Part shown: positions 1 to 64,000 of the stretch, one piece after another
Layout: every line of letters begins with the position of its first letter
Numbering within the stretch: position 1 is the first letter of the stretch
NCBI RefSeq assembly: GCF_003762835.1
Contig: NZ_RJWA01000002.1
Coordinates: 620,001 to 684,000, forward strand
DNA from: Micromonospora sp. HM5-17
Lineage (GTDB): Bacteria > Actinomycetota > Actinomycetes > Mycobacteriales > Micromonosporaceae
Reading direction: 5' to 3'
DNA length: 64,000 nucleotides
Position numbers and translations under genes: made by a program
Notes under the pieces: generated by a model
Told to the model about the DNA's origin: nothing
Database searches by the model: none
What the model saw: the letters and a program-made list of their open reading frames with translations, nothing else

Positions 1-1
1 G

Positions 2-946
2 TACGACGTCAAGGGCGGGGTGGCGCTCTCGTCGCAGAGCGGCGGCATCGGGATGGCGATCCTCGGCTTCAGCCGCTCCGCCCGGATGGGGGTCTCCTCG
101 ATCGTCGGGGTCGGCAACAAGGCCGACATCGACGAGGACGACCTGCTCACCTTCTTCGAGAGCGACCCGCACACCGAGCTGATCGCCATGCACCTGGAGG
201 ACCTGAAGGACGGTCGCGCGTTCGCCGAGACGGCCCGACGGGTCTCCAGGAAGAAGCCGGTCATCGTGCTGAAGGCCGGCCGCACCTCGCTCGGCGCCCG
301 GGCGGCCAGCTCACACACGGGCGCGCTCGCCGGCGACGACAAGGTCTACGACGACATCCTCCGCTCCGCCGGGGTGATCCGGGCCCCCGGCCTCAACGAC
401 CTGCTGGAGTACGCCCGGGGCATCCCGCTGCTACCGACCCCGAAGGGCGAGAACGTCGTCATCATCACCGGCGCCGGTGGCTCCGGGGTGCTGCTCTCCG
501 ACGCCTGCGTCGACAACGGGCTCACCCTGATGGAGATCCCGCCGGATCTCGACGAGGCGTTCCGTCGGTTCATTCCGCCGTTCGGCGCGGCCGGCAACCC
601 GGTGGACATCACGGGCGGCGAGCCGCCGTCGACGTACCGCAACACCATCGCGCTCGGCCTGGCCGACCCGCGCATCCACGCCCTGATCCTCGGCTACTGG
701 CACACCATCGTCACGCCGCCGATGGTCTTCGCCGAGCTGGTGGTCGAGGTGGTCGAGGAGTTCCGCGACAAGGGGATCCACAAGCCCGTCGTCGCCTCGC
801 TCGCCGGCGACGTCGAGGTGGAGCAGGCCAGCGAGCACCTGTACCGGCACGGGATCGTCGCCTACCCGTACACCACGGAGAAGCCGGTCGCGGTGCTCGG
901 CGCCAAGTACCGGTGGGCGCGCTCCGCCGGGCTGCTCGGCAGCTAG
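2..946 (+). CDS. ADP-forming acyl-CoA synthetase, CoA-binding part (5' partial)
   Basis: The reading frame is already open at the window edge, so the N-terminus is missing; about 314 residues remain. The protein resembles the CoA-ligase (alpha) portion of acetate/succinate-CoA ligases of the NDP-forming family. It begins in the GGVALSSQSGGIG segment of the first ligase domain. It contains the SSHTGALAGDD stretch that in this family holds the phosphorylated histidine, then a second flavodoxin-like ligase domain with the ITGAGGSGVLLSD loop. These enzymes make an acyl-CoA from the acid, CoA and ATP through a phosphohistidine. No ATP-grasp domain is visible at the C-terminus, so that half should lie upstream or in a separate subunit. 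Because an oxalyl-CoA decarboxylase lies 4.3 kb downstream, activation of oxalate is a reasonable but unproven role. Confidence 0.8.
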   Translation, partial: YDVKGGVALSSQSGGIGMAILGFSRSARMGVSSIVGVGNKADIDEDDLLTFFESDPHTELIAMHLEDLKDGRAFAETARRVSRKKPVIVLKAGRTSLGARAASSHTGALAGDDKVYDDILRSAGVIRAPGLNDLLEYARGIPLLPTPKGENVVIITGAGGSGVLLSDACVDNGLTLMEIPPDLDEAFRRFIPPFGAAGNPVDITGGEPPSTYRNTIALGLADPRIHALILGYWHTIVTPPMVFAELVVEVVEEFRDKGIHKPVVASLAGDVEVEQASEHLYRHGIVAYPYTTEKPVAVLGAKYRWARSAGLLGS

Positions 947-968
947 CCGGGCACGTCGTCGTACCAGG

Positions 969-1021
969 GAGCCTCCCCGGACCGCGGTGCCCGCCCCGGC
1001 GGGGACCGCCCGGGGAGGCTC
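969..1021 (+). terminator. Hairpin after the acyl-CoA synthetase gene
   Basis: A 12-bp perfect inverted repeat (969-980 pairing with 1010-1021, GAGCCTCCCCGG) lies 22 bases after the stop codon. There is no T tract, as is common for intrinsic terminators of high-GC actinomycetes. It could end transcription or only protect the message. Confidence 0.5.
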
Positions 1022-1181
1022 GACACCCCAGGTCCTCTGCAGCACCACCACTTCACACACCAGGCAGTTGGAGGGGCCACCAGCCACGACCCGCTCCGCG
1101 GCCAGGGATCGAAGGACATGTACGTCGGATCCGGCGCCGTCCACCGGGTCCGAGTCGTCGGAAGTCCCTAGGAGGTCCAGC

Positions 1182-2735
1182 GTGGACGCTTCGAACAACC
1201 CTGCCCCCGCCCCGTCGACCAGCAGTACCCCCGTCCCATCCGGCACCACCGCGATCCCCGCCCAGCGCTCCGGCGGCGGGGACGCCACCACCGAGCCGCG
1301 GGTCTGGCGTGCCGGCAGGCTCGAGCCGATGCCGATCCGGGAGCTTCCCGAGGCGCCGCCCTCGATCCACCTCCTCGGTCCCACCGTGTTTCTCGTCGCG
1401 CTCGGCGTGGGCATGGGGGAGTCGTACATGTGGCCCCGGCTGGTCCTGATCTTCGGACCGGAGATCCGGTGGCTGTTCCTCATCGGCGTCACGCTGCAGG
1501 CCTTCGTCATGCTGGAGATGGCGCGGTACGCGATGGCCACCGGGGAGAGCATCTTCTTCGGTGCCGCCCGGGTCTTCAAACCGCTGATGTGGTTCTTCTT
1601 CGTCACCGCCATCCTGGTCTACATCTGGCCGGGCCACCTCTCCACCGGGGCTGCGGCCTTCGAGCAGGTGACCGGAATACCCTGGACCGTCTCGGCCTGT
1701 GTCGGTCTGATCCTGGTCGGCGTCATCTTCAGCCTGGCCAAGGTGATCTATCCGCTGTTGGAGAACCTGCTCGGCATCCTGATCGGGGTGCTCGTGCTCG
1801 GCACGGCGGTCGTCGCCTCCATCGTCGGACGGTGGAGCGACGTCACCGCGACCGTCGGCGGCATGTTTCACTTCGGGTACCTGCCGGACGAGGCGATGTC
1901 GGCGGCCTGGTTCCCGGTGATCGTCGGGGCGATCGCCTTCGCCGGCCCCTCCGGCATGCAGCAGATGTGGTACACGCTGCATCTGCGGGATTCCGGCGCC
2001 GGTATGGGGGCGCACATTCCCAAGATCCGCGGCCTGCGGCACGCCGGCGAGCAGGAGGTCATGCCGTCGCGCGGCTTCATGTTCGACACCGAGAACCCCG
2101 CGGAGATGAAGAAGTGGAAGGGGTGGCGGCGCTGGGTGACCTTCGACGCGCTCCTGCTCTTCTGGGGCGTCACGATGCTGGTCACCATCTCGTTCACCGT
2201 GCTCGCCCAGACCGCCGTCCGGGAGAACCCGGGCGTGGCGGACGTGATCCGGGACGGTGAGCGGGAGGCGGCGCTGACCGCCATGGCGGACGCCTTCGCC
2301 TCGGCCGGGGCACCGGTGCTGCACGGCGTATTCCTCGGGTTCATCGCGCTGATCGGGCTCAACGCCACCCTGGGCCTGTTCGACTCGTTCTCCCGGGGCC
2401 AGGCGGACATGACGTACCATTTCGTTCCCGGGGCCAAGCGGTTCAGCATGTCGAAGCTCTACGCCGCCTTCCTCTGGGGGGTCATCATCTTCGGCATCCT
2501 GATCCTCAACTTCGGTCCCGCCGACGGCCCGGCCGCGATTCTCGACGTCCTGGCCTTCCTCTCCACCTTCGCGATGGGCGCGTACTGCGTCGTCCTGCTG
2601 CTGGTCAACAACCGGATGCTGCCGAAACGGATCCGCCCGAACCTCCTGCAGAACGCGGTGATCGCCTTCGGCGCGACGTTCTACCTGGGCATGTTGTTCT
2701 ACAGCCTGATCCGGTTCGGCGTGGTCATCGACTGA
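1182..2735 (+). CDS. Nramp-fold membrane transporter lacking the DPGN motif
   Basis: Multi-pass protein of 517 residues with about eleven hydrophobic segments and the overall layout of Nramp (LeuT-fold) transporters. The GTG start at 1182 is chosen because AGGAGG lies six bases upstream (1170-1175). ATG at 1329, just before the conserved part, is the alternative; the intervening 49 residues are Pro/Ser/Thr-rich and low in complexity. In classical Nramp proteins helix 1 carries DPGN and helix 6 carries MPH. Here the helix 1 position reads GMGES (residues 77-81) and the helix 6 region reads FAGPSGMQQM, so the metal-coordinating residues are absent. The fold is therefore supported but divalent metal as substrate is not. 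The gene follows the acyl-CoA synthetase and precedes a small membrane protein by 16 bases, suggesting one operon and possibly an organic-acid substrate. Confidence 0.75.
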   Translation: MDASNNPAPAPSTSSTPVPSGTTAIPAQRSGGGDATTEPRVWRAGRLEPMPIRELPEAPPSIHLLGPTVFLVALGVGMGESYMWPRLVLIFGPEIRWLFLIGVTLQAFVMLEMARYAMATGESIFFGAARVFKPLMWFFFVTAILVYIWPGHLSTGAAAFEQVTGIPWTVSACVGLILVGVIFSLAKVIYPLLENLLGILIGVLVLGTAVVASIVGRWSDVTATVGGMFHFGYLPDEAMSAAWFPVIVGAIAFAGPSGMQQMWYTLHLRDSGAGMGAHIPKIRGLRHAGEQEVMPSRGFMFDTENPAEMKKWKGWRRWVTFDALLLFWGVTMLVTISFTVLAQTAVRENPGVADVIRDGEREAALTAMADAFASAGAPVLHGVFLGFIALIGLNATLGLFDSFSRGQADMTYHFVPGAKRFSMSKLYAAFLWGVIIFGILILNFGPADGPAAILDVLAFLSTFAMGAYCVVLLLVNNRMLPKRIRPNLLQNAVIAFGATFYLGMLFYSLIRFGVVID

Positions 2736-2751
2736 GCGGGGAGATGTTGTC

Positions 2752-3327
2752 ATGACCACGACGCGCCTACGCCACCTCGGTGAACTCGCCGTGCCCGGTG
2801 CCGGGATCGGCGCGGTCGCCGGGCTGGCCGCCGTCGGACTCGCCCTGGTGGCGGGCCAACCGGTCGACTGGGCCCTCGCCACCGGGTTCGGGCTCGGGCT
2901 GCCGTTGGTCCTGGCCGGCGGTGGCTACGGGGTGTTGTTGGCGTCCGGGGTCCTCACCCCGGGCGTCTTCGCCCCGGCGGCACTCTACTGGCTGGTGGCG
3001 TTCCCGCTCGCCCGGTTGGCGCATGAGGTGCTGGTCGGCCTGCTCGTCGCGGGCCGGCCGGCCCTGCCGGCGGACGTCCTGGGATTTCTCGCCTACCAGG
3101 GGATCGTCAGCCTCGGCTTCGCGATCGGGTTCAGCTGGCTGCACGAGCGGGTCGTGCCAACCTGGCTGCGCCGTGTCCGGCACCGCAACCCCGTCGCCGC
3201 ATGGCTGTACGACGGCTACCTGCGCCACGCCGAGGCGCAGTGGCGCGCCCGGGAGAGCCGCCGGCGGGCCCGCGCCGCCGCCCGGGGACCGGGCCGACCG
3301 GCTCTGTTTCGAAGCAAGGGGGAGTGA
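2752..3327 (+). CDS. Small membrane protein of unknown function
   Basis: A 191-residue protein with four to five hydrophobic segments (roughly residues 15-37, 41-70, 72-100 and 107-125) and a very basic, Arg-rich C-terminal tail from about residue 150. I do not recognise a family. The start is ATG with GGGAG nine bases upstream. The gene begins 16 bases after the transporter stop, and its TGA overlaps the ATG of the next gene (TGATG), so it is almost certainly cotranslated with both neighbours. The position suggests an accessory subunit of one of the two flanking transport proteins. Confidence 0.7.
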   Translation: MTTTRLRHLGELAVPGAGIGAVAGLAAVGLALVAGQPVDWALATGFGLGLPLVLAGGGYGVLLASGVLTPGVFAPAALYWLVAFPLARLAHEVLVGLLVAGRPALPADVLGFLAYQGIVSLGFAIGFSWLHERVVPTWLRRVRHRNPVAAWLYDGYLRHAEAQWRARESRRRARAAARGPGRPALFRSKGE

Positions 3328-4352
3328 TGAACCTTCCGGTCTGGGTGTGGGCGGCGACGATCGTCGGCTTCCTCGTGATGATCGCCTTCGACTTCTACCT
3401 GGTCGCCCGGAACCCACGTGATCCCTCCTTCCGGGAGTGCATCGCCTGGGTGACCTTCTACGTCGGCGCGGCGATCGCCTTCGGAGTCGCGATCATGGCG
3501 ACCCGGGGCTCGACGTACGGCGGGCAGTTCTTCGCCGGCTGGCTCACCGAGTACTCGCTGAGCGTCGACAACCTGTTCGTCTTCGTCATCATCATGAGCC
3601 GCTTCGGGGTACCACTCCGATACCGGCAGAAGGTGCTGCTGATCGGCATCGTGCTGGCGCTGCTGATGCGGGGCGTCTTCATCGCGGCCGGGGCCCAGGC
3701 CATCGCCCGGTTCGACTGGCTCTTCTACCTCTTCGGCGCGTTCCTGATCTACACGGCGATCAAGCTCGTGGGGCCGCAGCAGGAGGACGAGTTCTCCGAG
3801 AACATCGCGCTGCGGACGATGAAGCGGATCCTGCCGACCACCGACGGCTACCGCGGCTCGTCCGTGCTGGCCCGGGTGGACGGCCGGCTGATGGTGACCC
3901 CGATGTTGATCGTGATGATCGCCATCGGCACCACCGACCTGCTCTTCGCCCTCGACTCGATTCCGGCGATCTTCGGGCTGACCCAGGAGCCGTACCTGGT
4001 CTTCACCGCGAACACGTTCGCGTTGATGGGCCTGCGGCAGCTCTACTTCCTGATCGGCGGGCTGCTGGACCGGCTGGTTCACCTCAGCAAGGGACTGGCG
4101 ATCATCCTCGCCTTCATCGGCGTCAAGCTGGTACTGGAGGCGCTGCACCACGACGGGGTGTCCTGGGCGCCGGAGGTGCCGATCGCGGTCTCGCTCGGGG
4201 TCATCACCGGCACGCTGGTGGTCACCACGGTGGCCAGCCTGGTCGCCTCCCGGCGGGAGCGGCTCGAACGGCCGTCCGCCGCCACGGTGGGGGCGGAGGT
4301 GGAGACCTCCGCTTCCACCGGCGCCGTGGCGGCGGACCGGGACCCGCACTGA
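3327..4352 (+). CDS. TerC family integral membrane protein
   Basis: A 341-residue multi-pass protein with the TerC family signature: EYSLSVDNLFVFVII near residue 75 and a second acidic membrane motif, TTDLLFALDSIPAIFG, near residue 205. These paired acidic segments are characteristic of the family, some members of which export manganese or affect tellurite resistance. The start at 3327 overlaps the preceding stop and has AAGGGGGAG immediately upstream; an in-frame extension to 3201 would overlap the upstream gene and is rejected. About nine membrane helices are visible, with a short hydrophilic, Thr/Ala-rich tail. A role in metal homeostasis or in supporting membrane enzymes is inferred from the family only. 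Confidence 0.9.
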   Translation: MNLPVWVWAATIVGFLVMIAFDFYLVARNPRDPSFRECIAWVTFYVGAAIAFGVAIMATRGSTYGGQFFAGWLTEYSLSVDNLFVFVIIMSRFGVPLRYRQKVLLIGIVLALLMRGVFIAAGAQAIARFDWLFYLFGAFLIYTAIKLVGPQQEDEFSENIALRTMKRILPTTDGYRGSSVLARVDGRLMVTPMLIVMIAIGTTDLLFALDSIPAIFGLTQEPYLVFTANTFALMGLRQLYFLIGGLLDRLVHLSKGLAIILAFIGVKLVLEALHHDGVSWAPEVPIAVSLGVITGTLVVTTVASLVASRRERLERPSAATVGAEVETSASTGAVAADRDPH

Positions 4353-4377
4353 CCGCCGGGGCCGGTGCGACCGGGTG

Positions 4378-4587
4378 TCAGACCGTGGCCAGGTCGTCCT
4401 CGGATGCGGAACCCCGGAGGAAGCGCGCGATCTCCTCGTCGCTCGGCACCGCGGCCCGCCGCTGGTTCTCCAGCGCGGCCGCCAGGCCGAGACCGAGGGA
4501 CCGGCCGTCGGCCGGGAACCCGCCCGGCAGGGCCAGCCGGTCGGAGAACCGGCTCAGGGCACGTGTGAACGTTCGCCAGGTATTCAT
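4378..4587 (-). CDS. Small hypothetical protein (69 aa)
   Basis: A short minus-strand gene convergent with terC, ending 25 bases from its stop. The ATG at 4587 starts MNTWRTFTRALSRFSDRLAL. Codon third positions are strongly G/C throughout, which supports real coding. The product is basic at the N-terminus and acidic at the C-terminus (SDEEIARFLRGSASEDDL). No domain is recognised. The upstream GGGG run (rather far, about 12 bases) is the only ribosome-binding candidate. The longer in-frame extension to 5112 runs through Pro/Arg-rich non-coding-looking sequence and is not accepted. Confidence 0.5.
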   Translation of the reverse strand: MNTWRTFTRALSRFSDRLALPGGFPADGRSLGLGLAAALENQRRAAVPSDEEIARFLRGSASEDDLATV

Positions 4588-4960
4588 GACACCATCACCC
4601 CTGGTTGTTGGGCTTCCCGGGAAACGGCGCCTCCCGGGATCGTGCGCACCGGGCCGGCGGCGCGGCGCCGTACGGCCCGGTGGTCCGGCAGGACACCCGG
4701 ATGTGCCTGGTGGGGCCGGGCACATCCGGGGTCGCCGGATCGCCCGCCGCGACGTCTCGTCGGTTGGCGCGGCGGGGTCTGCCACCGGATCGGCGGCCGA
4801 CGGGGGATGCCCGCGGCGACCGGACTCCCGCGTCGTTGCGTGCCGGGTGGCGGCGGCGTCAACGGTACGTCCGGCCTCTCTTGTGGAGCTACCCGACGCC
4901 CCTCCATCACAAACCCGCTTCGTGTCGGTTTCGTCCTCCGGGCCCGGTGACGATCCCAGG

Positions 4961-4976
4961 ATACCGCCTTCGGTAT
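4961..4976. promoter_or_regulatory. Weak candidate GntR operator or hairpin (ATACCG/CGGTAT)
   Basis: The inverted repeat ATACCG-CCTT-CGGTAT lies in the oxc upstream region, followed by an A-run. It shares the GTAT/ATAC half-sites of the better operators downstream but has a different spacing, so it is the weakest of the set. Confidence 0.3.
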
Positions 4977-5126
4977 ACAAAAAACGATCTAGTGACCAAA
5001 GCCACCGCCGTCCCGGTCGGTCCCGCCATGACCAGCACCTCGGCGGTGCGTGTCCGGCTGCCCGGAAAACGTCTCTGCTACCCCCTAGACACTCCGCTGT
5101 CACATGGTCCACGATTATTGCCTACC

Positions 5127-5140
5127 ACATACGGTATGCA
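5127..5140. promoter_or_regulatory. Candidate GntR operator, distal oxc site
   Basis: ACATACGGTATGCA is one of several near-palindromes related to GCATACAGTATGC in this cluster. It lies about 140 bases upstream of oxc, about 114 bases from the proximal site. Confidence 0.45.
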
Positions 5141-5240
5141 CTCCCCGGAGCGGCGAGGATGGAAGGACGTGGCCCTCCCGCGTGCGCCTCCGCGCGGTGT
5201 CCGCTGTTGCCGACCTCGCCAGCCTCAACGCCCAGTAGCG

Positions 5241-5255
5241 GTATACTGTATGCAT
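5241..5255 (+). promoter_or_regulatory. oxc promoter with overlapping GntR operator
   Basis: GTATACTGTATGCAT lies 26 bases upstream of the oxc ATG. It contains TATACT, a good actinobacterial -10 hexamer, inside the palindrome. A regulator bound here would cover the -10 element, consistent with repression. The same motif recurs upstream of gntR, the aldehyde dehydrogenase gene and the reductase gene. Confidence 0.6.
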
Positions 5256-5281
5256 AGAGACCATGATGGAGGACTCTGACC

Positions 5282-7015
5282 ATGACCACCGCTTCCCTCC
5301 AGGAATCAGAAGCTGGCGGCGCCGTACGTGCGAAGGAACTCACCGACGGGATCCATCTGGTCGTCGATGCGCTCAAGCTCAACGACGTTGAGGCCATCTA
5401 CGGCGTCGTCGGCATCCCGATCACCGACCTGGCCCGGCTCGCGCAGGCGTCCGGCATCCGCTTCATCGGCTTCCGGCACGAGAGCGCCGCGGGGCACGCC
5501 GCGGCGGCGGCCGGGTTCCTGACGAAGAGGCCGGGCATCTGCCTGACGGTGTCCGCCCCGGGGTTCCTCAACGGGTTGGTGGCTCTGGCCAACGCCACGG
5601 TGAACTGCTTCCCGATGGTGCAGATCTCCGGATCGAGCGAGCGGCACCTCGTCGATCTGCAGCGGGGCGACTACGAGGAGATGGACCAGCTGGCGGCGGC
5701 CCGGCAGTTCGCCAAGGCGGCATACCGCGTACACCGGGCGGAGGACATCGGACGCGGCGTGGCCCGCGCGATCCGTACCGCCGTGTCCGGGCGACCGGGC
5801 GGCGTCTACCTCGACATCCCGGCCGCGGTCCTCGGCGAGGTCATCGACGCGGACCTGGGTGCCGCGTCACTGTGGCGGGTCGTCGACCCGGCACCGCGTC
5901 AGATGCCCGAACCCGCGGCCCTGGACCGCGCGATCAGCCTGCTCGCGCGCGCCCGGCGGCCGCTCATCGTGCTCGGCAAGGGTGCCGCGTACGCGCAGGC
6001 GGACGACCAGATCCGCCGGTTCGTCGAGCTGACCGGTGTGCCGTACCTGCCCATGTCGATGGCGAAGGGCCTGCTGCCCGACGACCACGCGCAGTCGGTG
6101 GCCAGCGCCCGGTCACTGGCCCTGCGCCGGGCCGACGTCGTGATGCTCGTCGGTGCGCGCCTGAACTGGCTGCTCGGGCACGGCGAAGCACCACAGTGGA
6201 GCCCCGACGCCACCTTCATCCAGGTGGACATCGCCAGCACCGAGCTGGACAGCAACCAGCCCATCGCGGCGCCGCTCGTCGGTGACATCGGTTCGGTGAT
6301 GCAGGCCCTGGTCGAGCGGATCAGGCCCGGCCAGATCGCGGTCCCGACCGAGTGGCGCGACGAGCTGGCGGCCCGCTCCGCGGAGAACGTCGCCAAGATG
6401 GCCAGGCGCCTCAAGGCCGCCGAGACGGCACATCCGATGAAGTTCCTGGGCGCGCTGCAGGCCATCCGTGACGTCCTGCGTGAGCACCCGCAGGCATACG
6501 TCGTCAACGAGGGCGCGAACGCGCTGGACCTGGCGCGCAACACGATCGGCATGCGGGTGCCGCGACACCGCCTGGACAGCGGCACCTGGGGCGTGATGGG
6601 CATCGGCATGGGGTACGCGATCGCCGCCGCGGTCGAGACCGGAGGCCCGGTCGTCGCCATCGAGGGCGACAGCGCGTTCGGGTTCAGCGGCATGGAGATC
6701 GAGACGATCTGCCGCTACAACCTGCCCATCGTCACGGTCGTGCTGAACAACAGCGGTGTCTACCGCGGCGACGAGGTGTCGGCGTCCGGGGACCCGGCAC
6801 CGACCGCTCTCCGGGCCCGTCACGACCTCATGATCGCCGCGTTCGGCGGCAGGGGCTACCGGGCGACGACGCCGGTGGAGGTCACCGCCGCCCTGCGAGA
6901 GGCCCTGGCGCTGCGCCAGCCCGCGCTCATCGACTGCGTGATCGACCCCGCCGACGGGACCGAGAGCGGCAACATCTCCCACCTCAACCCGAAGGGCATC
7001 ACGGTCCAGCGGTGA
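5282..7015 (+). CDS. oxc: Oxalyl-CoA decarboxylase
   Basis: A 577-residue ThDP enzyme converting oxalyl-CoA to formyl-CoA and CO2 in the cytoplasm. The N-terminal pyrimidine-binding domain carries IYGVVGIPITDLAR and the catalytic glutamate in FRHESAAGHAAAAAGF (Glu67). The central domain has the ADP/CoA-region features of this subfamily. The C-terminal domain has the ThDP/Mg site EGDSAFGFSGME...VLNNSGVY, and the ending SGNISHLNPK closely matches known oxalyl-CoA decarboxylases. Length is normal for the family. The start is ATG with GGAGGA nine bases upstream. A promoter with an overlapping palindromic operator precedes it. No formyl-CoA transferase is seen in the window, so oxalyl-CoA may be made by the ADP-forming ligase at the window start. 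Confidence 0.93.
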   Translation: MTTASLQESEAGGAVRAKELTDGIHLVVDALKLNDVEAIYGVVGIPITDLARLAQASGIRFIGFRHESAAGHAAAAAGFLTKRPGICLTVSAPGFLNGLVALANATVNCFPMVQISGSSERHLVDLQRGDYEEMDQLAAARQFAKAAYRVHRAEDIGRGVARAIRTAVSGRPGGVYLDIPAAVLGEVIDADLGAASLWRVVDPAPRQMPEPAALDRAISLLARARRPLIVLGKGAAYAQADDQIRRFVELTGVPYLPMSMAKGLLPDDHAQSVASARSLALRRADVVMLVGARLNWLLGHGEAPQWSPDATFIQVDIASTELDSNQPIAAPLVGDIGSVMQALVERIRPGQIAVPTEWRDELAARSAENVAKMARRLKAAETAHPMKFLGALQAIRDVLREHPQAYVVNEGANALDLARNTIGMRVPRHRLDSGTWGVMGIGMGYAIAAAVETGGPVVAIEGDSAFGFSGMEIETICRYNLPIVTVVLNNSGVYRGDEVSASGDPAPTALRARHDLMIAAFGGRGYRATTPVEVTAALREALALRQPALIDCVIDPADGTESGNISHLNPKGITVQR

Positions 7016-7191
7016 GGACGATCGGACGCCCTGAGCCCGGGGGCGCGACGGACCGTACCGCCCGCGGCGGCCCGACGACCTCGTTCGACGCCTCGGCCGG
7101 CTCACGCGTCCGCGGCGACGCCCGCCTCCACTGTGGCAGCCCCGCGTGCGGGTGGGCGCGGGTCGATCCCCCGTCGTCACTGTTCATGTAA

Positions 7192-7248
7192 CGCGCCGAT
7201 CCGTCCCCGGCCGCAGGGATGTCCCGCCGCCGGGGACGGATCGGCGCG
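7192..7248. terminator. Bidirectional hairpin between oxc and gntR
   Basis: A 20-bp perfect stem (7192-7211 with 7229-7248) and a 17-base loop sit between the converging 3' ends of oxc and gntR, suited to ending transcription from both sides. The rest of the 269-base gap holds nothing recognisable. Confidence 0.65.
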
Positions 7249-7284
7249 GCCGACGAGCCGGGCGTCGACCGCGCCATGCGTACG

Positions 7285-8043
7285 TCAGGCGAGGGCGTCC
7301 CGCTCGGCGGCCTCCTTACGGCGCTGGTGGTAGCTCTCCCGGGTCCGCTCGGTGTGCTTGCGCATCAGCTCGGCCGCGCGTCGGCTGTTCCTGGCGGCGA
7401 TCACCTCGATCAGGGCGGCGTGTTCGTCCCAGGCCTCCCGGCCGCGGGACTGCGCGATCGGGGCGTAGTACCACCGGACCCGGCGGTCCACCATCGCGAT
7501 CAGCTCGGCCAGGACCTTGTTGCCGGACATCCCGACGATGTACGCGTGCAGCGCGGCGTTGGCGGCGACCAGCCCGGACTGGTCGTTGTCGCTGAGTGCC
7601 TTCTCCCCGGCGGCCTGCAACTCGTGCAGCCGCTCGACGTGCTCGGGGGTGGCGTGCTTGGCGGCCAACCGGGCGGACTCGGTCTCCAGCAGGGTACGGG
7701 TGGCGAGGAGCTGGTCCGCCTCCTCCTCGGTGGGTACGTGGACGAAGGCGCCGAGGGCCGGTCGCAGGTCGACCCAGCCCTCGCTCTGCAACCGCTGTAG
7801 GGCCTCCCGAACGGGCTGACGGCTGACTCCGAGCTGGGCCGCGAGCTCGTTCTCGACCAGGTGCTCGCCCGGGCGCAGCTCCCGATTGATGATCATTTCG
7901 GCGATGACGTCATAGACCGCCTGACGGAGCGGCGCGGGCCGCTCCAACGGCTGTCGCGCGGCGCGGGTCTGGCCGCGGGCGGCGGGCCGGCGGCGTCCGC
8001 CGCCGCTGGTGGCGGACGAGGTCGACCCTCCCCAATCTGTCAT
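7285..8043 (-). CDS. GntR-family (FCD) transcriptional regulator
   Basis: A 252-residue regulator. After a basic, disordered N-terminus (about 35 residues) comes a GntR winged helix (residues 38-105, with GEHLVENELAAQLGVSRQPVREALQRLQSEG). A helical FCD effector domain follows, containing ETESARLAAKHATPEH and HAYIVGMSGNK. FCD regulators usually bind carboxylic acids. A copy of the palindromic motif (8104-8112) lies 60 bases upstream, indicating autoregulation. The same motif stands before oxc, the aldehyde dehydrogenase gene and the reductase gene, so this is the likely regulator of the whole cluster; oxalate, glyoxylate or a CoA ester would be a logical effector (inference). Confidence 0.9.
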   Translation of the reverse strand: MTDWGGSTSSATSGGGRRRPAARGQTRAARQPLERPAPLRQAVYDVIAEMIINRELRPGEHLVENELAAQLGVSRQPVREALQRLQSEGWVDLRPALGAFVHVPTEEEADQLLATRTLLETESARLAAKHATPEHVERLHELQAAGEKALSDNDQSGLVAANAALHAYIVGMSGNKVLAELIAMVDRRVRWYYAPIAQSRGREAWDEHAALIEVIAARNSRRAAELMRKHTERTRESYHQRRKEAAERDALA

Positions 8044-8103
8044 CGACTACCTCCGGCTGCGATAGGTCGGATCGGACGTCGTCGCGCCCGAACGTGGTCT
8101 ATA

Positions 8104-8112
8104 GCATACAGT
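8104..8112. promoter_or_regulatory. Candidate autoregulatory GntR operator
   Basis: GCATACAGT, one half plus centre of the cluster palindrome, lies 60 bases before the gntR start. The second half is degenerate (CGCCG). Confidence 0.45.
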
Positions 8113-8201
8113 CGCCGAGATGCAATGAAGCGCCGGCGGTGGTGACCGCGGCGACTCCCCGGGCGAGATCGGCTCCTGACGACGAACGGATTCTCCCGGT
8201 G

Positions 8202-8238
8202 CCGATCGGGCGGGCGGCGACGCCGCCCGCCCGATCGG
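8202..8238 (-). terminator. Hairpin downstream of the carboligase gene
   Basis: An 18-bp perfect inverted repeat (8202-8219 with 8221-8238) lies in the 366-base gap between the carboligase stop (8410) and gntR. Its position suggests termination of the aldehyde dehydrogenase/carboligase transcript, with gntR then using its own promoter. Apart from this and the operator at 8104, nothing is seen in the gap. Confidence 0.55.
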
Positions 8239-8409
8239 TGGTCGGAACGTGTCCCCCCGACCTGCGCGGCGCCCACGCCCACACGTCCCACCGTGCGGAT
8301 CGCCGAGCCGCGGGGTGACACCGATTTCGCCGGCTCTGGTGACTCGAAGGTGCGGTCGGCACCGGGTCGGCGCCGGCCCGCATGCCGCCCCGCCCAGGCC
8401 GTCCCGGCG

Positions 8410-10134
8410 TCAGCCGGCGAGGCTGTCCTGGTACTCGATCTCCGGCACCGGCTCGAACTCGTTGACCTGCGCGATGGAGACCCCGTGCGCCGTGTTGTCC
8501 TCGCGGGCGATCATCACCTCCACCAGCACCGGCCGGCTGGTCCGCCGCGCCTCCTTGCGGGCCCAGGCGAGGGCGTCGGCGATCTCGTCGGGTCGGGTCA
8601 CCCGGCGTCCGGAGCAGCCGTACGCCTCCATCACCTTGACGTTGTCCGTGCCGACCTCGTCGTAGTGGATGTCGACCTCGTAGTTCATGCCGTAGCCGAG
8701 CTCGGCCTGACGGATCAGCCCCAGGTACTCGTTGTTCAACATCACGAGCACGAACGGGATGTTGTACTGCGCGGCGACCGCCAGCTCCTCCACCAGGAAC
8801 TGGAACGAGTAGTCGCCGACGACGCCGACCACCTCGGCGTCGGGCTTGGCGCACTTCACCCCGATCGCCGCCGGGATCTCCCAGCCGAGCGGGCCGGCCT
8901 GGCCGCAGACCTGGTAGTGCCGCGGCTTGAAGACCTTCTGGAACTGGCCCGACCAGATCTGGTAGAGACCGATCGCGGTGACGAAGTAGGTGTCCGGGCC
9001 GAAGAACTCGTTGATCTCCCGGAAGACCCGCGGTGCCTTGATCGGAACCGTGTCGAAGTCGTCCCGCCGGCCGAGCGTCTCGCGGAGCTGGCGGACGCGC
9101 GCCACCCATCCGGTACGGTCCGGCAGCGTCCCCCGGCGCCGCGCCGCGTCGAGCAGTGCCGCCAGGAACGCCCGGGCGTCCGAGACCACCCCGAGGTCCG
9201 GGCCGAAGACCTTGCCGAGCTGGGTCGGCTCGATGTCGACGTGGATGAACTTCCGGTTGCCCCGGTACGTCTCCAGGTCGCCGGTGTGCCGGTCGCCGAA
9301 CCGGGCGCCGATCGCCAGTACCAGGTCGGCCTCGAGGAACGAGGCGTTCCCCCAGCGTTGGGTGGTCTGGATGCCGGTCATCCCGGCGAACAGGTCGTGG
9401 TCCTCCGGGATCGCGCCCTTGCCCATCAGGGTGACCTGGACCGGCACGTTCACCAGCTCCGCGACCTCGCGCAGCAGGTCGCAGGCCTCGCCGATGATGA
9501 CGCCGCCGCCGGCCAGGATCAGTGGCCGCTCGGCGGCCAGCAGCATGTCCAGGGCCCGCTCGACCCGGGGCGGGTGCGGCTCCACCGTCGGCACCGGCAG
9601 CGGCGCGTCGATCGAGGGGTCCCACTCGATCTCCTGTCGCTGGACGTCGAGCGGCAGGTCGATCAGGACCGGCCCCGGACGGCCGGAGCGGGCGATCCGG
9701 AACGCCTCTCGGAAGATCCACGGAGCCTGGGCGGCCTCCTTGACCTGCACCGCCCACTTCGTCACCGGCCTGGCGATCTCCACGATGTCGACCGCCTGGA
9801 ACGCCTCCTGGTGCAGCTTGTTGGTCGGCGCCTGCCCGGTGATGCAGATGATCGGGATAGAGTCCGCCTGGGCGGTGTAGAGGCCCGTGATCATGTTGGT
9901 CCCGGCCGGACCGGAGGTGCCGATCGCCACCCCGACCCGTCCGTTCGTCCGGGCCCAGCCGTCCGCCATGTGGGTGGCGCCCTCCTCGTGGCGGACGATC
10001 AGGTGCCGGATGTCGCTCTTCCGGAGCGCGGCGTAGAGCGGCAGGATCGCCGCGCCCGGGCAGCCGAAGGCGACGTCCACGCCCTCGGACGCGAGCACGG
10101 CGACCACCGCCTCCATACAGGGAATCTTGGCCAT
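8410..10134 (-). CDS. Glyoxylate carboligase-like ThDP enzyme
   Basis: A 574-residue ThDP enzyme that matches glyoxylate carboligase (tartronate-semialdehyde synthase) along its length. Examples are GTSGPAGTNMITGLYTAQAD, the SRGPGPVLIDLP-type segment, FGDRHTGDLETYRGN, CGQAGPLGWEIPAAIGV and the ThDP motif GDYSFQFLVEELAVAAQYNI. Glyoxylate carboligase joins two glyoxylates to tartronate semialdehyde and CO2. The E. coli enzyme is known for having Val51 where other ThDP enzymes have a catalytic glutamate. Here the same segment reads VRHEEGATHM, with Glu50 at that place. The function may thus differ from classical Gcl. The gene starts 7 bases after the aldehyde dehydrogenase stop and is clearly in the same operon. 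Confidence 0.8.
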   Translation of the reverse strand: MAKIPCMEAVVAVLASEGVDVAFGCPGAAILPLYAALRKSDIRHLIVRHEEGATHMADGWARTNGRVGVAIGTSGPAGTNMITGLYTAQADSIPIICITGQAPTNKLHQEAFQAVDIVEIARPVTKWAVQVKEAAQAPWIFREAFRIARSGRPGPVLIDLPLDVQRQEIEWDPSIDAPLPVPTVEPHPPRVERALDMLLAAERPLILAGGGVIIGEACDLLREVAELVNVPVQVTLMGKGAIPEDHDLFAGMTGIQTTQRWGNASFLEADLVLAIGARFGDRHTGDLETYRGNRKFIHVDIEPTQLGKVFGPDLGVVSDARAFLAALLDAARRRGTLPDRTGWVARVRQLRETLGRRDDFDTVPIKAPRVFREINEFFGPDTYFVTAIGLYQIWSGQFQKVFKPRHYQVCGQAGPLGWEIPAAIGVKCAKPDAEVVGVVGDYSFQFLVEELAVAAQYNIPFVLVMLNNEYLGLIRQAELGYGMNYEVDIHYDEVGTDNVKVMEAYGCSGRRVTRPDEIADALAWARKEARRTSRPVLVEVMIAREDNTAHGVSIAQVNEFEPVPEIEYQDSLAG

Positions 10135-10141
10135 GGGGGTG

Positions 10142-11683
10142 TCAGACCTCCGGGTAGTGGGCGTGAGTCGGGAAGTTTCCGTAGGGGCGTTCGCCGGCGG
10201 GGCCCTCGGTCACCGCGTGCACCAGCAGCGCGCCGCCGACGAAGGCGCCCCGCCAGGAGGCGCCCCGACCGCCGAAGACCTCCTGCCGGTCACCGCGGGA
10301 GCGGGGCCGGTTGATGCCGACCTTGAACGCCTGCAACTCGCCGCTGAGCCGCTGTGCGGTCGCCTCGTCGTCGCAGGCGAGGGAGGCGACCAGGGCGCCG
10401 TTGCTGGCGTTCATCGCGGCCAGCAGCTCCGCCTCGGTGTCGACCAGCACGATCGTGTCGACCGGACCGAACGGCTCGGCGTGGAACAGTGGCGAGGAGG
10501 GCGGCGGGGCGAGGATCGCCACCGGCGCCAGATAGGCGGAGCGGTCCTGGCCCGGCAGGAATCGCCCGTCGTCCAGCGAGCCGCGGTACAGCGGGATGCC
10601 GCCCCGGGCGATCGCCGCGTCGACCGCGTCGGTCAGCTCCTTGACCTTGGCGTCCTTGATCAGTGGACCGAAGTCGAGATCGGGGAGGTCCTCCTGCCCG
10701 GGTTCGACGGCGAGCGGGTGGCCGAACCGGACGCCCCGGACCGCCGGCAGGTACGTGGCGAGGAAGCGGTCGAAGAGCGACCGCTGCACCACGTAGCGCG
10801 GGTACGCCGTACAGCGCTGCTTGCCGTACTCAAAGGACCTGCGGATGATGCCGGCGAGCAGGTCCCAGTTGCTGAACTCCCAGACGCCCCAGCAGTTGAG
10901 CCCCTCCTGCTCCAGCACGTGGCGCTTGTCGGAGTTGACCAGCCCGGCGGCGACCTGGCTGCCGGCGCTGCGACCGCCGACGAAGAAGACGCAGGCGATC
11001 TCCGGCGCGGCGACCAGGACGGGGGAGAGGTCCGCGCCGCCGCCACTGATGAGCGTCACCGGCAGGTCGTGCCGGGCGGCGAGCGCACACGCCAGGGTCA
11101 GGCAGCTCACCCCACCGTCGGTCGGAGCCTTGGCGACCACCGCGTTCCCGGCGAGCACCTGCACCAGCACCGAGTGCATGATGACGCTCATCGGGTAGTT
11201 CCAACTGGAGATGTTGCTGATTGGGCCGGGTAGGGGCGACCGGCCGACCATCATGGCGTCGATCTCGTCGACGTACCAGCGCACCCCGTCGATGCAGCGG
11301 TCGACGTCGGCGGTGGCCAGCCGCCACGGCTTGCCGATCTCCCAGACGAGCAGCAGGGCCAGCAGGTCCCGGTGCGCGGTCAGGGCGTCCAGCGTGGCCG
11401 AGACCCGGGCCTTCCGTTCGGCCAGCGGCACCCGAGCCCAGTCCCGGTGCGCGTCGGCGGCGGCGCGTACGGCGGCGGTGGCGGTGGCCGCGTCCAGCCG
11501 GGGCGGCCCGGCGATGGCCGTACCGTCGACCGGCGAGGTGGCCGGGCCGGGCTCGCCGTCCCGGCGCCACTGCCGGCCCCAGTAGTTGAGGAGGCGGTCG
11601 GGGTGGAAGGCCTCGGGCGCCGCCTCGAGGCAGCGGGCGTAGCAGTCCTCCCACGCGGTACCGGGTTTACGGATCAGGGGCAC
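10142..11683 (-). CDS. Aldehyde dehydrogenase family protein
   Basis: A 513-residue NAD(P)-dependent aldehyde dehydrogenase superfamily member. Visible residues are the substrate-pocket Asn in SSWNYP (about residue 162), the general-base Glu258 in VLEQEGLN (the family usually has ELGGK) and the nucleophile Cys291 in GKQRCTAYPR, 33 residues later as expected. The sequence is divergent from well-known subfamilies. The GTG at 11683 is chosen because GGAGG lies five bases upstream (11689-11693); upstream frame extension is low-complexity and overlaps the next gene. It is cotranscribed with the carboligase gene. An aldehyde such as glyoxylate, glycolaldehyde or tartronate semialdehyde is a contextual guess for the substrate. 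Confidence 0.82.
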   Translation of the reverse strand: MPLIRKPGTAWEDCYARCLEAAPEAFHPDRLLNYWGRQWRRDGEPGPATSPVDGTAIAGPPRLDAATATAAVRAAADAHRDWARVPLAERKARVSATLDALTAHRDLLALLLVWEIGKPWRLATADVDRCIDGVRWYVDEIDAMMVGRSPLPGPISNISSWNYPMSVIMHSVLVQVLAGNAVVAKAPTDGGVSCLTLACALAARHDLPVTLISGGGADLSPVLVAAPEIACVFFVGGRSAGSQVAAGLVNSDKRHVLEQEGLNCWGVWEFSNWDLLAGIIRRSFEYGKQRCTAYPRYVVQRSLFDRFLATYLPAVRGVRFGHPLAVEPGQEDLPDLDFGPLIKDAKVKELTDAVDAAIARGGIPLYRGSLDDGRFLPGQDRSAYLAPVAILAPPPSSPLFHAEPFGPVDTIVLVDTEAELLAAMNASNGALVASLACDDEATAQRLSGELQAFKVGINRPRSRGDRQEVFGGRGASWRGAFVGGALLVHAVTEGPAGERPYGNFPTHAHYPEV

Positions 11684-11827
11684 GGGAGCCTCCAGAGCGT
11701 CGGGGGTCCGGTGGATGGGGCGGGCTCGTCGGGCCGGGAGGGGGAGGAATGGGTGGTCCGGGGCGCCGACGTCCCGTCGGTGGTGACCGGCACCGGATCT
11801 GCGGTGCGGAGACGAGCCGGGGAGTGT

Positions 11828-11840
11828 GCATACAGTATGC
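11828..11840. promoter_or_regulatory. GntR operator, best palindrome of the cluster
   Basis: GCATACAGTATGC is a perfect 6+1+6 palindrome lying 145 bases upstream of the aldehyde dehydrogenase GTG. It is the clearest copy of the motif repeated through this cluster. The surrounding 311-base gap between the dehydrogenase and reductase genes contains no other feature I can support. Confidence 0.6.
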
Positions 11841-11994
11841 GGTCTGCACTGCTGGTGCAAGGGGGTGGTGCCGATCCATCCGCGGCCGGGGCACCCGGTG
11901 GTCGGACGGTCGAATCGTGCCCCGCTGATCGCGGTGCCGTCGGCCGGCGACGCGGCCGGCCGGGGCGCGCGCGGTCGGCTGTCGCCCCCGGTGG

Positions 11995-13002
11995 TCAGGC
12001 CGCGCGGGTGGCCGACGGGGCGTCGGCCCGCCGGGCGAGGGCGGTCCGGGCGAGCAGGTCCGTCGCCGCGTAGATGGTGCGCAGCGTGGGGGCGGGGGCG
12101 CCGGTGATGTCCGCCATCTCCACCACGGCCGCGGCGATGGCGTCCAGCTCCATCTCCTTGCCAGCCTCGAGGTCCTGCAGCATCGAGGTCTTGTGGTGGC
12201 CGACCCGTCGGGCCCCCTCGATGCGCTTCTGGATCGAGATCTCCGGCGTACTGCCGACCCGACGGGCGATGTCGAGCGTCTCTTCCATGATCTGCGCGAT
12301 TACCCGGCGGGTGCCGACGTGCTCGCACATCTCCAGCATGGTGGCCCGGGTCAGCGCGCTGAGCGGGTTCAGGGCGACGTTGCCCATCAGCTTGATCCAG
12401 ATGTCGTCGCGGAGCTGCCGCTCGACCGGACACTTCAGGCCGCCGGCGATCATCACCTCGCTGAACCGCCGGCACCGCTCCGAGATCGTCCCGTCCGGCT
12501 CACCGATCGAGAAGCGCGTTCCCTCCAGGTGTCGGATCACCCCGGGCGACTCGATGACGGTTGCGGGGTAGACGACACACCCGATCGTCCGTTCCGGCGG
12601 CATCACCGCCGAGGTCGCGCCGCCGGGGTCGACCGCCTCGATCCGGTGGTTCTCGTACGGCCCGGGGAGCTTGTAGAAGTACCACCACGGAATGCCGTTC
12701 TGGGCGGCGACGAGCGCCGTCTCCGGGCCCAGCAGCGGTTCGAGCAGCGGCCCGGCCGAGGCGTACGAGTGTGCCTTGAGGCCGAGGAAGACGTAGTCCA
12801 CCGGTCCGATCTCGGACGGGTCGTCGGTGGCGTGCGGATGCGCGGAGAAGTCCCCCCGTGGGCTGAGCACCCGGACCCCGCGGGCCCGTAGCGCGGCGAG
12901 GTGCGCGCCGCGGGCGATGAGATGGACGTCCACTCCGGCCCGGCACAGGGACGCGCCGACGTAGGCGCCGATGGCGCCGGCTCCGAGCACGGCAACTCGC
13001 AC
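11995..13002 (-). CDS. 2-dehydropantoate 2-reductase-like (ApbA/PanE family) NADPH enzyme
   Basis: A 335-residue protein with an N-terminal Rossmann domain (VLGAGAIGAYVGASLCRAG, residues 4-22), the mid-protein LGLKAHS and AAQNGIPWW segments, and the C-terminal helical ApbA_C domain beginning near DDIWIKLMGNVALNPLSALT, whose Lys is the usual catalytic residue. The family reduces 2-oxo acids with NADPH, classically ketopantoate in vitamin B5 synthesis. Here the gene has a copy of the cluster operator 46 bases upstream and stands next to the carboligase operon. No dedicated tartronate-semialdehyde reductase is present, so this enzyme could reduce a catabolic 2-oxo or semialdehyde intermediate. 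That role is inference. Confidence 0.82.
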   Translation of the reverse strand: MRVAVLGAGAIGAYVGASLCRAGVDVHLIARGAHLAALRARGVRVLSPRGDFSAHPHATDDPSEIGPVDYVFLGLKAHSYASAGPLLEPLLGPETALVAAQNGIPWWYFYKLPGPYENHRIEAVDPGGATSAVMPPERTIGCVVYPATVIESPGVIRHLEGTRFSIGEPDGTISERCRRFSEVMIAGGLKCPVERQLRDDIWIKLMGNVALNPLSALTRATMLEMCEHVGTRRVIAQIMEETLDIARRVGSTPEISIQKRIEGARRVGHHKTSMLQDLEAGKEMELDAIAAAVVEMADITGAPAPTLRTIYAATDLLARTALARRADAPSATRAA

Positions 13003-13047
13003 GGGCAGCTCCCTTCTCAGCGGTCTTACTCGTATGCGTTATGTTGA

Positions 13048-13059
13048 GTACAGTATGCA
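13048..13059. promoter_or_regulatory. GntR operator upstream of the reductase gene
   Basis: GTACAGTATGCA matches the cluster palindrome with one imperfect half. It lies about 46 bases upstream of the reductase ATG, and another GTATGC half-site occurs at about 13032. The rest of the 364-base gap (13003-13366) contains only the hairpin listed next. Confidence 0.5.
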
Positions 13060-13178
13060 ATTATCGGGACGGGTGGCAAGCCTTTCTGCTGCCGCCACAG
13101 GTCATCGCGCGTATTTCGGCGACGTTCTTCGATGCCGTGCTGCCGTTGTAGAACGAGAATCCGGGCACACATGATCGA

Positions 13179-13211
13179 GGGCCCGCACCGGCCGTCCACC
13201 GGCGCGGGCCC
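13179..13211 (-). terminator. Hairpin downstream of the LysR gene
   Basis: GGGCCCGC pairs with GCGGGCCC across an inner CCGG/CCGG stem with one mismatch. It lies 156 bases after the LysR stop in the direction of that gene. Confidence 0.4.
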
Positions 13212-13366
13212 GCTGGTCCGGCGAATGCCCAACCCTGCCCCCGCCGGACGGCTGCTCGGCCGGCGGCCGAGGGGGGGCGACGCGAGCGGTGACGCCCCGA
13301 CTCCAGGGTGCTGCACCACTGTGGACGGCGACAATGAGCAGTCGCCGAACGGTCGATCGGTGCTGC

Positions 13367-14371
13367 CTATCGTTCCTGGTCAGCCGGGTGTGGCCGGTCG
13401 TGGGGCGAGGTCGGCTCGGACCGGGGGGCGGGTGGACCGGACTGGTCGGTCGACTCGACCGGTACCAGCGCGTCGATGCTGCGTTGCAGATCGAGGCGCT
13501 CCGCCACCCGGATCAGCGCGCTGGTCACCAGCGGCTGCGGATCGCGGTCCAGCACCAGCAGCCCGACCGTGCTGGTCGCGGTCGGCTCGACCAACGGCAG
13601 GACCCGGGTTCCCGGCGGTACGCCGAGCAGGCCCAGCCAGGCCTGCGGAATCACACTGGCCCAGTTGCCACTCCGGACGTGTGAACAGAGCGTGGAGACC
13701 GAGTTCGTCTCCATCCGGGGAGTGACCGTCACCCCGGCCTGGAGGAAGAGGTCGTCGAGGATGCGTCGGTGCTGCATGTCCGGGGTGAGCAGACAGAGGG
13801 GAAGCTCCGCCACCTCCGCCCAACCCACCTCGGTACGGTCGGCGAACTCGCCGCCCTGGCTGGTCAGCAGCACGTACCGCTCGTGGTAGAGCGGCATGGC
13901 GCGGAACCCGGTGAGCGGTTCCCCGGTGAGGTACGTCAGCCCGGCGTCCAGCTCGAAGTCGATCAATCGGCGATGGATCTCGGCGGAGGTCAACGAGAGC
14001 ACGGTGAGACTGGTTTCCGGGTGCCGTTCGCAGAACGGGCCGGTCAGCAGCGAGACCGGCGGCAACGAGGCGGGTACGGCGCCGAGCCGCAACCGTCCGG
14101 TCAGACCCTGGTGACTGCTCCGGCCGAACTCGGCCACGAGTTGGTCCCGGTCGGCGAGGAGCCGTCGGGCCCAGGCGAGCAGTCGTTCCCCCTCCGGGGT
14201 GAAGCCCTCGAATCGGTGGCCGCGCCGGACCACCGAGACCCCGAACTCGGCCTCCAGCTTGCGGATCCCGTCCGAGAGCGTGGGCTGGCTGACCCAGCAT
14301 GCCGCTGCCGCGCGGCCGAAGTGTTGCTCCCGCGCCAGCGCGGTGAGGTACTCCAACTGGCGAAGGAACAT
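13367..14371 (-). CDS. LysR-family transcriptional regulator
   Basis: A 334-residue LysR regulator. The winged helix-turn-helix occupies residues 1-60 (FLRQLEYLTALAREQHFGRAA, then SQPTLSDGIRKLE). A periplasmic-binding-fold effector domain follows, from about residue 90 to 290 (RLRLGAVPASLPPVS, then METNSVSTLCSHVRSG), and the last 35 residues are Pro/Ser-rich. The ATG at 14371 is preferred because GAGGTG lies six bases upstream (14377-14382); the longer frame to 14494 adds only Arg-rich low complexity. It lies at the edge of the oxalate/glyoxylate cluster and may co-control it, but no obvious target site adjoins it and there is no close divergent partner gene. Confidence 0.88.
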   Translation of the reverse strand: MFLRQLEYLTALAREQHFGRAAAACWVSQPTLSDGIRKLEAEFGVSVVRRGHRFEGFTPEGERLLAWARRLLADRDQLVAEFGRSSHQGLTGRLRLGAVPASLPPVSLLTGPFCERHPETSLTVLSLTSAEIHRRLIDFELDAGLTYLTGEPLTGFRAMPLYHERYVLLTSQGGEFADRTEVGWAEVAELPLCLLTPDMQHRRILDDLFLQAGVTVTPRMETNSVSTLCSHVRSGNWASVIPQAWLGLLGVPPGTRVLPLVEPTATSTVGLLVLDRDPQPLVTSALIRVAERLDLQRSIDALVPVESTDQSGPPAPRSEPTSPHDRPHPADQER

Positions 14372-14870
14372 CTGGCCACCTCTTCCCTGCTCGGTCCTGC
14401 CGGAGGATCGGCGGCCGACCCGCCCGTCCCGACCGGTGCGTCGCTTCGTCCGTCGGTACCCCGTTGGTCCGTCGGCCGCCACCGGCCCAAGCATGACACC
14501 CGTGTGGTGGACGTCGAATCCGGTGAACTGGGGGAAACCGCTGAGGGTGGGGTCGCCGGGTGGTACGCGTCGATCGGATCGCCCGGTAACGATCAGGTGA
14601 TCGTGCCGGAGTGCTTGACCCGCGCCGAAGCGGAGACCTACCGTTCTCCCGTGAGCTGAAACGTTTCAGGCGCCGGCGCGGAGCACCGGTCCGCCGCAGA
14701 CGACGGCCGGGTACGGCCGCCCGCCGCCGACGCCAGCGACCACCGGGTCCCGGCCACCGGCGTCGGACACCGGCCCGCACCGTCCGAACGCGACGGTGCC
14801 CGGCACCGGCCCCGGCGGACCGGACCCGGCGGATGGGACCCGTACCGGACCGAGAGTGAGGAGTGGGGCC
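14372..14870. other. Intergenic region with a LacI-type palindrome
   Basis: No gene is supported in these 499 bases. The only clear element is the 14-bp palindrome at 14656-14669, listed separately. Confidence 0.6.
14656..14669. promoter_or_regulatory. Perfect palindrome resembling a LacI-family operator
   Basis: CTGAAACGTTTCAG is a perfect 14-bp palindrome with the central CG typical of LacI/GalR operators. It lies about 200 bases upstream of the small HTH gene and 530 bases upstream of the PL8 lyase. LacI-type control of polysaccharide-degrading genes is common in actinomycetes. No LacI regulator is in the window. Confidence 0.45.
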
Positions 14871-15086
14871 GTGACCGTACCGATCGTGCGTCGCCAACCC
14901 CTGGACGACCAGGAACTGCACCTGCTGCGCCTGCTCGCCGACGGGCTGCCGACCGACGCGGTCGCCCGCCGGATCGGGATGTCGGAGCGGACCGTCCGGC
15001 GCCGGGTCCGGGCCATCTGCGACCGGCTCGGGGTGCCGGCGCCGATCTCCGCCGTGGTCTGGGCGGTCCGCCGCGGTCTGCTCTGA
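14871..15086 (+). CDS. Small LuxR-type helix-turn-helix protein (71 aa)
   Basis: The product is essentially a stand-alone GerE/LuxR-type DNA-binding domain. LDDQELHLLRLLADGLPTDAVARRIGMSERTVRRRVRAICDRLG covers residues 10-55, with the usual recognition helix (SERTVRRRVRAI). The start is GTG with GGAG seven bases upstream. No receiver or sensor domain is present. It precedes the secreted PL8 lyase by 112 bases on the same strand. The role is unknown; a local regulator or competitor for DNA sites is possible. Confidence 0.75.
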   Translation: MTVPIVRRQPLDDQELHLLRLLADGLPTDAVARRIGMSERTVRRRVRAICDRLGVPAPISAVVWAVRRGLL

Positions 15087-15198
15087 GCGGTCCGCCGCGG
15101 TCTGCGCTGACGGACCCAATCCGCGGTCATCCCGGTGGCCCAGGCCCATTGACCAGCCTGATACCGGTTGGTTGAATGCGGCAAGGCTTCCGTCGATC

Positions 15199-17895
15199 AT
15201 GGGGGTTCCCGTGCCGGTTCCGCGTCGTACCCTGCTGACGACCCTTCCGGCGGCGGCTCTGGTCGCCCTGACGCCGCCGCTGCGGGCGCGGGCGGCGTCC
15301 CCACCGGACCGGGCGTCCGGAGGACCGGCCCGGTCCGACGGGACGACGCTCGTCGACCCGGCCACCGCGCACGCCGCCGTCCGGGACAACATGGTCGCGG
15401 TCTTCGCCGGCACCGCCGAGGTCAACGCCCGGCCCGACGTCGCCGGCAAGCTCGCGGCGATCGAGACGACGGCGCGGACCCGGCTCGCCGCGCTGGACGG
15501 CGCCGGCCCGGGCGAACTCTTCCAGGGCGTTCCGCTCGGCACCAGCGACCCGAACCTGACCACGTCGTTCCAGTACCTCTACGAGATCGCACTCGCCACC
15601 CGGGTCCCCGGCGGGGCACTCGCCGGCGACACCGCCGTACGGCGTCGGGTCATCGACGGCCTCGCGTGGCTCTACGACCAGTACTACGGCGACCAGGACC
15701 GGGGCTACTACGGCAACTGGCACAACTGGGAGATCGGCATCTCCTGGCACGTCAGCCGGACCCTGGTGCTGCTGCACGCCGACCTCGCGGCGTACCGGCC
15801 GGACCTCACGCCGACCTACGTCGCCGCGATGGACGGCTACCTGCGCAACGGCCGGGACGGCGACGTGGACCTCGACTCGCGGTTCCACACCGGCGCCAAC
15901 CTGGTCGACATCACGACGAACCGGATCCTCCAGGGTGCGGTCCTCGGCGACGACGCCCGGATCAGCAAGGCCGTCGCGGACCAGCTGACGGTCTTCGCCA
16001 CCATCGACCCGTACCAGCTCCGGCACGGGGTCACCGATGGCTACTACGCCGACGGTTCCTTCATCCAGCACGCCTCGGTCGCCTACACCGGCTCGTACGG
16101 CCGCAATCTGCTCACCCGGGTCGTCCAGACCATCAAGATCCTTCAGGGGACCGGCTACCTGACCGGAGACGAACTGGTCAGGGTGGTGCAGGGCTGGGTC
16201 GCCAACGCCTTCGCCCCGCTCATCTTCGAGGGCTGGATGATGGAGATCGTCAAGGGTCGCGCGGTCTCCCGGACCACCACCGGGTACACCGACGTCGCCG
16301 CCGTGGTCGAGGCGGTGGTCGACCTCTCCGGGCACGCCGCCGACGCCGACGCCGCGGCCCTGCGCGGCTACGTCAAGTTCGTTCGGGAGAACTCCCGGGC
16401 CACGCTGAACCCGACCAGCTTCGTCTCTCCGGTCAGCATCGCCCGATACGCCGACATCCTCGCCGACTCCACCACCCCGGCCGCCGACCTCAATCCGCCC
16501 GCCCGGCACGCCGCGTTCAACGCGATGGACCGGACCGTGCACCACCGCCCCGGATACGCCTTCGCGCTGGCCCGCAACTCCCGCCGGATCAGCAAGTACG
16601 AGTACATGAACGGTGAGAACCTCCTGCCCTGGTTCCAGGGCGAGGGTGCCCACCATCTCTACCTCGCGGGCCAGGACCAGACCGAGGCGTACGGGGTGGA
16701 CTACTACACGGTCGTCTCGCCGTACCGGCTGGCCGGGGTGACCGCCCCGGTCGAGGAGCGGCGAAGCGTGCCCGAGCTGTACGGCACGCCCTGGTACGAC
16801 AACCCGGAGCGGGGCTTCACCTCCTCCTCGGAGTCGCAGAACACCTACGTCTACTTCCCACGCGGCAGCCACGACCACTCCGGCGGCGCCAGCCTCGGGG
16901 CGTACGGGACGGCGGGGTTCGTGCAGAGCGACGACGTGGCGTACCTCGCGAAGCGGGCGGGGCAGCTGCCCGATGACTTCGTGGCGTACCGCAACGCCAC
17001 CGCGACGAAGTCGTGGTTCATGTTCGACGACGAGATCGTGGTGCTCGCCGCGGGAGTCGGGGACGGCGCCGGGCGGGCGGTGACGACCACGGTGGACAGC
17101 CGGATCGCCCGACCGACGGACGCGATCACCGTGACCGGGCTCCTCCGGGACGGCCGCCCGTGGCCCGGCATGGTCGGCGGGAGCGCGAGCGGAACCCGGG
17201 ACACCGCACCCGGCAGCAGCGGACCCGGCGTCGCCGCCGCCGGCGGCGGGACCCGTGCCGGGCTGGCCTGGCTGCGGTACGCCAACGCCAGCCAGGGCAC
17301 CGCGGTCGGTTACGTCTTCCTGGCCGGGCCGGCGCCGACCGTCTCGCTCGACACGGTCACCCGGAGTCGTCGGGTGGTCCGGACCGCCAACCCCGACACC
17401 CCGGTGACCCGGCAGGTCTTCAGCGTCACCGTCGAACAGCCGGCCGGGGCGCCGCCCGCCGCGTTCGCGTACGCCCTGGTGCCGAACGCCACGGAGCAGC
17501 GGCTGCGGACGTACCGGAACGGGCCGCTGGAGGTCCTGGTCAACACCACCCGGATCCAGGCGGTCCGGCATGCCGGGCTGGGCATCCTCGCCGCCAACGT
17601 CTTCGCGCCGGGCCGGCACGACGTACCCGTCTCCGGCCGGACCCGCGGCCCGCGGCTCAGCATCGACGGACCGGCCTCGGTGCTGATCCGGACCGAACCG
17701 GACGGCGGACTGGCGATCGCGGTCGCCGACCCGACCACCCGGCGCGACACCGTCGCGGTCACCCTGCGCGGCCGGCGGCTGCGAACCGTCACGGCGGACC
17801 CGGAGGTACGGCTGCGCCGGGTTCCCGGCGGCACCCGGATCGAGGTCCGCACGTGGCACGCCTACGGCCGGAGCTTCACCGCCACCCTGCGCTGA
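15199..17895 (+). CDS. Secreted polysaccharide lyase family 8 enzyme
   Basis: An 898-residue protein of the hyaluronate/chondroitin/xanthan lyase family, which cleaves uronic-acid polysaccharides by beta-elimination outside the cell. The N-terminus has paired arginines followed by a hydrophobic stretch and an Ala-rich end (PRRTLLTTLPAAALVAL...ARAA), a likely Tat signal peptide. The alpha/alpha-toroid catalytic domain shows GNWHNWEIGI (Asn173), FHTGANLVD (Asn234), DGSFIQH (His291) and YTGSYG with Tyr300; the nine-residue His-Tyr spacing matches the catalytic pair of known PL8 enzymes. The C-terminal beta-sandwich domains follow from about residue 390. ATG 15199 is preferred; TTG at 15172 and GTG at 15211 are alternatives. 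The substrate cannot be told from sequence. Confidence 0.9.
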   Translation: MGVPVPVPRRTLLTTLPAAALVALTPPLRARAASPPDRASGGPARSDGTTLVDPATAHAAVRDNMVAVFAGTAEVNARPDVAGKLAAIETTARTRLAALDGAGPGELFQGVPLGTSDPNLTTSFQYLYEIALATRVPGGALAGDTAVRRRVIDGLAWLYDQYYGDQDRGYYGNWHNWEIGISWHVSRTLVLLHADLAAYRPDLTPTYVAAMDGYLRNGRDGDVDLDSRFHTGANLVDITTNRILQGAVLGDDARISKAVADQLTVFATIDPYQLRHGVTDGYYADGSFIQHASVAYTGSYGRNLLTRVVQTIKILQGTGYLTGDELVRVVQGWVANAFAPLIFEGWMMEIVKGRAVSRTTTGYTDVAAVVEAVVDLSGHAADADAAALRGYVKFVRENSRATLNPTSFVSPVSIARYADILADSTTPAADLNPPARHAAFNAMDRTVHHRPGYAFALARNSRRISKYEYMNGENLLPWFQGEGAHHLYLAGQDQTEAYGVDYYTVVSPYRLAGVTAPVEERRSVPELYGTPWYDNPERGFTSSSESQNTYVYFPRGSHDHSGGASLGAYGTAGFVQSDDVAYLAKRAGQLPDDFVAYRNATATKSWFMFDDEIVVLAAGVGDGAGRAVTTTVDSRIARPTDAITVTGLLRDGRPWPGMVGGSASGTRDTAPGSSGPGVAAAGGGTRAGLAWLRYANASQGTAVGYVFLAGPAPTVSLDTVTRSRRVVRTANPDTPVTRQVFSVTVEQPAGAPPAAFAYALVPNATEQRLRTYRNGPLEVLVNTTRIQAVRHAGLGILAANVFAPGRHDVPVSGRTRGPRLSIDGPASVLIRTEPDGGLAIAVADPTTRRDTVAVTLRGRRLRTVTADPEVRLRRVPGGTRIEVRTWHAYGRSFTATLR

Positions 17896-18105
17896 GGCTC
17901 CGGACGGCGGTTCTCCGCCGCGGACGAGGATTCGGCCGGAGGCGCGGCTCCCGATTCGGCAACGACTCGGCGAGCCCGCCGGCCGGTTCCCCGGTCGGGG
18001 CTCGTCACCACCGGCGTGCCCCGACGACCGGACGGGCGACGGGGCGGCACCCCGGCCTCCCTCAGCCGGCCGCGCCCGGCCGGGTGGTCCGGCCCTGTCC
18101 GACGT

Positions 18106-19155
18106 TCAGCTCGGTGAGGCTGATGCCGCCAGCAGCTCGCGGACCCGGGGGAGGACCCGCGTGGCGTACAGCTCGATGCTGCTCATCTGGTGTTCGTGCG
18201 GCAGGGTGCCGTTCGAGTACTTCAGCGAGAAGCGCTGGACCCCGAGGACCCGGATCGTCGCCGCGATCTTCCGGGCGACCGTCTCCGGGGAGCCGACGTG
18301 CCAGGAGCCCTCGGCGATGTTGGCGTCGAAGCGCTCCCGGGTCATCGGCCCCCAGCCTCGTTCGCGGCCGATCCGGTTGAACATCGTCCGTACGTGTGGC
18401 CACAGCAGGTCGGCCGCCTCCTGGTCGGTCTCGGCGACGAAGCCGGGCGCGTGCACCGCGACCGGGAGCGGATCCCGCCCGTACTCGGCCAGGGCGCGGT
18501 GGTACAGCTCGACGAGAGGCGCGAACCGGGCAGGGTCGCCGCCGATGACCGCCAGGACCAGCGGGAACCCGAGCCGGGCGGCCCGGACGACCGACTCCGG
18601 AGTGCCGCCGACCCCGATCCAGGTGGGGATCCGGCCCGACTCCGTCTTGGGATAGACGTGCTGCCGTTCCAGCGGGGCGCGGACGGTCCCCTGCCAGGTC
18701 ACCGGCTCCTCGGTGAGCAGCCGTGCCATCAGTTCGGCCTTCTCGTTGAAGAGCCGGTCGTAGTCGGCGAGGTCGTAGCCGAAGAGCGGGAACGACTCGA
18801 CGAACGAGCCACGGCCCAGGATGATCTCGGCGCGTCCCCGGGCGAGCGCGTCCAGGGTGGCGAACCGCTCGAAGACCCGTACCGGGTCGTCGGAGCTGAG
18901 CACGGTGACCGCGGTGCCGAGCCGGATCCGCTCGGTCCGGGCGGCGATGGCGGCGAGCACGATCTCCGGCGCCGAGACGGCGAAGTCGTCGCGGTGGTGC
19001 TCACCGAGCCCGAAGGCGTCGACGCCGAGCCGGTCCGCCAACACGGCCTGGTCGACCACGTTCCGGATCACCTGCCCGTACGGCAGCCTTCGCCCCGCCT
19101 CGTCGACGGTGACGTCGCCGAAGCTGTCCAGACCGAACTCCACCCGGGTCGCCAT
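18106..19155 (-). CDS. LLM-class flavin-dependent oxidoreductase
   Basis: A 349-residue luciferase-like monooxygenase family protein. Typical segments are DAFGLGEHHRDDFAVSAPE (residues 47-65), IRLGTAVTVLSSDDPVRVFE, GRAEIILGRGSF and the C-terminal VGSPETVARKI. It should have a TIM-barrel fold using FMNH2 or F420; the cofactor cannot be decided. The start at 19155 has AGGAGG six bases upstream (19162-19167), stronger than the ATG at 19173. It is convergent with the PL8 gene, and the 210-base gap between them holds no clear element. The physiological substrate is unknown. Confidence 0.88.
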   Translation of the reverse strand: MATRVEFGLDSFGDVTVDEAGRRLPYGQVIRNVVDQAVLADRLGVDAFGLGEHHRDDFAVSAPEIVLAAIAARTERIRLGTAVTVLSSDDPVRVFERFATLDALARGRAEIILGRGSFVESFPLFGYDLADYDRLFNEKAELMARLLTEEPVTWQGTVRAPLERQHVYPKTESGRIPTWIGVGGTPESVVRAARLGFPLVLAVIGGDPARFAPLVELYHRALAEYGRDPLPVAVHAPGFVAETDQEAADLLWPHVRTMFNRIGRERGWGPMTRERFDANIAEGSWHVGSPETVARKIAATIRVLGVQRFSLKYSNGTLPHEHQMSSIELYATRVLPRVRELLAASASPS

Positions 19156-19321
19156 CTCACTCCTCCTGGCCATTCGCGCCGGTCACACCGTACGCCCGGC
19201 ACCCTCCGGCCGGGTAACGGCGCAGCCGGCGATCGCATTCCCGCCCCGACCCCCCGGCATGGGCGGACGTCGGGCAGGCCCGGCGACCCGTCTCCTGCTC
19301 CGGCTATCCCCAGCCGGACCC

Positions 19322-19419
19322 GGCCTGGCGGCCCGGCGGCCCGGCAGCCTGGCGGCTTGGTGGCTTGGTGGCCCGGTGACCCGGCAGCCCGGCAGCCCGG
19401 CGGCCTGGCGGTCCGGGCT
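19322..19419. repeat. Degenerate 9-bp tandem repeat
   Basis: About eleven imperfect copies of a 9-base unit (GGCAGCCCG / GGCGGCCTG / GGTGGCTTG variants) run head to tail in the 495-base gap between the flavin oxidoreductase and the vWA protein gene. No gene is supported in that gap. The array ends about 230 bases before the vWA gene. Confidence 0.6.
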
Positions 19420-19650
19420 GGCCCGGGGCACCGTCCTGCGGGCGTGGGGGCCGGCGGGGTAGGCCCGCGGCTGCGGCGCCGGCCGGAGAATGGGTTGGCC
19501 CGTGGTCGGGGCGGGGCGCTAAGGTGACCCGGCCGGCCGCGGGACTCCGGTACGACTTCCGAAACCCGCCTCTGAAGCGACGCTTCGCAGTTCGTGCCCC
19601 CATTCCTCCGCCGGCACCGAGGACCGCGTCGGGGGAGGTCGACGGTCGTC

Positions 19651-21264
19651 ATGTCACGGTCTGACCAGATCGCCTGCGAGGACGTCGTCATGTTCGTCAA
19701 CGCGGCCATCACGTCGACCGGGCAGCGCGAGTTCCGGGCCGACGCCGCCGAGCAGCGCATGTCGTTGGGCTTCCTGCACGAGTATGTCCTCGGCAACTAC
19801 CGCGATCTCTACGCGGCCACGCTCGCGTTGGAGATCAACCACTTCAACGCGGCCCTGGTGGTGACGAACCTGCTGCGTACGGCGCACCTGGCCAGCCCGG
19901 CCCAGCGGGCGGTCGAGGGGCGCCTGATCGCGGCGCGGCTACGGTTCCTGCCGCCGCAGCGGGTCTACCGGGTGATCCGTGAGCTGCGCCGGCTCGGCGT
20001 GAACAACCGGCGGACCCGGGCGATCATCCGGGACTGGGTGGCCGGCCGACCGGACCTGCCGTTCGACGCCGTCAAGTACCGCCGGTCGCTCTCCGTCGCG
20101 GCCCGGCACGCGCACCTGGCGCTGCCCGGCGAGGTGGGGACGTTCCTGTTCGACTGGCGCCGCGCGAGGCGCTACACGACCCCGATCCTGGAGACGTGGC
20201 GCCGGGCGCACTTCGACAAGCAGGCGCTCTTCGCCCTGCCGTACACCGTGGCCGAAGGACTCGCCGCCCACCACGGCATCGACCGGGGTCGGCTGTTGGC
20301 CCACAACGCCGCGTCGATGACGCGCGGCGAGCGGCTGCGGTTGCAGGAGTCGGCCCGCCGACTCGACGTCGACGACATCGTCACCGCAGACCTGGGCCGT
20401 ACGCCGCTCACCCGGCTCGCCCTCTACGTCCTGTCGCTGCCCCGTCCCGAGCGGGCGCGGCGGCGCGCCGAGCTGACCGAGGCGCTGCGCACCGCCACCC
20501 GGCGGGCCGTGGGCCGGCAGGCCGGCACCTGGGGCAGCGTGGTCGCCGTTCTCGACGACAGCTACTCGGCCGCCGGCTCGTCGGTCAAGCGCCGGAGACC
20601 GCTCGCGGTGGCGCTGGCGGCCCACTACCTGCTGGAGGCTCTCGCCACCGACTACACCGGACTCTGGCTGACCCATCGCGGCGATCCGCTGCTGGTCCAC
20701 CCGGTCGGCCCGACCAGGCTCGGCGAACGGCTCCTCGACGGGCTCGAACGGCGTCCCGACCGCCTCGTCGTCGTCTCCGACGGCTGGGACAACGATCCGC
20801 CGGGGCTGGCCGCCGAGGTGCTGCGGGTGTGGTTCGCCCGGCTCGACCCCGACCGGCGGACCTCGGTCGTGCACCTCAATCCGGTGTACGACAGTGACAC
20901 CTTCGAGGTGCGCCGGCTCGCCGCCACCGTGCCGACGGTGGGCGTCCGGGATGCCGAGGACCTGGCCGCCCTCGTCGAGCTGGCCCGCTTCGCCACCGGC
21001 ACCGCCACCTTCGCCGAGCTGCGTCGCCACCTCGACGACCGGGTCGCCCGCTTCCTCGCCGACGCCGCACAGAGCCCGGCGGACGCCGGCGCCGTCGGGA
21101 CCGCGGCGGGAACCGGCGCTGCCGGCACCGTGGCGGAAGCCGGTGCCGCCGGGACCGAGGTGGGAGCCGGCGCGGCGGTCGCGCAGGAGCCGGCACCGGC
21201 CACGCCGGCCGGGGAGGCGACGGGAGCCGAGGCAGGCGTGCCGTCCGCCGGAGCGTCGAGGTGA
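19651..21264 (+). CDS. Helical-repeat plus vWA domain protein (TROVE/Ro60-like layout)
   Basis: A 537-residue protein. Residues about 10-280 are alpha-helical with repeat-like units (YRDLYAATLALEINHFNAAL, RVYRVIRELRRLGVNNRRTR, KYRRSLSVAARHAHL). A von Willebrand A domain follows at about 295-450, with an apparently complete metal site: D302-x-S304-x-S306 in VLDDSYSAAGS and Asp377 in VVSDGWDND. This order, helical repeats followed by a MIDAS-bearing vWA domain, is that of Ro60/TROVE RNA-binding proteins, but the match is by layout and I cannot prove TROVE homology. The last 70 residues are an Ala/Gly/Glu-rich tail with recurring GAAGT-like units. ATG 19651 has GGGGAGG 12 bases upstream. It overlaps the next gene by four bases. 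Confidence 0.65.
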   Translation: MSRSDQIACEDVVMFVNAAITSTGQREFRADAAEQRMSLGFLHEYVLGNYRDLYAATLALEINHFNAALVVTNLLRTAHLASPAQRAVEGRLIAARLRFLPPQRVYRVIRELRRLGVNNRRTRAIIRDWVAGRPDLPFDAVKYRRSLSVAARHAHLALPGEVGTFLFDWRRARRYTTPILETWRRAHFDKQALFALPYTVAEGLAAHHGIDRGRLLAHNAASMTRGERLRLQESARRLDVDDIVTADLGRTPLTRLALYVLSLPRPERARRRAELTEALRTATRRAVGRQAGTWGSVVAVLDDSYSAAGSSVKRRRPLAVALAAHYLLEALATDYTGLWLTHRGDPLLVHPVGPTRLGERLLDGLERRPDRLVVVSDGWDNDPPGLAAEVLRVWFARLDPDRRTSVVHLNPVYDSDTFEVRRLAATVPTVGVRDAEDLAALVELARFATGTATFAELRRHLDDRVARFLADAAQSPADAGAVGTAAGTGAAGTVAEAGAAGTEVGAGAAVAQEPAPATPAGEATGAEAGVPSAGASR

Positions 21265-22442
21265 CCGTGATCCGCAACGGGCTGAGCCTTGCCGGACTGA
21301 CCGCCGGACCGGGCCAGCGGTGGGGTGCCCTCCGGCTGGTGCCGCTGCTGCGTGACGAACCCATCACCGACCTGCGTCTGCACGCCCGGCTCTACGACCC
21401 GGACGACCCGACGCTCGTGGCCGTCGGGCCCCGCACCGCGTACGTCGCGTACGTCCCGCACGCGTTCGTGGCGAGCTGGACCCCGGGCGGCGGCCCGGTC
21501 GCGGCGTACGGCACCCAGCTGACCGACCCGGCCGACGCCCGGCTCCCGGGGATCGGGCTGCACTTCCGTCGTCGGATGGCCCGCCGAGAGGAGAAGAACC
21601 GGCTACGCTTCCTGCCGCTGCACCTGGCCATGGAGGGTTACCTCGCCCTCCACGTCGGCGGGCCGTCGATCGCCTGGCAGGAGTGGACTCGGCGGGCCGT
21701 GACCCGGGGCCTCTCGCCACGGGCCGAGGAGGCGTACACGGGTGCCGAGATCACCGGGCTCGCGGACGCGCTGCGGGTCTTCGAGATCCATCCCAACCAG
21801 TGCGGGATGCTGCTCTACGCCGCCGACGCCCTCGCCGCGGCCTTCGTCGTACCGCATCCCGACGACTACCGCGCCCTGCATCCGACGCTGCTGCTGGACC
21901 TCTACGGCGAACTGGTCCACCACTACGCCCACCTGTACCCGACGGTGGGCGAGTTCTCCACCCGGATCGACGCCGGACGGGTGGCCAGCGTTGCGGACCT
22001 GCGGGCCGAGCTGGTCCGGACGCGCGCCGCGTGGTCCGCGTTCCAGCTGGAGATGGCGGGCGGGCTGCTCGGGATGGAGCGGCTGACCAGCACGCTGGTG
22101 TACCGGATGGGCCGGTTCGCCCTCGCCCGCTTCCTGCCCGCCTTCGACCCCGACCGGGAGAACCACATCGGCGAAGCCATCGTCGACAACGCCGGGCGGC
22201 TGGCGTACCTGAAGACCTTCCGGCTCTCCGCGGCGCAGGCGCGCCGGGGGCACCTGCTCTCCCAGTTCGCCGCGCACGACTGGGACCTCGACGCCACCGC
22301 CACCGCCCTCGCGACCGACCGGCGGTCGCTCGCCCTGCGGCTCGACCGCGCCGGCTTCGGGCACCTGCTCCGCCCGGAGGTCATCGACGCGGCCCGCCGC
22401 GAGGCGCGCGAGCGCGGGCGTCGGGTGCGGCGCAACCGGTGA
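21261..22442 (+). CDS. ARPP-like protein coupled to the vWA protein
   Basis: A 393-residue protein whose GTG start overlaps the preceding stop (GTGA), so the two are translated together. The N-terminus (GLSLAGLTAGPGQRWGALRLVPLLRD) and the compact alpha/beta body resemble the ARPP group of domains (ADP-ribosylglycohydrolase/rhodanese-phosphatase-associated proteins) from predicted RNA-repair and conflict operons; this is recall of a family style, not a proven match. The C-terminal 60 residues (AAHDWDLDATATALATDRRSLALRLDRAGFGHLL) look like a Fis-type helix-turn-helix. No catalytic motif is evident. The tight coupling implies a joint function with the vWA protein. Confidence 0.55.
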   Translation: MTVIRNGLSLAGLTAGPGQRWGALRLVPLLRDEPITDLRLHARLYDPDDPTLVAVGPRTAYVAYVPHAFVASWTPGGGPVAAYGTQLTDPADARLPGIGLHFRRRMARREEKNRLRFLPLHLAMEGYLALHVGGPSIAWQEWTRRAVTRGLSPRAEEAYTGAEITGLADALRVFEIHPNQCGMLLYAADALAAAFVVPHPDDYRALHPTLLLDLYGELVHHYAHLYPTVGEFSTRIDAGRVASVADLRAELVRTRAAWSAFQLEMAGGLLGMERLTSTLVYRMGRFALARFLPAFDPDRENHIGEAIVDNAGRLAYLKTFRLSAAQARRGHLLSQFAAHDWDLDATATALATDRRSLALRLDRAGFGHLLRPEVIDAARREARERGRRVRRNR

Positions 22443-22518
22443 CCCGACGACACCGGTGCGGAGCGGACCCGGGAGGCGGTCAGCCGGTAGCCGTCGATTC
22501 GTCACCCGTGTGGGCTGG

Positions 22519-22578
22519 GGTGTAAGGAAGGGCCCCTTGTTATCGCTTTTGGTATAACAAGGGGCCCTTCCTTACACC
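22519..22578. terminator. 25-bp perfect hairpin, repeat-family copy 1
   Basis: GGTGTAAGGAAGGGCCCCTT (22519-22538, stem continuing to 22543) pairs perfectly with 22554-22578 around a 10-base loop. The right arm abuts the esterase stop codon. It lies between the converging ARPP-like gene and esterase gene. The AGGAAGGGCCCC core recurs at 23669-23680, so this is a member of a dispersed palindromic repeat as well as a likely two-way terminator. Confidence 0.75.
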
Positions 22579-23277
22579 TCAGCGGAGCAGCCACCGGAGT
22601 GCGGAGTCCACCGCCTCGGCGGGTACCTCGTGACCGCCGTCGAACTCCTCGTAGCGCACGTCGTAACCGAGCCGCCGCAGATGTGGAACGACGCGTCGGG
22701 CGCACGGGTCGATCGGTAGTACGGGGTCGGCCACACCGTGCGACACGTAGACCGGCGGCTGGCCGTGGGTCACCAGCGGCGCCGCGAAACCAGGGGAGAA
22801 GGCGACGACCCCGTCGAACAGGTCACCGTTGGTCAGGCCGAGCGAGAGGGCGTACGACGCGCCGTCGGAGAAGCCGCCGACCAGACATCGGTCCAGCGGG
22901 TGACTCTCGAATGTCTCCTCCAGGAGCCGGTCGATCCGGCGTACGTCGGGCCCGAAGCCGTCCAGGATCAGATCCCAGGTGCTCGCGGTCGACTTGGGCG
23001 CCACCAACAGCAGCCGTCGCTCGTCCGCCGCCGGAAGCAGCAGGTCCACCGCCTGCCGGGGAGTGCCACCAGCCCCGTGCAGCAGCAGTACGAGCCGGTA
23101 GGGCCGCCCGTCGGCGGGTGGCACGTAGCGCAGCGCGAGCAGCTCCCCGGTCGGCCCCTCCTGGGTCAGGAGGCCGGTCCGGGCGGGCGCGGAGACCGGA
23201 GGGTACGGCCGTACCGCCAGGCGGCCGTGGTGGGAGTTCTCCTCGGGCTGGAGGTGGGGAAGCGCGGGCTCCTGCAC
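22579..23277 (-). CDS. Phospholipase/carboxylesterase family alpha/beta hydrolase
   Basis: A 232-residue serine hydrolase. Visible are the oxyanion-hole segment LVLLLHGAGGTP (about residue 55), the nucleophile elbow GGFSDGASYALSLG (Gly-Phe-Ser-Asp-Gly), the acid region VSHGVADPVLPID and the terminal FDGGHEVP with the catalytic histidine. The layout fits small cytoplasmic carboxylesterases of the Abhydrolase_2 type. The GTG at 23277 is chosen for AAGGAA seven bases upstream; the frame further upstream is low complexity. The 387-base gap upstream (23278-23664) holds no gene; it contains two 15-base direct copies of CAGCAGTCGCAGCAG at 23460 and 23478. Confidence 0.85.
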   Translation of the reverse strand: MQEPALPHLQPEENSHHGRLAVRPYPPVSAPARTGLLTQEGPTGELLALRYVPPADGRPYRLVLLLHGAGGTPRQAVDLLLPAADERRLLLVAPKSTASTWDLILDGFGPDVRRIDRLLEETFESHPLDRCLVGGFSDGASYALSLGLTNGDLFDGVVAFSPGFAAPLVTHGQPPVYVSHGVADPVLPIDPCARRVVPHLRRLGYDVRYEEFDGGHEVPAEAVDSALRWLLR

Positions 23278-23664
23278 GATGGGTTCCTTCCGGCCGACCG
23301 ATCGCCGGCAGCTGACGGTCGGAACGGGGCTACCCCGGCCTCCGGTCGGATAACCCGCCCGTCCGACCTGGTCTGACCAGGAAGGAACCTGCGCTGGTGC
23401 ACGATCCGCCAGCGGTCGGGTGGGCTGTCGGCGCTGAAGTTCAGCAGCACCGGCGTGCTCAGCAGTCGCAGCAGCCACAGCAGTCGCAGCAGGTGCGGTC
23501 GTCGCGCCGGGGTGCACCGGCAGCGGTCCCCCCCGAATCGGGGAGACGGCTGACCCGATCGGGGAGCCGGGCCGTACCCCGGTGGGGACCGCGTGGCCGC
23601 GATCATCGGGCCGATGGTCCCGCCCGGGCCGTCAGCGACGGCCGGGCGGGACCGAGCGTCCGCG

Positions 23665-23719
23665 GGTTAGGAAGGGCCCCTTCCTATACCGAATCCGATA
23701 AGAGGGGGCCCTTCCTTCC
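23665..23719. repeat. Imperfect hairpin, repeat-family copy 2, overlapping the gluconokinase stop
   Basis: Arms 23665-23687 and 23697-23719 pair with a few mismatches and share the AGGAAGGGCCCC core with the copy at 22519. The left arm contains the stop codon (23684-23686) of the gluconokinase gene. The element therefore both ends the coding frame and probably the transcript. Confidence 0.65.
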
Positions 23720-24253
23720 CGCCAAGTTGAGGGCGCGGACCGCCGCCGCGACGAGCTCCTCGGGGGGCAACGAGACGTCGAGGGTGAGGACGTGCTCGTC
23801 TGGCTCGGGGAGTTCGAGGGTGGCGAGCTGCGAGTCGAGGAGACTCGCCGGCATGTAGTGCCCGGTTCGGCGCGTCATCCGCTCCCGGATCACCTCGGCG
23901 GGGCCGTGTAGCAGGACGAAGTCGAGCCGGGGTGGCCCCTGGCGGAGGACGTCGCGGTAGGCGCGCTTCAACGCCGAGCAGGCCAGCACGGTGGAGGTCC
24001 CCTCGGCGGCGCGGTCGGCCATCCAGGCGGCCAGGTCGCGCAGCCACGGCCAGCGGTGCGCGTCGTCGAGGGGTACGCCGGCGCGCATCAGCGCCACGTT
24101 GGCGGCGGGGTGGAAGTCGTCCGCCTCGGCGAAGGTCAGCCCGGTGGCCGTGGCGATCCCGCTGGCAACGGTGGTCTTGCCCGACCCGGACACCCCCATC
24201 ACGACGACGTGCCGGGTCGGGCGCGCGACGGCGGAGTCGCCGTCACCAGTCAT
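23684..24253 (-). CDS. gntK: Gluconokinase
   Basis: A 189-residue kinase phosphorylating D-gluconate to 6-phosphogluconate with ATP. The P-loop [11 protein letters not shown] lies at residues 20-30, followed by [24 protein letters not shown], the substrate-site segment of the GntK family, then [14 protein letters not shown] and [19 protein letters not shown]. The ATG at 24253 overlaps the end of the mannonate dehydratase gene by 11 bases, so translation is coupled. It is the last gene of the sugar-acid operon. The final residues ([11 protein letters not shown]) are encoded by the palindromic repeat at 23665-23719, so the native C-terminus has been replaced or extended by that element. Confidence 0.92.
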
Positions 24254-25472
24254 GGACGGTCCCGTCCTTGAGCCGGTTGTACGGCAGGTACGCCGGCACG
24301 TACGGGAAGCGAGCCGCGGCCTCCTCGTCCAGCTCGACCCCGATTCCGGGCTGGTCGCCGGGGTGCAGGTAGCCGTCGGCGAAGGTGAACGACTGCCGGA
24401 AGACCTCGTTGGTCAGCTCGCCGTGCCGCATGTACTCCTGGATCCCGAAGTTGTGGATCGCCAGGTCCAGGTGGAGCGCCGCGGCCATCCCGACCGGGGA
24501 GACGTCGGTCGGTCCGTGCATTCCGGACTTGATCTGGTACTGCGCCGCGTAGTCGAGCAGCTTGCGCATCGCGGTGATCCCGCCGGTGTGGGTGACCGAG
24601 GAGCGGACGTAGTCGATGAGCTGCTCGCGGATGAGGGTCTGGTAGTCCCACACCGTGTTGAAGACCTCGCCGATGGCCAGCGGGGTGGTGGTGTGCTGCC
24701 GGACCAGCCGCAGCGCCTCCTGGTTCTCGGCCGGGGTGCAGTCCTCCAGCCAGAACAGGTCGTACGGTTCGAGGGCCTTGCCGAGCTTGGCGGCCTGGAT
24801 CGGGGTCAGCCGGTGGTGTGCGTCGTGCAGCAGCGGCAGCTCGGGGCCGAACTCGTTGCGGACCGCCTCGAAGACCCCGGGCAGGTGCCGCAGGTACGCC
24901 CGGGAGTCCCAGTCCTCCTCGACGGGGAGCGGCGTGCGCTGCGCCGGCTCGTAGTCGTACCGCTTGCCGTCCACGCTCGGCTGGGCGGCGACGCCGTAGA
25001 CCGCGTTGATTCCCGGCACCGAGGTCTGGATCCGGATCGACCGGTAGCCGAGTTCCAGGTGGTGGCGGATCGAGTCGAACAGCTCCGGCAGGTCCCGCCC
25101 GGAGGCGTGCCCGTACGCCATGATCCCGGTCCGGGACGCCCCGCCGAGGAGCTGGTAGAGCGGCATGTTGGCGGCCTTGGCCTTGATGTCCCAGAGCGCC
25201 ACGTCGACGGCGGCGATCGCCGCCATGGTGACCGGGCCGCGCCGCCAGTACGCCGAGCGGTAGAGGAACTGCCAGGTGTCCTCGATCCGGTGTGGGTCGC
25301 GGCCGATCAGCAGCGGAACGACGTGGTCGCGCAGGTACGAGGCGACGGAGAGTTCGCGCCCGTTGAGAGTGCCGTCGCCCAGCCCCGTGATCCCCTCGTC
25401 GGTGGTGATCTTCAGGGTGACGAAGTTGCGGTCCGGACTGGTCACGATGACGTCCGCGGCGACGATCTTCAC
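24243..25472 (-). CDS. Mannonate dehydratase family enolase (ManD/RspA-like)
   Basis: A 409-residue enolase-superfamily dehydratase. Likely metal ligands appear in [10 protein letters not shown] (Asp), [10 protein letters not shown] (Glu) and [10 protein letters not shown] (Glu), and the His pair after the first ligand plus the late [13 protein letters not shown] histidine supply acid/base residues. Family members convert D-mannonate or D-gluconate to 2-keto-3-deoxygluconate, while some are nearly inactive, so activity is not certain. The start is GTG with AAAGG six bases upstream. It lies 52 bases downstream of the galactonate-type dehydratase and overlaps gntK, inside the ABC/sugar-acid operon. 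Confidence 0.85.
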
Positions 25473-25524
25473 GGCGTGCCTTTCTCGGATGGTTGGTGAA
25501 TGGAATGTCGCGGGGCCGGCCGGG

Positions 25525-26673
25525 TCACCACTCGGCGAACGAACCGTCGGGGTGCCGCCAGATCGGTCCCCGCCAGTGGTGTCCGCGCTTGTCCGCCAGC
25601 CGTACCGCGTTCTCGTCGATCTCGATGCCGAGGCCGGGGCCGGTGAGCCGGAGGATGTGCCCGTCGACGAAGGTCAGCGGCGCCCGGTCCAGGACGTAGT
25701 CGAGCACCTCGGCGCCCTGGTTGTAGTGGATGCCGATGCTCTGCTCCTGGATCAGGTAGTTCGGGGTCGCGAAGCCGACCTGGAGGCAGGCGGCGAGCGC
25801 GATCGGCCCGAGTGGACAGTGCGGCGCCAACTGGACGTCGTACGTCTCCGCCAGCGCGGCGATCTTGCGTACCTCGGTGATGCCTCCGGCGTGCGACAGG
25901 TCCGGCTGGGCGACCGCGATGCCGGCCTGGAGCACCGGTAGGAACTCCTGCCGGCTGTAGAGGCGCTCGCCGGTGGAGACCGGGATGCTGGTGCTGCGAA
26001 CGAACTCGCCGATCAGGTGCGAGTTCTCCGGCACCACCGGCTCCTCCAGGAAGAACGGCCGGTACGGCTCCAGCAGCGGCGCGACCCGGCGCGCGTTGGC
26101 CAGGGTGAACCGGCCGTGGAAGTCGACGGCGACGTCCCGGTGCTCTCCGAGCACCTCTCGCGCGGCGGCGACCCGGCGGACCACCCCGTCGAGTTCGGCG
26201 ACCGAGGCCAGCGGGCTCATCCGGCCGGAGGCGTTCATCTTCACCGCGGTCAGCCCCGCCGCCACCTGCGCGGCCACGTGGTCGGCGACCTCGTCGGGCT
26301 CGTCGCCGCCGACCCAGCCGTAGACCCGGATCCGGTCCCGGACCGGGCCGCCGAGCAGTTGGTGCACCGGGGCCCCGAAGTGCTTGCCGGCGATGTCCCA
26401 GAGCGCCTGGTCGAGCCCGGAGACGGCGCTGGCCAGGATGGGGCCGCCCCGGTAGAACGACCCCTTGGTCAGCACCTGCCAGTGGTCCTCGATCCGCAGC
26501 GCGTCCCGGCCGACCAGCAGCTCGCTGAGCTGCTCGACGGCGGTGCGGACCGTCTCCGAGCGGCCCTCGCAGGTCGCCTCGCCCCAGCCGACGAGTCCGC
26601 TCTCGGTCTCGATCCGGACGAACAGCCAGCGGGGTGGGACGAGAAAGGTCTCGATCCGAGCGATCGTCGTCAT
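25525..26673 (-). CDS. dgoD: D-galactonate dehydratase family enolase
   Basis: A 382-residue protein, the length of E. coli DgoD. The mandelate-racemase-type barrel has metal ligands in VDFHGRF (Asp with the catalytic His two residues on), FFLEEPV (Glu) and [10 protein letters not shown] (Glu), and the second catalytic His in LAPHCPLGP. The reaction is D-galactonate to 2-keto-3-deoxygalactonate. It begins ten bases after the stop of the permease gene and lacks a strong ribosome site, so it is probably coupled. A related sugar acid as substrate cannot be excluded. Confidence 0.85.
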
Positions 26674-26683
26674 GTTTCTCGCG

Positions 26684-27499
26684 TCAGCCCTTCGTGGCGC
26701 CGGCGGTGAGGCCGGAGACGACGTACTTCTGCACGAACAGCGCGATCAGCATGATCGGCAAAGTGACCACGGTGGACGCCGCCATCAGGCCACCCCAGTC
26801 GATGCTGGCGTACCCGACGAAGTCGAAGATCGCGACTGGCAGGGTCTTGGTGTCGGCTCCGGAGAGCACCAGGGCGAACATGAAGTTGTTCCAGGAGAAG
26901 ATGAAGGACAGGATGCCGGCGGTCGCGATGCCGGGTGCGGAGAGCGGCAGCGTGATCCGCCGGAACGCGCCGATCGGGGTCAGCCCGTCCACCTGCGCCG
27001 ACTCCTCCAGCTCGAGCGGCAGGCCGTCGAAGAAGCCCATCATGATGTAGACGATCAGCGGCAGCGAGACGAACATGTGGCTGAGGATCAGCACGGTGAA
27101 GCCGCCGACCATCCGCAGGTTGCTGAAGACGTAGTACCAGGGCACCAGCAGCGAGACGCCGGGGATGACCCGGGCCATCAGCACCACCAGGGCGGACTTG
27201 CGCATCCCGAACCGGCTCATCGAGTACGCCGCCGGCACGCCGAGCAGCAGCGAGAGCGCGGTCGCCGCGAACGCCACCCAGAGGCTGTTGCCGATGAACT
27301 GGAGGTAGTTCGCCTGCTGGAGCACCTTGGTGTAGTTGTCGATGGTCGGCGTGAAAACGAACGTCTTGCTGGAGTCGTAGATGTCGACGTTCGTCTTGAA
27401 CGAGGCGGCGATCATCCAGAGCAGCGGGGCCACCAGCGCGACCACCACGACGGTCAGCGCGACCGCCCGGAAGACCTTGTACGGGGTAACGCGGCCCAT
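26684..27499 (-). CDS. Carbohydrate ABC permease (MalG type)
   Basis: A 271-residue inner-membrane permease with six predicted helices and the EAA loop (LEESAQVDGLTPIGAFRRITLPLSAPGI) that docks to the ATPase. The ATG at 27499 shares a base with the previous stop (TGATG); GTG at 27502 is the alternative. It forms the transmembrane channel together with the upstream MalF-type permease. No ABC ATPase is encoded here, as is usual for actinomycete sugar systems that share one MsiK-type ATPase. Confidence 0.92.
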   Translation of the reverse strand: MGRVTPYKVFRAVALTVVVVALVAPLLWMIAASFKTNVDIYDSSKTFVFTPTIDNYTKVLQQANYLQFIGNSLWVAFAATALSLLLGVPAAYSMSRFGMRKSALVVLMARVIPGVSLLVPWYYVFSNLRMVGGFTVLILSHMFVSLPLIVYIMMGFFDGLPLELEESAQVDGLTPIGAFRRITLPLSAPGIATAGILSFIFSWNNFMFALVLSGADTKTLPVAIFDFVGYASIDWGGLMAASTVVTLPIMLIALFVQKYVVSGLTAGATKG

Positions 27500-28428
27500 C
27501 ACTGCGCGTCCTTCTTCTTGTTACGGGAGGTCAGCAGCCACATCGAGCCGATGATGATCAGGAAGAAGATGATGAGTACGGTGGAGGAGATGCCGTACTT
27601 GTTGTAGTCGAAGCTCAGGCCGTAGGCGTACACGTTCAGGGTCTCGACCTCGTGGTACGAGCCGCCGCCGCGACCCTTGGTGGCGTAGAGGATGTCGAAG
27701 GTCTTCAGCGCGTCGATGCCGCGCAGCAGGATCGCGACGATCACCGTCGGCATGAGCAGCGGCAGGGTGACGTGCCAGAACCGCTGCCACGCGTTGGCCC
27801 CGTCGACCCGCGCCGCCTCGTCCGGCTCGTTCGACAGCGAGGTCAGCCCGGCGAGGAGGATCAGCGCCACCATCGGGGTCCACTGCCAGACGTCGATGAA
27901 GATGGTGGTCGGCAGCGCGCTGTGCTGCCCGGCCAGCCATGGCTGCGGCCCGATCCCGAACCATCCGAGGATCTGGTTCGCGGCCCCGATGTTGGGGTCG
28001 AAGATGAGCCGCCACATCATGCCGACCGCGACCGGGGTGGCCACCAGCGGCATGAGGATCGCCACCCGTACCCACCGTTCGCCCTTGAACGGGCGCCACA
28101 GCAGCAGGGCGATCGCCATGCCGAGGACGACCTCGAACAGGAGCGCGACCCCGGTGAAGGCGACGGTCCGGGCCACCGCGGGCCAGAACCGGTCGGTGTC
28201 GGAGAGGACCTCCAGGTAGTTCTGGAAGCCGACGAACTCGGATTCCGCCCGGACCGAGCCCTCGGCGTCGGTGAGGCTGAGGTACACGGTCCAGGCCAGG
28301 GGGAAGACGATCAGCGCGCCGACGAACGTCATCGCCGGCGCCGCGAAGAGCCACTTGCGGTGGTGGTTCGCCCAGCGGCTCCAGGCGGAATCACCCTCGA
28401 GCGTCGGGGTGGTGGGGTTGACTGCCAT
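27499..28428 (-). CDS. Carbohydrate ABC permease (MalF type)
   Basis: A 309-residue permease with six hydrophobic segments and the EAA motif NEPDEAARVDGANAWQRFWHVTLPLLMP. The sequence ends in a short Lys-rich cytoplasmic tail (SRNKKKDAQ). It overlaps the next permease start by one base and lies 273 bases downstream of the binding-protein gene, separated from it by a 42-bp palindrome. Confidence 0.92.
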   Translation of the reverse strand: MAVNPTTPTLEGDSAWSRWANHHRKWLFAAPAMTFVGALIVFPLAWTVYLSLTDAEGSVRAESEFVGFQNYLEVLSDTDRFWPAVARTVAFTGVALLFEVVLGMAIALLLWRPFKGERWVRVAILMPLVATPVAVGMMWRLIFDPNIGAANQILGWFGIGPQPWLAGQHSALPTTIFIDVWQWTPMVALILLAGLTSLSNEPDEAARVDGANAWQRFWHVTLPLLMPTVIVAILLRGIDALKTFDILYATKGRGGGSYHEVETLNVYAYGLSFDYNKYGISSTVLIIFFLIIIGSMWLLTSRNKKKDAQ

Positions 28429-28648
28429 CAGATCTCCGGATTACGGGGGGCCGTGAGAGGCGGTTCGGCAGGCCGGTGGGGCGTCGCCGGCGGCGGGCCG
28501 GACACGCCCGGAGGTGGTCGGCGCCGACGGACCGCCCGGGACCGGATACGCCGGCGGTGGACCGGACGCGGGGCCGGCGGGGTCGGTGGCGGGGCCGGGA
28601 CCGAACGCACCGGGCCGGTGACCCCGGGGAAGCGGGGTGGCGGCGGGG

Positions 28649-28690
28649 CGACGGCGTGGGGCGGCGGACGTCCGCCGCCCCACGCCGTCG
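28649..28690 (-). terminator. 42-bp perfect palindrome between binding protein and permease genes
   Basis: Bases 28649-28669 are the exact reverse complement of 28670-28690 (CGACGGCGTGGGGCGGCGGAC and its complement). The element starts 11 bases after the binding-protein stop codon, read on the minus strand. Such a hairpin should stabilise the upstream message and attenuate read-through into the permeases, giving excess binding protein. The remaining spacer has no gene. Confidence 0.75.
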
Positions 28691-28701
28691 ACCTCCGTGA
28701 C

Positions 28702-29991
28702 CTACTTCTCGTCGTCCAGCAGCTTCTGGAAGGCCTCGTTGGCGGCGTCCGCCGAGGCGGCGACGTCCTTGCCGGTGATCGCGTCCACGATCGGCTGGCC
28801 GACGATCTCGCGGGCCTCGGCCACCTTCACCACGAGCGGCCGGTCGTGCCCCACACCGTTGGCGGTGCTGATCGAGATGGCGTCCGCCAGGTCCTTCGGG
28901 TACGTCGAGATCCCCTCCGGGTTCTCCCAGACCGAGGTCCGGGCACCCGGCACCCCCTCCTTCTGCTGCTTCAGCGCCTGCTCCTTGCCGGCCGCCCACT
29001 GGATGAACTTCCAGGCGTTGGCCTGGTTCTTCGACGCCTCGTTGATGGCGAGCGCCCAGGACGGGATGTTGTACGGCTTCGAGCCGGCCGGCCCGGCCGG
29101 GAACGGCGCGAAGCCGACGGTGTCGGAGACCTTCGACTTGGCCGGGTCGGTGGCGTTCTTGTAGAGCGAGTTGGCCTCGGTGTAGAACGCGGCCTTGCCC
29201 TGGGTGAAGATCGCCATCGCCTCGGACCAGCTCATGTCGGTGCTGATGTTCTCCGGACCGTGCTCGCGCAGCAGCCCGCCGTAGAAGGCGTACGCCTGCT
29301 TGGCCTGCTCGCTGTTGATCACGGCCTTGCCGCTGGCGTCGACGAAGTCGCCGCCGTAGCTGAACAGGAAGCTGGAGAACTGGGTGACCGCCGCGGCCTT
29401 GCCGGTGCGGGCGACGAAGCCGGCGATACCCGGGTTCTCGGCCTCGATCTTCGCCGCCGCCGCCTTGAGCTCGTCGAGGGTCTTCGGCGGGGCGCTGTAG
29501 CCGGCCTTCTCCAGCAGGTCCTTGCGGTAGTAGAGGACCTCCTGCTCGGTGATGATCGGGATCCCGACCACCTTGTCCTCGTAGGTGGTGGCCTGGAGCG
29601 GCCCGGCCTGGAAGTCGTCGAGGGCGAACTGGGCGTCGCCCTTCGCCTTCTCGGTCAGGTCGGCCAGGTAGCCGTTCTTGGCGAAGAGCTTCCCCTCCTG
29701 CAGGGGGCGGTACATCATCACGTCGATGTCGCTGGAGCCGGCGTTCAGCTTGACGTTGTACTGGTCGGACAGCTGGTCCTCGCCGAGCTGGGTGACCTCG
29801 ACCTTGAGTCCGGTTTGCTGCTCGAACTCGGGCAGGGCCCGCTTGATGTTCTCGGTCCAGACGTGGTTGACGAGCGTCACGCGGAGCGTGTTCGAGTCGC
29901 CGCCGTCGTCTCCGCCGCCGCAGGCGGACAGGCCGAGGGCAGCCACCACGGCCAGTGAGGTTCCGATTATCGATCGACGTAACACGTCCAT
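28702..29991 (-). CDS. Sugar ABC transporter substrate-binding lipoprotein
   Basis: A 429-residue extracellular solute-binding protein of the maltose/multiple-sugar group. The N-terminus is a lipoprotein signal (MDVLRRSIIGTSLAVVAALG then LSAC), with Cys24 as the lipidation site, followed by a Gly/Asp linker. The mature part shows family patterns such as DVMMYRPLQEGKLFAKNGYLADLT, VVGIPIITEQEVLYYRKDLLEKAG and NIPSWALAINEASKNQANAWKFI. It is the first gene of the sugar-acid operon and faces a divergent GntR regulator across 129 bases. Its ligand is probably an aldonic or uronic acid, from the enzymes it travels with. Confidence 0.92.
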   Translation of the reverse strand: MDVLRRSIIGTSLAVVAALGLSACGGGDDGGDSNTLRVTLVNHVWTENIKRALPEFEQQTGLKVEVTQLGEDQLSDQYNVKLNAGSSDIDVMMYRPLQEGKLFAKNGYLADLTEKAKGDAQFALDDFQAGPLQATTYEDKVVGIPIITEQEVLYYRKDLLEKAGYSAPPKTLDELKAAAAKIEAENPGIAGFVARTGKAAAVTQFSSFLFSYGGDFVDASGKAVINSEQAKQAYAFYGGLLREHGPENISTDMSWSEAMAIFTQGKAAFYTEANSLYKNATDPAKSKVSDTVGFAPFPAGPAGSKPYNIPSWALAINEASKNQANAWKFIQWAAGKEQALKQQKEGVPGARTSVWENPEGISTYPKDLADAISISTANGVGHDRPLVVKVAEAREIVGQPIVDAITGKDVAASADAANEAFQKLLDDEK

Positions 29992-30062
29992 CTCCCCTTC
30001 CGTCGCGGCCGACCCGCCGTTGGGTGCCGCTGCGGATGCCCTACATCCGCTTAATGCCGGAT

Positions 30063-30088
30063 GCTAAGTCGATAAACCAGACTTAAGC
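30063..30088. promoter_or_regulatory. Candidate operator between the binding-protein gene and its divergent GntR gene
   Basis: GCTAAGTC (30063-30070) and GACTTAAGC (30080-30088) form an inverted repeat with one extra base. A related GTCTTAAC lies at about 30098. The segment is AT-rich against its surroundings and sits midway between the two divergent genes. Confidence 0.4.
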
Positions 30089-30120
30089 AAGGCCAGTGTC
30101 TTAACTGATAGGCTTTATTT

Positions 30121-30879
30121 ATGACCCTGTCGTCGTCTGAGGACGCGTCTGCCCGACTCGGGATCGAGTCGGGACTACACGCCCGGCTGCTCGACCAGCT
30201 CGGCACCGCCGTCTGCGGTGGTCAACTCGCCCCCGGTTCGGTGCTCTACATCGACGACCTCGTCGAGCGCTACGCCGTGTCCCGCTCGGTCGTCCGGGAG
30301 GTGCTGCGGGTGCTGGCCTCCATGGGGCTCGTGGAGTCCCGGCGCCGAGTCGGCACGCTGATCCGCTCCGCCGACGACTGGAACGTCTTCGACCCCCAGG
30401 TGATCCGGTGGCGGCTCGCCTCGTCCGGCCGGATCGCGCAGCTGCGCTCCATCACCGAACTGCGGGCCGCGGTCGAGCCCCAGGCCGCCTCCCTGGCCGC
30501 CGCGCGGGCGACCCCCGAGCAGGCCAGCGACCTGGTCGGGCTCGCCGCCAAGATGTGGGCGGCGGGCAAGGCCGGGGACGAGGCCGAGTTTCTCCGACTC
30601 GACATCGAGTTCCACCGCCAGGTCCTCGTCGGGTCCGGGAACGAGATGTTCGTCAAGCTGCACGAACTCGTCGCGGAGGTCCTCGCCGGTCGATACCACT
30701 ACGACCTGATGCCGCACTATCCCCACGAGGCGGCGCTGCAACTGCACGCCGACGTGGCACAGGCGATCCAGCACCGGGATGGCGAGGGCGCCAGGCGGGC
30801 GATGGTGAAGATCATGGAGCAGGCCATGACCGAGATGAGCGCCATCTGGGCCCAGAGCGGCAGCGGCGCCGACTCCTGA
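30121..30879 (+). CDS. GntR-family (FCD) regulator of the sugar-acid operon
   Basis: A 252-residue regulator. The winged helix spans residues 20-85 (LYIDDLVERYAVSRSVVREVLRVLASMGLVESRRRVGT). The FCD domain shows the metal-site pattern LRLDIEFHRQVLVGSGNEMF (Asp and His) and later LHADVAQAIQHRDG. It resembles DgoR-type regulators of galactonate use. No Shine-Dalgarno sequence precedes the ATG; instead TAGGCT lies 7-12 bases upstream, so the mRNA may be leaderless. It is divergent from the binding-protein gene, the usual arrangement for a local repressor. The following 146 bases to the next gene show nothing. Confidence 0.9.
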   Translation: MTLSSSEDASARLGIESGLHARLLDQLGTAVCGGQLAPGSVLYIDDLVERYAVSRSVVREVLRVLASMGLVESRRRVGTLIRSADDWNVFDPQVIRWRLASSGRIAQLRSITELRAAVEPQAASLAAARATPEQASDLVGLAAKMWAAGKAGDEAEFLRLDIEFHRQVLVGSGNEMFVKLHELVAEVLAGRYHYDLMPHYPHEAALQLHADVAQAIQHRDGEGARRAMVKIMEQAMTEMSAIWAQSGSGADS

Positions 30880-31025
30880 GCCGCGCCGACCGTTCCCCCG
30901 GGGTGCCGAGGCGGTGCCCCGGGGCGCGCTCCGCTCCGGCACCGCGCCGCACCCCGGTTCCGACCGTGATGGTCGCGCCGTCCTCGGTTCGGAGCCCCGT
31001 GCCGGCCGGCAGGGTGACCGGCGGC

Positions 31026-31910
31026 TCAGGCCGGGCGGGCGAAGCCGCCGCGGGGCGCGATGAGTTCGAGGTTGGTCCCGTCCGGGTCGTTGAAGTAGGC
31101 GACCTCGGTGCCGGCCGCCTCCGGCGGCGACACCTCCTCGGGAACGAACGTGTAGGGCTCGCCGAAAAACGCGAACCCGGCGTCCCGCATCCGGTCGTAG
31201 ACCGCCCGTAGGTCCGCCACCTCGAAGCAGAGGTGCATCGAACCGGGGCGGTTGGCCGCCACCGTCGCCGGGTCGCCGGCCGGCTCCTGGAACTGGATCA
31301 GGTCGATGCCGAGATTGTCCAGGTGGAAGGTGGCATAGCGCAGCCGGGTGCAGGGCAGCCCCTGGGAGCGGGCGAAGCCGTCGCCGCGCATCGTCTCGTC
31401 CCGAACGACCGGCGCCAAACCGGTGAGCGCCTGGTAGAACGCGACCGAGCGGTCCAGGTCGGTGACGGAGATCCCGACGTGCGCGGCGGTACGCAACCCG
31501 ATGGAGACCGACGAGGGATCCACGACCTGCGCCATCATGCTCCCTCCGTCCGTGCGGGCGTCCGGGCGCCGGTCCCGGGGCGCCGGGTCGGCCGGCGTCG
31601 CCGGCTCGGTGGCGGTCGGCGCCGACGAGGTCACGATATCCACCGTCGGAGCCGACGGGGTTGGTTTCCGGCGATCTTCGCGTACCACCGTGACCAGCCC
31701 CGCCGCCGAGACCAGCGCCCAGCACCCCTCCAGGAGGAGGAAGCCCCAGGACCGGTCCAGCAGGGCGATCACCGCGAGGGCGGCCGAGCCGACGATGTTG
31801 AGCCCGAGGTAGCTCCGGGACCGTGGGGTGAGCCGGCCGGTCTGGGCGGCCGCGAAGGCCGAGAGGATCACCAGCGAACCGGCGATCTCGATCAGGTCGA
31901 CAGGAGTCAT
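31026..31910 (-). CDS. Membrane domain fused to a VOC (glyoxalase-fold) domain
   Basis: A single 294-residue frame with two parts. Residues 1-78 are three hydrophobic helices resembling CBU_0592-type small membrane proteins (DLIEIAGSLVILSAFAAAQ). Residues 79-123 are a Pro/Thr/Ala-rich linker. From about residue 125 comes a VOC domain: HVGISVTDLDRSVAFYQALTGLAP, PGSMHLCFEVADLRAVYDRM, EVAYFNDPDGTNLELIAP, with metal-ligand-type His and Glu residues. The full-length ATG (31910) has no ribosome site, whereas an internal ATG pair at 31538/31535 is preceded by GGAGGGAG. The VOC part may thus also be made alone. The substrate is unknown. Confidence 0.75.
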   Translation of the reverse strand: MTPVDLIEIAGSLVILSAFAAAQTGRLTPRSRSYLGLNIVGSAALAVIALLDRSWGFLLLEGCWALVSAAGLVTVVREDRRKPTPSAPTVDIVTSSAPTATEPATPADPAPRDRRPDARTDGGSMMAQVVDPSSVSIGLRTAAHVGISVTDLDRSVAFYQALTGLAPVVRDETMRGDGFARSQGLPCTRLRYATFHLDNLGIDLIQFQEPAGDPATVAANRPGSMHLCFEVADLRAVYDRMRDAGFAFFGEPYTFVPEEVSPPEAAGTEVAYFNDPDGTNLELIAPRGGFARPA

Positions 31911-32107
31911 GTGTCTGTGCGCGCCGTCTTTGCAGGTCCGGGTACGGCAGCGCCCTCGTCCGGGGCGGTCGCGGAGCTGCGCCGCCTGGCGATCGAGGAT
32001 AGCCCGCCGACGGCCGGGGCACGCCCGGCCGGGGTCGGAACACCGGGGGAGCCGACCCCCAGCAACGGCGGATCCGCCCCGGAGGGCCGGGGCCTGCCCG
32101 AGGGAGA

Positions 32108-33265
32108 TCAGAGCCAGTTGCGGCGTTTGAAGATCACGTAGAGGGTGGTGCAGACGAGCAGCATCAGGAAGATCGCGTACGGGTAGCCGAAGACCCAGTG
32201 CAGTTCGGGGATGTGGTCGAAGTTCATTCCGTAGACCGTTCCGATCAGGGTCGGGGCGAAGAGGATCGCCGCCCAGGCGGAGATTCGCTTGATCTCCTCG
32301 TTCTGCGCGTAGCTCGCCTCGGTGAGGTTCTTGACCTCCTCGTTCTGGGCCTGCGAGACCAGCGTGGCGTTGAGGGTGAGGATGTCGGCCAGGATCTGCC
32401 GGAACTCGTTCACCCGCTCCGCCGCCGTGGTGGCGTGGTCGGCGACGTCGTTGAGATAGCGCCGCAGCTCCTCGTCGGTGCCGTACTTCTCGAACCCGGC
32501 CTCGAGGCCATGGAGGATGTCCAGCAGGGGGCGGGTCGCCCGCTGGAACTCGATCACCTCGCGGGAGAGTTTGTAGATCCGGCGGCTGACCCGGGGATCC
32601 CCGCCGAAGACCTCGGTCTCGATCTCGTCGATGTCGTTCTGCAGCCCACCGACCACCGGCGCGTACCCGTCCACGACGCTGTCCAGGATCGCGTAGAGCA
32701 CCGCCTCCGGGCCGCGCCGGAGCAGGTCCGGGTCGTCCTCCATGCGCCGGCGCACCGCCGTCAGGTCGGGGGCCTGCCCGTGCCGTACGGTGAGGACGAA
32801 GTTCGCCCCGACGAAGACGTGGACCTCGCCGAAGTCGACCTCCTCGGCCTCGTCGAGGTAGCGGGCGGCCCGGAGCACCACGAAGAGGGTGCCGCCGTAC
32901 CGTTCGAGCTTGGGGCGCTGGTGCGCGACGATGGCGTCCTCGACGGCCAACTCGTGCAGGCCGAATTCCTCCGCGACGGTGAGCAGCTGCCGCTCACTCG
33001 GCCGGTACAGCCCGATCCAGGCCATGGTGCCCGGTTGCTCCCGGAGCCGCCGGCAGGTCTCGGACAGGCTGGGCGGGCCGTCGACCCGGTGCCCGTCCCG
33101 GTAGATCGCCGAGGTCACGACGCTCTCCTCGGCCGGCGGCGCCGTCGTCTGGTCGCCGCCACGAGGGTCCATCGACAGCTCCGGGGGCGACTGCGGATAG
33201 CGGTCCTGGGAGCGGCGCAGGGCGCGCTTCGCCGGACGCAGGGCGCGCGAACGCCAGTCGGACAT
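32108..33265 (-). CDS. corA: CorA family magnesium/cobalt transporter
   Basis: A 385-residue CorA-family channel. The long cytoplasmic N-terminal domain (to about residue 320) is followed by two C-terminal helices, with the selectivity motif YGMNF after the first helix (about residue 345) and a positively charged end (KRRNWL). Residues around FGLHELAVEDAIVAHQRPKLERYGG are typical. It forms a pentameric Mg2+ uptake channel in the cytoplasmic membrane. ATG 33265 has GGGGAGG seven bases upstream. The first 60 residues are a basic, poorly conserved extension. The flanking gap (33266-33505) has no recognisable element. Confidence 0.92.
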   Translation of the reverse strand: MSDWRSRALRPAKRALRRSQDRYPQSPPELSMDPRGGDQTTAPPAEESVVTSAIYRDGHRVDGPPSLSETCRRLREQPGTMAWIGLYRPSERQLLTVAEEFGLHELAVEDAIVAHQRPKLERYGGTLFVVLRAARYLDEAEEVDFGEVHVFVGANFVLTVRHGQAPDLTAVRRRMEDDPDLLRRGPEAVLYAILDSVVDGYAPVVGGLQNDIDEIETEVFGGDPRVSRRIYKLSREVIEFQRATRPLLDILHGLEAGFEKYGTDEELRRYLNDVADHATTAAERVNEFRQILADILTLNATLVSQAQNEEVKNLTEASYAQNEEIKRISAWAAILFAPTLIGTVYGMNFDHIPELHWVFGYPYAIFLMLLVCTTLYVIFKRRNWL

Positions 33266-33505
33266 GGCAAGCCTCCCCAACGAGACGCCGATCGACGTGT
33301 GCGGCGAGCTTCCGAAGGACCGGATCAACCAGGTACGGCCGGCGGCCCGTCGGGTCGTCAGCCCGCCTCACCTCCGCCCAGCCGGGAACGACGTAGCCGC
33401 TGCTGGTCGGCACCCCGGGGGAAACACCGGCACCTTCACCGTAGGCCGGCCGGCGACCGTTCGCACCCCGAGTCGCCGACAACGCCGACGGCCTAGACTC
33501 ACGCC

Positions 33506-35143
33506 ATGGCGGCTCGGCTGACGCGGGGCCCGGAGACCGGCGTACGGCGGGCGGCGGCCCGCTGGTGCCGCCCGGCCGTGCTCTGGGGACTCTTCGCCGT
33601 GACCGCCGTGGTGTCCGCGGGGCTGGTCCTGCGCCGACCCGCCTGGGAACGGCTCTCGGACCTGCACATCTACTACGGGGCGGTCCGCCACCTCCAGGCG
33701 GGGCACCCGCTGTACGACTTCGTCGCCGCAAACGGGGGGCCGTTCACCTACCCGCCGTTCGCGGCCCTCGTGCTCTGGCCGATCGGGCTGGTGCCGGAAC
33801 CGCTCCTCCAGATCTGCTGGCTTGCCCTGACCTGTCTGGCGATCGCCGCGACCGCGGCGGCGGTGGGCCGGGTCGTCGGCCGGCCGGAGCGACGCCCGGT
33901 CGTCGTCGCGGCGATCGCCTGCGCCCTGCTCGTCTCCGCGCCGGCCCAGAGCAACCTGCGGTTCGGCCAGGTCAGCGTCTTCGTCGTCCTGCTGGCCCTC
34001 GTCGACGGCATGGGTCTGACCCCGGCGCGCCACCGGGGCGTACTCGTCGGCGTCGCCGCCGCGATCAAACTGACCCCCCTGCTGTTCGTCGTGTTCTTCC
34101 TCCTCGCCCGCCGGTATCGCGCCGCCCTCCGCGCCACGGCGGCCTTCCTGGTCTGCGGCCTTCTCGGCGCCCTCGTCCTGCCCACCGACAGCTGGACCTT
34201 CTGGACCGGCACGGTCGTGCACACCGAGCGGATCGGCAACCTGGCCTCGCTGGGCAACCAGTCCCTACACGGCGTGCTGCTGCGGGCGGGCGTGGCGGCC
34301 GAGACGTTCCCCCTGCTCTGGGCATCCCTGGTGCTGGTCGTCTGTGGTGTGGCGCTGCTGCGCGCGCGGCAGGTGGACCTGGCGGGACAGGGCGGGCACG
34401 CGGCCGTCCTCGTCGGGTGCGCGACGGTGGCCGCCTCGCCGGTCTCCTGGACCCACCACCAGATCTGGCCGGTGCTGGCCGCGATGCTCCTGATCGGCGC
34501 CGCCGGGCTCGCCCGGCGCGTCGCCGGGGTGGCCCTGCTGGTCGTGATGGTTCTCTCCCTCGGCGCGCTGCTCAACCAGGTCGCGCTGACCCCGGGAATG
34601 CAGTTCCTCTTCGAGAACGCGCGGGCGCTGGCGGTGGTCGCCGTCTGCCTGGCCGGATTCGGCGGGGTCGCCGTTGCCGCGGTGGCCGCGGGGAGACGTA
34701 CCTCGACCGCGCGCGGCTGGTGGCGGGTCGGCACCGCCGCGGCCGCCACGGTCGCCTTCTTCGCCGTCCAGCCGCTGCCGGCCGGCGCCGATCCGACCTT
34801 CAAGGCGTACGGAGTGACCGACGTGTCGAATCCCCGGTACTTCTTCGTCTGCCGCAGCCAGGTGCAGTGTGCCGACTACGCAGCCGGGGCGCCGATCCGG
34901 TTCGGTGTGGGCCGCGAGCGGACCAAGGTACGGGTCAACGGCGTGGTCGACGGGACCGTCAGCCGGTTGGAGTACCGGTCCGCGCCCGGGGGCGTCGCCC
35001 GGAGCATCCCGCTGCTGCCGGTCTACCCCGGGCAGCGGGTCTTCTCGTTCCGGGCCGCGAACCTGGCGCACGGGGAGCTGACCGCGTACGGCGTCGACGG
35101 CCGGCCGATCGCGACGTACCGCGACGAACTCGACCCGGAGTAG
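33506..35143 (+). CDS. GT87-family polyprenol-phosphate-mannose mannosyltransferase-like protein
   Basis: A 545-residue integral membrane protein with about ten helices in residues 20-430. The first extracytoplasmic loop carries SDLHIYYGAVRHLQAGHPLYDF, with the conserved Asp used by GT-C enzymes such as the alpha-1,2-mannosyltransferase PimE (GT87). NGGPFTYPPFAALVLWP is also characteristic. Unlike many members, it ends in an extra extracytoplasmic domain of about 115 residues (from ADPTFKAYGVTDVSNPRYF). It probably transfers mannose from a polyprenyl phosphate to a cell-envelope lipid or glycan; the acceptor is unknown. ATG is the first start of the frame. Confidence 0.82.
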   Translation: MAARLTRGPETGVRRAAARWCRPAVLWGLFAVTAVVSAGLVLRRPAWERLSDLHIYYGAVRHLQAGHPLYDFVAANGGPFTYPPFAALVLWPIGLVPEPLLQICWLALTCLAIAATAAAVGRVVGRPERRPVVVAAIACALLVSAPAQSNLRFGQVSVFVVLLALVDGMGLTPARHRGVLVGVAAAIKLTPLLFVVFFLLARRYRAALRATAAFLVCGLLGALVLPTDSWTFWTGTVVHTERIGNLASLGNQSLHGVLLRAGVAAETFPLLWASLVLVVCGVALLRARQVDLAGQGGHAAVLVGCATVAASPVSWTHHQIWPVLAAMLLIGAAGLARRVAGVALLVVMVLSLGALLNQVALTPGMQFLFENARALAVVAVCLAGFGGVAVAAVAAGRRTSTARGWWRVGTAAAATVAFFAVQPLPAGADPTFKAYGVTDVSNPRYFFVCRSQVQCADYAAGAPIRFGVGRERTKVRVNGVVDGTVSRLEYRSAPGGVARSIPLLPVYPGQRVFSFRAANLAHGELTAYGVDGRPIATYRDELDPE

Positions 35144-35147
35144 GCCC

Positions 35148-35173
35148 CACCGCCGGCCCACCGTCCGGCGGTG
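35148..35173. terminator. Hairpin between convergent genes
   Basis: CACCGCCGG (35148-35156) pairs with CCGGCGGTG (35165-35173) in the 39-base gap between the converging GT87 gene and the zinc-ribbon protein gene. Confidence 0.6.
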
Positions 35174-35182
35174 TTCGGCCGG

Positions 35183-36211
35183 TCAGCAGGGGTTGCGGAC
35201 GGTGCCACTGGCCAGGAGACCCTCGCCGTCCATCCGTCGGTTGAGCCAGACCTCCAGCTCCCACCGCGCCGAGGGGGCGGTCAACGTGTGTTCGCCGCCC
35301 CAGTCCGGGGGAACGGTGCCGGAGAAGTGGGTCGAGCTGTCGCCGTCGATGGGGTAGCCGTAGCCCCCGCTCCGGTTCGAGTGGTACACCCACCCGTGTG
35401 GGTAGTAGCCGGCGGAGGCGCCGTGCAGCCGCCCGGAGATGGTGAAGGCCCAGCTCCCCCCGCCCCGGCAGAACGCACTCACCGACGCGGTCAGGTACGG
35501 TGACCCGCTGCTGGTCCGGCTGGGGGTGGTGGGAGCCGGCCGGGCCGGTGCGGTCGTCGTACGTCGCGAGGTCGGCCTCGGCTGCCCGGCCGGGGTCGTC
35601 CGGGCTGCTCCCGTCCCCGGAGTGCGACGCGTGGGTGCCGGGTTGGCGCTTGGCGTCGGCGAGCGGGCCGGCGCCGGGGTGGCGGTCACTCCCGGGAGGT
35701 CGACCGGCACTCCGCTCGGGGCAAGCTCGACCGGCATCCCGGTCGGAGCGACCACGACCGGGACCGGCTCCGGTGGCCCGGCGCGATCCCGAGTGAACAG
35801 TCCGATCGACCCGGCGAGGACGAGGACCAGCACGACCGCGCCGACCGGAAGCAGTCGGCTGACGGGGACGGTCGGCCCGGGTCGAGGGGCCGACCGTCCC
35901 GAGCCGACCAACCCGCCGCCGGAGGCGGCTACTGGGGCGGCTGCCTCCGACCCGCCGCTCGACGGCGGCGCCGCGCCGGGGCCGTCGTTGGTGGGGCCGT
36001 CGTTGGTGGGACCGCCGTTGCTGGGCGGTGCGGGGGTGGGGGGTGACCCGGGCCCGGGGTCCTCGATGGCGTCGCGGGGCGCGGAGGTCGCCGAACTGGC
36101 CGTTTCCCGGGACGGTGTGGAGCCGGCGCCCGGAAGCCGCGCACCGCACGCGGCGTTCAGGCAGTAGGCGGCACCGGCCTCGGCCTCCTGGCCGCACTCG
36201 GGACAGATCAC
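35183..36211 (-). CDS. Zinc-ribbon, single-pass membrane protein with C-terminal extracellular domain
   Basis: A 342-residue protein. It begins with a zinc ribbon (CPECGQ...CLNAACG, residues 3-22), then a Pro/Ser/Gly-rich stretch containing GGPTNDGPTNDGP repeats, one membrane helix at about 120-138 (LLPVGAVVLVLVLAGSIGLF), a Thr/Pro-rich linker, and a compact domain at about 240-342 rich in aromatic residues (FCRGGGSWAFTISGRLHG, YYPHGWVYHSN) with a possible disulphide to the final Cys. The function is not recognised. It starts nine bases after the AAA/beta-helix gene and may be part of the type VII secretion locus. Confidence 0.7.
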   Translation of the reverse strand: MICPECGQEAEAGAAYCLNAACGARLPGAGSTPSRETASSATSAPRDAIEDPGPGSPPTPAPPSNGGPTNDGPTNDGPGAAPPSSGGSEAAAPVAASGGGLVGSGRSAPRPGPTVPVSRLLPVGAVVLVLVLAGSIGLFTRDRAGPPEPVPVVVAPTGMPVELAPSGVPVDLPGVTATPAPARSPTPSANPAPTRRTPGTGAARTTPAGQPRPTSRRTTTAPARPAPTTPSRTSSGSPYLTASVSAFCRGGGSWAFTISGRLHGASAGYYPHGWVYHSNRSGGYGYPIDGDSSTHFSGTVPPDWGGEHTLTAPSARWELEVWLNRRMDGEGLLASGTVRNPC

Positions 36212-36220
36212 GGCTCCCCG

Positions 36221-37891
36221 CTACGCCTGAGTCGCCTCGATGAGATCCTCCACCACGAGGAGCTGCAGCTCCTCGGGCGTGGGAACCCGACGGAGCTGGC
36301 GTAGCCGCTGTGCCTGCGCCTTCCGCATCCCCTCGAAGAGCTTGCGCGCCTCGCGGCCGTTGCCGAAGTTGCGGTCGTGCATCCGCCCGGCGAAGTACCG
36401 GATGAGGCCGTCTCGCACCTCCTCGGTGATCGCGTACTCGTTCGACTCGGCCATCGAGTTGAAGATCTCGGCCAGCTCCTCGGCGGTGTAGTTCTCGAAC
36501 TCGATCGTCTTGTTGAACCGCGAGGCGAGGCCGGGGTTGGCGTCCAGGAAGTGCTGCATCTCGTCGGTGTAGCCCGCGACGATGACCGCGACCTCGTGCC
36601 GGTGATCCTCCATCAGCTTGACCAGGGTGTCGATCGCCTCCTGGCCGAAGTCGCCCCCGGAGCCGAACGACCGCGACAGGGTGTACGCCTCGTCGATGAA
36701 GAGGACCCCGCCGAGCGCGGCCTCGAAGGCCGCCGTCGTCTTCTCGGCGGTGTGGCCCAGGTACTGTCCCACGAGGTCCCGGCGGGCGACCTCCTTGACG
36801 GTGCCCTGGGGCAGCACGCCCAGGGCGGAGAGAAGCTGGCCGAACAGGCGGGCCACGGTCGTCTTGCCGGTGCCCGGGGCGCCCGCGAAGACCATGTGGT
36901 TGGTGGTCGGTGCGACGGTGAGGCCGCCGCTGCGCCGCCACTCGTTCACCTGGATCTCGTCGACGATGGCCCGGACCTCGCGCTTGACCCCCGGCAGGCC
37001 GATCAGGGCGTCGAGCTCCGCCAGCAGCCGCTCGACCTTGCCGTCGTCTGCCGCGCCGGCCCGCTCCGCGGCGCCGACCTGGCCCCGGCGCCGGCGCTCG
37101 CTGGTGGTGACCTCGGCCCGGGAGCCCGGCGGCACCAGGATGCCGGGGCTCGCCGTGGACTCGGTCCGGCAGTCGACCAGTTCGCCGCCGCAGTCGGCAC
37201 CCAGGCTGATTCCGACGCCCCGGGCGTCGTGTACCCAGCAGCCGCGCAGGGTCGGTGAACTCTGCTGGGCGACCGCGATGCCGACCTCGCCGACCCGGGC
37301 GATCTCGCAGTTCTCGATCGTCGGCCGCGAGTACTCGTAGACGTAGATGCCGCGGTAGCCGCAGTCGGTGATGGTGCAGTTGCGCAGCACCGGGTCGGCG
37401 GAGCGGATGATGACCCCGTCCTCCACCACGTCGGTGACCTGGCAGTCCACCGCCGTACCGGCGCAGTTGTCCAGGTAGAGGCCGACGTGGGCCCGGGACA
37501 CCTTGCACCGGGCCAGCTCGAACCTGGCCCGGGAGCTGATCCGGATCGCCGCCGCCGGACCGGCCGCGAGGACGCAGTCCCGGATCGTGACGCTGCCACC
37601 TGTCACGTTCACCGTCGGCTCGTCGCTGCCCTCCAGCACGAGGTCGGCGAGCTCCACCGTGGCACGCTGACAGTCGATCACCGGCGCCCCGGGGTTCCGG
37701 GCGACCACGGTCACCGTGCCCGGTCCGTTGCTGGCCGCGATGCCGAGCTGGCGGCCCGACACGGTCAGGTTCTCGTGGTACTCACCGGGGGCAACCATGA
37801 TCGTCGCTCCGTCCGGCGCGTTCTGGATCGCGTCGGCGATGGTGGGGTACGCCCCGGGCAAGGCGGCCGAGACCTGAACGGTGTGTGTCAT
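36221..37891 (-). CDS. EccA-like AAA+ ATPase with N-terminal beta-helix
   Basis: A 556-residue fusion. Residues 5-265 form a right-handed parallel beta-helix with PbH1-type repeats (VTIRDCVLAAGP, ARFELARCKVSRAHVGLYLDNC, PTIENCEIARVGEVGIAV). From about 285 comes a CbxX/CfqX-type AAA+ domain: LDALIGLPGVKREV, Walker A GAPGTGKTTVARLFG (about residue 335), Walker B GVLFIDEAYTLSR (about 397), sensor-like IVAGYTDEMQHFLDANPGL and the RFNKTIEF segment. In ESX systems EccA has the same ATPase domain but a TPR-like helical N-terminus. Here a beta-helix takes its place. It stands downstream of the PPE-like and eccC genes and probably remodels or recycles substrate-chaperone complexes. Confidence 0.85.
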   Translation of the reverse strand: MTHTVQVSAALPGAYPTIADAIQNAPDGATIMVAPGEYHENLTVSGRQLGIAASNGPGTVTVVARNPGAPVIDCQRATVELADLVLEGSDEPTVNVTGGSVTIRDCVLAAGPAAAIRISSRARFELARCKVSRAHVGLYLDNCAGTAVDCQVTDVVEDGVIIRSADPVLRNCTITDCGYRGIYVYEYSRPTIENCEIARVGEVGIAVAQQSSPTLRGCWVHDARGVGISLGADCGGELVDCRTESTASPGILVPPGSRAEVTTSERRRRGQVGAAERAGAADDGKVERLLAELDALIGLPGVKREVRAIVDEIQVNEWRRSGGLTVAPTTNHMVFAGAPGTGKTTVARLFGQLLSALGVLPQGTVKEVARRDLVGQYLGHTAEKTTAAFEAALGGVLFIDEAYTLSRSFGSGGDFGQEAIDTLVKLMEDHRHEVAVIVAGYTDEMQHFLDANPGLASRFNKTIEFENYTAEELAEIFNSMAESNEYAITEEVRDGLIRYFAGRMHDRNFGNGREARKLFEGMRKAQAQRLRQLRRVPTPEELQLLVVEDLIEATQA

Positions 37892-37974
37892 GGCTCCGCG
37901 GAGGGGATGGGAGGGAAAGAGAATGGTCCTGAGAGGACTTTAGCAGCAGGGACCGCGGGGGGAAGCCGTCACGA

Positions 37975-40062
37975 TCACGCCAACCGGCCGAGTGCCTGAC
38001 CCCCCTCGACCTCCGGCCTGCGGGCCGGCTCGGTCACCGTCGCGCGGCGGTCACCGTCCCGGTACCGGCGGGCCGTGGTCGTGCCGTCGCCCTCGGGGTC
38101 GACCACGCGCGGCTTCACGGCCGGCTTCGGCGCCTCCTCCGGCAGGACCGGGCGACTGCGCCGGCCACCCAGGGTCGGGCCGCCGCCCGCACCGGCACCG
38201 GCCATCGGGGGGTACATCGGCGGGACGAACGGCACACCGGCGCCGGTCGCCCGACCGCTGAGCGCGGGCGTGCCGACGCTGGTCGTCGCGGGGCCGCTGC
38301 CGGCGCGTCCCATCAGGTCCACGGCGCCGCTGGTCGGGATGCCGGTCGAGACGCCGGGCCGGCCGAAGCCACCGCCGCCGCCACCGCCGATCCCGCCGCC
38401 ACCACCGATGCCGCCGCCGGCGAGCCCGGACCCGAGCCCACCCAACCCGGCGCCGATCCCACCCGGGATCGGAGTCGGGACCCAGCCGGGCAGCCCGGCA
38501 TCGTCCTGGCCCGGCGGCGGCGTCGGCTGTGGCAGTTGCCCGAGTTGCTCCTCCAACTGCCGCTGTAGGTCGTCGAGATCCTGCTGGGTCAGCGGAGGAG
38601 AGCCTTGTTGCCCGTTGGGCAGGCTGTCATCGACCTGCCCCTGTTGCTGCTGTTGTTGCTTCAGCAGCTCCTCCTCCTCCTGCTGGCGCTGTCGCTCCTG
38701 CTGTTGGCGCAGTTGTTCCTGCTGCTTTTTCGCGTCTTCGTTGAGCTTGCGTACGGCGTCGTTGTACTCCTTCCGCCGCTTCTCCTCCTCCTTGCGCAGC
38801 CGCTCCTGCTGTTTACGGAGGTCCTCCAGTTGCTTACGTGCGGCCTCCGCGCCCGGTGCGCCTCTGCTGCCGGTGCCGACACCGCCGCCACCGGGCGCGC
38901 CGGGGCCGCCGCCCGGGGTGCGGGGCGCACCGTTCCCGCCGTTCCGGAATCGGCTTTCCCATCCGTCGGGTGGTGCGGTCGCCGCCGGGATTCCGAGGAG
39001 CCCGGGATACTTGGGCAGCGAAACCCAGGAACCACCACTGGTGTAGTAAGCGACCAGCCGCTCGGCTACCTTGACGGCCTCGTCATCGAATTTCTTGAGC
39101 AGCTTCTGAAATTTATCGATCTGCTCGGTGTTGTCGGTCAATGGGTCGGCGGCGAGTTTGTCGATCGTCGCAATGACAGCCTTCACAAGTGGCACCGTCA
39201 GATTGAGCCAAAACTGGGCGGAGTGGAGCCCACTACTGATCCACGCCATCCACCTCGACCGCCACCTGGTGTTGTCGACCCAGGCGTCGATCGACGTCGC
39301 AGACTCCTCAACTCGTTCAGCCAGCACCTCGGCGGAGGGGCTGTCCCAGTCCTTGCGCAGCTCCCTGGTCCGCGTGGTGATGTGCTCCTTGACCGCATAG
39401 AGACTGTTGGCAGCGTTGCCCCAGAGATCCGCCAACGTCTCGAGCAGCTGCGCCGGTTCCTGGGTGACGATGCGGTGGACGTTCAGGAAGGTGTCACCGT
39501 AGTGAATGCCCGTACGCCACTGGGTCTTGCCACCCGTTTCGCCCCCACCCTGCGGGGCGGCTGCGCCGCCCCCGGCGGGCTGGCTGTCGTAGTACTGGGA
39601 TCCGGTGAGGTGGCGTCCGGCCTGGTGCGCCTGTAGCAGCGCGCTGAGGTTGTCCCAGCCGAAGTTCGCGTACGGTTCGCCGGCCTCGTACGGGTTGAAC
39701 TGGCCCTTGAGCGCGTTGCTCCGGATGGCCTCCTCGATCTTGGCCATCTTCGCCTCGCTCCTGAGGTCGGCCTCCAGATATCTGGCCATGCTTCCCAGGG
39801 CGAAGTGAGCATAGGCGTCGACCCCGGAGCGGACATCGGAGATGAATCGTTCGAGCGCGTCGGACTGGACCCTGGCTTTCTCGGCGAAGGATCTCGCCTC
39901 CAGAAAGTCTGGGTTTACTCCCTTCAGCGTCTGGGCCGTGCTGCTCATCGGCTTCTGCTGGTTGATCGCGTCAAGATCACCGAGAGCCTCGGCGGACTGC
40001 ATCTGGGTGCCATAGGTTTGCAGCGCGTTGAGGTCCTTGATGTCGATCCTTGGCTCCGCCAT
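37975..40062 (-). CDS. Long PPE/WXG-like type VII secretion-associated protein
   Basis: A 695-residue protein. Residues 1-350 are mostly alpha-helical, with Trp-containing helical-hairpin segments (FGWDNLSALLQAHQAG, AQLLETLADLWGNAANSLYAVKE, ELRKDWDSPSAEVLAERVEESATSIDAWV), resembling long ESX substrates. Residues about 410-510 are a coiled coil very rich in Gln, Arg, Lys and Glu. The rest is Gly/Pro-rich (GGGIGGGGGIGGGG). No enzymatic domain is visible. It lies 66 bases downstream of eccC on the same strand, so it is a likely substrate or structural partner of this secretion system. Confidence 0.7.
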   Translation of the reverse strand: MAEPRIDIKDLNALQTYGTQMQSAEALGDLDAINQQKPMSSTAQTLKGVNPDFLEARSFAEKARVQSDALERFISDVRSGVDAYAHFALGSMARYLEADLRSEAKMAKIEEAIRSNALKGQFNPYEAGEPYANFGWDNLSALLQAHQAGRHLTGSQYYDSQPAGGGAAAPQGGGETGGKTQWRTGIHYGDTFLNVHRIVTQEPAQLLETLADLWGNAANSLYAVKEHITTRTRELRKDWDSPSAEVLAERVEESATSIDAWVDNTRWRSRWMAWISSGLHSAQFWLNLTVPLVKAVIATIDKLAADPLTDNTEQIDKFQKLLKKFDDEAVKVAERLVAYYTSGGSWVSLPKYPGLLGIPAATAPPDGWESRFRNGGNGAPRTPGGGPGAPGGGGVGTGSRGAPGAEAARKQLEDLRKQQERLRKEEEKRRKEYNDAVRKLNEDAKKQQEQLRQQQERQRQQEEEELLKQQQQQQGQVDDSLPNGQQGSPPLTQQDLDDLQRQLEEQLGQLPQPTPPPGQDDAGLPGWVPTPIPGGIGAGLGGLGSGLAGGGIGGGGGIGGGGGGGFGRPGVSTGIPTSGAVDLMGRAGSGPATTSVGTPALSGRATGAGVPFVPPMYPPMAGAGAGGGPTLGGRRSRPVLPEEAPKPAVKPRVVDPEGDGTTTARRYRDGDRRATVTEPARRPEVEGGQALGRLA

Positions 40063-40128
40063 CGAACTCCCCCTACGGCTAGAAGTCCACGCACACGGTA
40101 GCGCCAGTCGGACGCACGGAACAGCCCG

Positions 40129-43100
40129 TCAGGTGACCGGCTCCAACCATCCACACTGGATGAGCCGCGCGCCCTCCTTGCGGGTGACGTACCAGCCTCG
40201 CCCGGTTGGCAGCGGTCCACAGCGGACGTTGCCGAGCAGCACTCCCTCGTCCCGGTCGGCGGACATCACGATGCCCGGGGTGGCGAGGTCCCGGAGGCGC
40301 TTGAGGATCGGGTCGAAGAAGGCCCGGCTCGCGCCACCGGAGCGACGGGCGATGATCAGGTGCATCCCGATCTCCCGGGACTGGGCGAGGAAGTCGTGCA
40401 GCACCCGCAGCGGGTTGTGGTCGCCGGCCACCAGGTCGTAGTCGTCGACCAGGACGAACAGCTCCGGCCCCTTCCACCAGCTCCGGTCGCGGAGCTGCTC
40501 GGGCGTGACGTCCGGGCCGGGCAGCCGCTCCCGCATCACCACGGCTGCGTCGCCGAGGAGCTGAGCGCTGGTCTCGTTGGAGGTGCCGTAGCCGAGCAGG
40601 TGGCTCTCGGGCAGCCCGCCGAGCAGCGACCGCCGGTAGTCGATGGCGATGATCCGCGCCTCCTTCGGCGTGTACCGCTCCGCGATGCCGCGGGCGAAGA
40701 CGCGGAGGAAGGTCGACTTGCCCGACTCGTTGTCGCCGAACAGCATCAGGTGCGGGTCGCTGCCGGTGGGGTCGAACCGGACCGGTAGGAGGTCGTTCTC
40801 CGCGATGCCGATCGGGATCCCCGGCTGGTCCTGGTCGCCGACGAGCAGGTCCGCGTACGGCACCCGCTGCGGCAGCAGCCGTACGGCGGGTGCCGGCGGC
40901 CCCGACCACGCCGTGCGTACCGCCTCCACCAGCGCCCGGGTGCCGTCGGCCAGGTCGGTGACGTCGCTCTTTCCGTCGATCCGGGGGAGTGCCACCAGGC
41001 TCTGGTGCCCGTCCGGCGTGATGCCCCGGCCCGGGCTCTTCTCCGGGACGTTCGCCGCCGCCCGCCGGTCGATGTACGAGTCGGAGGGGTCGGTGAGCCG
41101 GAGTTCGAGCTTGGTGCCGAAGAGGTCGCGGATCGGTCCGCGCAGGTCGAACCAGCGGGAGGCGGCACCGACGATGTGGATGCCGTACGACAGCCCCCGG
41201 TTGGCCAGGTCGACCACCCGGTCCTCGATGTCCTCGAACTCGTTACGGAGCGTCTGCCAGTTGTCGACGACCAGGAACACGTCGCCGTGCCGCTCGTCGG
41301 GCAGCTCCCCGGCGCGCCGCAGGCGGCGGAACATCGCCATCGACTCGATGCCCCGCTCGACGAAGAGCTGCTCCCGGTGGTTGAGGACCTCGACCACCTC
41401 GGCGACGGTCCGCCGGACGCGGTTGACGTCGCGCCGCGGCGCGACCCCGCCGACGTGCGGCAGGTCGAGGAGGCTGGTGAGGCTGCCACCGCTGAAGTCC
41501 AGGCAGTAGAACTGCACCTCGCGCGGCGTGTGGGTCAGGGCCAGGCTGCAGATCAGGGTACGCAGCATGGTGCTCTTGCCGGTCTGCGGCGCACCGACGA
41601 TCACCACGTGGCCGGAGGCACCGGACAGGTCCAGGGTAAGGGTGTCCCGGCGCTGCTCGAACGGCTTGTCGACCAGGGCGAGCGGGGCCTGGAGCTGCCC
41701 GGCGAGCCGGTCGTCGGCGACGCCGAATCCCCGCTCCGGATGCCGGGCCAGCGGACCGGTGAGCTGCTCCAGCGACGGCGGGTCGGCCAGCGGGGGAAGC
41801 CACACCTGGTGCGCCGGGGTGCCCTTGCCGTGCAGCCGTTCGGTGAGGATGTCGAGCAGGCTCTGCCCGCCGACGTCGTTTCCGGCGTCGGGCTCGTCGG
41901 TCTCCGACGCGGCGTCCTCGCTCTCCACCGGGGCGACGTAGCCGGACTGGAACTCGTACACCTCCGGTTCCGGGCCGTCGCCGGTGCCCGCCTCCTCGTG
42001 GCCGCGGTAGGTGCCGGAGACGTAGGCTGCCCGGAATCGGATCATCGGCTCGGTGCCGTACTTGAGGAAGCCGTGCCCGGGAGCGCGCGGCAGCTCGTAC
42101 GCGTCCGCGACCCCCAGCACCACCCGGCTCTCGGTCGGGGAGAACGTCCGCAGCCCGATCCGGTACGACAGGTGGGTGTCCAGGCCCCGCAGCCGGCCCT
42201 CCTCCAGCCGCTGGCTGGCCAGCAACAGGTGGATACCGAGCGACCGACCGACGCGTCCGATCTGGACGAACATGTCGATGAAGTCGGGCTTGGCGGAGAG
42301 CAGCTCGCTGAACTCGTCGCAGACGATGAAGAGGCTGGGCAGCGGATCCAGTGGTGCGCCGGCGGCCCGGGCCCGCTCGTAGTCCCGCTGCGAGACGTAG
42401 TTGCCGGCCTTGCGGAGCAGCTCCTGCCGGCGGACCAGCTCGCCGTTGACCGCGTCGGTCATCCGGTCCACCAGCGGCAGCTCGTCGGCGAGGTTGGTGA
42501 TGACCGCGCTGGTGTGCGGCAGCAGGTCGAGCTTGGTGAAGGTCGCGCCGCCCTTGAAGTCCACCAGCACGAAGTTGAGGATCTCCGGCGGGTGGGTCAC
42601 GGCGAGCGCGAGTACCAGGGTCCGGAGCAGCTCGGACTTGCCGGAGCCGGTGGCCCCGATCAGCAGTCCGTGCGGGCCCATGCCGTCCTGGGCCGATTCC
42701 TTGAGGTCCAGCTCGATCTGCTCGCCGTCCGGGCCGATTCCGATCGGCACCCGGAGCCGCTTCCGGGTCGGCCGGGGTGCCCAGGTCTGCCGGACGTCCA
42801 GCGTTCGGGGATCGCCGATGCCGAGCAGGTCGGCCAGCCCGTGCTCGGCGTTCATCGTCCGTTCGCTGCCGCTGGCCGAGACGAGCCGGAGCGGGGCGAG
42901 CTGGTGCGCCAGCGCCTCGGCGGCCACCAACCCGAGCGCGTCGGCGCGGCCGAGCGGACGGGTCCCGTCGAAGGTACGGGCGGTCATCGTGCCGTCGTCG
43001 GCGATCTCGAGCACCAGGGTTGCCCGGTCGAGGTTGCGCGGGGGCGGCGTGGTCAGGTCGATCACCGTCACCCCCTCCACCCCGCTTTCGGCGGTGAGGT

Positions 43101-44094
43101 AGTCGGCGCCGCTGATGTCCCCGGAGTCGACCACGATGATGATGTGCGGGCCGGCGTGCTGCGACTCGGAGACGCTGGCGTCGAACCGGGGGCGGTTCGC
43201 GAGCAACTGCTCCATCATCGCCTCCAGCCCGACCACGCCGGGCGCGATCAGCCGCAGCGGCCCGAGCGCGTCGACCGCGTCCGGGTGCTGGGTGTGCGGC
43301 AGCCACTTCGTCCACTCCCAGCGGGTCCGGGCCGACTCGCCGACGCAGACGCCGATCAGGAGGTCCTCCGGGGCGTGGAAGGTGGCGGCCTGGGCCAGCA
43401 GCGCCCGCACCATCCCGCGAGCCTGGCCGAGGTCGCCCTGGACGTAGATCCGGCCGAACCCGTTGAGCGCCAGCACCACCGGCAGGTCGGAGACCTCGCG
43501 GTAGGCGGCGAGGAAGCGGCGCAGCGCCGCCGCGGCGACCGGTTCGGCCCGCTCCGGTCCGGTGGTGGGCCCCGGGACGAGTCGGGTCGCCAGCTCGCGC
43601 GGCCCCAGTCCCAGGCGTACCAGGCAGTAGTCCAGATCAGACCGTCGGCGCTCCCAGAGCCGCGCGCTGTCGACCAGCGCCCACAGCCCGGCCGGGTCGG
43701 GGTGCCGGTAGTACTCGGCGTTGCGTTGCTCGCGGATGGTTTTTCGGACGGCTCTCCGGCAGGCGTCGAGGTCCCACAGGAACTCGCGGCGCCGGTTGTG
43801 CATTTCCTGCTTGTTGGCGCCGCTGCCATGGATTGAGAGTTGCATCAGCAGCATGCCGATGGCGGAGACCCCGAACAGTCCACCGGTCACGTACGCCAGC
43901 GGGCCGCCACGCTGGCCGGCGAACATCAGCGCCAGCGCGAGCGAGCCGGCGAGCATCGGCAGCAACATCAGCAAATGTGTCCACGCGCGACCGCTCGGCG
44001 CCGGAATCTCGGGCGCGGACTCGAGCACGATCTCGCCACTGGGATAGGGCGGCGCCGGCCGCCGAGCCGGACGCTTGCGGACTACCATGCTCAC
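40129..44094 (-). CDS. eccC: Type VII secretion FtsK/SpoIIIE ATPase EccC
   Basis: A 1,321-residue motor with two N-terminal membrane helices (about residues 35-80) and three FtsK-like ATPase modules. Their Walker A sequences are GATGSGKSELL (near residue 478), GAPQTGKSTML (near 835) and GDNESGKSTFL (near 1120), with matching acidic B motifs LFIVCDEF, VFLVVDNW and LFVLVDDYD. All three P-loops look intact. This is the fused EccCa-EccCb form, which recognises substrates and powers export. The GTG at 44094 is preferred because GGAGG is eight bases upstream; the ATG two codons on is possible. It diverges from eccD with only 45 bases between the starts. Confidence 0.95.
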   Translation of the reverse strand: MSMVVRKRPARRPAPPYPSGEIVLESAPEIPAPSGRAWTHLLMLLPMLAGSLALALMFAGQRGGPLAYVTGGLFGVSAIGMLLMQLSIHGSGANKQEMHNRRREFLWDLDACRRAVRKTIREQRNAEYYRHPDPAGLWALVDSARLWERRRSDLDYCLVRLGLGPRELATRLVPGPTTGPERAEPVAAAALRRFLAAYREVSDLPVVLALNGFGRIYVQGDLGQARGMVRALLAQAATFHAPEDLLIGVCVGESARTRWEWTKWLPHTQHPDAVDALGPLRLIAPGVVGLEAMMEQLLANRPRFDASVSESQHAGPHIIIVVDSGDISGADYLTAESGVEGVTVIDLTTPPPRNLDRATLVLEIADDGTMTARTFDGTRPLGRADALGLVAAEALAHQLAPLRLVSASGSERTMNAEHGLADLLGIGDPRTLDVRQTWAPRPTRKRLRVPIGIGPDGEQIELDLKESAQDGMGPHGLLIGATGSGKSELLRTLVLALAVTHPPEILNFVLVDFKGGATFTKLDLLPHTSAVITNLADELPLVDRMTDAVNGELVRRQELLRKAGNYVSQRDYERARAAGAPLDPLPSLFIVCDEFSELLSAKPDFIDMFVQIGRVGRSLGIHLLLASQRLEEGRLRGLDTHLSYRIGLRTFSPTESRVVLGVADAYELPRAPGHGFLKYGTEPMIRFRAAYVSGTYRGHEEAGTGDGPEPEVYEFQSGYVAPVESEDAASETDEPDAGNDVGGQSLLDILTERLHGKGTPAHQVWLPPLADPPSLEQLTGPLARHPERGFGVADDRLAGQLQAPLALVDKPFEQRRDTLTLDLSGASGHVVIVGAPQTGKSTMLRTLICSLALTHTPREVQFYCLDFSGGSLTSLLDLPHVGGVAPRRDVNRVRRTVAEVVEVLNHREQLFVERGIESMAMFRRLRRAGELPDERHGDVFLVVDNWQTLRNEFEDIEDRVVDLANRGLSYGIHIVGAASRWFDLRGPIRDLFGTKLELRLTDPSDSYIDRRAAANVPEKSPGRGITPDGHQSLVALPRIDGKSDVTDLADGTRALVEAVRTAWSGPPAPAVRLLPQRVPYADLLVGDQDQPGIPIGIAENDLLPVRFDPTGSDPHLMLFGDNESGKSTFLRVFARGIAERYTPKEARIIAIDYRRSLLGGLPESHLLGYGTSNETSAQLLGDAAVVMRERLPGPDVTPEQLRDRSWWKGPELFVLVDDYDLVAGDHNPLRVLHDFLAQSREIGMHLIIARRSGGASRAFFDPILKRLRDLATPGIVMSADRDEGVLLGNVRCGPLPTGRGWYVTRKEGARLIQCGWLEPVT

Positions 44095-44139
44095 GGCCCG
44101 AACCTCCGAACGTAGCCGGTCGACGATGTCTGGAGCATC

Positions 44140-45528
44140 ATGGCGCAGACGGCGATGCCGAAACTGACCCGGATCGTACTGATGAGTCCACAGCGGCGGG
44201 TGGACCTCTCGGTGCCCGAGTATTTGCCGCTGGTGACGCTGCTGCCGACCCTGCTCCGGCACGCGGGAAACGGCCTGGCCGACGAGGGAGTATCCCACCA
44301 CGGCTGGGTGCTGCGTCGGCTCGACGGCCGGGTACTCGACTCGTCGCGCTCGCTCAGCGCGTCGGGCGTCGTCGACGGTGAAACGCTCTTACTGTCCCCT
44401 CAGGACCAACACTGGCCCGAGCCGGAGTACGACGACCTGGCCGAGGCGGTGGGTCAGGAGGCGAAACGGCTCGGCGCGGTCTGGGACGGCCGGCACACCC
44501 GTCGGGCCGCTGGCGTCGCCACCGCACTGTTCCTCCTGCTCGGCATGGTGCTCGTCTTGCAGGCGGGTCCAAACTGGACCGCGGCCGCCGTCTCGGCGCT
44601 CGTCACCGCGGTCCTGGCGGTGGCCGCGTCCGCACTGGTCGCCCGGATCTGGCGGGACCGGGGAATCGCGCTGCTGTTCTCGGTAGCCGGATACGCGTAC
44701 GCGGTGGTCGGCTCGGTCCTGCTGGTCACCAATGCGCTGCGGCTCGATGTCGCGACGCTGCTGGTGGGGTGCGCGACGGTGGTCCTCACCGGCGTGGTGA
44801 GTCTGCTCGCGGTGCCGGTCCGCCGCGAGGTGCATCTGGGGGTCGTCGTCGCGGGCCTGCTCGGCGCGGTCGGCGCCGTGCTGACCACGGTGCAGACTCC
44901 GGTCGCGGCGGCCGGCTGCCTGGCCGCCGCGCTGGTGCTCGTCTCGCCGTGGCTGCCCCGGATCGCGCTGTACCAGGCCGGGATGCCGGCTCCAACCGTG
45001 CCGAGACCGGCGGCGGAGGTCCCGGAGGACGAACCGTTCCCGCCCCCGGACCAGATCGCCGTACTGGTCCGCCGCGGCGACGACATACTCACCGGACTGC
45101 TCTGGGGAATCTGCGCGACACTGGTCGGCACCGTCGTCGTGGTGGCCGATCCGGAGGACATTTCGGCCCGACTGCTCGCGGTTGCGGTCGTGCTGATCTG
45201 CGCCCTGCGGGCCCGGGCGTTCGCGGCGGTACGGCACCGGGTGCCGCTGCTCTCGGCAGCGATCGTGGCCGCACTGGCGCTGGCCGTGCTGACCTGGTCA
45301 GACGTCGATGTTGACGACCGGGTCCGGGCGGTCGCCCCCGTGCTGGCGCTGGTGTTGCTCGCCGTCGCCGTCGCGTACGCGAGCGGGCGCACGTACGCCC
45401 ACCGGCAGGCGTCGCCGCAGCTCGGCCGGATCGGCGACCTCACGGAGTTCGTGTTGATCGTGATCAGCGTGATCTTCGCCGCGGAGCTGTCCGGGCTGTT
45501 CGGTTACGTGCGGGGCCTCAGTGGCTGA
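44140..45528 (+). CDS. eccD: Type VII secretion membrane channel protein EccD
   Basis: A 462-residue protein with an N-terminal ubiquitin-like (YukD) domain (residues 8-90, LTRIVLMSPQRRVDLSVPEYLPL...VVDGETLLLSPQ) and eleven or so membrane helices from residue 125 to the end, the standard EccD plan. Dimers of EccD form the core of the membrane pore. ATG 44140 has TGGAG seven bases upstream. A rare TTA leucine codon occurs at 44389-44391. The next gene, eccB, starts 129 bases downstream. Confidence 0.92.
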   Translation: MAQTAMPKLTRIVLMSPQRRVDLSVPEYLPLVTLLPTLLRHAGNGLADEGVSHHGWVLRRLDGRVLDSSRSLSASGVVDGETLLLSPQDQHWPEPEYDDLAEAVGQEAKRLGAVWDGRHTRRAAGVATALFLLLGMVLVLQAGPNWTAAAVSALVTAVLAVAASALVARIWRDRGIALLFSVAGYAYAVVGSVLLVTNALRLDVATLLVGCATVVLTGVVSLLAVPVRREVHLGVVVAGLLGAVGAVLTTVQTPVAAAGCLAAALVLVSPWLPRIALYQAGMPAPTVPRPAAEVPEDEPFPPPDQIAVLVRRGDDILTGLLWGICATLVGTVVVVADPEDISARLLAVAVVLICALRARAFAAVRHRVPLLSAAIVAALALAVLTWSDVDVDDRVRAVAPVLALVLLAVAVAYASGRTYAHRQASPQLGRIGDLTEFVLIVISVIFAAELSGLFGYVRGLSG

Positions 45529-45657
45529 CCGGGGGCGTGAGGTGACGCGCGAGGCCCGGGCGGCTGGCCGCTGGCGCGAGTCCACGTCCGGGGTTTCGTT
45601 GGTTGACCGTGGTGTCGCCGCGCCCGCGTGGCGGCTGGGGCGGAGGGGAGCGGCGGG

Positions 45658-47067
45658 GTGCTGACCAGACGGGACCTCATCCACTCGCGGCAGTTCCTGC
45701 GCCGGCGGCTGCTCGCCTCGTTCGTGACCCACCAGCCGGACCCGCTCGAATGGTCGGGTGTCCGACTGCCGGCCGCGACGTTGGTCGCGGTGATGGTGCT
45801 GGTCATCGCCGTCGCCGCGGTCGGGATCTACGGATTCATCCGCCCGGCCGGCAACAAGCGGTGGCAGTCCTGCGAACAGATCATCATCGAGGCGGAGACC
45901 GGCGCGCCGTACGTCTGCGGCAACGGGGTGCTCTACCCGGTGGCGAACTTCGCCTCGGCGGCGCTGCTGCGCGGCGTCTCGGAGAAGCCGATCCGGGTGT
46001 CTCGCGCCTCCCTGACCTGGAACCGGGGCATGCTGGTCGGGATTCCCGGCGCCCCGACCGTCCTGCCCGCGGCCAAGGACCTGATCGGGGCCGCCTGGTC
46101 GTACTGCGTCCGGCCGGCCCGGCAGCCGAACGGCCGACCGGAAAGCGTGGTGCTGGTCGGCGGTCAGCCCGTGGCGGGCCGGGGGAGCGCGCCGAGCCAG
46201 CTCGGGCCGGGAGAGGCGGTGGCGGTCGCCGACGCCGTCACCGGGCAGCTCTTCCTCATCCACGGCGGCAGCCGACACGAGGTACGCGACCGTGACGTGG
46301 TGAGCCAGGCCCTGGGAATCAACCGGCCGGACATCGTCCCGGTCAGCCCCGCGTGGCTCGCCGCCATTCCGACGGGACCGCCGCTGGACCGGTTGGAGGT
46401 GGCCGGGCGAGGCGGGTCGGTGAAGGGGCTCGCGGCCGTGAAGGTGGGGCAGATCGTCGTCGTGCAGGAGGGCACGCAGGCGCGGCGCTTCGTCGCGCGG
46501 CCGAACGGGCTGCAACCGCTGACCGAACTCCAGGAGGCGCTGATCCGGGCGACGGCCGACGACACCTCACCGGCGATCGCCAGCAACCCCGTGCAACTGG
46601 CCGGGGTCACCCAGCTGGAGCCGATGCCGACCCCGCTCGCCGGCGACGGCCGGCTGCCGGCGATCGTTCCGGCGGCGCGCAGCAACGGCGTGGTCTGCAC
46701 GGTGACCGCCGACGGCTCGGACCAGCGGGCGGTGACGGTCGGCGGTACGGTGCCGACCCGCGACCCGGCGGCCGTCCCCGCCCCCGCCGCCCCCGCCTCG
46801 GCGGCCGGGGCGCTGCTCGCCGACGAGGTCGTCGTCCCGCCCCGGCGCGGGGCCCTCGTCCGGTCGATGGCCAGTCCGAGCGCGGTCGACGGTCCGGTCT
46901 ACCTCGTCACCGAGACCGGCTGGCGGTACGCGATCGGTTCGGCAACCGCGCTGGATCGGCTCGGCTACCGCAACGTCGCGGCGGTACGGCAACCGAGCAC
47001 ATTGGTCGAGCGGCTCCCGCAGGGGCCGGTGCTGAGCGAATTGACTCTGGCAGGGTCTGGACCATGA
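45658..47067 (+). CDS. eccB: Type VII secretion core protein EccB
   Basis: A 469-residue protein with a short cytoplasmic N-terminus (TRRDLIHSRQFLRRRLLASFVTHQPD), the typical EccB opening, one membrane helix at about 45-68, and a large external domain of repeats in beta-rich form (MLVGIPGAPTVLP; AVADAVTGQLFLIHGGSRHEV; VDGPVYLVTETGWRYAIGS). It has the paired cysteines CEQ...PYVC near residue 75. GTG 45658 is chosen for GGAGGGGAG seven bases upstream. It follows eccD on the same strand. No eccE is seen in the window. Confidence 0.92.
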   Translation: MLTRRDLIHSRQFLRRRLLASFVTHQPDPLEWSGVRLPAATLVAVMVLVIAVAAVGIYGFIRPAGNKRWQSCEQIIIEAETGAPYVCGNGVLYPVANFASAALLRGVSEKPIRVSRASLTWNRGMLVGIPGAPTVLPAAKDLIGAAWSYCVRPARQPNGRPESVVLVGGQPVAGRGSAPSQLGPGEAVAVADAVTGQLFLIHGGSRHEVRDRDVVSQALGINRPDIVPVSPAWLAAIPTGPPLDRLEVAGRGGSVKGLAAVKVGQIVVVQEGTQARRFVARPNGLQPLTELQEALIRATADDTSPAIASNPVQLAGVTQLEPMPTPLAGDGRLPAIVPAARSNGVVCTVTADGSDQRAVTVGGTVPTRDPAAVPAPAAPASAAGALLADEVVVPPRRGALVRSMASPSAVDGPVYLVTETGWRYAIGSATALDRLGYRNVAAVRQPSTLVERLPQGPVLSELTLAGSGP

Positions 47068-47132
47068 GGGCTAGCATCGGCTAGCGATCGATTTATCCGA
47101 CTCGCTGATGCTCATCCACTGTGGAGTCACAG

Positions 47133-47594
47133 ATGACGATCGACGGGGCCGGGCCGTCCTCGGACGGCCTGGCGGAAAACATGATCCGAACCGATCCGGA
47201 GGCACACGAAGAGTTCGCCACCTGGCTGGTCGGTTCGCGTGGGCCACTCGGCGGCGTCGGCGGGGAGTCCGAGGCTTTCGAGCAAGAGGTCGTCGCGTTC
47301 GCCAACAGCCTCGAGCCGATCGCCCGCGGCACGAACACCGAGCTTGAGGAGGGGAACTGGTTCCGTAGCGTCTCCGTGGCGCAGACCCGGGCCCTGGCGC
47401 TGTTCGCCCAGGAGACCCGGCTCGGGCTCTCCGCGCTGGGCAACGCCGCCGGGTCGATGGGGGACGCCTACGACAGGACCGACCGTCAGTCAGCCCGGCT
47501 CTTCGAGCCTGCGGCCGAGGATATTGCCCTCTTCGCCACGCCGCGCGACCCCGCCGCCCCCACCACGGCCGCGTCCCCCACCGGCGTCGTCTGA
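47133..47594 (+). CDS. Small helical type VII secretion-associated protein
   Basis: A 153-residue acidic protein, largely alpha-helical from residue 20 to 125 (EFATWLVGSRGPLGG, EAFEQEVVAFANSLEPIARG, FRSVSVAQTRALALFAQETRLGLSALGNAAGS), ending in an Ala/Pro/Thr tail. There is a Trp but no clear WXG turn. ATG 47133 has GGAG six bases upstream and is preferred to GTG 47121. It lies between eccB and the PPE-like gene, so it is probably a WXG-like substrate or chaperone. The family is not recognised. Confidence 0.65.
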   Translation: MTIDGAGPSSDGLAENMIRTDPEAHEEFATWLVGSRGPLGGVGGESEAFEQEVVAFANSLEPIARGTNTELEEGNWFRSVSVAQTRALALFAQETRLGLSALGNAAGSMGDAYDRTDRQSARLFEPAAEDIALFATPRDPAAPTTAASPTGVV

Positions 47595-47609
47595 CCCGGG
47601 TCGACCCCG

Positions 47610-49127
47610 ATGCCCAGCCGCGACTACTTCACCGATGACGAATCGCCGGACGGCCAGTCGATAGAGGTAGACTCGCCGCGGAGCACCCAATGGGACAAGT
47701 TCCAGAGCTTCTTCGAGGTGAAGGGCGTCATCCTCAGCGAGAAGCCGGAGGGCCCGGCCAAGCTCGCCAAGGAGTACGGGAAGATCCAGGGCATGTTCCA
47801 GCGTACCGCCGACCAGCTGGACGCCCAGGCACACCGGCTCCGTGAGGCGTGGTCCGCGGGGAAGGCCGCGTGGCGCTTTTTCTGGTTCGCCGGAGCGACG
47901 CTGTACGGGTTGGACCACTGGGTCGAGCACTTCGACGAAAAAATCGAGCGTCTCAATCAGCTCTCCTCGGACATCGCGGACGCCCACGCGAAGGCGGAGG
48001 AGCTGGAGCAGCAGTTCAAGGCCGAGTACCTGGCAAAAATCCCCGCCGACGGCGCCTTCTACGGGTTTCCGCCCAAACTCTCCCGCAACAATCCCGAGAT
48101 ACCCGACGACGAGGAAGCCAAGCTGAAGGCGCAGATCGCCGCCATCTACGCGGAGGTCCACGAGAAGTACCTGCGCCTGATCATCGAGGTCGGCAAGAAG
48201 CTGGGGGAGCAGTTCATCAAGGCAGCCGAGTGGATGGGGTCGGCGGGAAAGGTGCCGGTCGCCTTCCAGGGCGCGGACCAGGCAGATCCGTGGCGGCCGT
48301 ACACCGCGGATCCGGTGTCACCGACGCCGGTCGTCTTCCAGTTCAGCGACCCGTTGGTCAACACGCCTCCGTCCATGGAGTCGCCGGAGATCACCCCACT
48401 GTCGCTGATCCAGTACGACGGACCCGGGCCGCTGCCGCCGGGCGTCTCCACCGAGGCCGTCCCGCCGTACGGCGACTCCGGCCGGCCGTCGCCATCGTTC
48501 CCCGCCGGGTCGACGTCGCAACACGGGTTCGGTCCGACGGTGCCGAGCGGCGACGTCAGCACGCCGTCCGGTGAGAGCGGCGGGGCGGGGACCGGCGGCG
48601 CCCTGCTTGGCCGCGGATTTCTCCTCGGCGTGCCGCCCCTCCACCCGGCCGCATCGCCCCGCCAGCCCGGCGCCTGGTCTGCGACGACGTCGGCCGGCTC
48701 CGGTCCACCCGGCGCCACGCTCGCCGGCCGGTTCGGCGAGCCGCTGGCGCAGCCGCCGTCGAGCGAGTCTCTGCCGACGGCCCTCTCCGCGCGCGGCGCG
48801 CAGCCGCTGCCGGCGGTGGAGATGCCGTCTCCGACCGCGCTCGGGTCGGCAGTCGACGGGCCGATGGGCGCTCCGGTCGCCGCCGCGACCGGTTGGCATC
48901 AGGTACTCAGCGCGCGGGCGATGATGCCGCCGCCCGAGACGGTCGGCGGACCGCGTCCGGGACGGGAGCGCGCCGGGGCGCTCGGCGAGGGGCGGCGACG
49001 CGCGGCCCCGGCTGCCGCGGCGAAGCCGAGCCGGGGCACCGGAGTGGACCGCGGCGGCGCCGCCGCCGCGGCGAAGAAGAGCGCGACCAGCGAGCCGCGC
49101 CCAACGATTCGGGGGACAGGAGCCTGA
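47610..49127 (+). CDS. PPE-like long type VII secretion protein
   Basis: A 505-residue protein starting 15 bases after the previous stop. Residues 40-215 are helical with long amphipathic stretches (KLAKEYGKIQGMFQRTADQLDAQAHRLREAWSAG, LNQLSSDIADAHAKAEELEQQFKAEYLAKI). The remaining 290 residues are Pro/Ser/Gly/Ala-rich and disordered with a basic end. This matches the plan of PPE-type or long ESX partners: a helical domain plus a variable tail. No enzyme domain is seen. It immediately precedes the EsxB/EsxA-like pair. Confidence 0.65.
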   Translation: MPSRDYFTDDESPDGQSIEVDSPRSTQWDKFQSFFEVKGVILSEKPEGPAKLAKEYGKIQGMFQRTADQLDAQAHRLREAWSAGKAAWRFFWFAGATLYGLDHWVEHFDEKIERLNQLSSDIADAHAKAEELEQQFKAEYLAKIPADGAFYGFPPKLSRNNPEIPDDEEAKLKAQIAAIYAEVHEKYLRLIIEVGKKLGEQFIKAAEWMGSAGKVPVAFQGADQADPWRPYTADPVSPTPVVFQFSDPLVNTPPSMESPEITPLSLIQYDGPGPLPPGVSTEAVPPYGDSGRPSPSFPAGSTSQHGFGPTVPSGDVSTPSGESGGAGTGGALLGRGFLLGVPPLHPAASPRQPGAWSATTSAGSGPPGATLAGRFGEPLAQPPSSESLPTALSARGAQPLPAVEMPSPTALGSAVDGPMGAPVAAATGWHQVLSARAMMPPPETVGGPRPGRERAGALGEGRRRAAPAAAAKPSRGTGVDRGGAAAAAKKSATSEPRPTIRGTGA

Positions 49128-49164
49128 CGGGCGGTGAGCGCGTCGTCGGGAGGAAGGAACGGGT

Positions 49165-49503
49165 ATGCCTAACGCGAACCTCGTACAGGGCGATCTTGAA
49201 CTGATGCAGGCCACCTCGGCCGACGTGGAACGGAACGCCGAGGAACTCGCCGCACTGGTGACGCAGCTGCGGTCGCTCTGCCGGAGCATGGAGGACCGGT
49301 TCAAGGGCCGGGCGGCGGAGAGCTTCCAAATGGCCGCCGAGGCCGGCAACACCGCCGCGGACCAGCTGAGCGTGGTCCTTCAGCAGCTCGGTCAGGCCAT
49401 GGGATTCACCGTCGACAACCTCGCGGTCAACGACTCCCAGGCCAGCAATACGTTCGTGGCGGTCAGCGACGGCGGCGTCCAGTCGATCCTGAGGGGAGCG
49501 TGA
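49165..49503 (+). CDS. WXG100 family protein (EsxB-like)
   Basis: A 112-residue helical-hairpin protein: helix 1 about residues 9-45 (ELMQATSADVERNAEELAALVTQLRSLCRSMEDR), a turn, helix 2 about 52-85. At the turn the WXG motif reads FKG (RFKGRAAESF), so Trp is replaced by Phe. Its stop is six bases before the ATG of the next WXG protein, the usual bicistronic arrangement. The pair probably forms a heterodimer exported by the EccC machinery. Confidence 0.85.
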   Translation: MPNANLVQGDLELMQATSADVERNAEELAALVTQLRSLCRSMEDRFKGRAAESFQMAAEAGNTAADQLSVVLQQLGQAMGFTVDNLAVNDSQASNTFVAVSDGGVQSILRGA

Positions 49504-49505
49504 CC

Positions 49506-49811
49506 ATGCAGCTGTTGGTGGACTTTGCGTCGCTTGAGGAACTCCAGCGGAACTTCCTCGCCAACATCAACGAGGTGGACGCGCTGTCGAAGCAGCTGCG
49601 TAGCAAGATCGACGCACTGATCGCCGGCGGTGTCTGGCAGGGTGGCTCCGCGATCTCGTACGACGACATGCAGGCGGACTGGGACAACGCAATGAAGAAC
49701 GTCCAGCTCGCCAAGCAGGCGATCACCAAGGCGATCAACGAGACGAGCCAGCTCTTCCAGCAGGCCGAGGCCGAGAACATGGCGCGGATCACCCGCGCCG
49801 GCCAGATCTGA
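49506..49811 (+). CDS. WXG100 family protein (EsxA-like)
   Basis: A 101-residue WXG100 protein with the canonical turn GVWQGGSAISYDDM (Trp-Gln-Gly) between two helices. The C-terminal part (FQQAEAENMARITRAGQI) ends in a charged helix as in ESX substrates. ATG 49506 is preferred: GGGGAG is seven bases upstream, while the overlapping GTG at 49500 would leave one base. Confidence 0.88.
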   Translation: MQLLVDFASLEELQRNFLANINEVDALSKQLRSKIDALIAGGVWQGGSAISYDDMQADWDNAMKNVQLAKQAITKAINETSQLFQQAEAENMARITRAGQI

Positions 49812-49816
49812 GCGGT

Positions 49817-51025
49817 TCAGCCCGATACCCGGCGGCGGTGGCGCAGCAGCGCCACCGCCGCCGCGTATCCGACCGCCACCAGCGCGGTCGCCAGTCCGAC
49901 GCCGCCGGCCCAGAGCAGTGCCCGTCGGGTGGTCGCCGGCATCCCCGGTTCCGGTGACGGCCTGACGGCCGCCGCCGGCATCGGCTTCGGGCTGGGCGAC
50001 GGCACCGGGGTGCCGATCGGCTCGGCCAGCGCCCGGTACGGATTCACACTGCCGTAGCCGTAGTCGACGCTGTACGCCCCGCCGGGCGTGCCATCGGCGG
50101 TGGCGAGGAGGTGTTCGGCCACCTGGGCTGCCGTCCACTTCGGATGGTTGCCCCGGACCAGCGCCGCCGCGCCGCTGACCAGTGCCGCGGCCGCCGCCGT
50201 ACCGCCGATCGCGACGTGCCCGTCGACCCGGGCCGCCGCGACCAGGTTGACCCCGGGGGCCATCAGGTCCATGTGCGGGCCGGAGCCCGAGTCCGTCCAG
50301 CGCTGCCCGGACTGGTCCACCGCGCCGACTCCGAGCACCCCCGGGTATGCCGCCGGGTAGGTTTCGCCAACCGTGTCGTCGCCGACCGCCGCCACCACGA
50401 CGATCTGTCGCCTGACCGCGTCCGCGACCGCGGACCGCAGCCCGGCACTGCCGCTGCCGACCGCGAACGAGACGTGGATGACGTCGGCCTTCAACGCGAT
50501 CGCCCGGCGGATACCGGCCGCGAGCCGGCCCGGTGTGACGTCCCGGTACCGGGTTGAGCCGGTGGCGTTCTCGCTGACCCGGATCGGGATGATCCGGGCC
50601 TCGGGGGCGACGCCGACCAGGCTGGCGTCCCCGTCGGGGCGGGCGGCGATCAGACTGGCGACCGCGGTGCCGTGGCCGACGCAGTCGATGGTGCCACCGG
50701 CCTCGTCAGCGACGAGGTCCCAACCCCGGTCGACGGCCTTGGCCAACTGACGATGGGAGGAGTCCACACCGGAGTCGAGCACGGCGACCCGGACCGTTCT
50801 GGCGGTGCCGAGCCGGTGTAGCCGACGCGGGTCGAGCCAGCGCTGCGCCCACTGGTCGCCGGTGGCGCGAGGGGCCGGTGCGGGCTTGCCGCCGAAGCAA
50901 CCGGGGGCGGCCAGGGCAGGTCTCGCCGCCAGCGACGGCGCGACACCGGCGAGCAACACCAGCACCGCGGCCCAGGCCGCCGCGGGCCGTCGAACGACCC
51001 GTCCACACCCGACTTTCCCTCGCAC
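49817..51025 (-). CDS. Mycosin-like subtilase with missing catalytic serine (MycP-like)
   Basis: A 402-residue membrane-anchored S8-family protein: signal peptide (residues 1-39), protease domain about 75-335, Pro-rich linker, C-terminal membrane helix about 370-392 and short basic tail, all as in ESX mycosins. Asp84 (VAVLDSGVD) and His118 (CVGHGTAVAS) are present. The expected GTS serine motif reads GGTAAAAALVSG, putting Ala277 where the nucleophile should be, and the oxyanion Asn segment (usually AAGN) reads AAVGDD with Asp216. It should be proteolytically inactive. Mycosins are also needed structurally for ESX stability, so a pseudoprotease role is plausible. The last codons overlap a hairpin. 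Confidence 0.88.
   Translation of the reverse strand: MRGKVGCGRVVRRPAAAWAAVLVLLAGVAPSLAARPALAAPGCFGGKPAPAPRATGDQWAQRWLDPRRLHRLGTARTVRVAVLDSGVDSSHRQLAKAVDRGWDLVADEAGGTIDCVGHGTAVASLIAARPDGDASLVGVAPEARIIPIRVSENATGSTRYRDVTPGRLAAGIRRAIALKADVIHVSFAVGSGSAGLRSAVADAVRRQIVVVAAVGDDTVGETYPAAYPGVLGVGAVDQSGQRWTDSGSGPHMDLMAPGVNLVAAARVDGHVAIGGTAAAAALVSGAAALVRGNHPKWTAAQVAEHLLATADGTPGGAYSVDYGYGSVNPYRALAEPIGTPVPSPSPKPMPAAAVRPSPEPGMPATTRRALLWAGGVGLATALVAVGYAAAVALLRHRRRVSG
49832..49863. terminator. 14-bp hairpin at the convergent esxA-like / mycosin 3' ends
   Basis: GGCGGCGGTGGCGC (49832-49845) pairs perfectly with 49850-49863 around AGCA. It lies inside the last codons of the mycosin gene (residues LLRHRRR) and 21 bases after the WXG gene stop, so it could terminate the latter while being coding for the former. 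Confidence 0.55.
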
Positions 51026-51048
51026 GGTCCGCAGCGTACCGTGATCCC

Positions 51049-51453
51049 ATGACGGTCGACCCCGAGACGGTGCGGGCGATGCGCGCGCAGGCGGAGGAAC
51101 TCGCCAACCGGCTTCGCCAGATGACCGGGTCGATGTCCACTCTGCAGGAAAGACTGGCGGATATCCGGGTCACCGCGGTCTCGCGCGACGGACTGGTGCG
51201 GGTCACGGTGGGCAGTGACGGCAAGCCACGCGAACTGTCCCTGGACGCGCGGATCTACCGCGAGCCCGACTCACAGCGCCTCGCCGAAACCATCCTCGAC
51301 ACCATCGAGGTTGCCGGCGAGGAAGCGCGGCGGCGGGTCATGGAGATCTGCCGCCCGTTCGCCTCCGAGGAAGCCCTTCAGCAGTACGCTGACGGCGACC
51401 TCACCGGCGCGATGGAGCGGTTCCGGCGTCAGATGCCGTTCATGGGGGAGTGA
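51049..51453 (+). CDS. YbaB/EbfC-like protein
   Basis: A 134-residue protein. An N-terminal coiled helix (VRAMRAQAEELANRLRQMTGSMSTLQERLADI) is followed by a short beta sheet (VTAVSRDGLVRVTVGSDGKPRELSLD), the plan of YbaB/EbfC nucleoid-associated proteins, which often occur in actinobacterial type VII loci. No ribosome site precedes the ATG; TACCGT six bases upstream could be a -10 element of a leaderless mRNA. It is divergent from the mycosin gene across 23 bases and begins the operon that leads to the giant gene. It may be an adaptor rather than a DNA-binding protein. Confidence 0.75.
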   Translation: MTVDPETVRAMRAQAEELANRLRQMTGSMSTLQERLADIRVTAVSRDGLVRVTVGSDGKPRELSLDARIYREPDSQRLAETILDTIEVAGEEARRRVMEICRPFASEEALQQYADGDLTGAMERFRRQMPFMGE

Positions 51454-51458
51454 GGACG

Positions 51459-51779
51459 ATGGCCACGATCAGGGTCCTGCCCGGCGCCGAGTCTGCCGCC
51501 GCGCGCTTCGCGACGATGGCGGCTCGCGGCAACGATATCGTCGCCCGGGTTCAGGCCGTTGCCTCCTCCAGCCCTTTCGTGCCCGGTGACGCCGTGACAT
51601 CGGATGCGGCGGCGGATTTCGCCAGGCGAAGCGAGGAGTACGCGACGGCAGCGCAGCAGATTCTCGACGCGATCGCGCAGGGCAGTGACGCACCCACGAA
51701 GGCACTCGAGACTCTTGCCGAGGCGGACCGGATGTCCGGAAAGGCTTTCGGACAGCCAGGTGTGAGTGTCTCCGTCTGA
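51459..51779 (+). CDS. Small WXG-like helical protein
   Basis: A 106-residue Ala-rich helical protein (ESAAARFATMAARGNDIVARVQAVASS, DAAADFARRSEEYATAAQQILDAIAQGSD). It has the size and two-helix look of ESX substrates but no WXG tripeptide. ATG 51459 is preferred, with GGGGGAG eight bases upstream; GTG 51450 overlaps the previous stop. Its stop is five bases before the giant gene, so it may be a partner or chaperone of the giant protein's N-terminal WXG domain. Confidence 0.65.
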   Translation: MATIRVLPGAESAAARFATMAARGNDIVARVQAVASSSPFVPGDAVTSDAAADFARRSEEYATAAQQILDAIAQGSDAPTKALETLAEADRMSGKAFGQPGVSVSV

Positions 51780-51784
51780 CCTAG

Positions 51785-54700
51785 ATGGGTGTTGAGAAGC
51801 CAGACCTGGGCTGGTGGGAGTGGGTCTGGACGTACGTCGTCGCGCCCATCGCCGGGGGATCGGCATGGCCGCTGACCGACGAGGACCAGGTTAGGGCCAA
51901 GGCAGCCGAGTGGCGCGCCCTCAAGGCTGACCTGGAAGCGTACGGCCAGGACACCTCAGCGTCCCTGAATGACCTGGCCGCGCTGTGGCACGGTCCGGAC
52001 GCCGAGGCGTTCCGGCTGAAGGCCCACTACATCCTCGGCGCCGTTCAGGAGCTGTCCAAGGGTGCCGACGGCCTCGCCGAGCAGGCCGACCAGGCCGCGC
52101 TCGCCATCGAGTACGAGAAGTACAGCATCGTCCTGTCGGTGCTGTGGTGCTGCTTCGAGCTGGCGGCGATCCTCGTCGCGACTTTCTTCACCGGGGGGTT
52201 CGCCGCGCTGCTCGGCGCCGCGCCGATCACCATCGCCCGTTCCGCGGTCGCGCAGGCTGCCAGGCAACTGATGGAGATCCTGTCGCGCATCTTCGTGTCG
52301 AAGCTGGTGCGGGAGGGGTTCGAGGAGGCGCTGCAGGAGGTGCTCACCTCGATCCTTGCCCAGGCCGCCCAGATCATCGAGGGGACCCGCGACGGCTTCG
52401 ACCCGACGCTGCTGCGGGACAGCGCCCTGGGTGGCGCGGCAGGAGGCGTCGCGGGTCAGCTCACCGCACCGGCGCTCGGACTCGGCAAGGCCGCCCTCGG
52501 CCAGAACCCGGTGGTGAAGGGTGCGGGCGACATCCTCCTCGAGGGCGTGCACGACTCGTTCGCCAACAGCGTCGGCAATGCGACGGTCAACAGCCTGGTG
52601 TACGACCAACCGGTCAACCTGAGCGACTTCGTCCCCGGGCTGGGCGAGGTCGTCGCAGGCGGTATTCGGGAACGGATCGGCGACCAGGCTCACCAGAGCT
52701 ACCAGCGAATCGGCGACGCGCTCGGACTGTCGAACCTGGGCACGCCTCCGGTGGCCCCCGCGCCCGACCAGACGGGAACCCCATCGGCGACGCACCCGTC
52801 GGCACCGACCACGACCACCACGACGACGCCGACGGGTGGTGGTGCCGGCGGTTCGGTGGGCTCTGGTGGGTCGGTTGGTGCTGGTGCTCCGGTGGGTTCC
52901 GGCGGCACGGTGGGTGGTGGTATCGGCGGTTCGACGGGCTCCGGTGGGTCGGCCGGCGGTGCGTCGTCCGGCGGTGCCGGAAACCAGGACGGAAACGCCG
53001 GGTCGCCCAGGCCGGGGGAGCAGACGCGCCAGGGGGGCGGCACGCCGATCGGATCGAGCGCGCCCGAAAGCCCCATTCTGGGCGGCCCCGACACCAGCGG
53101 CCAGACCGGCGACCGTCCAGACGTCCGGACCGCGGATCCGTCGGGCGGCGCGGAGCACGGCCAGTCGCGGCCGCCGGAGGGCCGTACGGAGATACCGGGC
53201 GCGTCTGCCGGCACGGACACCGCCGGCGGCACCGTCACCGCCCCGGTGACCGGCGCCGATGCACCCCATCTCGCCGATGCGGCCGCCCCCGGCGTCTTCG
53301 GGGTCACCTCGCCCACCGCGGACTCCGGTGTCGGCCAGGTCGCCCCGGCGGCGGGTCCGGCCGGCCAGCCCGGGACGGTGGCAACCGGTGTCGGAGCCGG
53401 CGCGCCTGTCGGCGGTACGGGGCAGCCGGCCGTACCGCCGGGGTCGCAGATCCCGGCCACGGTTGCCTCGGCGGCGGGCACCGGTGCGGTCGCCACCCCG
53501 CCGGCTCCGTCGAACCCGACCGCTGCGTCCGCCCCGTCGAACGCGGCCGCGGTGACGGGCACGACGCCCACCCCGTCCCCCTCGACCGGAACGCCCACCC
53601 CCACCGCGTCGGGTGGCACCTCCGCTCCCTCCACCGCGGCCGGCACACCGGGCACGGCCATCCGCGGTGGTACGCCGAACCCGGCGCCGGATCCGTCGTC
53701 CGCGCCTGGTCGAGAGGCGCGGCCGGTCGCCGGCAGGACCGGCGGACCGCGTGATGGCCGCCCGCAGCGACCCCGGTCGGAGACTCCGGCGCCGGACGCC
53801 ACACCGCAGGACGACGGGTCACCGCTACGCCCGCCACTCGACTCCGATGCCTCGGCGGCCGCGGCCCGGCGCGAACCGGCGCACCGGCCCGCCGGGCGGC
53901 GCACGCCGCCGGGAAGCGAGCCGGACGGGCCGAGGCCGCCACGAGAGGTGCACGGGGACCCGGTGCGGGCTCCCGATCTGGTCGGCACCGGCACGGGACC
54001 CACCGACACCTCGCGGACCGCGGTCGAGCAGCCGGGCGCGCCGGCCGGGGTGGGCGAGGCGGATCCGGTTGGCATCTTCGAGCGCCTCTGGGCGGTGTTG
54101 CAGCAACGGGTGAACACGGGCCTCAGCGGCCCGGTGCAGTTCGACCCGGCGGCCAGGACCGCGCGGGTTCCGGCGCCGGCCGGTGGTCCGGACCTGCTCT
54201 TCACCGTGGCCTCGACGCCGGAGGGGATCCGGGCGCAGCGCAGCAGCACGCCGGAACGCCTGGCGGACGGAAGCCTGGTCATCCGGGTTGTCATCTCCAA
54301 CCGGTTGCCGCCCGGGGCGCGGCTCGATCCGGGCTGGTCCCAGCGCGACGTGTGGCTCAGCCGGATCGTCGAGCACGAACTCGCCGAGCACGGGGCCCTG
54401 CGTGCCGGCGGTTTCGTGGCGCGGACCCGCCGGCTGATCCGCGGCCGGACACGAGGCGCCGGCCAGCCCGACGCCCTCGCCCGCGGCGCCGACCCGGCCG
54501 CCACCAGACTGACGCCGCACGACGAGGGCCACCGGGCCGAGGTGCGGTATCTGGTGCGGGAGCTGGTCGAGCACCGGGCCGCCAACCGGGACCTTGCCGT
54601 CCGTGAGGTCCAACGGCAGCTCGGCCTGCTCCTGGACAGCCTCGGTGTCGGTACGCCGACCCGGGACGACCCGGAGGCCGCGCACGCGCCGGCGCGGCTG

Positions 54701-57700
54701 AACCTGCTGAACCTGAGCCCGGACGAACGCGCGATCGTCGACCCGCTGCTTCCCCATGACGCCGCCTGGCGCACCGACCTGCTGCCGCACGAGCAGACGC
54801 GGACCCGCACCGCGCTGACCGAGGCGTTCACCGAGCTGGCCCTGGTCGGCGCTACCGGCCCACACCGCAGACGCAGGCCGGTGACCGTCAACGTCACCTG
54901 GGCCGGTGGCGAGCGCATCCAGGTGCAGGTCGGCGGCGCGGCGCCCCGGCAGGTGAATGTCCGGCCGCTGTTGCTCCGGCTGTCGCACAGCGGGCTGTAC
55001 GGCACGGCACTGTCCACCCTGGCCCTCGACGAGCTGAGCCGGCTGCTCTTCACCGAGATCGGAACCGCGCTTGGTGGCCACAATGGTGACCAACCCCGGT
55101 TCGCCAGTGCGGACGCCCTCGCCGCGTATGCGCTCGCCGAGCGCCATCGTACGGGTCTGCCCGGGGACCAGCGGTTCGAGCCGGCAAGGCGGGAGGTCCG
55201 CCGACGGTTCCAGGAACGGCTGGAGCGGCTGACCCCACAGCAGGCGTGGGCCCTGGCCGAGGACCTGCGGGACGACCGGCTTCGAGGGCTGGTGACGGAC
55301 CGGTTCGGGCCGGGGCCGGACCCGGTGTTGGCACGGCGCAGGTCGGTCGCGCTGGCCGAGGAGACGGTGGCGACCGGATACCGCGCCGCCGACGCGGCCC
55401 AGGTGGTCCCCCGGGGACCGTCCCCGACCCCGGCCCCGTCCGGCGGGCACTCCGCGCCCGGCGTGGCCGGCCCTTCCCCCGGCCCGGACCGGTCCGGCAC
55501 CCGCCCCGGTCCCGAGGGCGAGCCGGCAGGGACCGACGTCATCTCCGCGAGCGCCCTTCGGATGGCGTACGAGTCGTACCGTGAGCGGCGCGAGCGACTG
55601 GACGCGTACGAGGTCGAGCGGGCCCGGGCGGTTCGGGCGCTGAACGAGACCGGAGATCCGGGCGAGCGCGCCGCACTTCTGGCGCGTCTCGGCGAACTCG
55701 ACGATTACGTGCTGCCGACCGCGAGGCAGGCTGCGGCGACGGCCCGGGCCGAGTTCGAACACGGGCTCGACGCCGTGATCGCGGCGCACGCGGAGGCCGA
55801 GCGGCGGCTGCGGCGGCAGGATCCGGCGCAGGACACCACCGGTCAGCGGGCGGCCCGGCTCGCGGAGCACCAGGCGCTGCGCCGGGCGTGGGAGTCGGCC
55901 CGGCAGACGTACCAGGGCCTGCTCGACCGGCGCGGCGTTCTGCTGGATCTGGCGGTCGAGGCTGACAGTCTCCGGTACCAGGCCGAGCAGATCCGCGACC
56001 GGGCCGGCCGGCGGACGCAGGGGCGTCGGGCGCTGACGAGGCGGGCGGACCGGCTGGAGGCCAGGGCCGACTGGCTGGACGCCGTGGTCCGCACCGAGCG
56101 GACCAGACTGGAACAGCGGCGGCGCGCCTTCGTGGACCAGGTGCGCGCCATCGAGGACCTGCACCGCGATTCGCGCCGGGGCGGCCCGGACACCCGGTCG
56201 CAGCGTCCGGGCCCCAGGCCGGGGGCGGCCCAGCCCCGGAGCACCGAAGAGGTCGTCCAGTCGGGGGTCGCGGCGCGCGTCGACGCGGTGCACCAGGCGG
56301 CGCTTCGCGCGGTGGACCGGAGTGACTGGCTGACCCTCGACGGCGACCTGCTGGTGGCCAGTCCGCCGGGCGGCCAGGCCACGCGGATCCGGCTCACCCT
56401 GCGGCCTCCGTTGGACCCGACCGGGTCACCGGACGGATTCGTGGTGCGGGTGGCGGACGGTCGACCGGGATCGCCGCTGATCACCGAGCTGGAGCTCGAC
56501 ATCGACCGGATCGCCCCGCTGGGTGTGCGGCAGCCCGATCTGACCCGGGTGGTCGGGGCGGCGGTCGTGGCCGGGGTGGCGCGGGCGGTCGAACGGGAGC
56601 GGCGCCTGCGTCGCCGTCGGCGGGCACGACCGTCCCCGGCCGAGGAGAACCGGGCCGCCGACCTCGCCGAACTCCGTTGGGAACTGCAGGCGCACAGCTC
56701 GCTGGTCCGGGAGCGCGGCACCGTGGCGATGCTGCTCGACTGGGCCGCCGGGCGGGAACCCACGGTCCCGAAGGGCGTCGACCCGGGCCTGATTCCCACC
56801 TACGCCGACCTCTTCGGGCCGGACAGGCGCCCGGACCCCTCCGCGATTCCGGAACTGTCAGCCCGGCTGGACGAACTCACGGCCGCCGAGGCGCGCAGCA
56901 GGCGCCGGATCGCCGACCTGCTGGAGCGGACCGGGGCGCTTGCCAGGCGCCGACGGTACCGGCAGCTGGCCCAGGCCGTGTGGCGCGCGGCGCCCGGGCG
57001 CAGGGACCTCGCCGACGCCCTGCGCTCCGCTCGTGACCTCGGCCAACGGGAGCGGCTGCAGCGGGAGCTGCGGCCGTACGGGCCGGCGGTGTACCAAGTC
57101 GGAACCGGGCGGGTGCCGGCCCTGGCCGCCCCGGCCGCGCCCCTGCCGGTCGCGCCAGAACCGAGGTTCGAGCTGCAACGGACGAGTCCGAGGATCGTCC
57201 TGCACGAGCACCTCGAGGGAACGGTGCCGCCCGGCACACTGCTGGAGATCGCGCGCCGCAACGGCATCGACCTGGGTGTCGACACCGCGGCGCAGCTGGC
57301 CGAGCGCTATCGCTACCGGAACTTCGACGACTTCCTGGTTGCCTGGCGCCTGATCCGGCCGGTGCTGCAGACGGAGTCGGACTTCCGCCAGGTGATGCTG
57401 GAGTACGCCCGGACCGCGGCCGAGCAGGGCGTCGTGTACATGGAGGTGATCTTCGCCCCGGCTGGCGCGATCTTCGACGGTGTCGACTGGCGTGCCGTGT
57501 TCGACGGCTACACCAGCGCTATCGCCGAGGCGGCGGAGCGGTTCGGCATCGTCGTCCGCCTCACCCCGGAGATCTCCACCAGCACCGAGCCGGCTGTGGC
57601 CGAGGAGGTGGCCCGGTGGGCCGTGGCGTACCGCGACCGGGGAGTGGTCGGGTTCGGGCTGGGCGGAGAAGTCTCCAGAGACTCGCTCGCGCCGTACGCG

Positions 57701-60700
57701 GAGGCGTTCCGGATCGCCCGTGCCGGCGGCCTGGGTGTGGTCCCGCACGCGGGCGAGACGGACGGCCCGGAGGGGGTCTGGGCCGCCCTGGAGTTGGACC
57801 CGGTACGAATCCGACACGGTATCCGGGCCACCGAGGACCCGGAGTTGATGGCGGAGCTGGCCCGCCGGGGTGTGGTGCTCGACGTCGCCATCACCTCCAA
57901 CGAGCGGACCGGTGCGGTGTCGAACCCGGTCGAGCGGGTTCGCCAGCTCGTCAGGGCCGGTGTCCTGGTGAGCGTCAACAGTGAGGATCCGGCGTTTCTC
58001 CACACGGATCTGCGCCGGGAGTTCGCGCTGGCCGAGCGTGCCGGGCTGGACGGTCGCCGGGCGTTCGAGGCCGGGTTGGCGGGAGTGCTCGGCGGCGACG
58101 AGGTCCGGGCCCACCTGCGGCGGCTCGCCGCGGAGGCGAGCTGGCCCTCGTCGTCGGCGGGTCCCACCCCGCCCCGAGCGGACCTGCCGGTCGCTCCGCT
58201 GGCCGCCGCCTCGGCCGAGGCGGCGCGTCGGCTCGCCGACAGCCTGGTGGTTCCCGCGCTGCGCGACGCCGGATTGATCCGAACGGCGTGGTGGGTCGAC
58301 GGGCAGACGCTCGCGGTGCTGACCCCGGACGGCGAGCAGGTCGACGTCCGTCTGCCGGCGGTCGACCGGAACCAGGCCGGGCGTCGCGGTGAGCACCTGC
58401 CGGCTCTGGTCGCCGAGGCGGTGGTGGACCAGCTCTACCCCCCGCGGGCCGGTGACGTCCGCCCGGTACCGCGGTTCAAGGCTCTGGCCCGGCTTCACCA
58501 GGTGGCGCTCAGCAGCCGACTGGCCGCGTCGCTGCGGGCACCGCTCGAGGAGCGGATGCGGGATCTGGTCGAGGGCCGCCCGCCGACCGTCTGGTCCGAC
58601 CCGGCCGAGCCGCCGCTTTCCGCGTACGAGCGTTACCTGGTCGACCGCCTCAGCCCGGACCAGGACGGGAGGCGACGACCGGATCCGGACCCCGACCGGC
58701 TGCGTGAGATCGCCGCCGCCGAGGCCGCGCTCACCGCGTTCACGGCCTCCTCGGTGACGGCCGGGCTGGTCCGGGCCGCCGCGTTGCAGCCCGATGGGCA
58801 GGTCGCGGTCACCCTGCCCGAGCTGGCACCGGATGGGTCGGGGAACAGGTCCGTGACGGTTCCCGTGCCGACTCTCGACCTCGCGGCACTGCCCGCGCTG
58901 GACCGGCAGCCGGCCACCGGGGTCGAGCTGGCCGTCGACCGGGCACTGCCGGCAGTCGGGCGGCAGCTCGGCGTCGCCCGCTCCGCCGACCGGGGCAGCC
59001 GGTTGAGCGAAGCCGAGCGGGCCGCGCTGCCGGACGTCGGCGAGTTGCACGGGTTCGCGGTGCTGCGGGAGCGGGTCGCGGCCCGCTGGGCGGCAGCGGT
59101 GGACCGCGCCGAACCGAACGAGGTGCTGGAGAACTTCGGCCGGCTGCTCGACGAACTGGACGCCGAGTTCGAGGCTCGCGCCGAGCGGTTCGGGTTACTC
59201 GCCACAGAGTACGGTCCGGCGCCGAACCAGGCTGGCCTTGGGCTCCTCTCCCCACACCTGCGCCAGTGGGTCGCGGCCGTCGAGCGTCGTCGCGCCCGTG
59301 GTGTCGGACCTGACGGGCGGGGCGCGGTCCCGGCGGCGAGCTCCACCGCCGTCGTACCGGCAGCGGGGGCGGGACAGCTCTCGCCGACCGGTCAGGATCC
59401 GGACGTCCCGGGCGGCGAGGTGGCCGGCGTGGACGAGATCGCCGAGACACTGGGCGGGTTGTCCCCGGTGGAGCGGCGGGTCCTGGAGTCGGTCGTACGG
59501 GTGCTGCCCACCATCAACGTCCCTGGTTACCGGGTGTCGCTCGGCTCGGACGCGGTCCTGCGGCTGATCCCGGACCGGCGCTGGCGGGCACGCGTCCGGG
59601 CGCGGCGTCCCGTCCGGATCTCCCTGCTCGGTGCGGGGACGTTCCCGGACCCGGCGAACCTGCCGAGGACGGCCTCCAACCTGGATGACGACGTCACAGC
59701 CTGGCTCACCGGCCTGATAGAACGGTCCACAGGCCGACGGTGGACGTCCCGGCGCCGGGACCCGGGATCGGGCCTCACCCCGCCCCGGACCGGTCCGTCC
59801 GGGTCGGGTACCCCGGCCCCATCCGGACCGCGTCCGGAGCTGGTCGTGCCGCCGCGGTCGGTGACCGGTCTGCCCGACCATGGTGCTCCGGCCGACCCGG
59901 CCGGTACCCGGGCCGACGCTCTGGCAGCGCTCCAGGGCCTGGAGACGACGCCGGCTGATGGGACCCCCCGGGCGCCCGCCGGGTACACCCTGACGTTCCG
60001 CTCCGACCTGGAAACACTGGTGGCCGAGCCGGGCGAGGGCAGCCGCGCCCCGGCAGTCGCGTTCCGAGTCGTCTCCGAGCCGCTCGCGGACGCCGGGACG
60101 GCGACCCGGAGGATGGGCCGGCAGACCCCGGACGGCGTGACCGAGGTGGAGATCGTCGTCTCGCCGACGATCCCGGTCCAGGATCGGCCGTCGGCCGTCC
60201 GGCGCGCCGTGGCCCAGCTGGTCGGGGAAACTCTCTGGGAGATCTCTGGCGACCGGCGGCGGGGCGGAGATCCCGCGCAGGCCGCCGCGGCGTGGGCGGC
60301 CTCGCGGGTGGCGTTCCGGCCGGAGGATGTCGCGGAACTGCGTACCGCGCTGGTCGACCGGGCCCGGTCGGCGAAGGACCGCCGCGCCGAGTACGACCGG
60401 CGGATCGGCCGGCTGCTCGACCGGCTCGGGGTCGGTCGGCCCGTTCCGGCGGGCACCGGCGCAACCATGGCGACAACCGACGCCGTCCGCGACGCAGTCT
60501 TGAGCCGGCTCGTCCGGGAGGTGGTCGATCCGACGACGGCGGGGGGCGGCCCGGCGCTCGACCCGGACGAGACGGAGACCCTGCTGCGGCGCCTCGCCGC
60601 AGCAGAGGCGCCGTGGCGTGCCTCGGCGCGGCAGCAGGAGGTGCGCGAGGCAATCCGGCAGGCGGTCGCCGACCTCGTCGACGTCGGTCTGCTGACGCGG

Positions 60701-63700
60701 TCTGGTCCGCAGACCGGCGGATGGCCCCCGAGGCCGGGCGAGTTGCGGACCCGCGACGGGAAGGCGATCGACATACCGGTCGCCGGCGAGATGATCGACA
60801 GGCTTGTTGGCTCCGCTGACATCGGCGAGCGACTGCGGGTGCGGGCCACCGTGGAGGTCGTCCGTCAGGTCGTCCGCCAGAGCGACCCGGGGTCGGGGGT
60901 CAGCGACCTGCAGACGGTCCAGATTCTCGCCCGTCTGCGGCAGCGGGTGTTGCCGAGCCGGCGTGGCGAGTACGACCGGATGCTACGGACCCTGCTCGAC
61001 GGCCTGTCGATGGCCGATCTGGATGGGCTGCGCAACGAACCGCTGCCGGACGATCTCCGTCGGGAACTCGCTCCTCGACTGGTCGACCGGGTGATCGTCG
61101 AGTCGCTGCCGCTGCTCGGCGAGCTGAAGGTCCAGACCCCTTCGACGGACCTGTCACCGGGCGCGCCGATCAGGTTGACCCGCAGCGACGGCCAGAGGGT
61201 GGAGCTACCTGGGGCCTTCCACACCGGGCTGCGGGATCTGCTGCTGTCGCGGATGGCGGAGGGCCAGGACCTCTCCTGGCTCCGGGCCGAGGCCGCGGCC
61301 CGGCTCGGCGCCGCGGTGGCGTGGCGGTCGGGTGACCGGACACCGCTGGAAGGTGCCCTGGTCGCGCTCGGCCGGTTGCACGCGGACTCGTCAGCGCCGC
61401 AGGAGCGCCAGGCGGCCGCGCTGCGTGAGGCGATCGAGCAGGTGTCCCGGGAGATTCTCGCCGAGCACTGGCCGACCGTTCCGCGGCAGAGCAGCCTGAC
61501 CACGTCGGCGGTGGATCTGGTCGCCCGGACGGAAACGCCGGAGGACGACCCACAGGTGGCGGTGCTGCGGTCTGGGACCCTCGACAGCCTGATCGAGAGG
61601 TTGGGGTGGCAGGTCGCCGCGGCACGGCAGGCGCTGTCCAGCGGCGCCCTTCCCGAACACACCGCCCTGGTCGAGATGTTCGATGAGGCTGTTCGGTCGC
61701 TGGCTGACCAGCTAGCCAGGGCCGAGCAGGCGTTGCGTGTCCGCGCCGAGGAGATCCGCAAGGCCCAACGGGACGCGGACGAGCAGGTGAGAAAGGCCGA
61801 AGAAAAGCGTGGACAGGATCTGCGCGAGGAGGCCAGGGACAAGTCGGATGCGGAGCTGCGCCGTGGGGACTGGAGCCGCTACGACGGCCTGGCGTGGCGC
61901 CGTAGGTGGGCGGCGGGTGCGCAGCTGCAGATCGCCAGGGACGATGCCGCCCGAAACGAGCGGCGGGCCAAGGCCTACGAAGCAGCTGCCACGGCGGCGA
62001 AGGCGGCGAGTGACCGGTTCGCGGAGCTCGTGGCCCACCTGCCGCAGCTCGACATCGCGGACGCGTCGCAGCGGTCCGCGGCGGTCGGTGACTTCCTGCA
62101 GCGGGTGAACGCGGCGCGCGGTGAGTACGGCACGTACCGGGCGCGCCTCATGCAGGCGATGCCGCGGGTCGCGTTGCACGCCACCGCTTCCGACGGCGAC
62201 CTACCGTTCCGTCGGGCGCTGGCGAAGAAGATCCACGACATGGTGGCGGAGAGCCGGTCGGGCCCGGTGCCGACCGCCGTCGCGGCGGAGCTCGCTCCGG
62301 AGCGCTGGGAACGTGATCTCCTGACTCGCTGGCGTTACGTGGCGAGTGACGACGGCACGGTGTTCCAGCTCGGCTCGGACGCCGAGGTGCACATCAGATT
62401 CGTTCCGACCGGTCTGCCCGTCGAGGTTCCCCAACCTCCGGCGAACTCGAACAGGATGATTCTGGCGCAGTTGCCGCAGCATCCTCCGGGCAGTCGCGGC
62501 CTCCGTGCCGGCCTCAATCGAGAGTTGGGTCTGAAGTCGTCGTTCACGCTGAGCCCCAGCCTCATACCGGCGGGGCGGGCTCCGGTGTGGGACGCGGTGC
62601 GGGAGTTGCTGGGTGACAGGGTCAAGCTTCGAATCGGTGCCGGCTTCTCCCGACGGTTCTCGACGTTCGGTAAGGGGGACCGTTACGCCCTGCCCGGCCA
62701 GGTCAGCGACAACCGGCTCGGTGGGGTACTGGTCGACATCGCTGGTTACTGGGAAGTCCGCGTCCGCACCGCCGAGTCGCTGCGCCGGGCCCAGGAATCG
62801 GGACGGGGGGACGGGTGGAGCGACTGGGTCAAACTGACCCGGGGCGCCCCCGACGATCCCCTGTCCGCGCGGATGTGGGTGCCACACCCGTACACCGAAC
62901 CGCCTCCGAGCGACGTGGTCCGGATCGACCCGGGGGAGCGCGACGAGCGGTTCCCCGAGCACTCGGTGACCGGGCTCACCGGACTACCCCGTGCCTACAA
63001 CGCGATTCTGGCGACGCTCGACATCGACAACCGCAAGGTGGGCGACACGCCGGCCCGGCAGTTGTCGGTGTTCCTGTTCGAGGAGTATCCGGCCCGGCTG
63101 GCGCAGGCGGCCAACCATCCGCACGGGATCAGCACCGTGCTCACCGACGACGGCAAGCCGGTGGCGCGGGTCATGATCCGCACCGTTCCGGACCACACGA
63201 AGGCCCGGATGGTGGGCCGGCCGATTCTCAAGTACTACCTGGAGAGGTTGCGAACCGCGTTCGCCAACACCGCGGGTGGCTCGACGGCCGGCGGCGGCCG
63301 TGCTGCGGAGCTGACCCTGGTGATCCAGAGGTTGTTCGAGGGCACCCAGCTGGAGAACATCGCCGCCGGGATCGGTGAGTTTCTCGCCAGGGTGCGCTTC
63401 GTGCCGAGGTTCGACGGAAGTCGGGGCTGGAGCGACGGGTTCTCGGCGGAATTCAGCAACACCGACGTGAGCGACCGGCGTGCCACCGGATACACCCAGG
63501 GATACCACATCCCGCTGCGGCACGAGATCGTCGTGCACCGCTTCGACCAGGATGGGCCGACACCCATCCACCTCACCCCGGTGCCGGGCGAGGCGCTGTT
63601 CCGGATGACCGAGTCGGACGCCTACCGGTACGGCCTGCCGGTGGCTGCGGAGGCTCTCCAGCGGGATCCCAACGGCAGGGTGCGGTTGCGTGATGACCCG

Positions 63701-64000
63701 GTGTCCGAACCGCCGCCGGGGCGGGCTGGCCAGCCGCCGGTGTTCCTGGGTGACGGACCTGGCCAGGTGCCGGGCTCGGGGCCCGGTATCGCCGGGAACC
63801 TGACCGGCGTCGACGGCCCGGACGGGTTGCGCGCCCAGGTGCAGGCGGCACTGACCCGGAAGGGGGTTCTGCCGGAGGTGGATCAGGACGGCTTTCCGGT
63901 GTATCCCGACGGGAAGTGGCCGTCCACGCAGCAGATCGTCGACGACCTCGACAACCTGCAGGCGGTGAACGCGATCTCGGCCGAGTGGCTGGAGGCGCAG
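51785..64000 (+). CDS. Giant WXG100-like multidomain protein with internal adenosine deaminase domain (3' partial)
   Basis: I followed this frame by eye from the ATG at 51785 (an in-frame TAG lies directly upstream) to the window end: 4,072 codons without a stop. Residues 1-110 are a WXG100-like domain with a CpnT-like opening (LGWWEWVWTYVVAPI, then W68-H-G). Residues about 113-150 are hydrophobic. Residues 320-760 are Pro/Gly/Thr-rich linker. Helical and coiled-coil regions follow (about 1260-1480). Residues about 1800-2125 are an adenosine deaminase TIM barrel: LHEHLEG (His1807, His1809), PHAGE (His1988, Glu1991), RHG (His2011) and NSEDP (Glu2067-Asp2068). Another coiled coil is near 3300-3405. 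It has no good ribosome site and is probably coupled to the upstream small gene. It is a probable secreted effector or toxin; the C-terminus lies outside the window. Confidence 0.85.
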   Translation, partial: MGVEKPDLGWWEWVWTYVVAPIAGGSAWPLTDEDQVRAKAAEWRALKADLEAYGQDTSASLNDLAALWHGPDAEAFRLKAHYILGAVQELSKGADGLAEQADQAALAIEYEKYSIVLSVLWCCFELAAILVATFFTGGFAALLGAAPITIARSAVAQAARQLMEILSRIFVSKLVREGFEEALQEVLTSILAQAAQIIEGTRDGFDPTLLRDSALGGAAGGVAGQLTAPALGLGKAALGQNPVVKGAGDILLEGVHDSFANSVGNATVNSLVYDQPVNLSDFVPGLGEVVAGGIRERIGDQAHQSYQRIGDALGLSNLGTPPVAPAPDQTGTPSATHPSAPTTTTTTTPTGGGAGGSVGSGGSVGAGAPVGSGGTVGGGIGGSTGSGGSAGGASSGGAGNQDGNAGSPRPGEQTRQGGGTPIGSSAPESPILGGPDTSGQTGDRPDVRTADPSGGAEHGQSRPPEGRTEIPGASAGTDTAGGTVTAPVTGADAPHLADAAAPGVFGVTSPTADSGVGQVAPAAGPAGQPGTVATGVGAGAPVGGTGQPAVPPGSQIPATVASAAGTGAVATPPAPSNPTAASAPSNAAAVTGTTPTPSPSTGTPTPTASGGTSAPSTAAGTPGTAIRGGTPNPAPDPSSAPGREARPVAGRTGGPRDGRPQRPRSETPAPDATPQDDGSPLRPPLDSDASAAAARREPAHRPAGRRTPPGSEPDGPRPPREVHGDPVRAPDLVGTGTGPTDTSRTAVEQPGAPAGVGEADPVGIFERLWAVLQQRVNTGLSGPVQFDPAARTARVPAPAGGPDLLFTVASTPEGIRAQRSSTPERLADGSLVIRVVISNRLPPGARLDPGWSQRDVWLSRIVEHELAEHGALRAGGFVARTRRLIRGRTRGAGQPDALARGADPAATRLTPHDEGHRAEVRYLVRELVEHRAANRDLAVREVQRQLGLLLDSLGVGTPTRDDPEAAHAPARLNLLNLSPDERAIVDPLLPHDAAWRTDLLPHEQTRTRTALTEAFTELALVGATGPHRRRRPVTVNVTWAGGERIQVQVGGAAPRQVNVRPLLLRLSHSGLYGTALSTLALDELSRLLFTEIGTALGGHNGDQPRFASADALAAYALAERHRTGLPGDQRFEPARREVRRRFQERLERLTPQQAWALAEDLRDDRLRGLVTDRFGPGPDPVLARRRSVALAEETVATGYRAADAAQVVPRGPSPTPAPSGGHSAPGVAGPSPGPDRSGTRPGPEGEPAGTDVISASALRMAYESYRERRERLDAYEVERARAVRALNETGDPGERAALLARLGELDDYVLPTARQAAATARAEFEHGLDAVIAAHAEAERRLRRQDPAQDTTGQRAARLAEHQALRRAWESARQTYQGLLDRRGVLLDLAVEADSLRYQAEQIRDRAGRRTQGRRALTRRADRLEARADWLDAVVRTERTRLEQRRRAFVDQVRAIEDLHRDSRRGGPDTRSQRPGPRPGAAQPRSTEEVVQSGVAARVDAVHQAALRAVDRSDWLTLDGDLLVASPPGGQATRIRLTLRPPLDPTGSPDGFVVRVADGRPGSPLITELELDIDRIAPLGVRQPDLTRVVGAAVVAGVARAVERERRLRRRRRARPSPAEENRAADLAELRWELQAHSSLVRERGTVAMLLDWAAGREPTVPKGVDPGLIPTYADLFGPDRRPDPSAIPELSARLDELTAAEARSRRRIADLLERTGALARRRRYRQLAQAVWRAAPGRRDLADALRSARDLGQRERLQRELRPYGPAVYQVGTGRVPALAAPAAPLPVAPEPRFELQRTSPRIVLHEHLEGTVPPGTLLEIARRNGIDLGVDTAAQLAERYRYRNFDDFLVAWRLIRPVLQTESDFRQVMLEYARTAAEQGVVYMEVIFAPAGAIFDGVDWRAVFDGYTSAIAEAAERFGIVVRLTPEISTSTEPAVAEEVARWAVAYRDRGVVGFGLGGEVSRDSLAPYAEAFRIARAGGLGVVPHAGETDGPEGVWAALELDPVRIRHGIRATEDPELMAELARRGVVLDVAITSNERTGAVSNPVERVRQLVRAGVLVSVNSEDPAFLHTDLRREFALAERAGLDGRRAFEAGLAGVLGGDEVRAHLRRLAAEASWPSSSAGPTPPRADLPVAPLAAASAEAARRLADSLVVPALRDAGLIRTAWWVDGQTLAVLTPDGEQVDVRLPAVDRNQAGRRGEHLPALVAEAVVDQLYPPRAGDVRPVPRFKALARLHQVALSSRLAASLRAPLEERMRDLVEGRPPTVWSDPAEPPLSAYERYLVDRLSPDQDGRRRPDPDPDRLREIAAAEAALTAFTASSVTAGLVRAAALQPDGQVAVTLPELAPDGSGNRSVTVPVPTLDLAALPALDRQPATGVELAVDRALPAVGRQLGVARSADRGSRLSEAERAALPDVGELHGFAVLRERVAARWAAAVDRAEPNEVLENFGRLLDELDAEFEARAERFGLLATEYGPAPNQAGLGLLSPHLRQWVAAVERRRARGVGPDGRGAVPAASSTAVVPAAGAGQLSPTGQDPDVPGGEVAGVDEIAETLGGLSPVERRVLESVVRVLPTINVPGYRVSLGSDAVLRLIPDRRWRARVRARRPVRISLLGAGTFPDPANLPRTASNLDDDVTAWLTGLIERSTGRRWTSRRRDPGSGLTPPRTGPSGSGTPAPSGPRPELVVPPRSVTGLPDHGAPADPAGTRADALAALQGLETTPADGTPRAPAGYTLTFRSDLETLVAEPGEGSRAPAVAFRVVSEPLADAGTATRRMGRQTPDGVTEVEIVVSPTIPVQDRPSAVRRAVAQLVGETLWEISGDRRRGGDPAQAAAAWAASRVAFRPEDVAELRTALVDRARSAKDRRAEYDRRIGRLLDRLGVGRPVPAGTGATMATTDAVRDAVLSRLVREVVDPTTAGGGPALDPDETETLLRRLAAAEAPWRASARQQEVREAIRQAVADLVDVGLLTRSGPQTGGWPPRPGELRTRDGKAIDIPVAGEMIDRLVGSADIGERLRVRATVEVVRQVVRQSDPGSGVSDLQTVQILARLRQRVLPSRRGEYDRMLRTLLDGLSMADLDGLRNEPLPDDLRRELAPRLVDRVIVESLPLLGELKVQTPSTDLSPGAPIRLTRSDGQRVELPGAFHTGLRDLLLSRMAEGQDLSWLRAEAAARLGAAVAWRSGDRTPLEGALVALGRLHADSSAPQERQAAALREAIEQVSREILAEHWPTVPRQSSLTTSAVDLVARTETPEDDPQVAVLRSGTLDSLIERLGWQVAAARQALSSGALPEHTALVEMFDEAVRSLADQLARAEQALRVRAEEIRKAQRDADEQVRKAEEKRGQDLREEARDKSDAELRRGDWSRYDGLAWRRRWAAGAQLQIARDDAARNERRAKAYEAAATAAKAASDRFAELVAHLPQLDIADASQRSAAVGDFLQRVNAARGEYGTYRARLMQAMPRVALHATASDGDLPFRRALAKKIHDMVAESRSGPVPTAVAAELAPERWERDLLTRWRYVASDDGTVFQLGSDAEVHIRFVPTGLPVEVPQPPANSNRMILAQLPQHPPGSRGLRAGLNRELGLKSSFTLSPSLIPAGRAPVWDAVRELLGDRVKLRIGAGFSRRFSTFGKGDRYALPGQVSDNRLGGVLVDIAGYWEVRVRTAESLRRAQESGRGDGWSDWVKLTRGAPDDPLSARMWVPHPYTEPPPSDVVRIDPGERDERFPEHSVTGLTGLPRAYNAILATLDIDNRKVGDTPARQLSVFLFEEYPARLAQAANHPHGISTVLTDDGKPVARVMIRTVPDHTKARMVGRPILKYYLERLRTAFANTAGGSTAGGGRAAELTLVIQRLFEGTQLENIAAGIGEFLARVRFVPRFDGSRGWSDGFSAEFSNTDVSDRRATGYTQGYHIPLRHEIVVHRFDQDGPTPIHLTPVPGEALFRMTESDAYRYGLPVAAEALQRDPNGRVRLRDDPVSEPPPGRAGQPPVFLGDGPGQVPGSGPGIAGNLTGVDGPDGLRAQVQAALTRKGVLPEVDQDGFPVYPDGKWPSTQQIVDDLDNLQAVNAISAEWLEAQ

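What the first reader, a model, noticed from the sequence alone, without database searches (positions are those of the whole stretch)
51785..64000. Giant open frame (at least 4,072 codons) in a type VII secretion locus, carrying an internal adenosine deaminase domain
The frame begins directly after two small secretion-associated genes and runs uninterrupted to the window edge. The N-terminus has a WXG motif and a hydrophobic segment like CpnT-type ESX effectors; the middle has a clear adenosine deaminase barrel. ADA domains are normally free enzymes. An ADA inside a giant exported protein suggests purine-nucleoside attack on a competitor or host, or extracellular purine processing. Deaminases are known in polymorphic toxins, but this architecture with the ADA in the middle is one I do not recall.
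Basis: partly seen in the sequence, partly recalled or inferred. Interest (0 to 1): 0.88.

Follow-up and report, generated by a model that had tools for sequence, protein, structure and literature searches.

The report
Giant exported toxin with altered deaminase
A bacterium of the Micromonospora kind carries one uninterrupted gene for an 8,061-residue protein that looks like an exported weapon against other bacteria with a tRNA-cutting tip, and the adenosine deaminase buried in its middle is a captured enzyme whose active site appears to be disabled or re-purposed.

Summary
The frame at 51785 runs past the window edge to a stop at contig position 695970: 8,061 codons. It follows a type VII secretion locus and reads as a T7SS-linked Rhs polymorphic toxin: WXG100-like N-terminus, thousands of residues of modular carrier, RHS shell, and a C-terminal tip of the CdiA Bp1026b tRNase type with all four reported catalytic residues. 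A small gene overlaps the stop; homologues follow the same tip in 4 of 5 close relatives, so it is probably the immunity gene.

The middle domain (1802-2086) really is an adenosine-deaminase barrel. But the catalytic Glu position holds Val (Glu in 41 of 43 compared sequences) and the zinc/base Asp position holds Glu (Asp in 43 of 43); the zinc histidines remain. It nests in a clade of free deaminases on a long branch. I read it as a captured deaminase that no longer does its normal reaction, not as the weapon. Among 354 family genomes no other listed match (E<=1e-45) lies in a giant frame.

Giant actinobacterial multi-domain toxins were published in 2012; this is a new variant with an insert I did not find in print.

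The parts
51785..64000 (+). Giant open frame, residues 1-4072 here; it continues outside the window to contig position 695970 (8,061 codons). Outside the window, held in locus L006: DUF6531, RHS repeats and Rhs core (residues 6886-7917), CdiA_C tip (residues 7979-8041), and the overlapping 80-aa probable immunity gene (L006:12971-13213)
51815..52267 (+). WXG100_2 N-terminal domain (residues 11-161)
52118..52237 (+). hydrophobic segment, residues 112-151
53987..55102 (+). carrier module, residues 735-1106; recurs at residues 5207-5507 and in other giants
57188..58042 (+). adenosine deaminase barrel, residues 1802-2086
57671..57673 (+). codon 1963: Val at the catalytic Glu position
57983..57985 (+). 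codon 2067: Glu at the zinc/base Asp position
62030..64000 (+). carrier core, residues 3416 to about 4600 (continues outside the window), with matches in all seven other giant frames examined
51450..51779 (+). small gene directly before the giant
51049..51453 (+). YbaB/EbfC-like gene
49817..51025 (-). subtilase (position and type of a T7SS mycosin)
49165..49811 (+). two WXG100 genes (49165-49503 and 49500-49811)
44140..47067 (+). EccD (44140-45528) and EccB (45628-47067)
40129..44301 (-). EccC-type FtsK/SpoIIIE ATPase (start codon not settled)

Best explanation
It is a giant (8,061-residue) Rhs polymorphic toxin exported by the neighbouring type VII secretion system. Shown by sequence: T7SS-type N-terminus beside a T7SS locus; long modular carrier shared with other giants; RHS shell; nuclease tip of the CdiA Bp1026b tRNase type; an overlapping small gene whose homologues follow the same tip elsewhere. 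Inferred: the N-terminus brings the protein to the T7SS, the RHS shell encloses and releases the tip, the tip cuts tRNA in a competitor, and the small protein protects the producer. The deaminase in the middle is a free ADA-clade enzyme captured into the carrier. With Val at the catalytic Glu position and Glu at the zinc/base Asp position it most likely does not deaminate adenosine at a useful rate and serves as a binding or spacer module (receptor, nucleoside or partner binding) rather than as a second warhead.
For: T7SS genes upstream. WXG100_2 N-terminus, also at the N-terminus of 6 of 6 other complete giant frames scanned. RHS repeats, DUF6531, Rhs_assc_core, CdiA_C. Tip matches 4g6v (E 2e-4), given as a PD-(D/E)XK tRNase with catalytic E187, D214, D223, K242 in PMC9086364 (passages read); by the spacing in the alignment all four are kept. 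Tip in 13 of 300 family genomes, own included, 5 others at 58-75% identity at the ends of other frames; homologue of the small gene next to it in 4 of those 5. ADA: V1963 where 41 of 43 have Glu, E2067 where 43 of 43 have Asp; H1807, H1809, H1988, H2011, D2068 kept. It departs at 14 of 58 near-invariant columns, free members at 0-5 of 45-49 in a leave-one-out count. It nests with 35 of the 40 fetched free deaminases (support 87/99) on a branch of 1.34 against a median of 0.16. The D295E and D296A mutants of mouse ADA (1fkw, 1fkx) and a substrate-bound D295N mutant of a plant relative (6ijn) have been crystallised (entry titles), which marks this Asp pair as catalytic.
Against: Export, release of the tip and toxicity are not shown. 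Loss of activity is inferred from sequence: two free relatives (L086, L090) also lack the Glu (Pro there) and are not known to be dead; Glu1962 sits beside the changed position and might stand in. CRISPR Cad1 shows that an ADA domain with altered active-site residues can take a new substrate, ATP (PMC12669630, passages read). The barrel has kept its zinc histidines, which free decay would not favour. The general Pfam score stays high (215 bits). No homologue of the small gene was found beside the tip in L102. The tree program warns that the long GIANT branch makes its exact place unsure.
Confidence: 0.62

Rival explanations
1. Active second warhead: the ADA domain works on adenosine or deoxyadenosine outside the cell or in the target.
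For: True ADA barrel with all three zinc histidines and the equivalents of His238 and Asp296 kept; 46-54% identity to the 44 best-scoring other matches.
Against: Catalytic Glu and zinc/base Asp positions changed; 14 of 58 near-invariant columns changed.
Confidence: 0.1
2. Retooled enzyme: the domain still does chemistry, but on another substrate, as Cad1 does with ATP.
For: Kept metal histidines with changed catalytic residues; Cad1 precedent: TaqCad1 differs from canonical ADAs at two active-site positions, lacks adenosine deamination and turns ATP into ITP (PMC12669630, passages read).
Against: Cad1 keeps the zinc Asp (Asp548), which is Glu here; the giant has no Glu at the catalytic position; there is no second instance that shares these residues, so no sign that they were selected.
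Confidence: 0.15
3. Fossil: a deaminase gene fell into the carrier by chance and is drifting without function, tolerated because the carrier is a long spacer.
For: Only one instance among the listed matches in 354 family genomes; long branch; residues 1107-2684 have no match in the seven other giants.
Against: Frame intact over 8,061 codons; 44 of 58 near-invariant columns, all zinc histidines and the fold are kept.
Confidence: 0.13

Closest known systems
Giant multi-domain actinobacterial toxins (SACTE_5178 group; Zhang et al. 2012, PMC3482391)
   Same: Giant actinobacterial proteins with several effector-type domains in one chain; the longest recorded there has 13,652 residues (passages read).
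   Different: The internal domains named in the passage are metallopeptidases, caspases, ART and MCF1-SHE; the word adenosine does not occur in the held text, the first 300,000 characters. Sequence relation to SACTE_5178 was not tested.
Rhs/YD polymorphic toxins with CdiA-type tRNase tips
   Same: DUF6531, RHS repeats, Rhs-associated core, CdiA_C tip, small gene next to the tip.
   Different: Some 6,900 residues of carrier with an ADA barrel stand before the shell; five other frames with close tips have 348-2409 codons.
Carrier-sharing giants of the same bacterial family (G075, G055, G023, G121 twice, G106, G036)
   Same: WXG100_2 start in 6 of 6 complete frames; shared core and modules.
   Different: No A_deaminase in the six scanned with Pfam and no blastp match to residues 1107-2684 in any of the seven; other ends (calpain-like, GT4-conflict).
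Free adenosine deaminases of the same clade
   Same: 46-54% identity, same barrel, zinc histidines.
   Different: Free enzymes; canonical Glu in 38 of the 40 fetched and Asp in 40 of 40.
CRISPR-associated Cad1 (CARF-ADA)
   Same: An ADA barrel inside a larger conflict protein with changed active-site residues; found as a weak sequence and a structural match.
   Different: Intracellular, about 600 residues, keeps the zinc Asp, acts on ATP (PMC12669630).
CpnT (mycobacterial ESX effector)
   Same: WXG-type N-terminus and T7SS link (that PF25547 covers CpnT is recalled).
   Different: CpnT ends in an NADase (recalled); here the tip is CdiA_C.

Membership tests
Adenosine deaminase (PF00962) | ADA TIM-barrel sequence and fold | tested here: met
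   215 bits against cut-off 27; 3ou8 E 1e-32; best folds are ADAs
Adenosine deaminase (PF00962) | Zinc-binding histidines (HxH and HAGE) | tested here: met
   H1807, H1809, H1988
Adenosine deaminase (PF00962) | Catalytic Glu and zinc/base Asp | tested here: not met
   V1963 and E2067; so it is an ADA-fold domain, not shown to be an ADA enzyme
Adenosine deaminase (PF00962) | Deamination of adenosine | not testable with these tools
   needs an assay
T7SS (ESX) substrate | WXG100-type N-terminus next to T7SS genes | tested here: met
T7SS (ESX) substrate | Export dependent on the system | not testable with these tools
   needs a knock-out
Rhs polymorphic toxin | RHS/YD repeats and Rhs-associated core | tested here: met
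   PF05593 18 stretches; TIGR03696 65.7 bits against 32.5
Rhs polymorphic toxin | Exchangeable C-terminal toxin domain | tested here: met
   Same tip at 58-75% identity at the ends of five other frames of 348-2409 codons
Rhs polymorphic toxin | Adjacent immunity gene | tested here: inconclusive
   Homologue of the small gene next to the tip in 4 of 5 close loci; protection untested
CdiA Bp1026b-type tRNase | E, D, D, K catalytic residues | tested here: met
   Residues 7951, 7981, 7990, 8009, same spacing as E187, D214, D223, K242
CdiA Bp1026b-type tRNase | tRNA cleavage | not testable with these tools
   needs an assay
CpnT | C-terminal NADase domain | tested here: not met
   Pfam reports CdiA_C at the end and no NADase domain up to E 1
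SACTE_5178-type giant toxins | Giant actinobacterial chain with several effector-type domains | tested here: met
   8,061 codons, ADA barrel and CdiA_C tip
SACTE_5178-type giant toxins | Homology of the carrier to SACTE_5178 | not tested
   record not fetched

The most novel reading that the evidence does not exclude
The altered ADA barrel is a second, retooled effector in the same chain: a metal-binding deaminase-fold domain that acts on, or sequesters, a purine metabolite or signal in the target, giving a two-part weapon with a tRNase tip. It would be the first TIM-barrel deaminase described in a polymorphic toxin, as far as my paper searches reach.
Probability: 0.15. Interest if true: 0.78.

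Novelty: new variant of a known kind. Interest (0 to 1): 0.5.

Why it matters
Giant actinobacterial toxins are poorly understood, and what their thousands of middle residues do is unclear. Here one middle module can be traced to a free enzyme, and the comparison suggests that its normal chemistry was given up while fold and metal histidines stayed. That makes a clean question testable: can a metabolic enzyme be re-used as a binding or structural part of a secreted weapon? It also warns that an enzyme domain inside a giant toxin need not be the warhead.

Tried and rejected
Frameshift or assembly error: rejected. Other giants with ADA: not found within the reach of the searches. Pfam on six of the seven other giant frames (in pieces; the first 22 codons of one were left out for length) shows WXG100_2, calpain, GT4-conflict, DUF1707 and weak matches, no A_deaminase; the seventh, G055, was not scanned with Pfam, but blastp of the giant's two pieces against pieces of all seven gave no match in 1107-2684 at E<=1e-5. 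ADA in 354 family genomes at E<=1e-45: of 72 listed matches none but the window's lies in a frame over 1,050 codons; more distant ADA-in-giant cases would be missed, and the list is cut off. Flank 2087-2480 in 200 genomes: own plus one weak match (E 5.6e-4). Carrier part of 407 residues in the order: 2 of 397 genomes, own included. Genome-collection scan with the carrier alignment A3: three loci, all from giants already held. Plasmid collection: one carrier match (a chromosome-sized Nonomuraea record, 25% identity, E 6e-17, frame not examined); 95 records with ADA matches, of which the 15 shown are annotated as adenosine deaminase, or have no feature or no annotation there; frames not checked. 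N-terminus in the PDB by sequence: none. Papers: four held papers have both 'polymorphic toxin' and 'adenosine deaminase'. In three I read the passages: tRNA or editing deaminases and cytidine-deaminase-fold toxins, among them an 86-residue candidate T6SS effector of the Tox-deaminase kind said to have potential adenosine deaminase activity (PMC10469887), not an ADA barrel; the fourth (PMC4012209) was seen only in the listing. Searches showed no ADA-barrel toxin in listing or abstract start (one search listed 20 of 40 papers). Kinetics of mouse ADA mutants are recalled, not read (one search found no paper). No dN/dS test: no close orthologue. Structure was predicted from the single sequence and is of low confidence, so residue distances were not judged.

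Full report
Observation. The window is G000:C12:620001-684000 of a draft genome. The ATG frame at 51785 is open to the edge and its stop ends at contig position 695970, giving 8,061 codons. The G+C of the three codon positions keeps one pattern along all 17 blocks examined. Seven other frames in the same bacterial family share the carrier: 3,363, 3,495, 6,658, 9,099, 9,385, 15,064 (runs off its contig) and 15,374 codons. The gene is therefore best taken as one real giant gene. The organism's name is not given; three of the genomes with related giants are Virgisporangium aurantiacum, Virgisporangium ochraceum and Dactylosporangium fulvum, by record titles and equal contig lengths.

Setting. Upstream lie an FtsK/SpoIIIE ATPase of EccC type, EccD, EccB, a pair of WXG100 genes and a subtilase, then a YbaB-like gene and a small gene with no clear family. 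The giant begins with a WXG100_2 domain (residues 11-161), as do the six complete other giant frames that were scanned with Pfam. The N-terminus points to type VII export; export itself is inferred.

Body. Blastp against pieces of the seven other giants shows a modular carrier: a module at 735-1106, which recurs at 5207-5507 in the same protein (37% identity; a weak third likeness is at 2605-2964, E 2e-4); a core at about 3416-4600 with matches in all seven; and smaller modules at 4685-4779, 5555-5810 and 5953-6763. Residues 1107-2684, in which the deaminase lies, match none of the seven. The carrier segment was found in 7 of 200 family genomes, own included, and a shorter part of it in 2 of 397 genomes of the order, own included.

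End. From residue 6886 the protein is an Rhs toxin: DUF6531, 18 RHS-repeat stretches, Rhs_assc_core, then CdiA_C at 7979-8041. The tip's only PDB match at E<=0.1 is 4g6v (E 2e-4). A review lists that structure among PD-(D/E)XK CdiA toxins, target tRNA, with residues E187, D214, D223 and K242 (PMC9086364, passages read); the alignment has identical residues with the same spacing at 7951, 7981, 7990 and 8009. The tip occurs in 13 of 300 family genomes, own included, five others at 58-75% identity, each at the end of its frame (348-2409 codons). An 80-residue Cys-rich protein starts on the giant's stop (TGATG), and a homologue lies next to the tip in 4 of these 5 loci, not in L102. This is the pattern of an exchangeable toxin-immunity cassette.

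The deaminase. The domain is a true ADA barrel: Pfam 215 bits, PDB sequence match E 1e-32, predicted fold closest to solved ADAs (the model is from one sequence, mean pLDDT 65). The equivalog model for adenosine deaminase scores just below its cut-off (212.6 against 216.55). In 354 family genomes there are 72 listed matches at E<=1e-45; the 44 best others are 46-54% identical, and no match but the window's is in a frame over 1,050 codons. The window's genome has three further ADAs, but no other match at this cut-off, and the six congeners have none, so the donor's free gene is not seen in this genus. In five loci of free relatives (L019-L023) the neighbours listed by script did not look T7SS- or RHS-like by eye; they were not scanned.

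The active site. Forty of the 71 other listed matches and the genome's own three other ADAs were aligned with the giant's domain. Zinc histidines H1807, H1809, H1988, histidine H2011 and Asp D2068 are kept. The catalytic Glu position is V1963 (Glu in 41 of 43, Pro in 2) and the zinc/base Asp position is E2067 (Asp in 43 of 43). Near these positions the giant and most relatives align without gaps, so the Val is not an obvious alignment slip, though Glu1962 is its neighbour. The giant departs at 14 of 58 near-invariant columns; free members depart at 0-5 of 45-49 in a leave-one-out count with a slightly stricter cut. On a maximum-likelihood tree the giant's domain falls among 35 of the 40 fetched free deaminases (support 87/99) with an end branch of 1.34 against a median of 0.16; the program warns about long branches. 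The identification of these columns with Glu217 and Asp295/296 of mouse ADA is recalled knowledge that fits the entries 1fkw (D295E) and 1fkx (D296A) and the D295N mutant 6ijn crystallised with its substrate (titles). That such mutants of mouse ADA are severely impaired is recalled; only for Asp296 did I read a passage saying so (PMC12669630).

Reading. The most economical account is an antibacterial Rhs toxin with a tRNase tip, in whose carrier a free deaminase was captured and lost its normal chemistry while the barrel and metal histidines stayed. What it does now is open: binding or spacing (most likely), a changed substrate as in CRISPR Cad1, or nothing. Against the main reading stand the kept zinc histidines, two free relatives without the Glu, the neighbouring Glu1962, and the lack of any assay.

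Known or new. Zhang et al. 2012 describe giant actinobacterial proteins with several toxin domains, the longest 13,652 residues (PMC3482391, passages read), so the kind is known; the held text of that paper (the first 300,000 characters) does not contain the word adenosine. The searches showed no ADA barrel in a polymorphic toxin; one of the four papers was seen only as a listing. I therefore call it a new variant of a known kind.

Noticed in passing
L034-L037 (G075:C81:10341-56465) and L038-L040 (G055:C34, up to 45195): Open frames of 15,374 and at least 15,064 codons sharing the carrier, the first with a WXG100_2 start and calpain-like stretches near its end; longer than the 13,652-residue toxin named as the longest by Zhang et al. 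2012.
   Followed up: partly
giant residues 864, 5322, 5664 (first one at window 54374): Carrier modules with a recurring HExxE motif, perhaps a degenerate metallopeptidase-like unit.
   Followed up: no
L086 and L090: Free deaminases of the same clade with Pro at the catalytic Glu position: possible natural pseudo-deaminases or enzymes of other specificity.
   Followed up: no
L049:5000-19999 (G121:C12): A giant frame of 9,099 codons with four DUF1707 stretches inside.
   Followed up: no
L046:6749-19999 (G106:C1): A giant frame ending in a GT4-conflict glycosyltransferase domain (258 bits): another end on the same carrier.
   Followed up: no
L006:13120-13851 and L006:15143-15766: Two Cys-rich open frames downstream of the giant that look alike by eye; the first has no Pfam match, the second was not scanned.
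   Followed up: no
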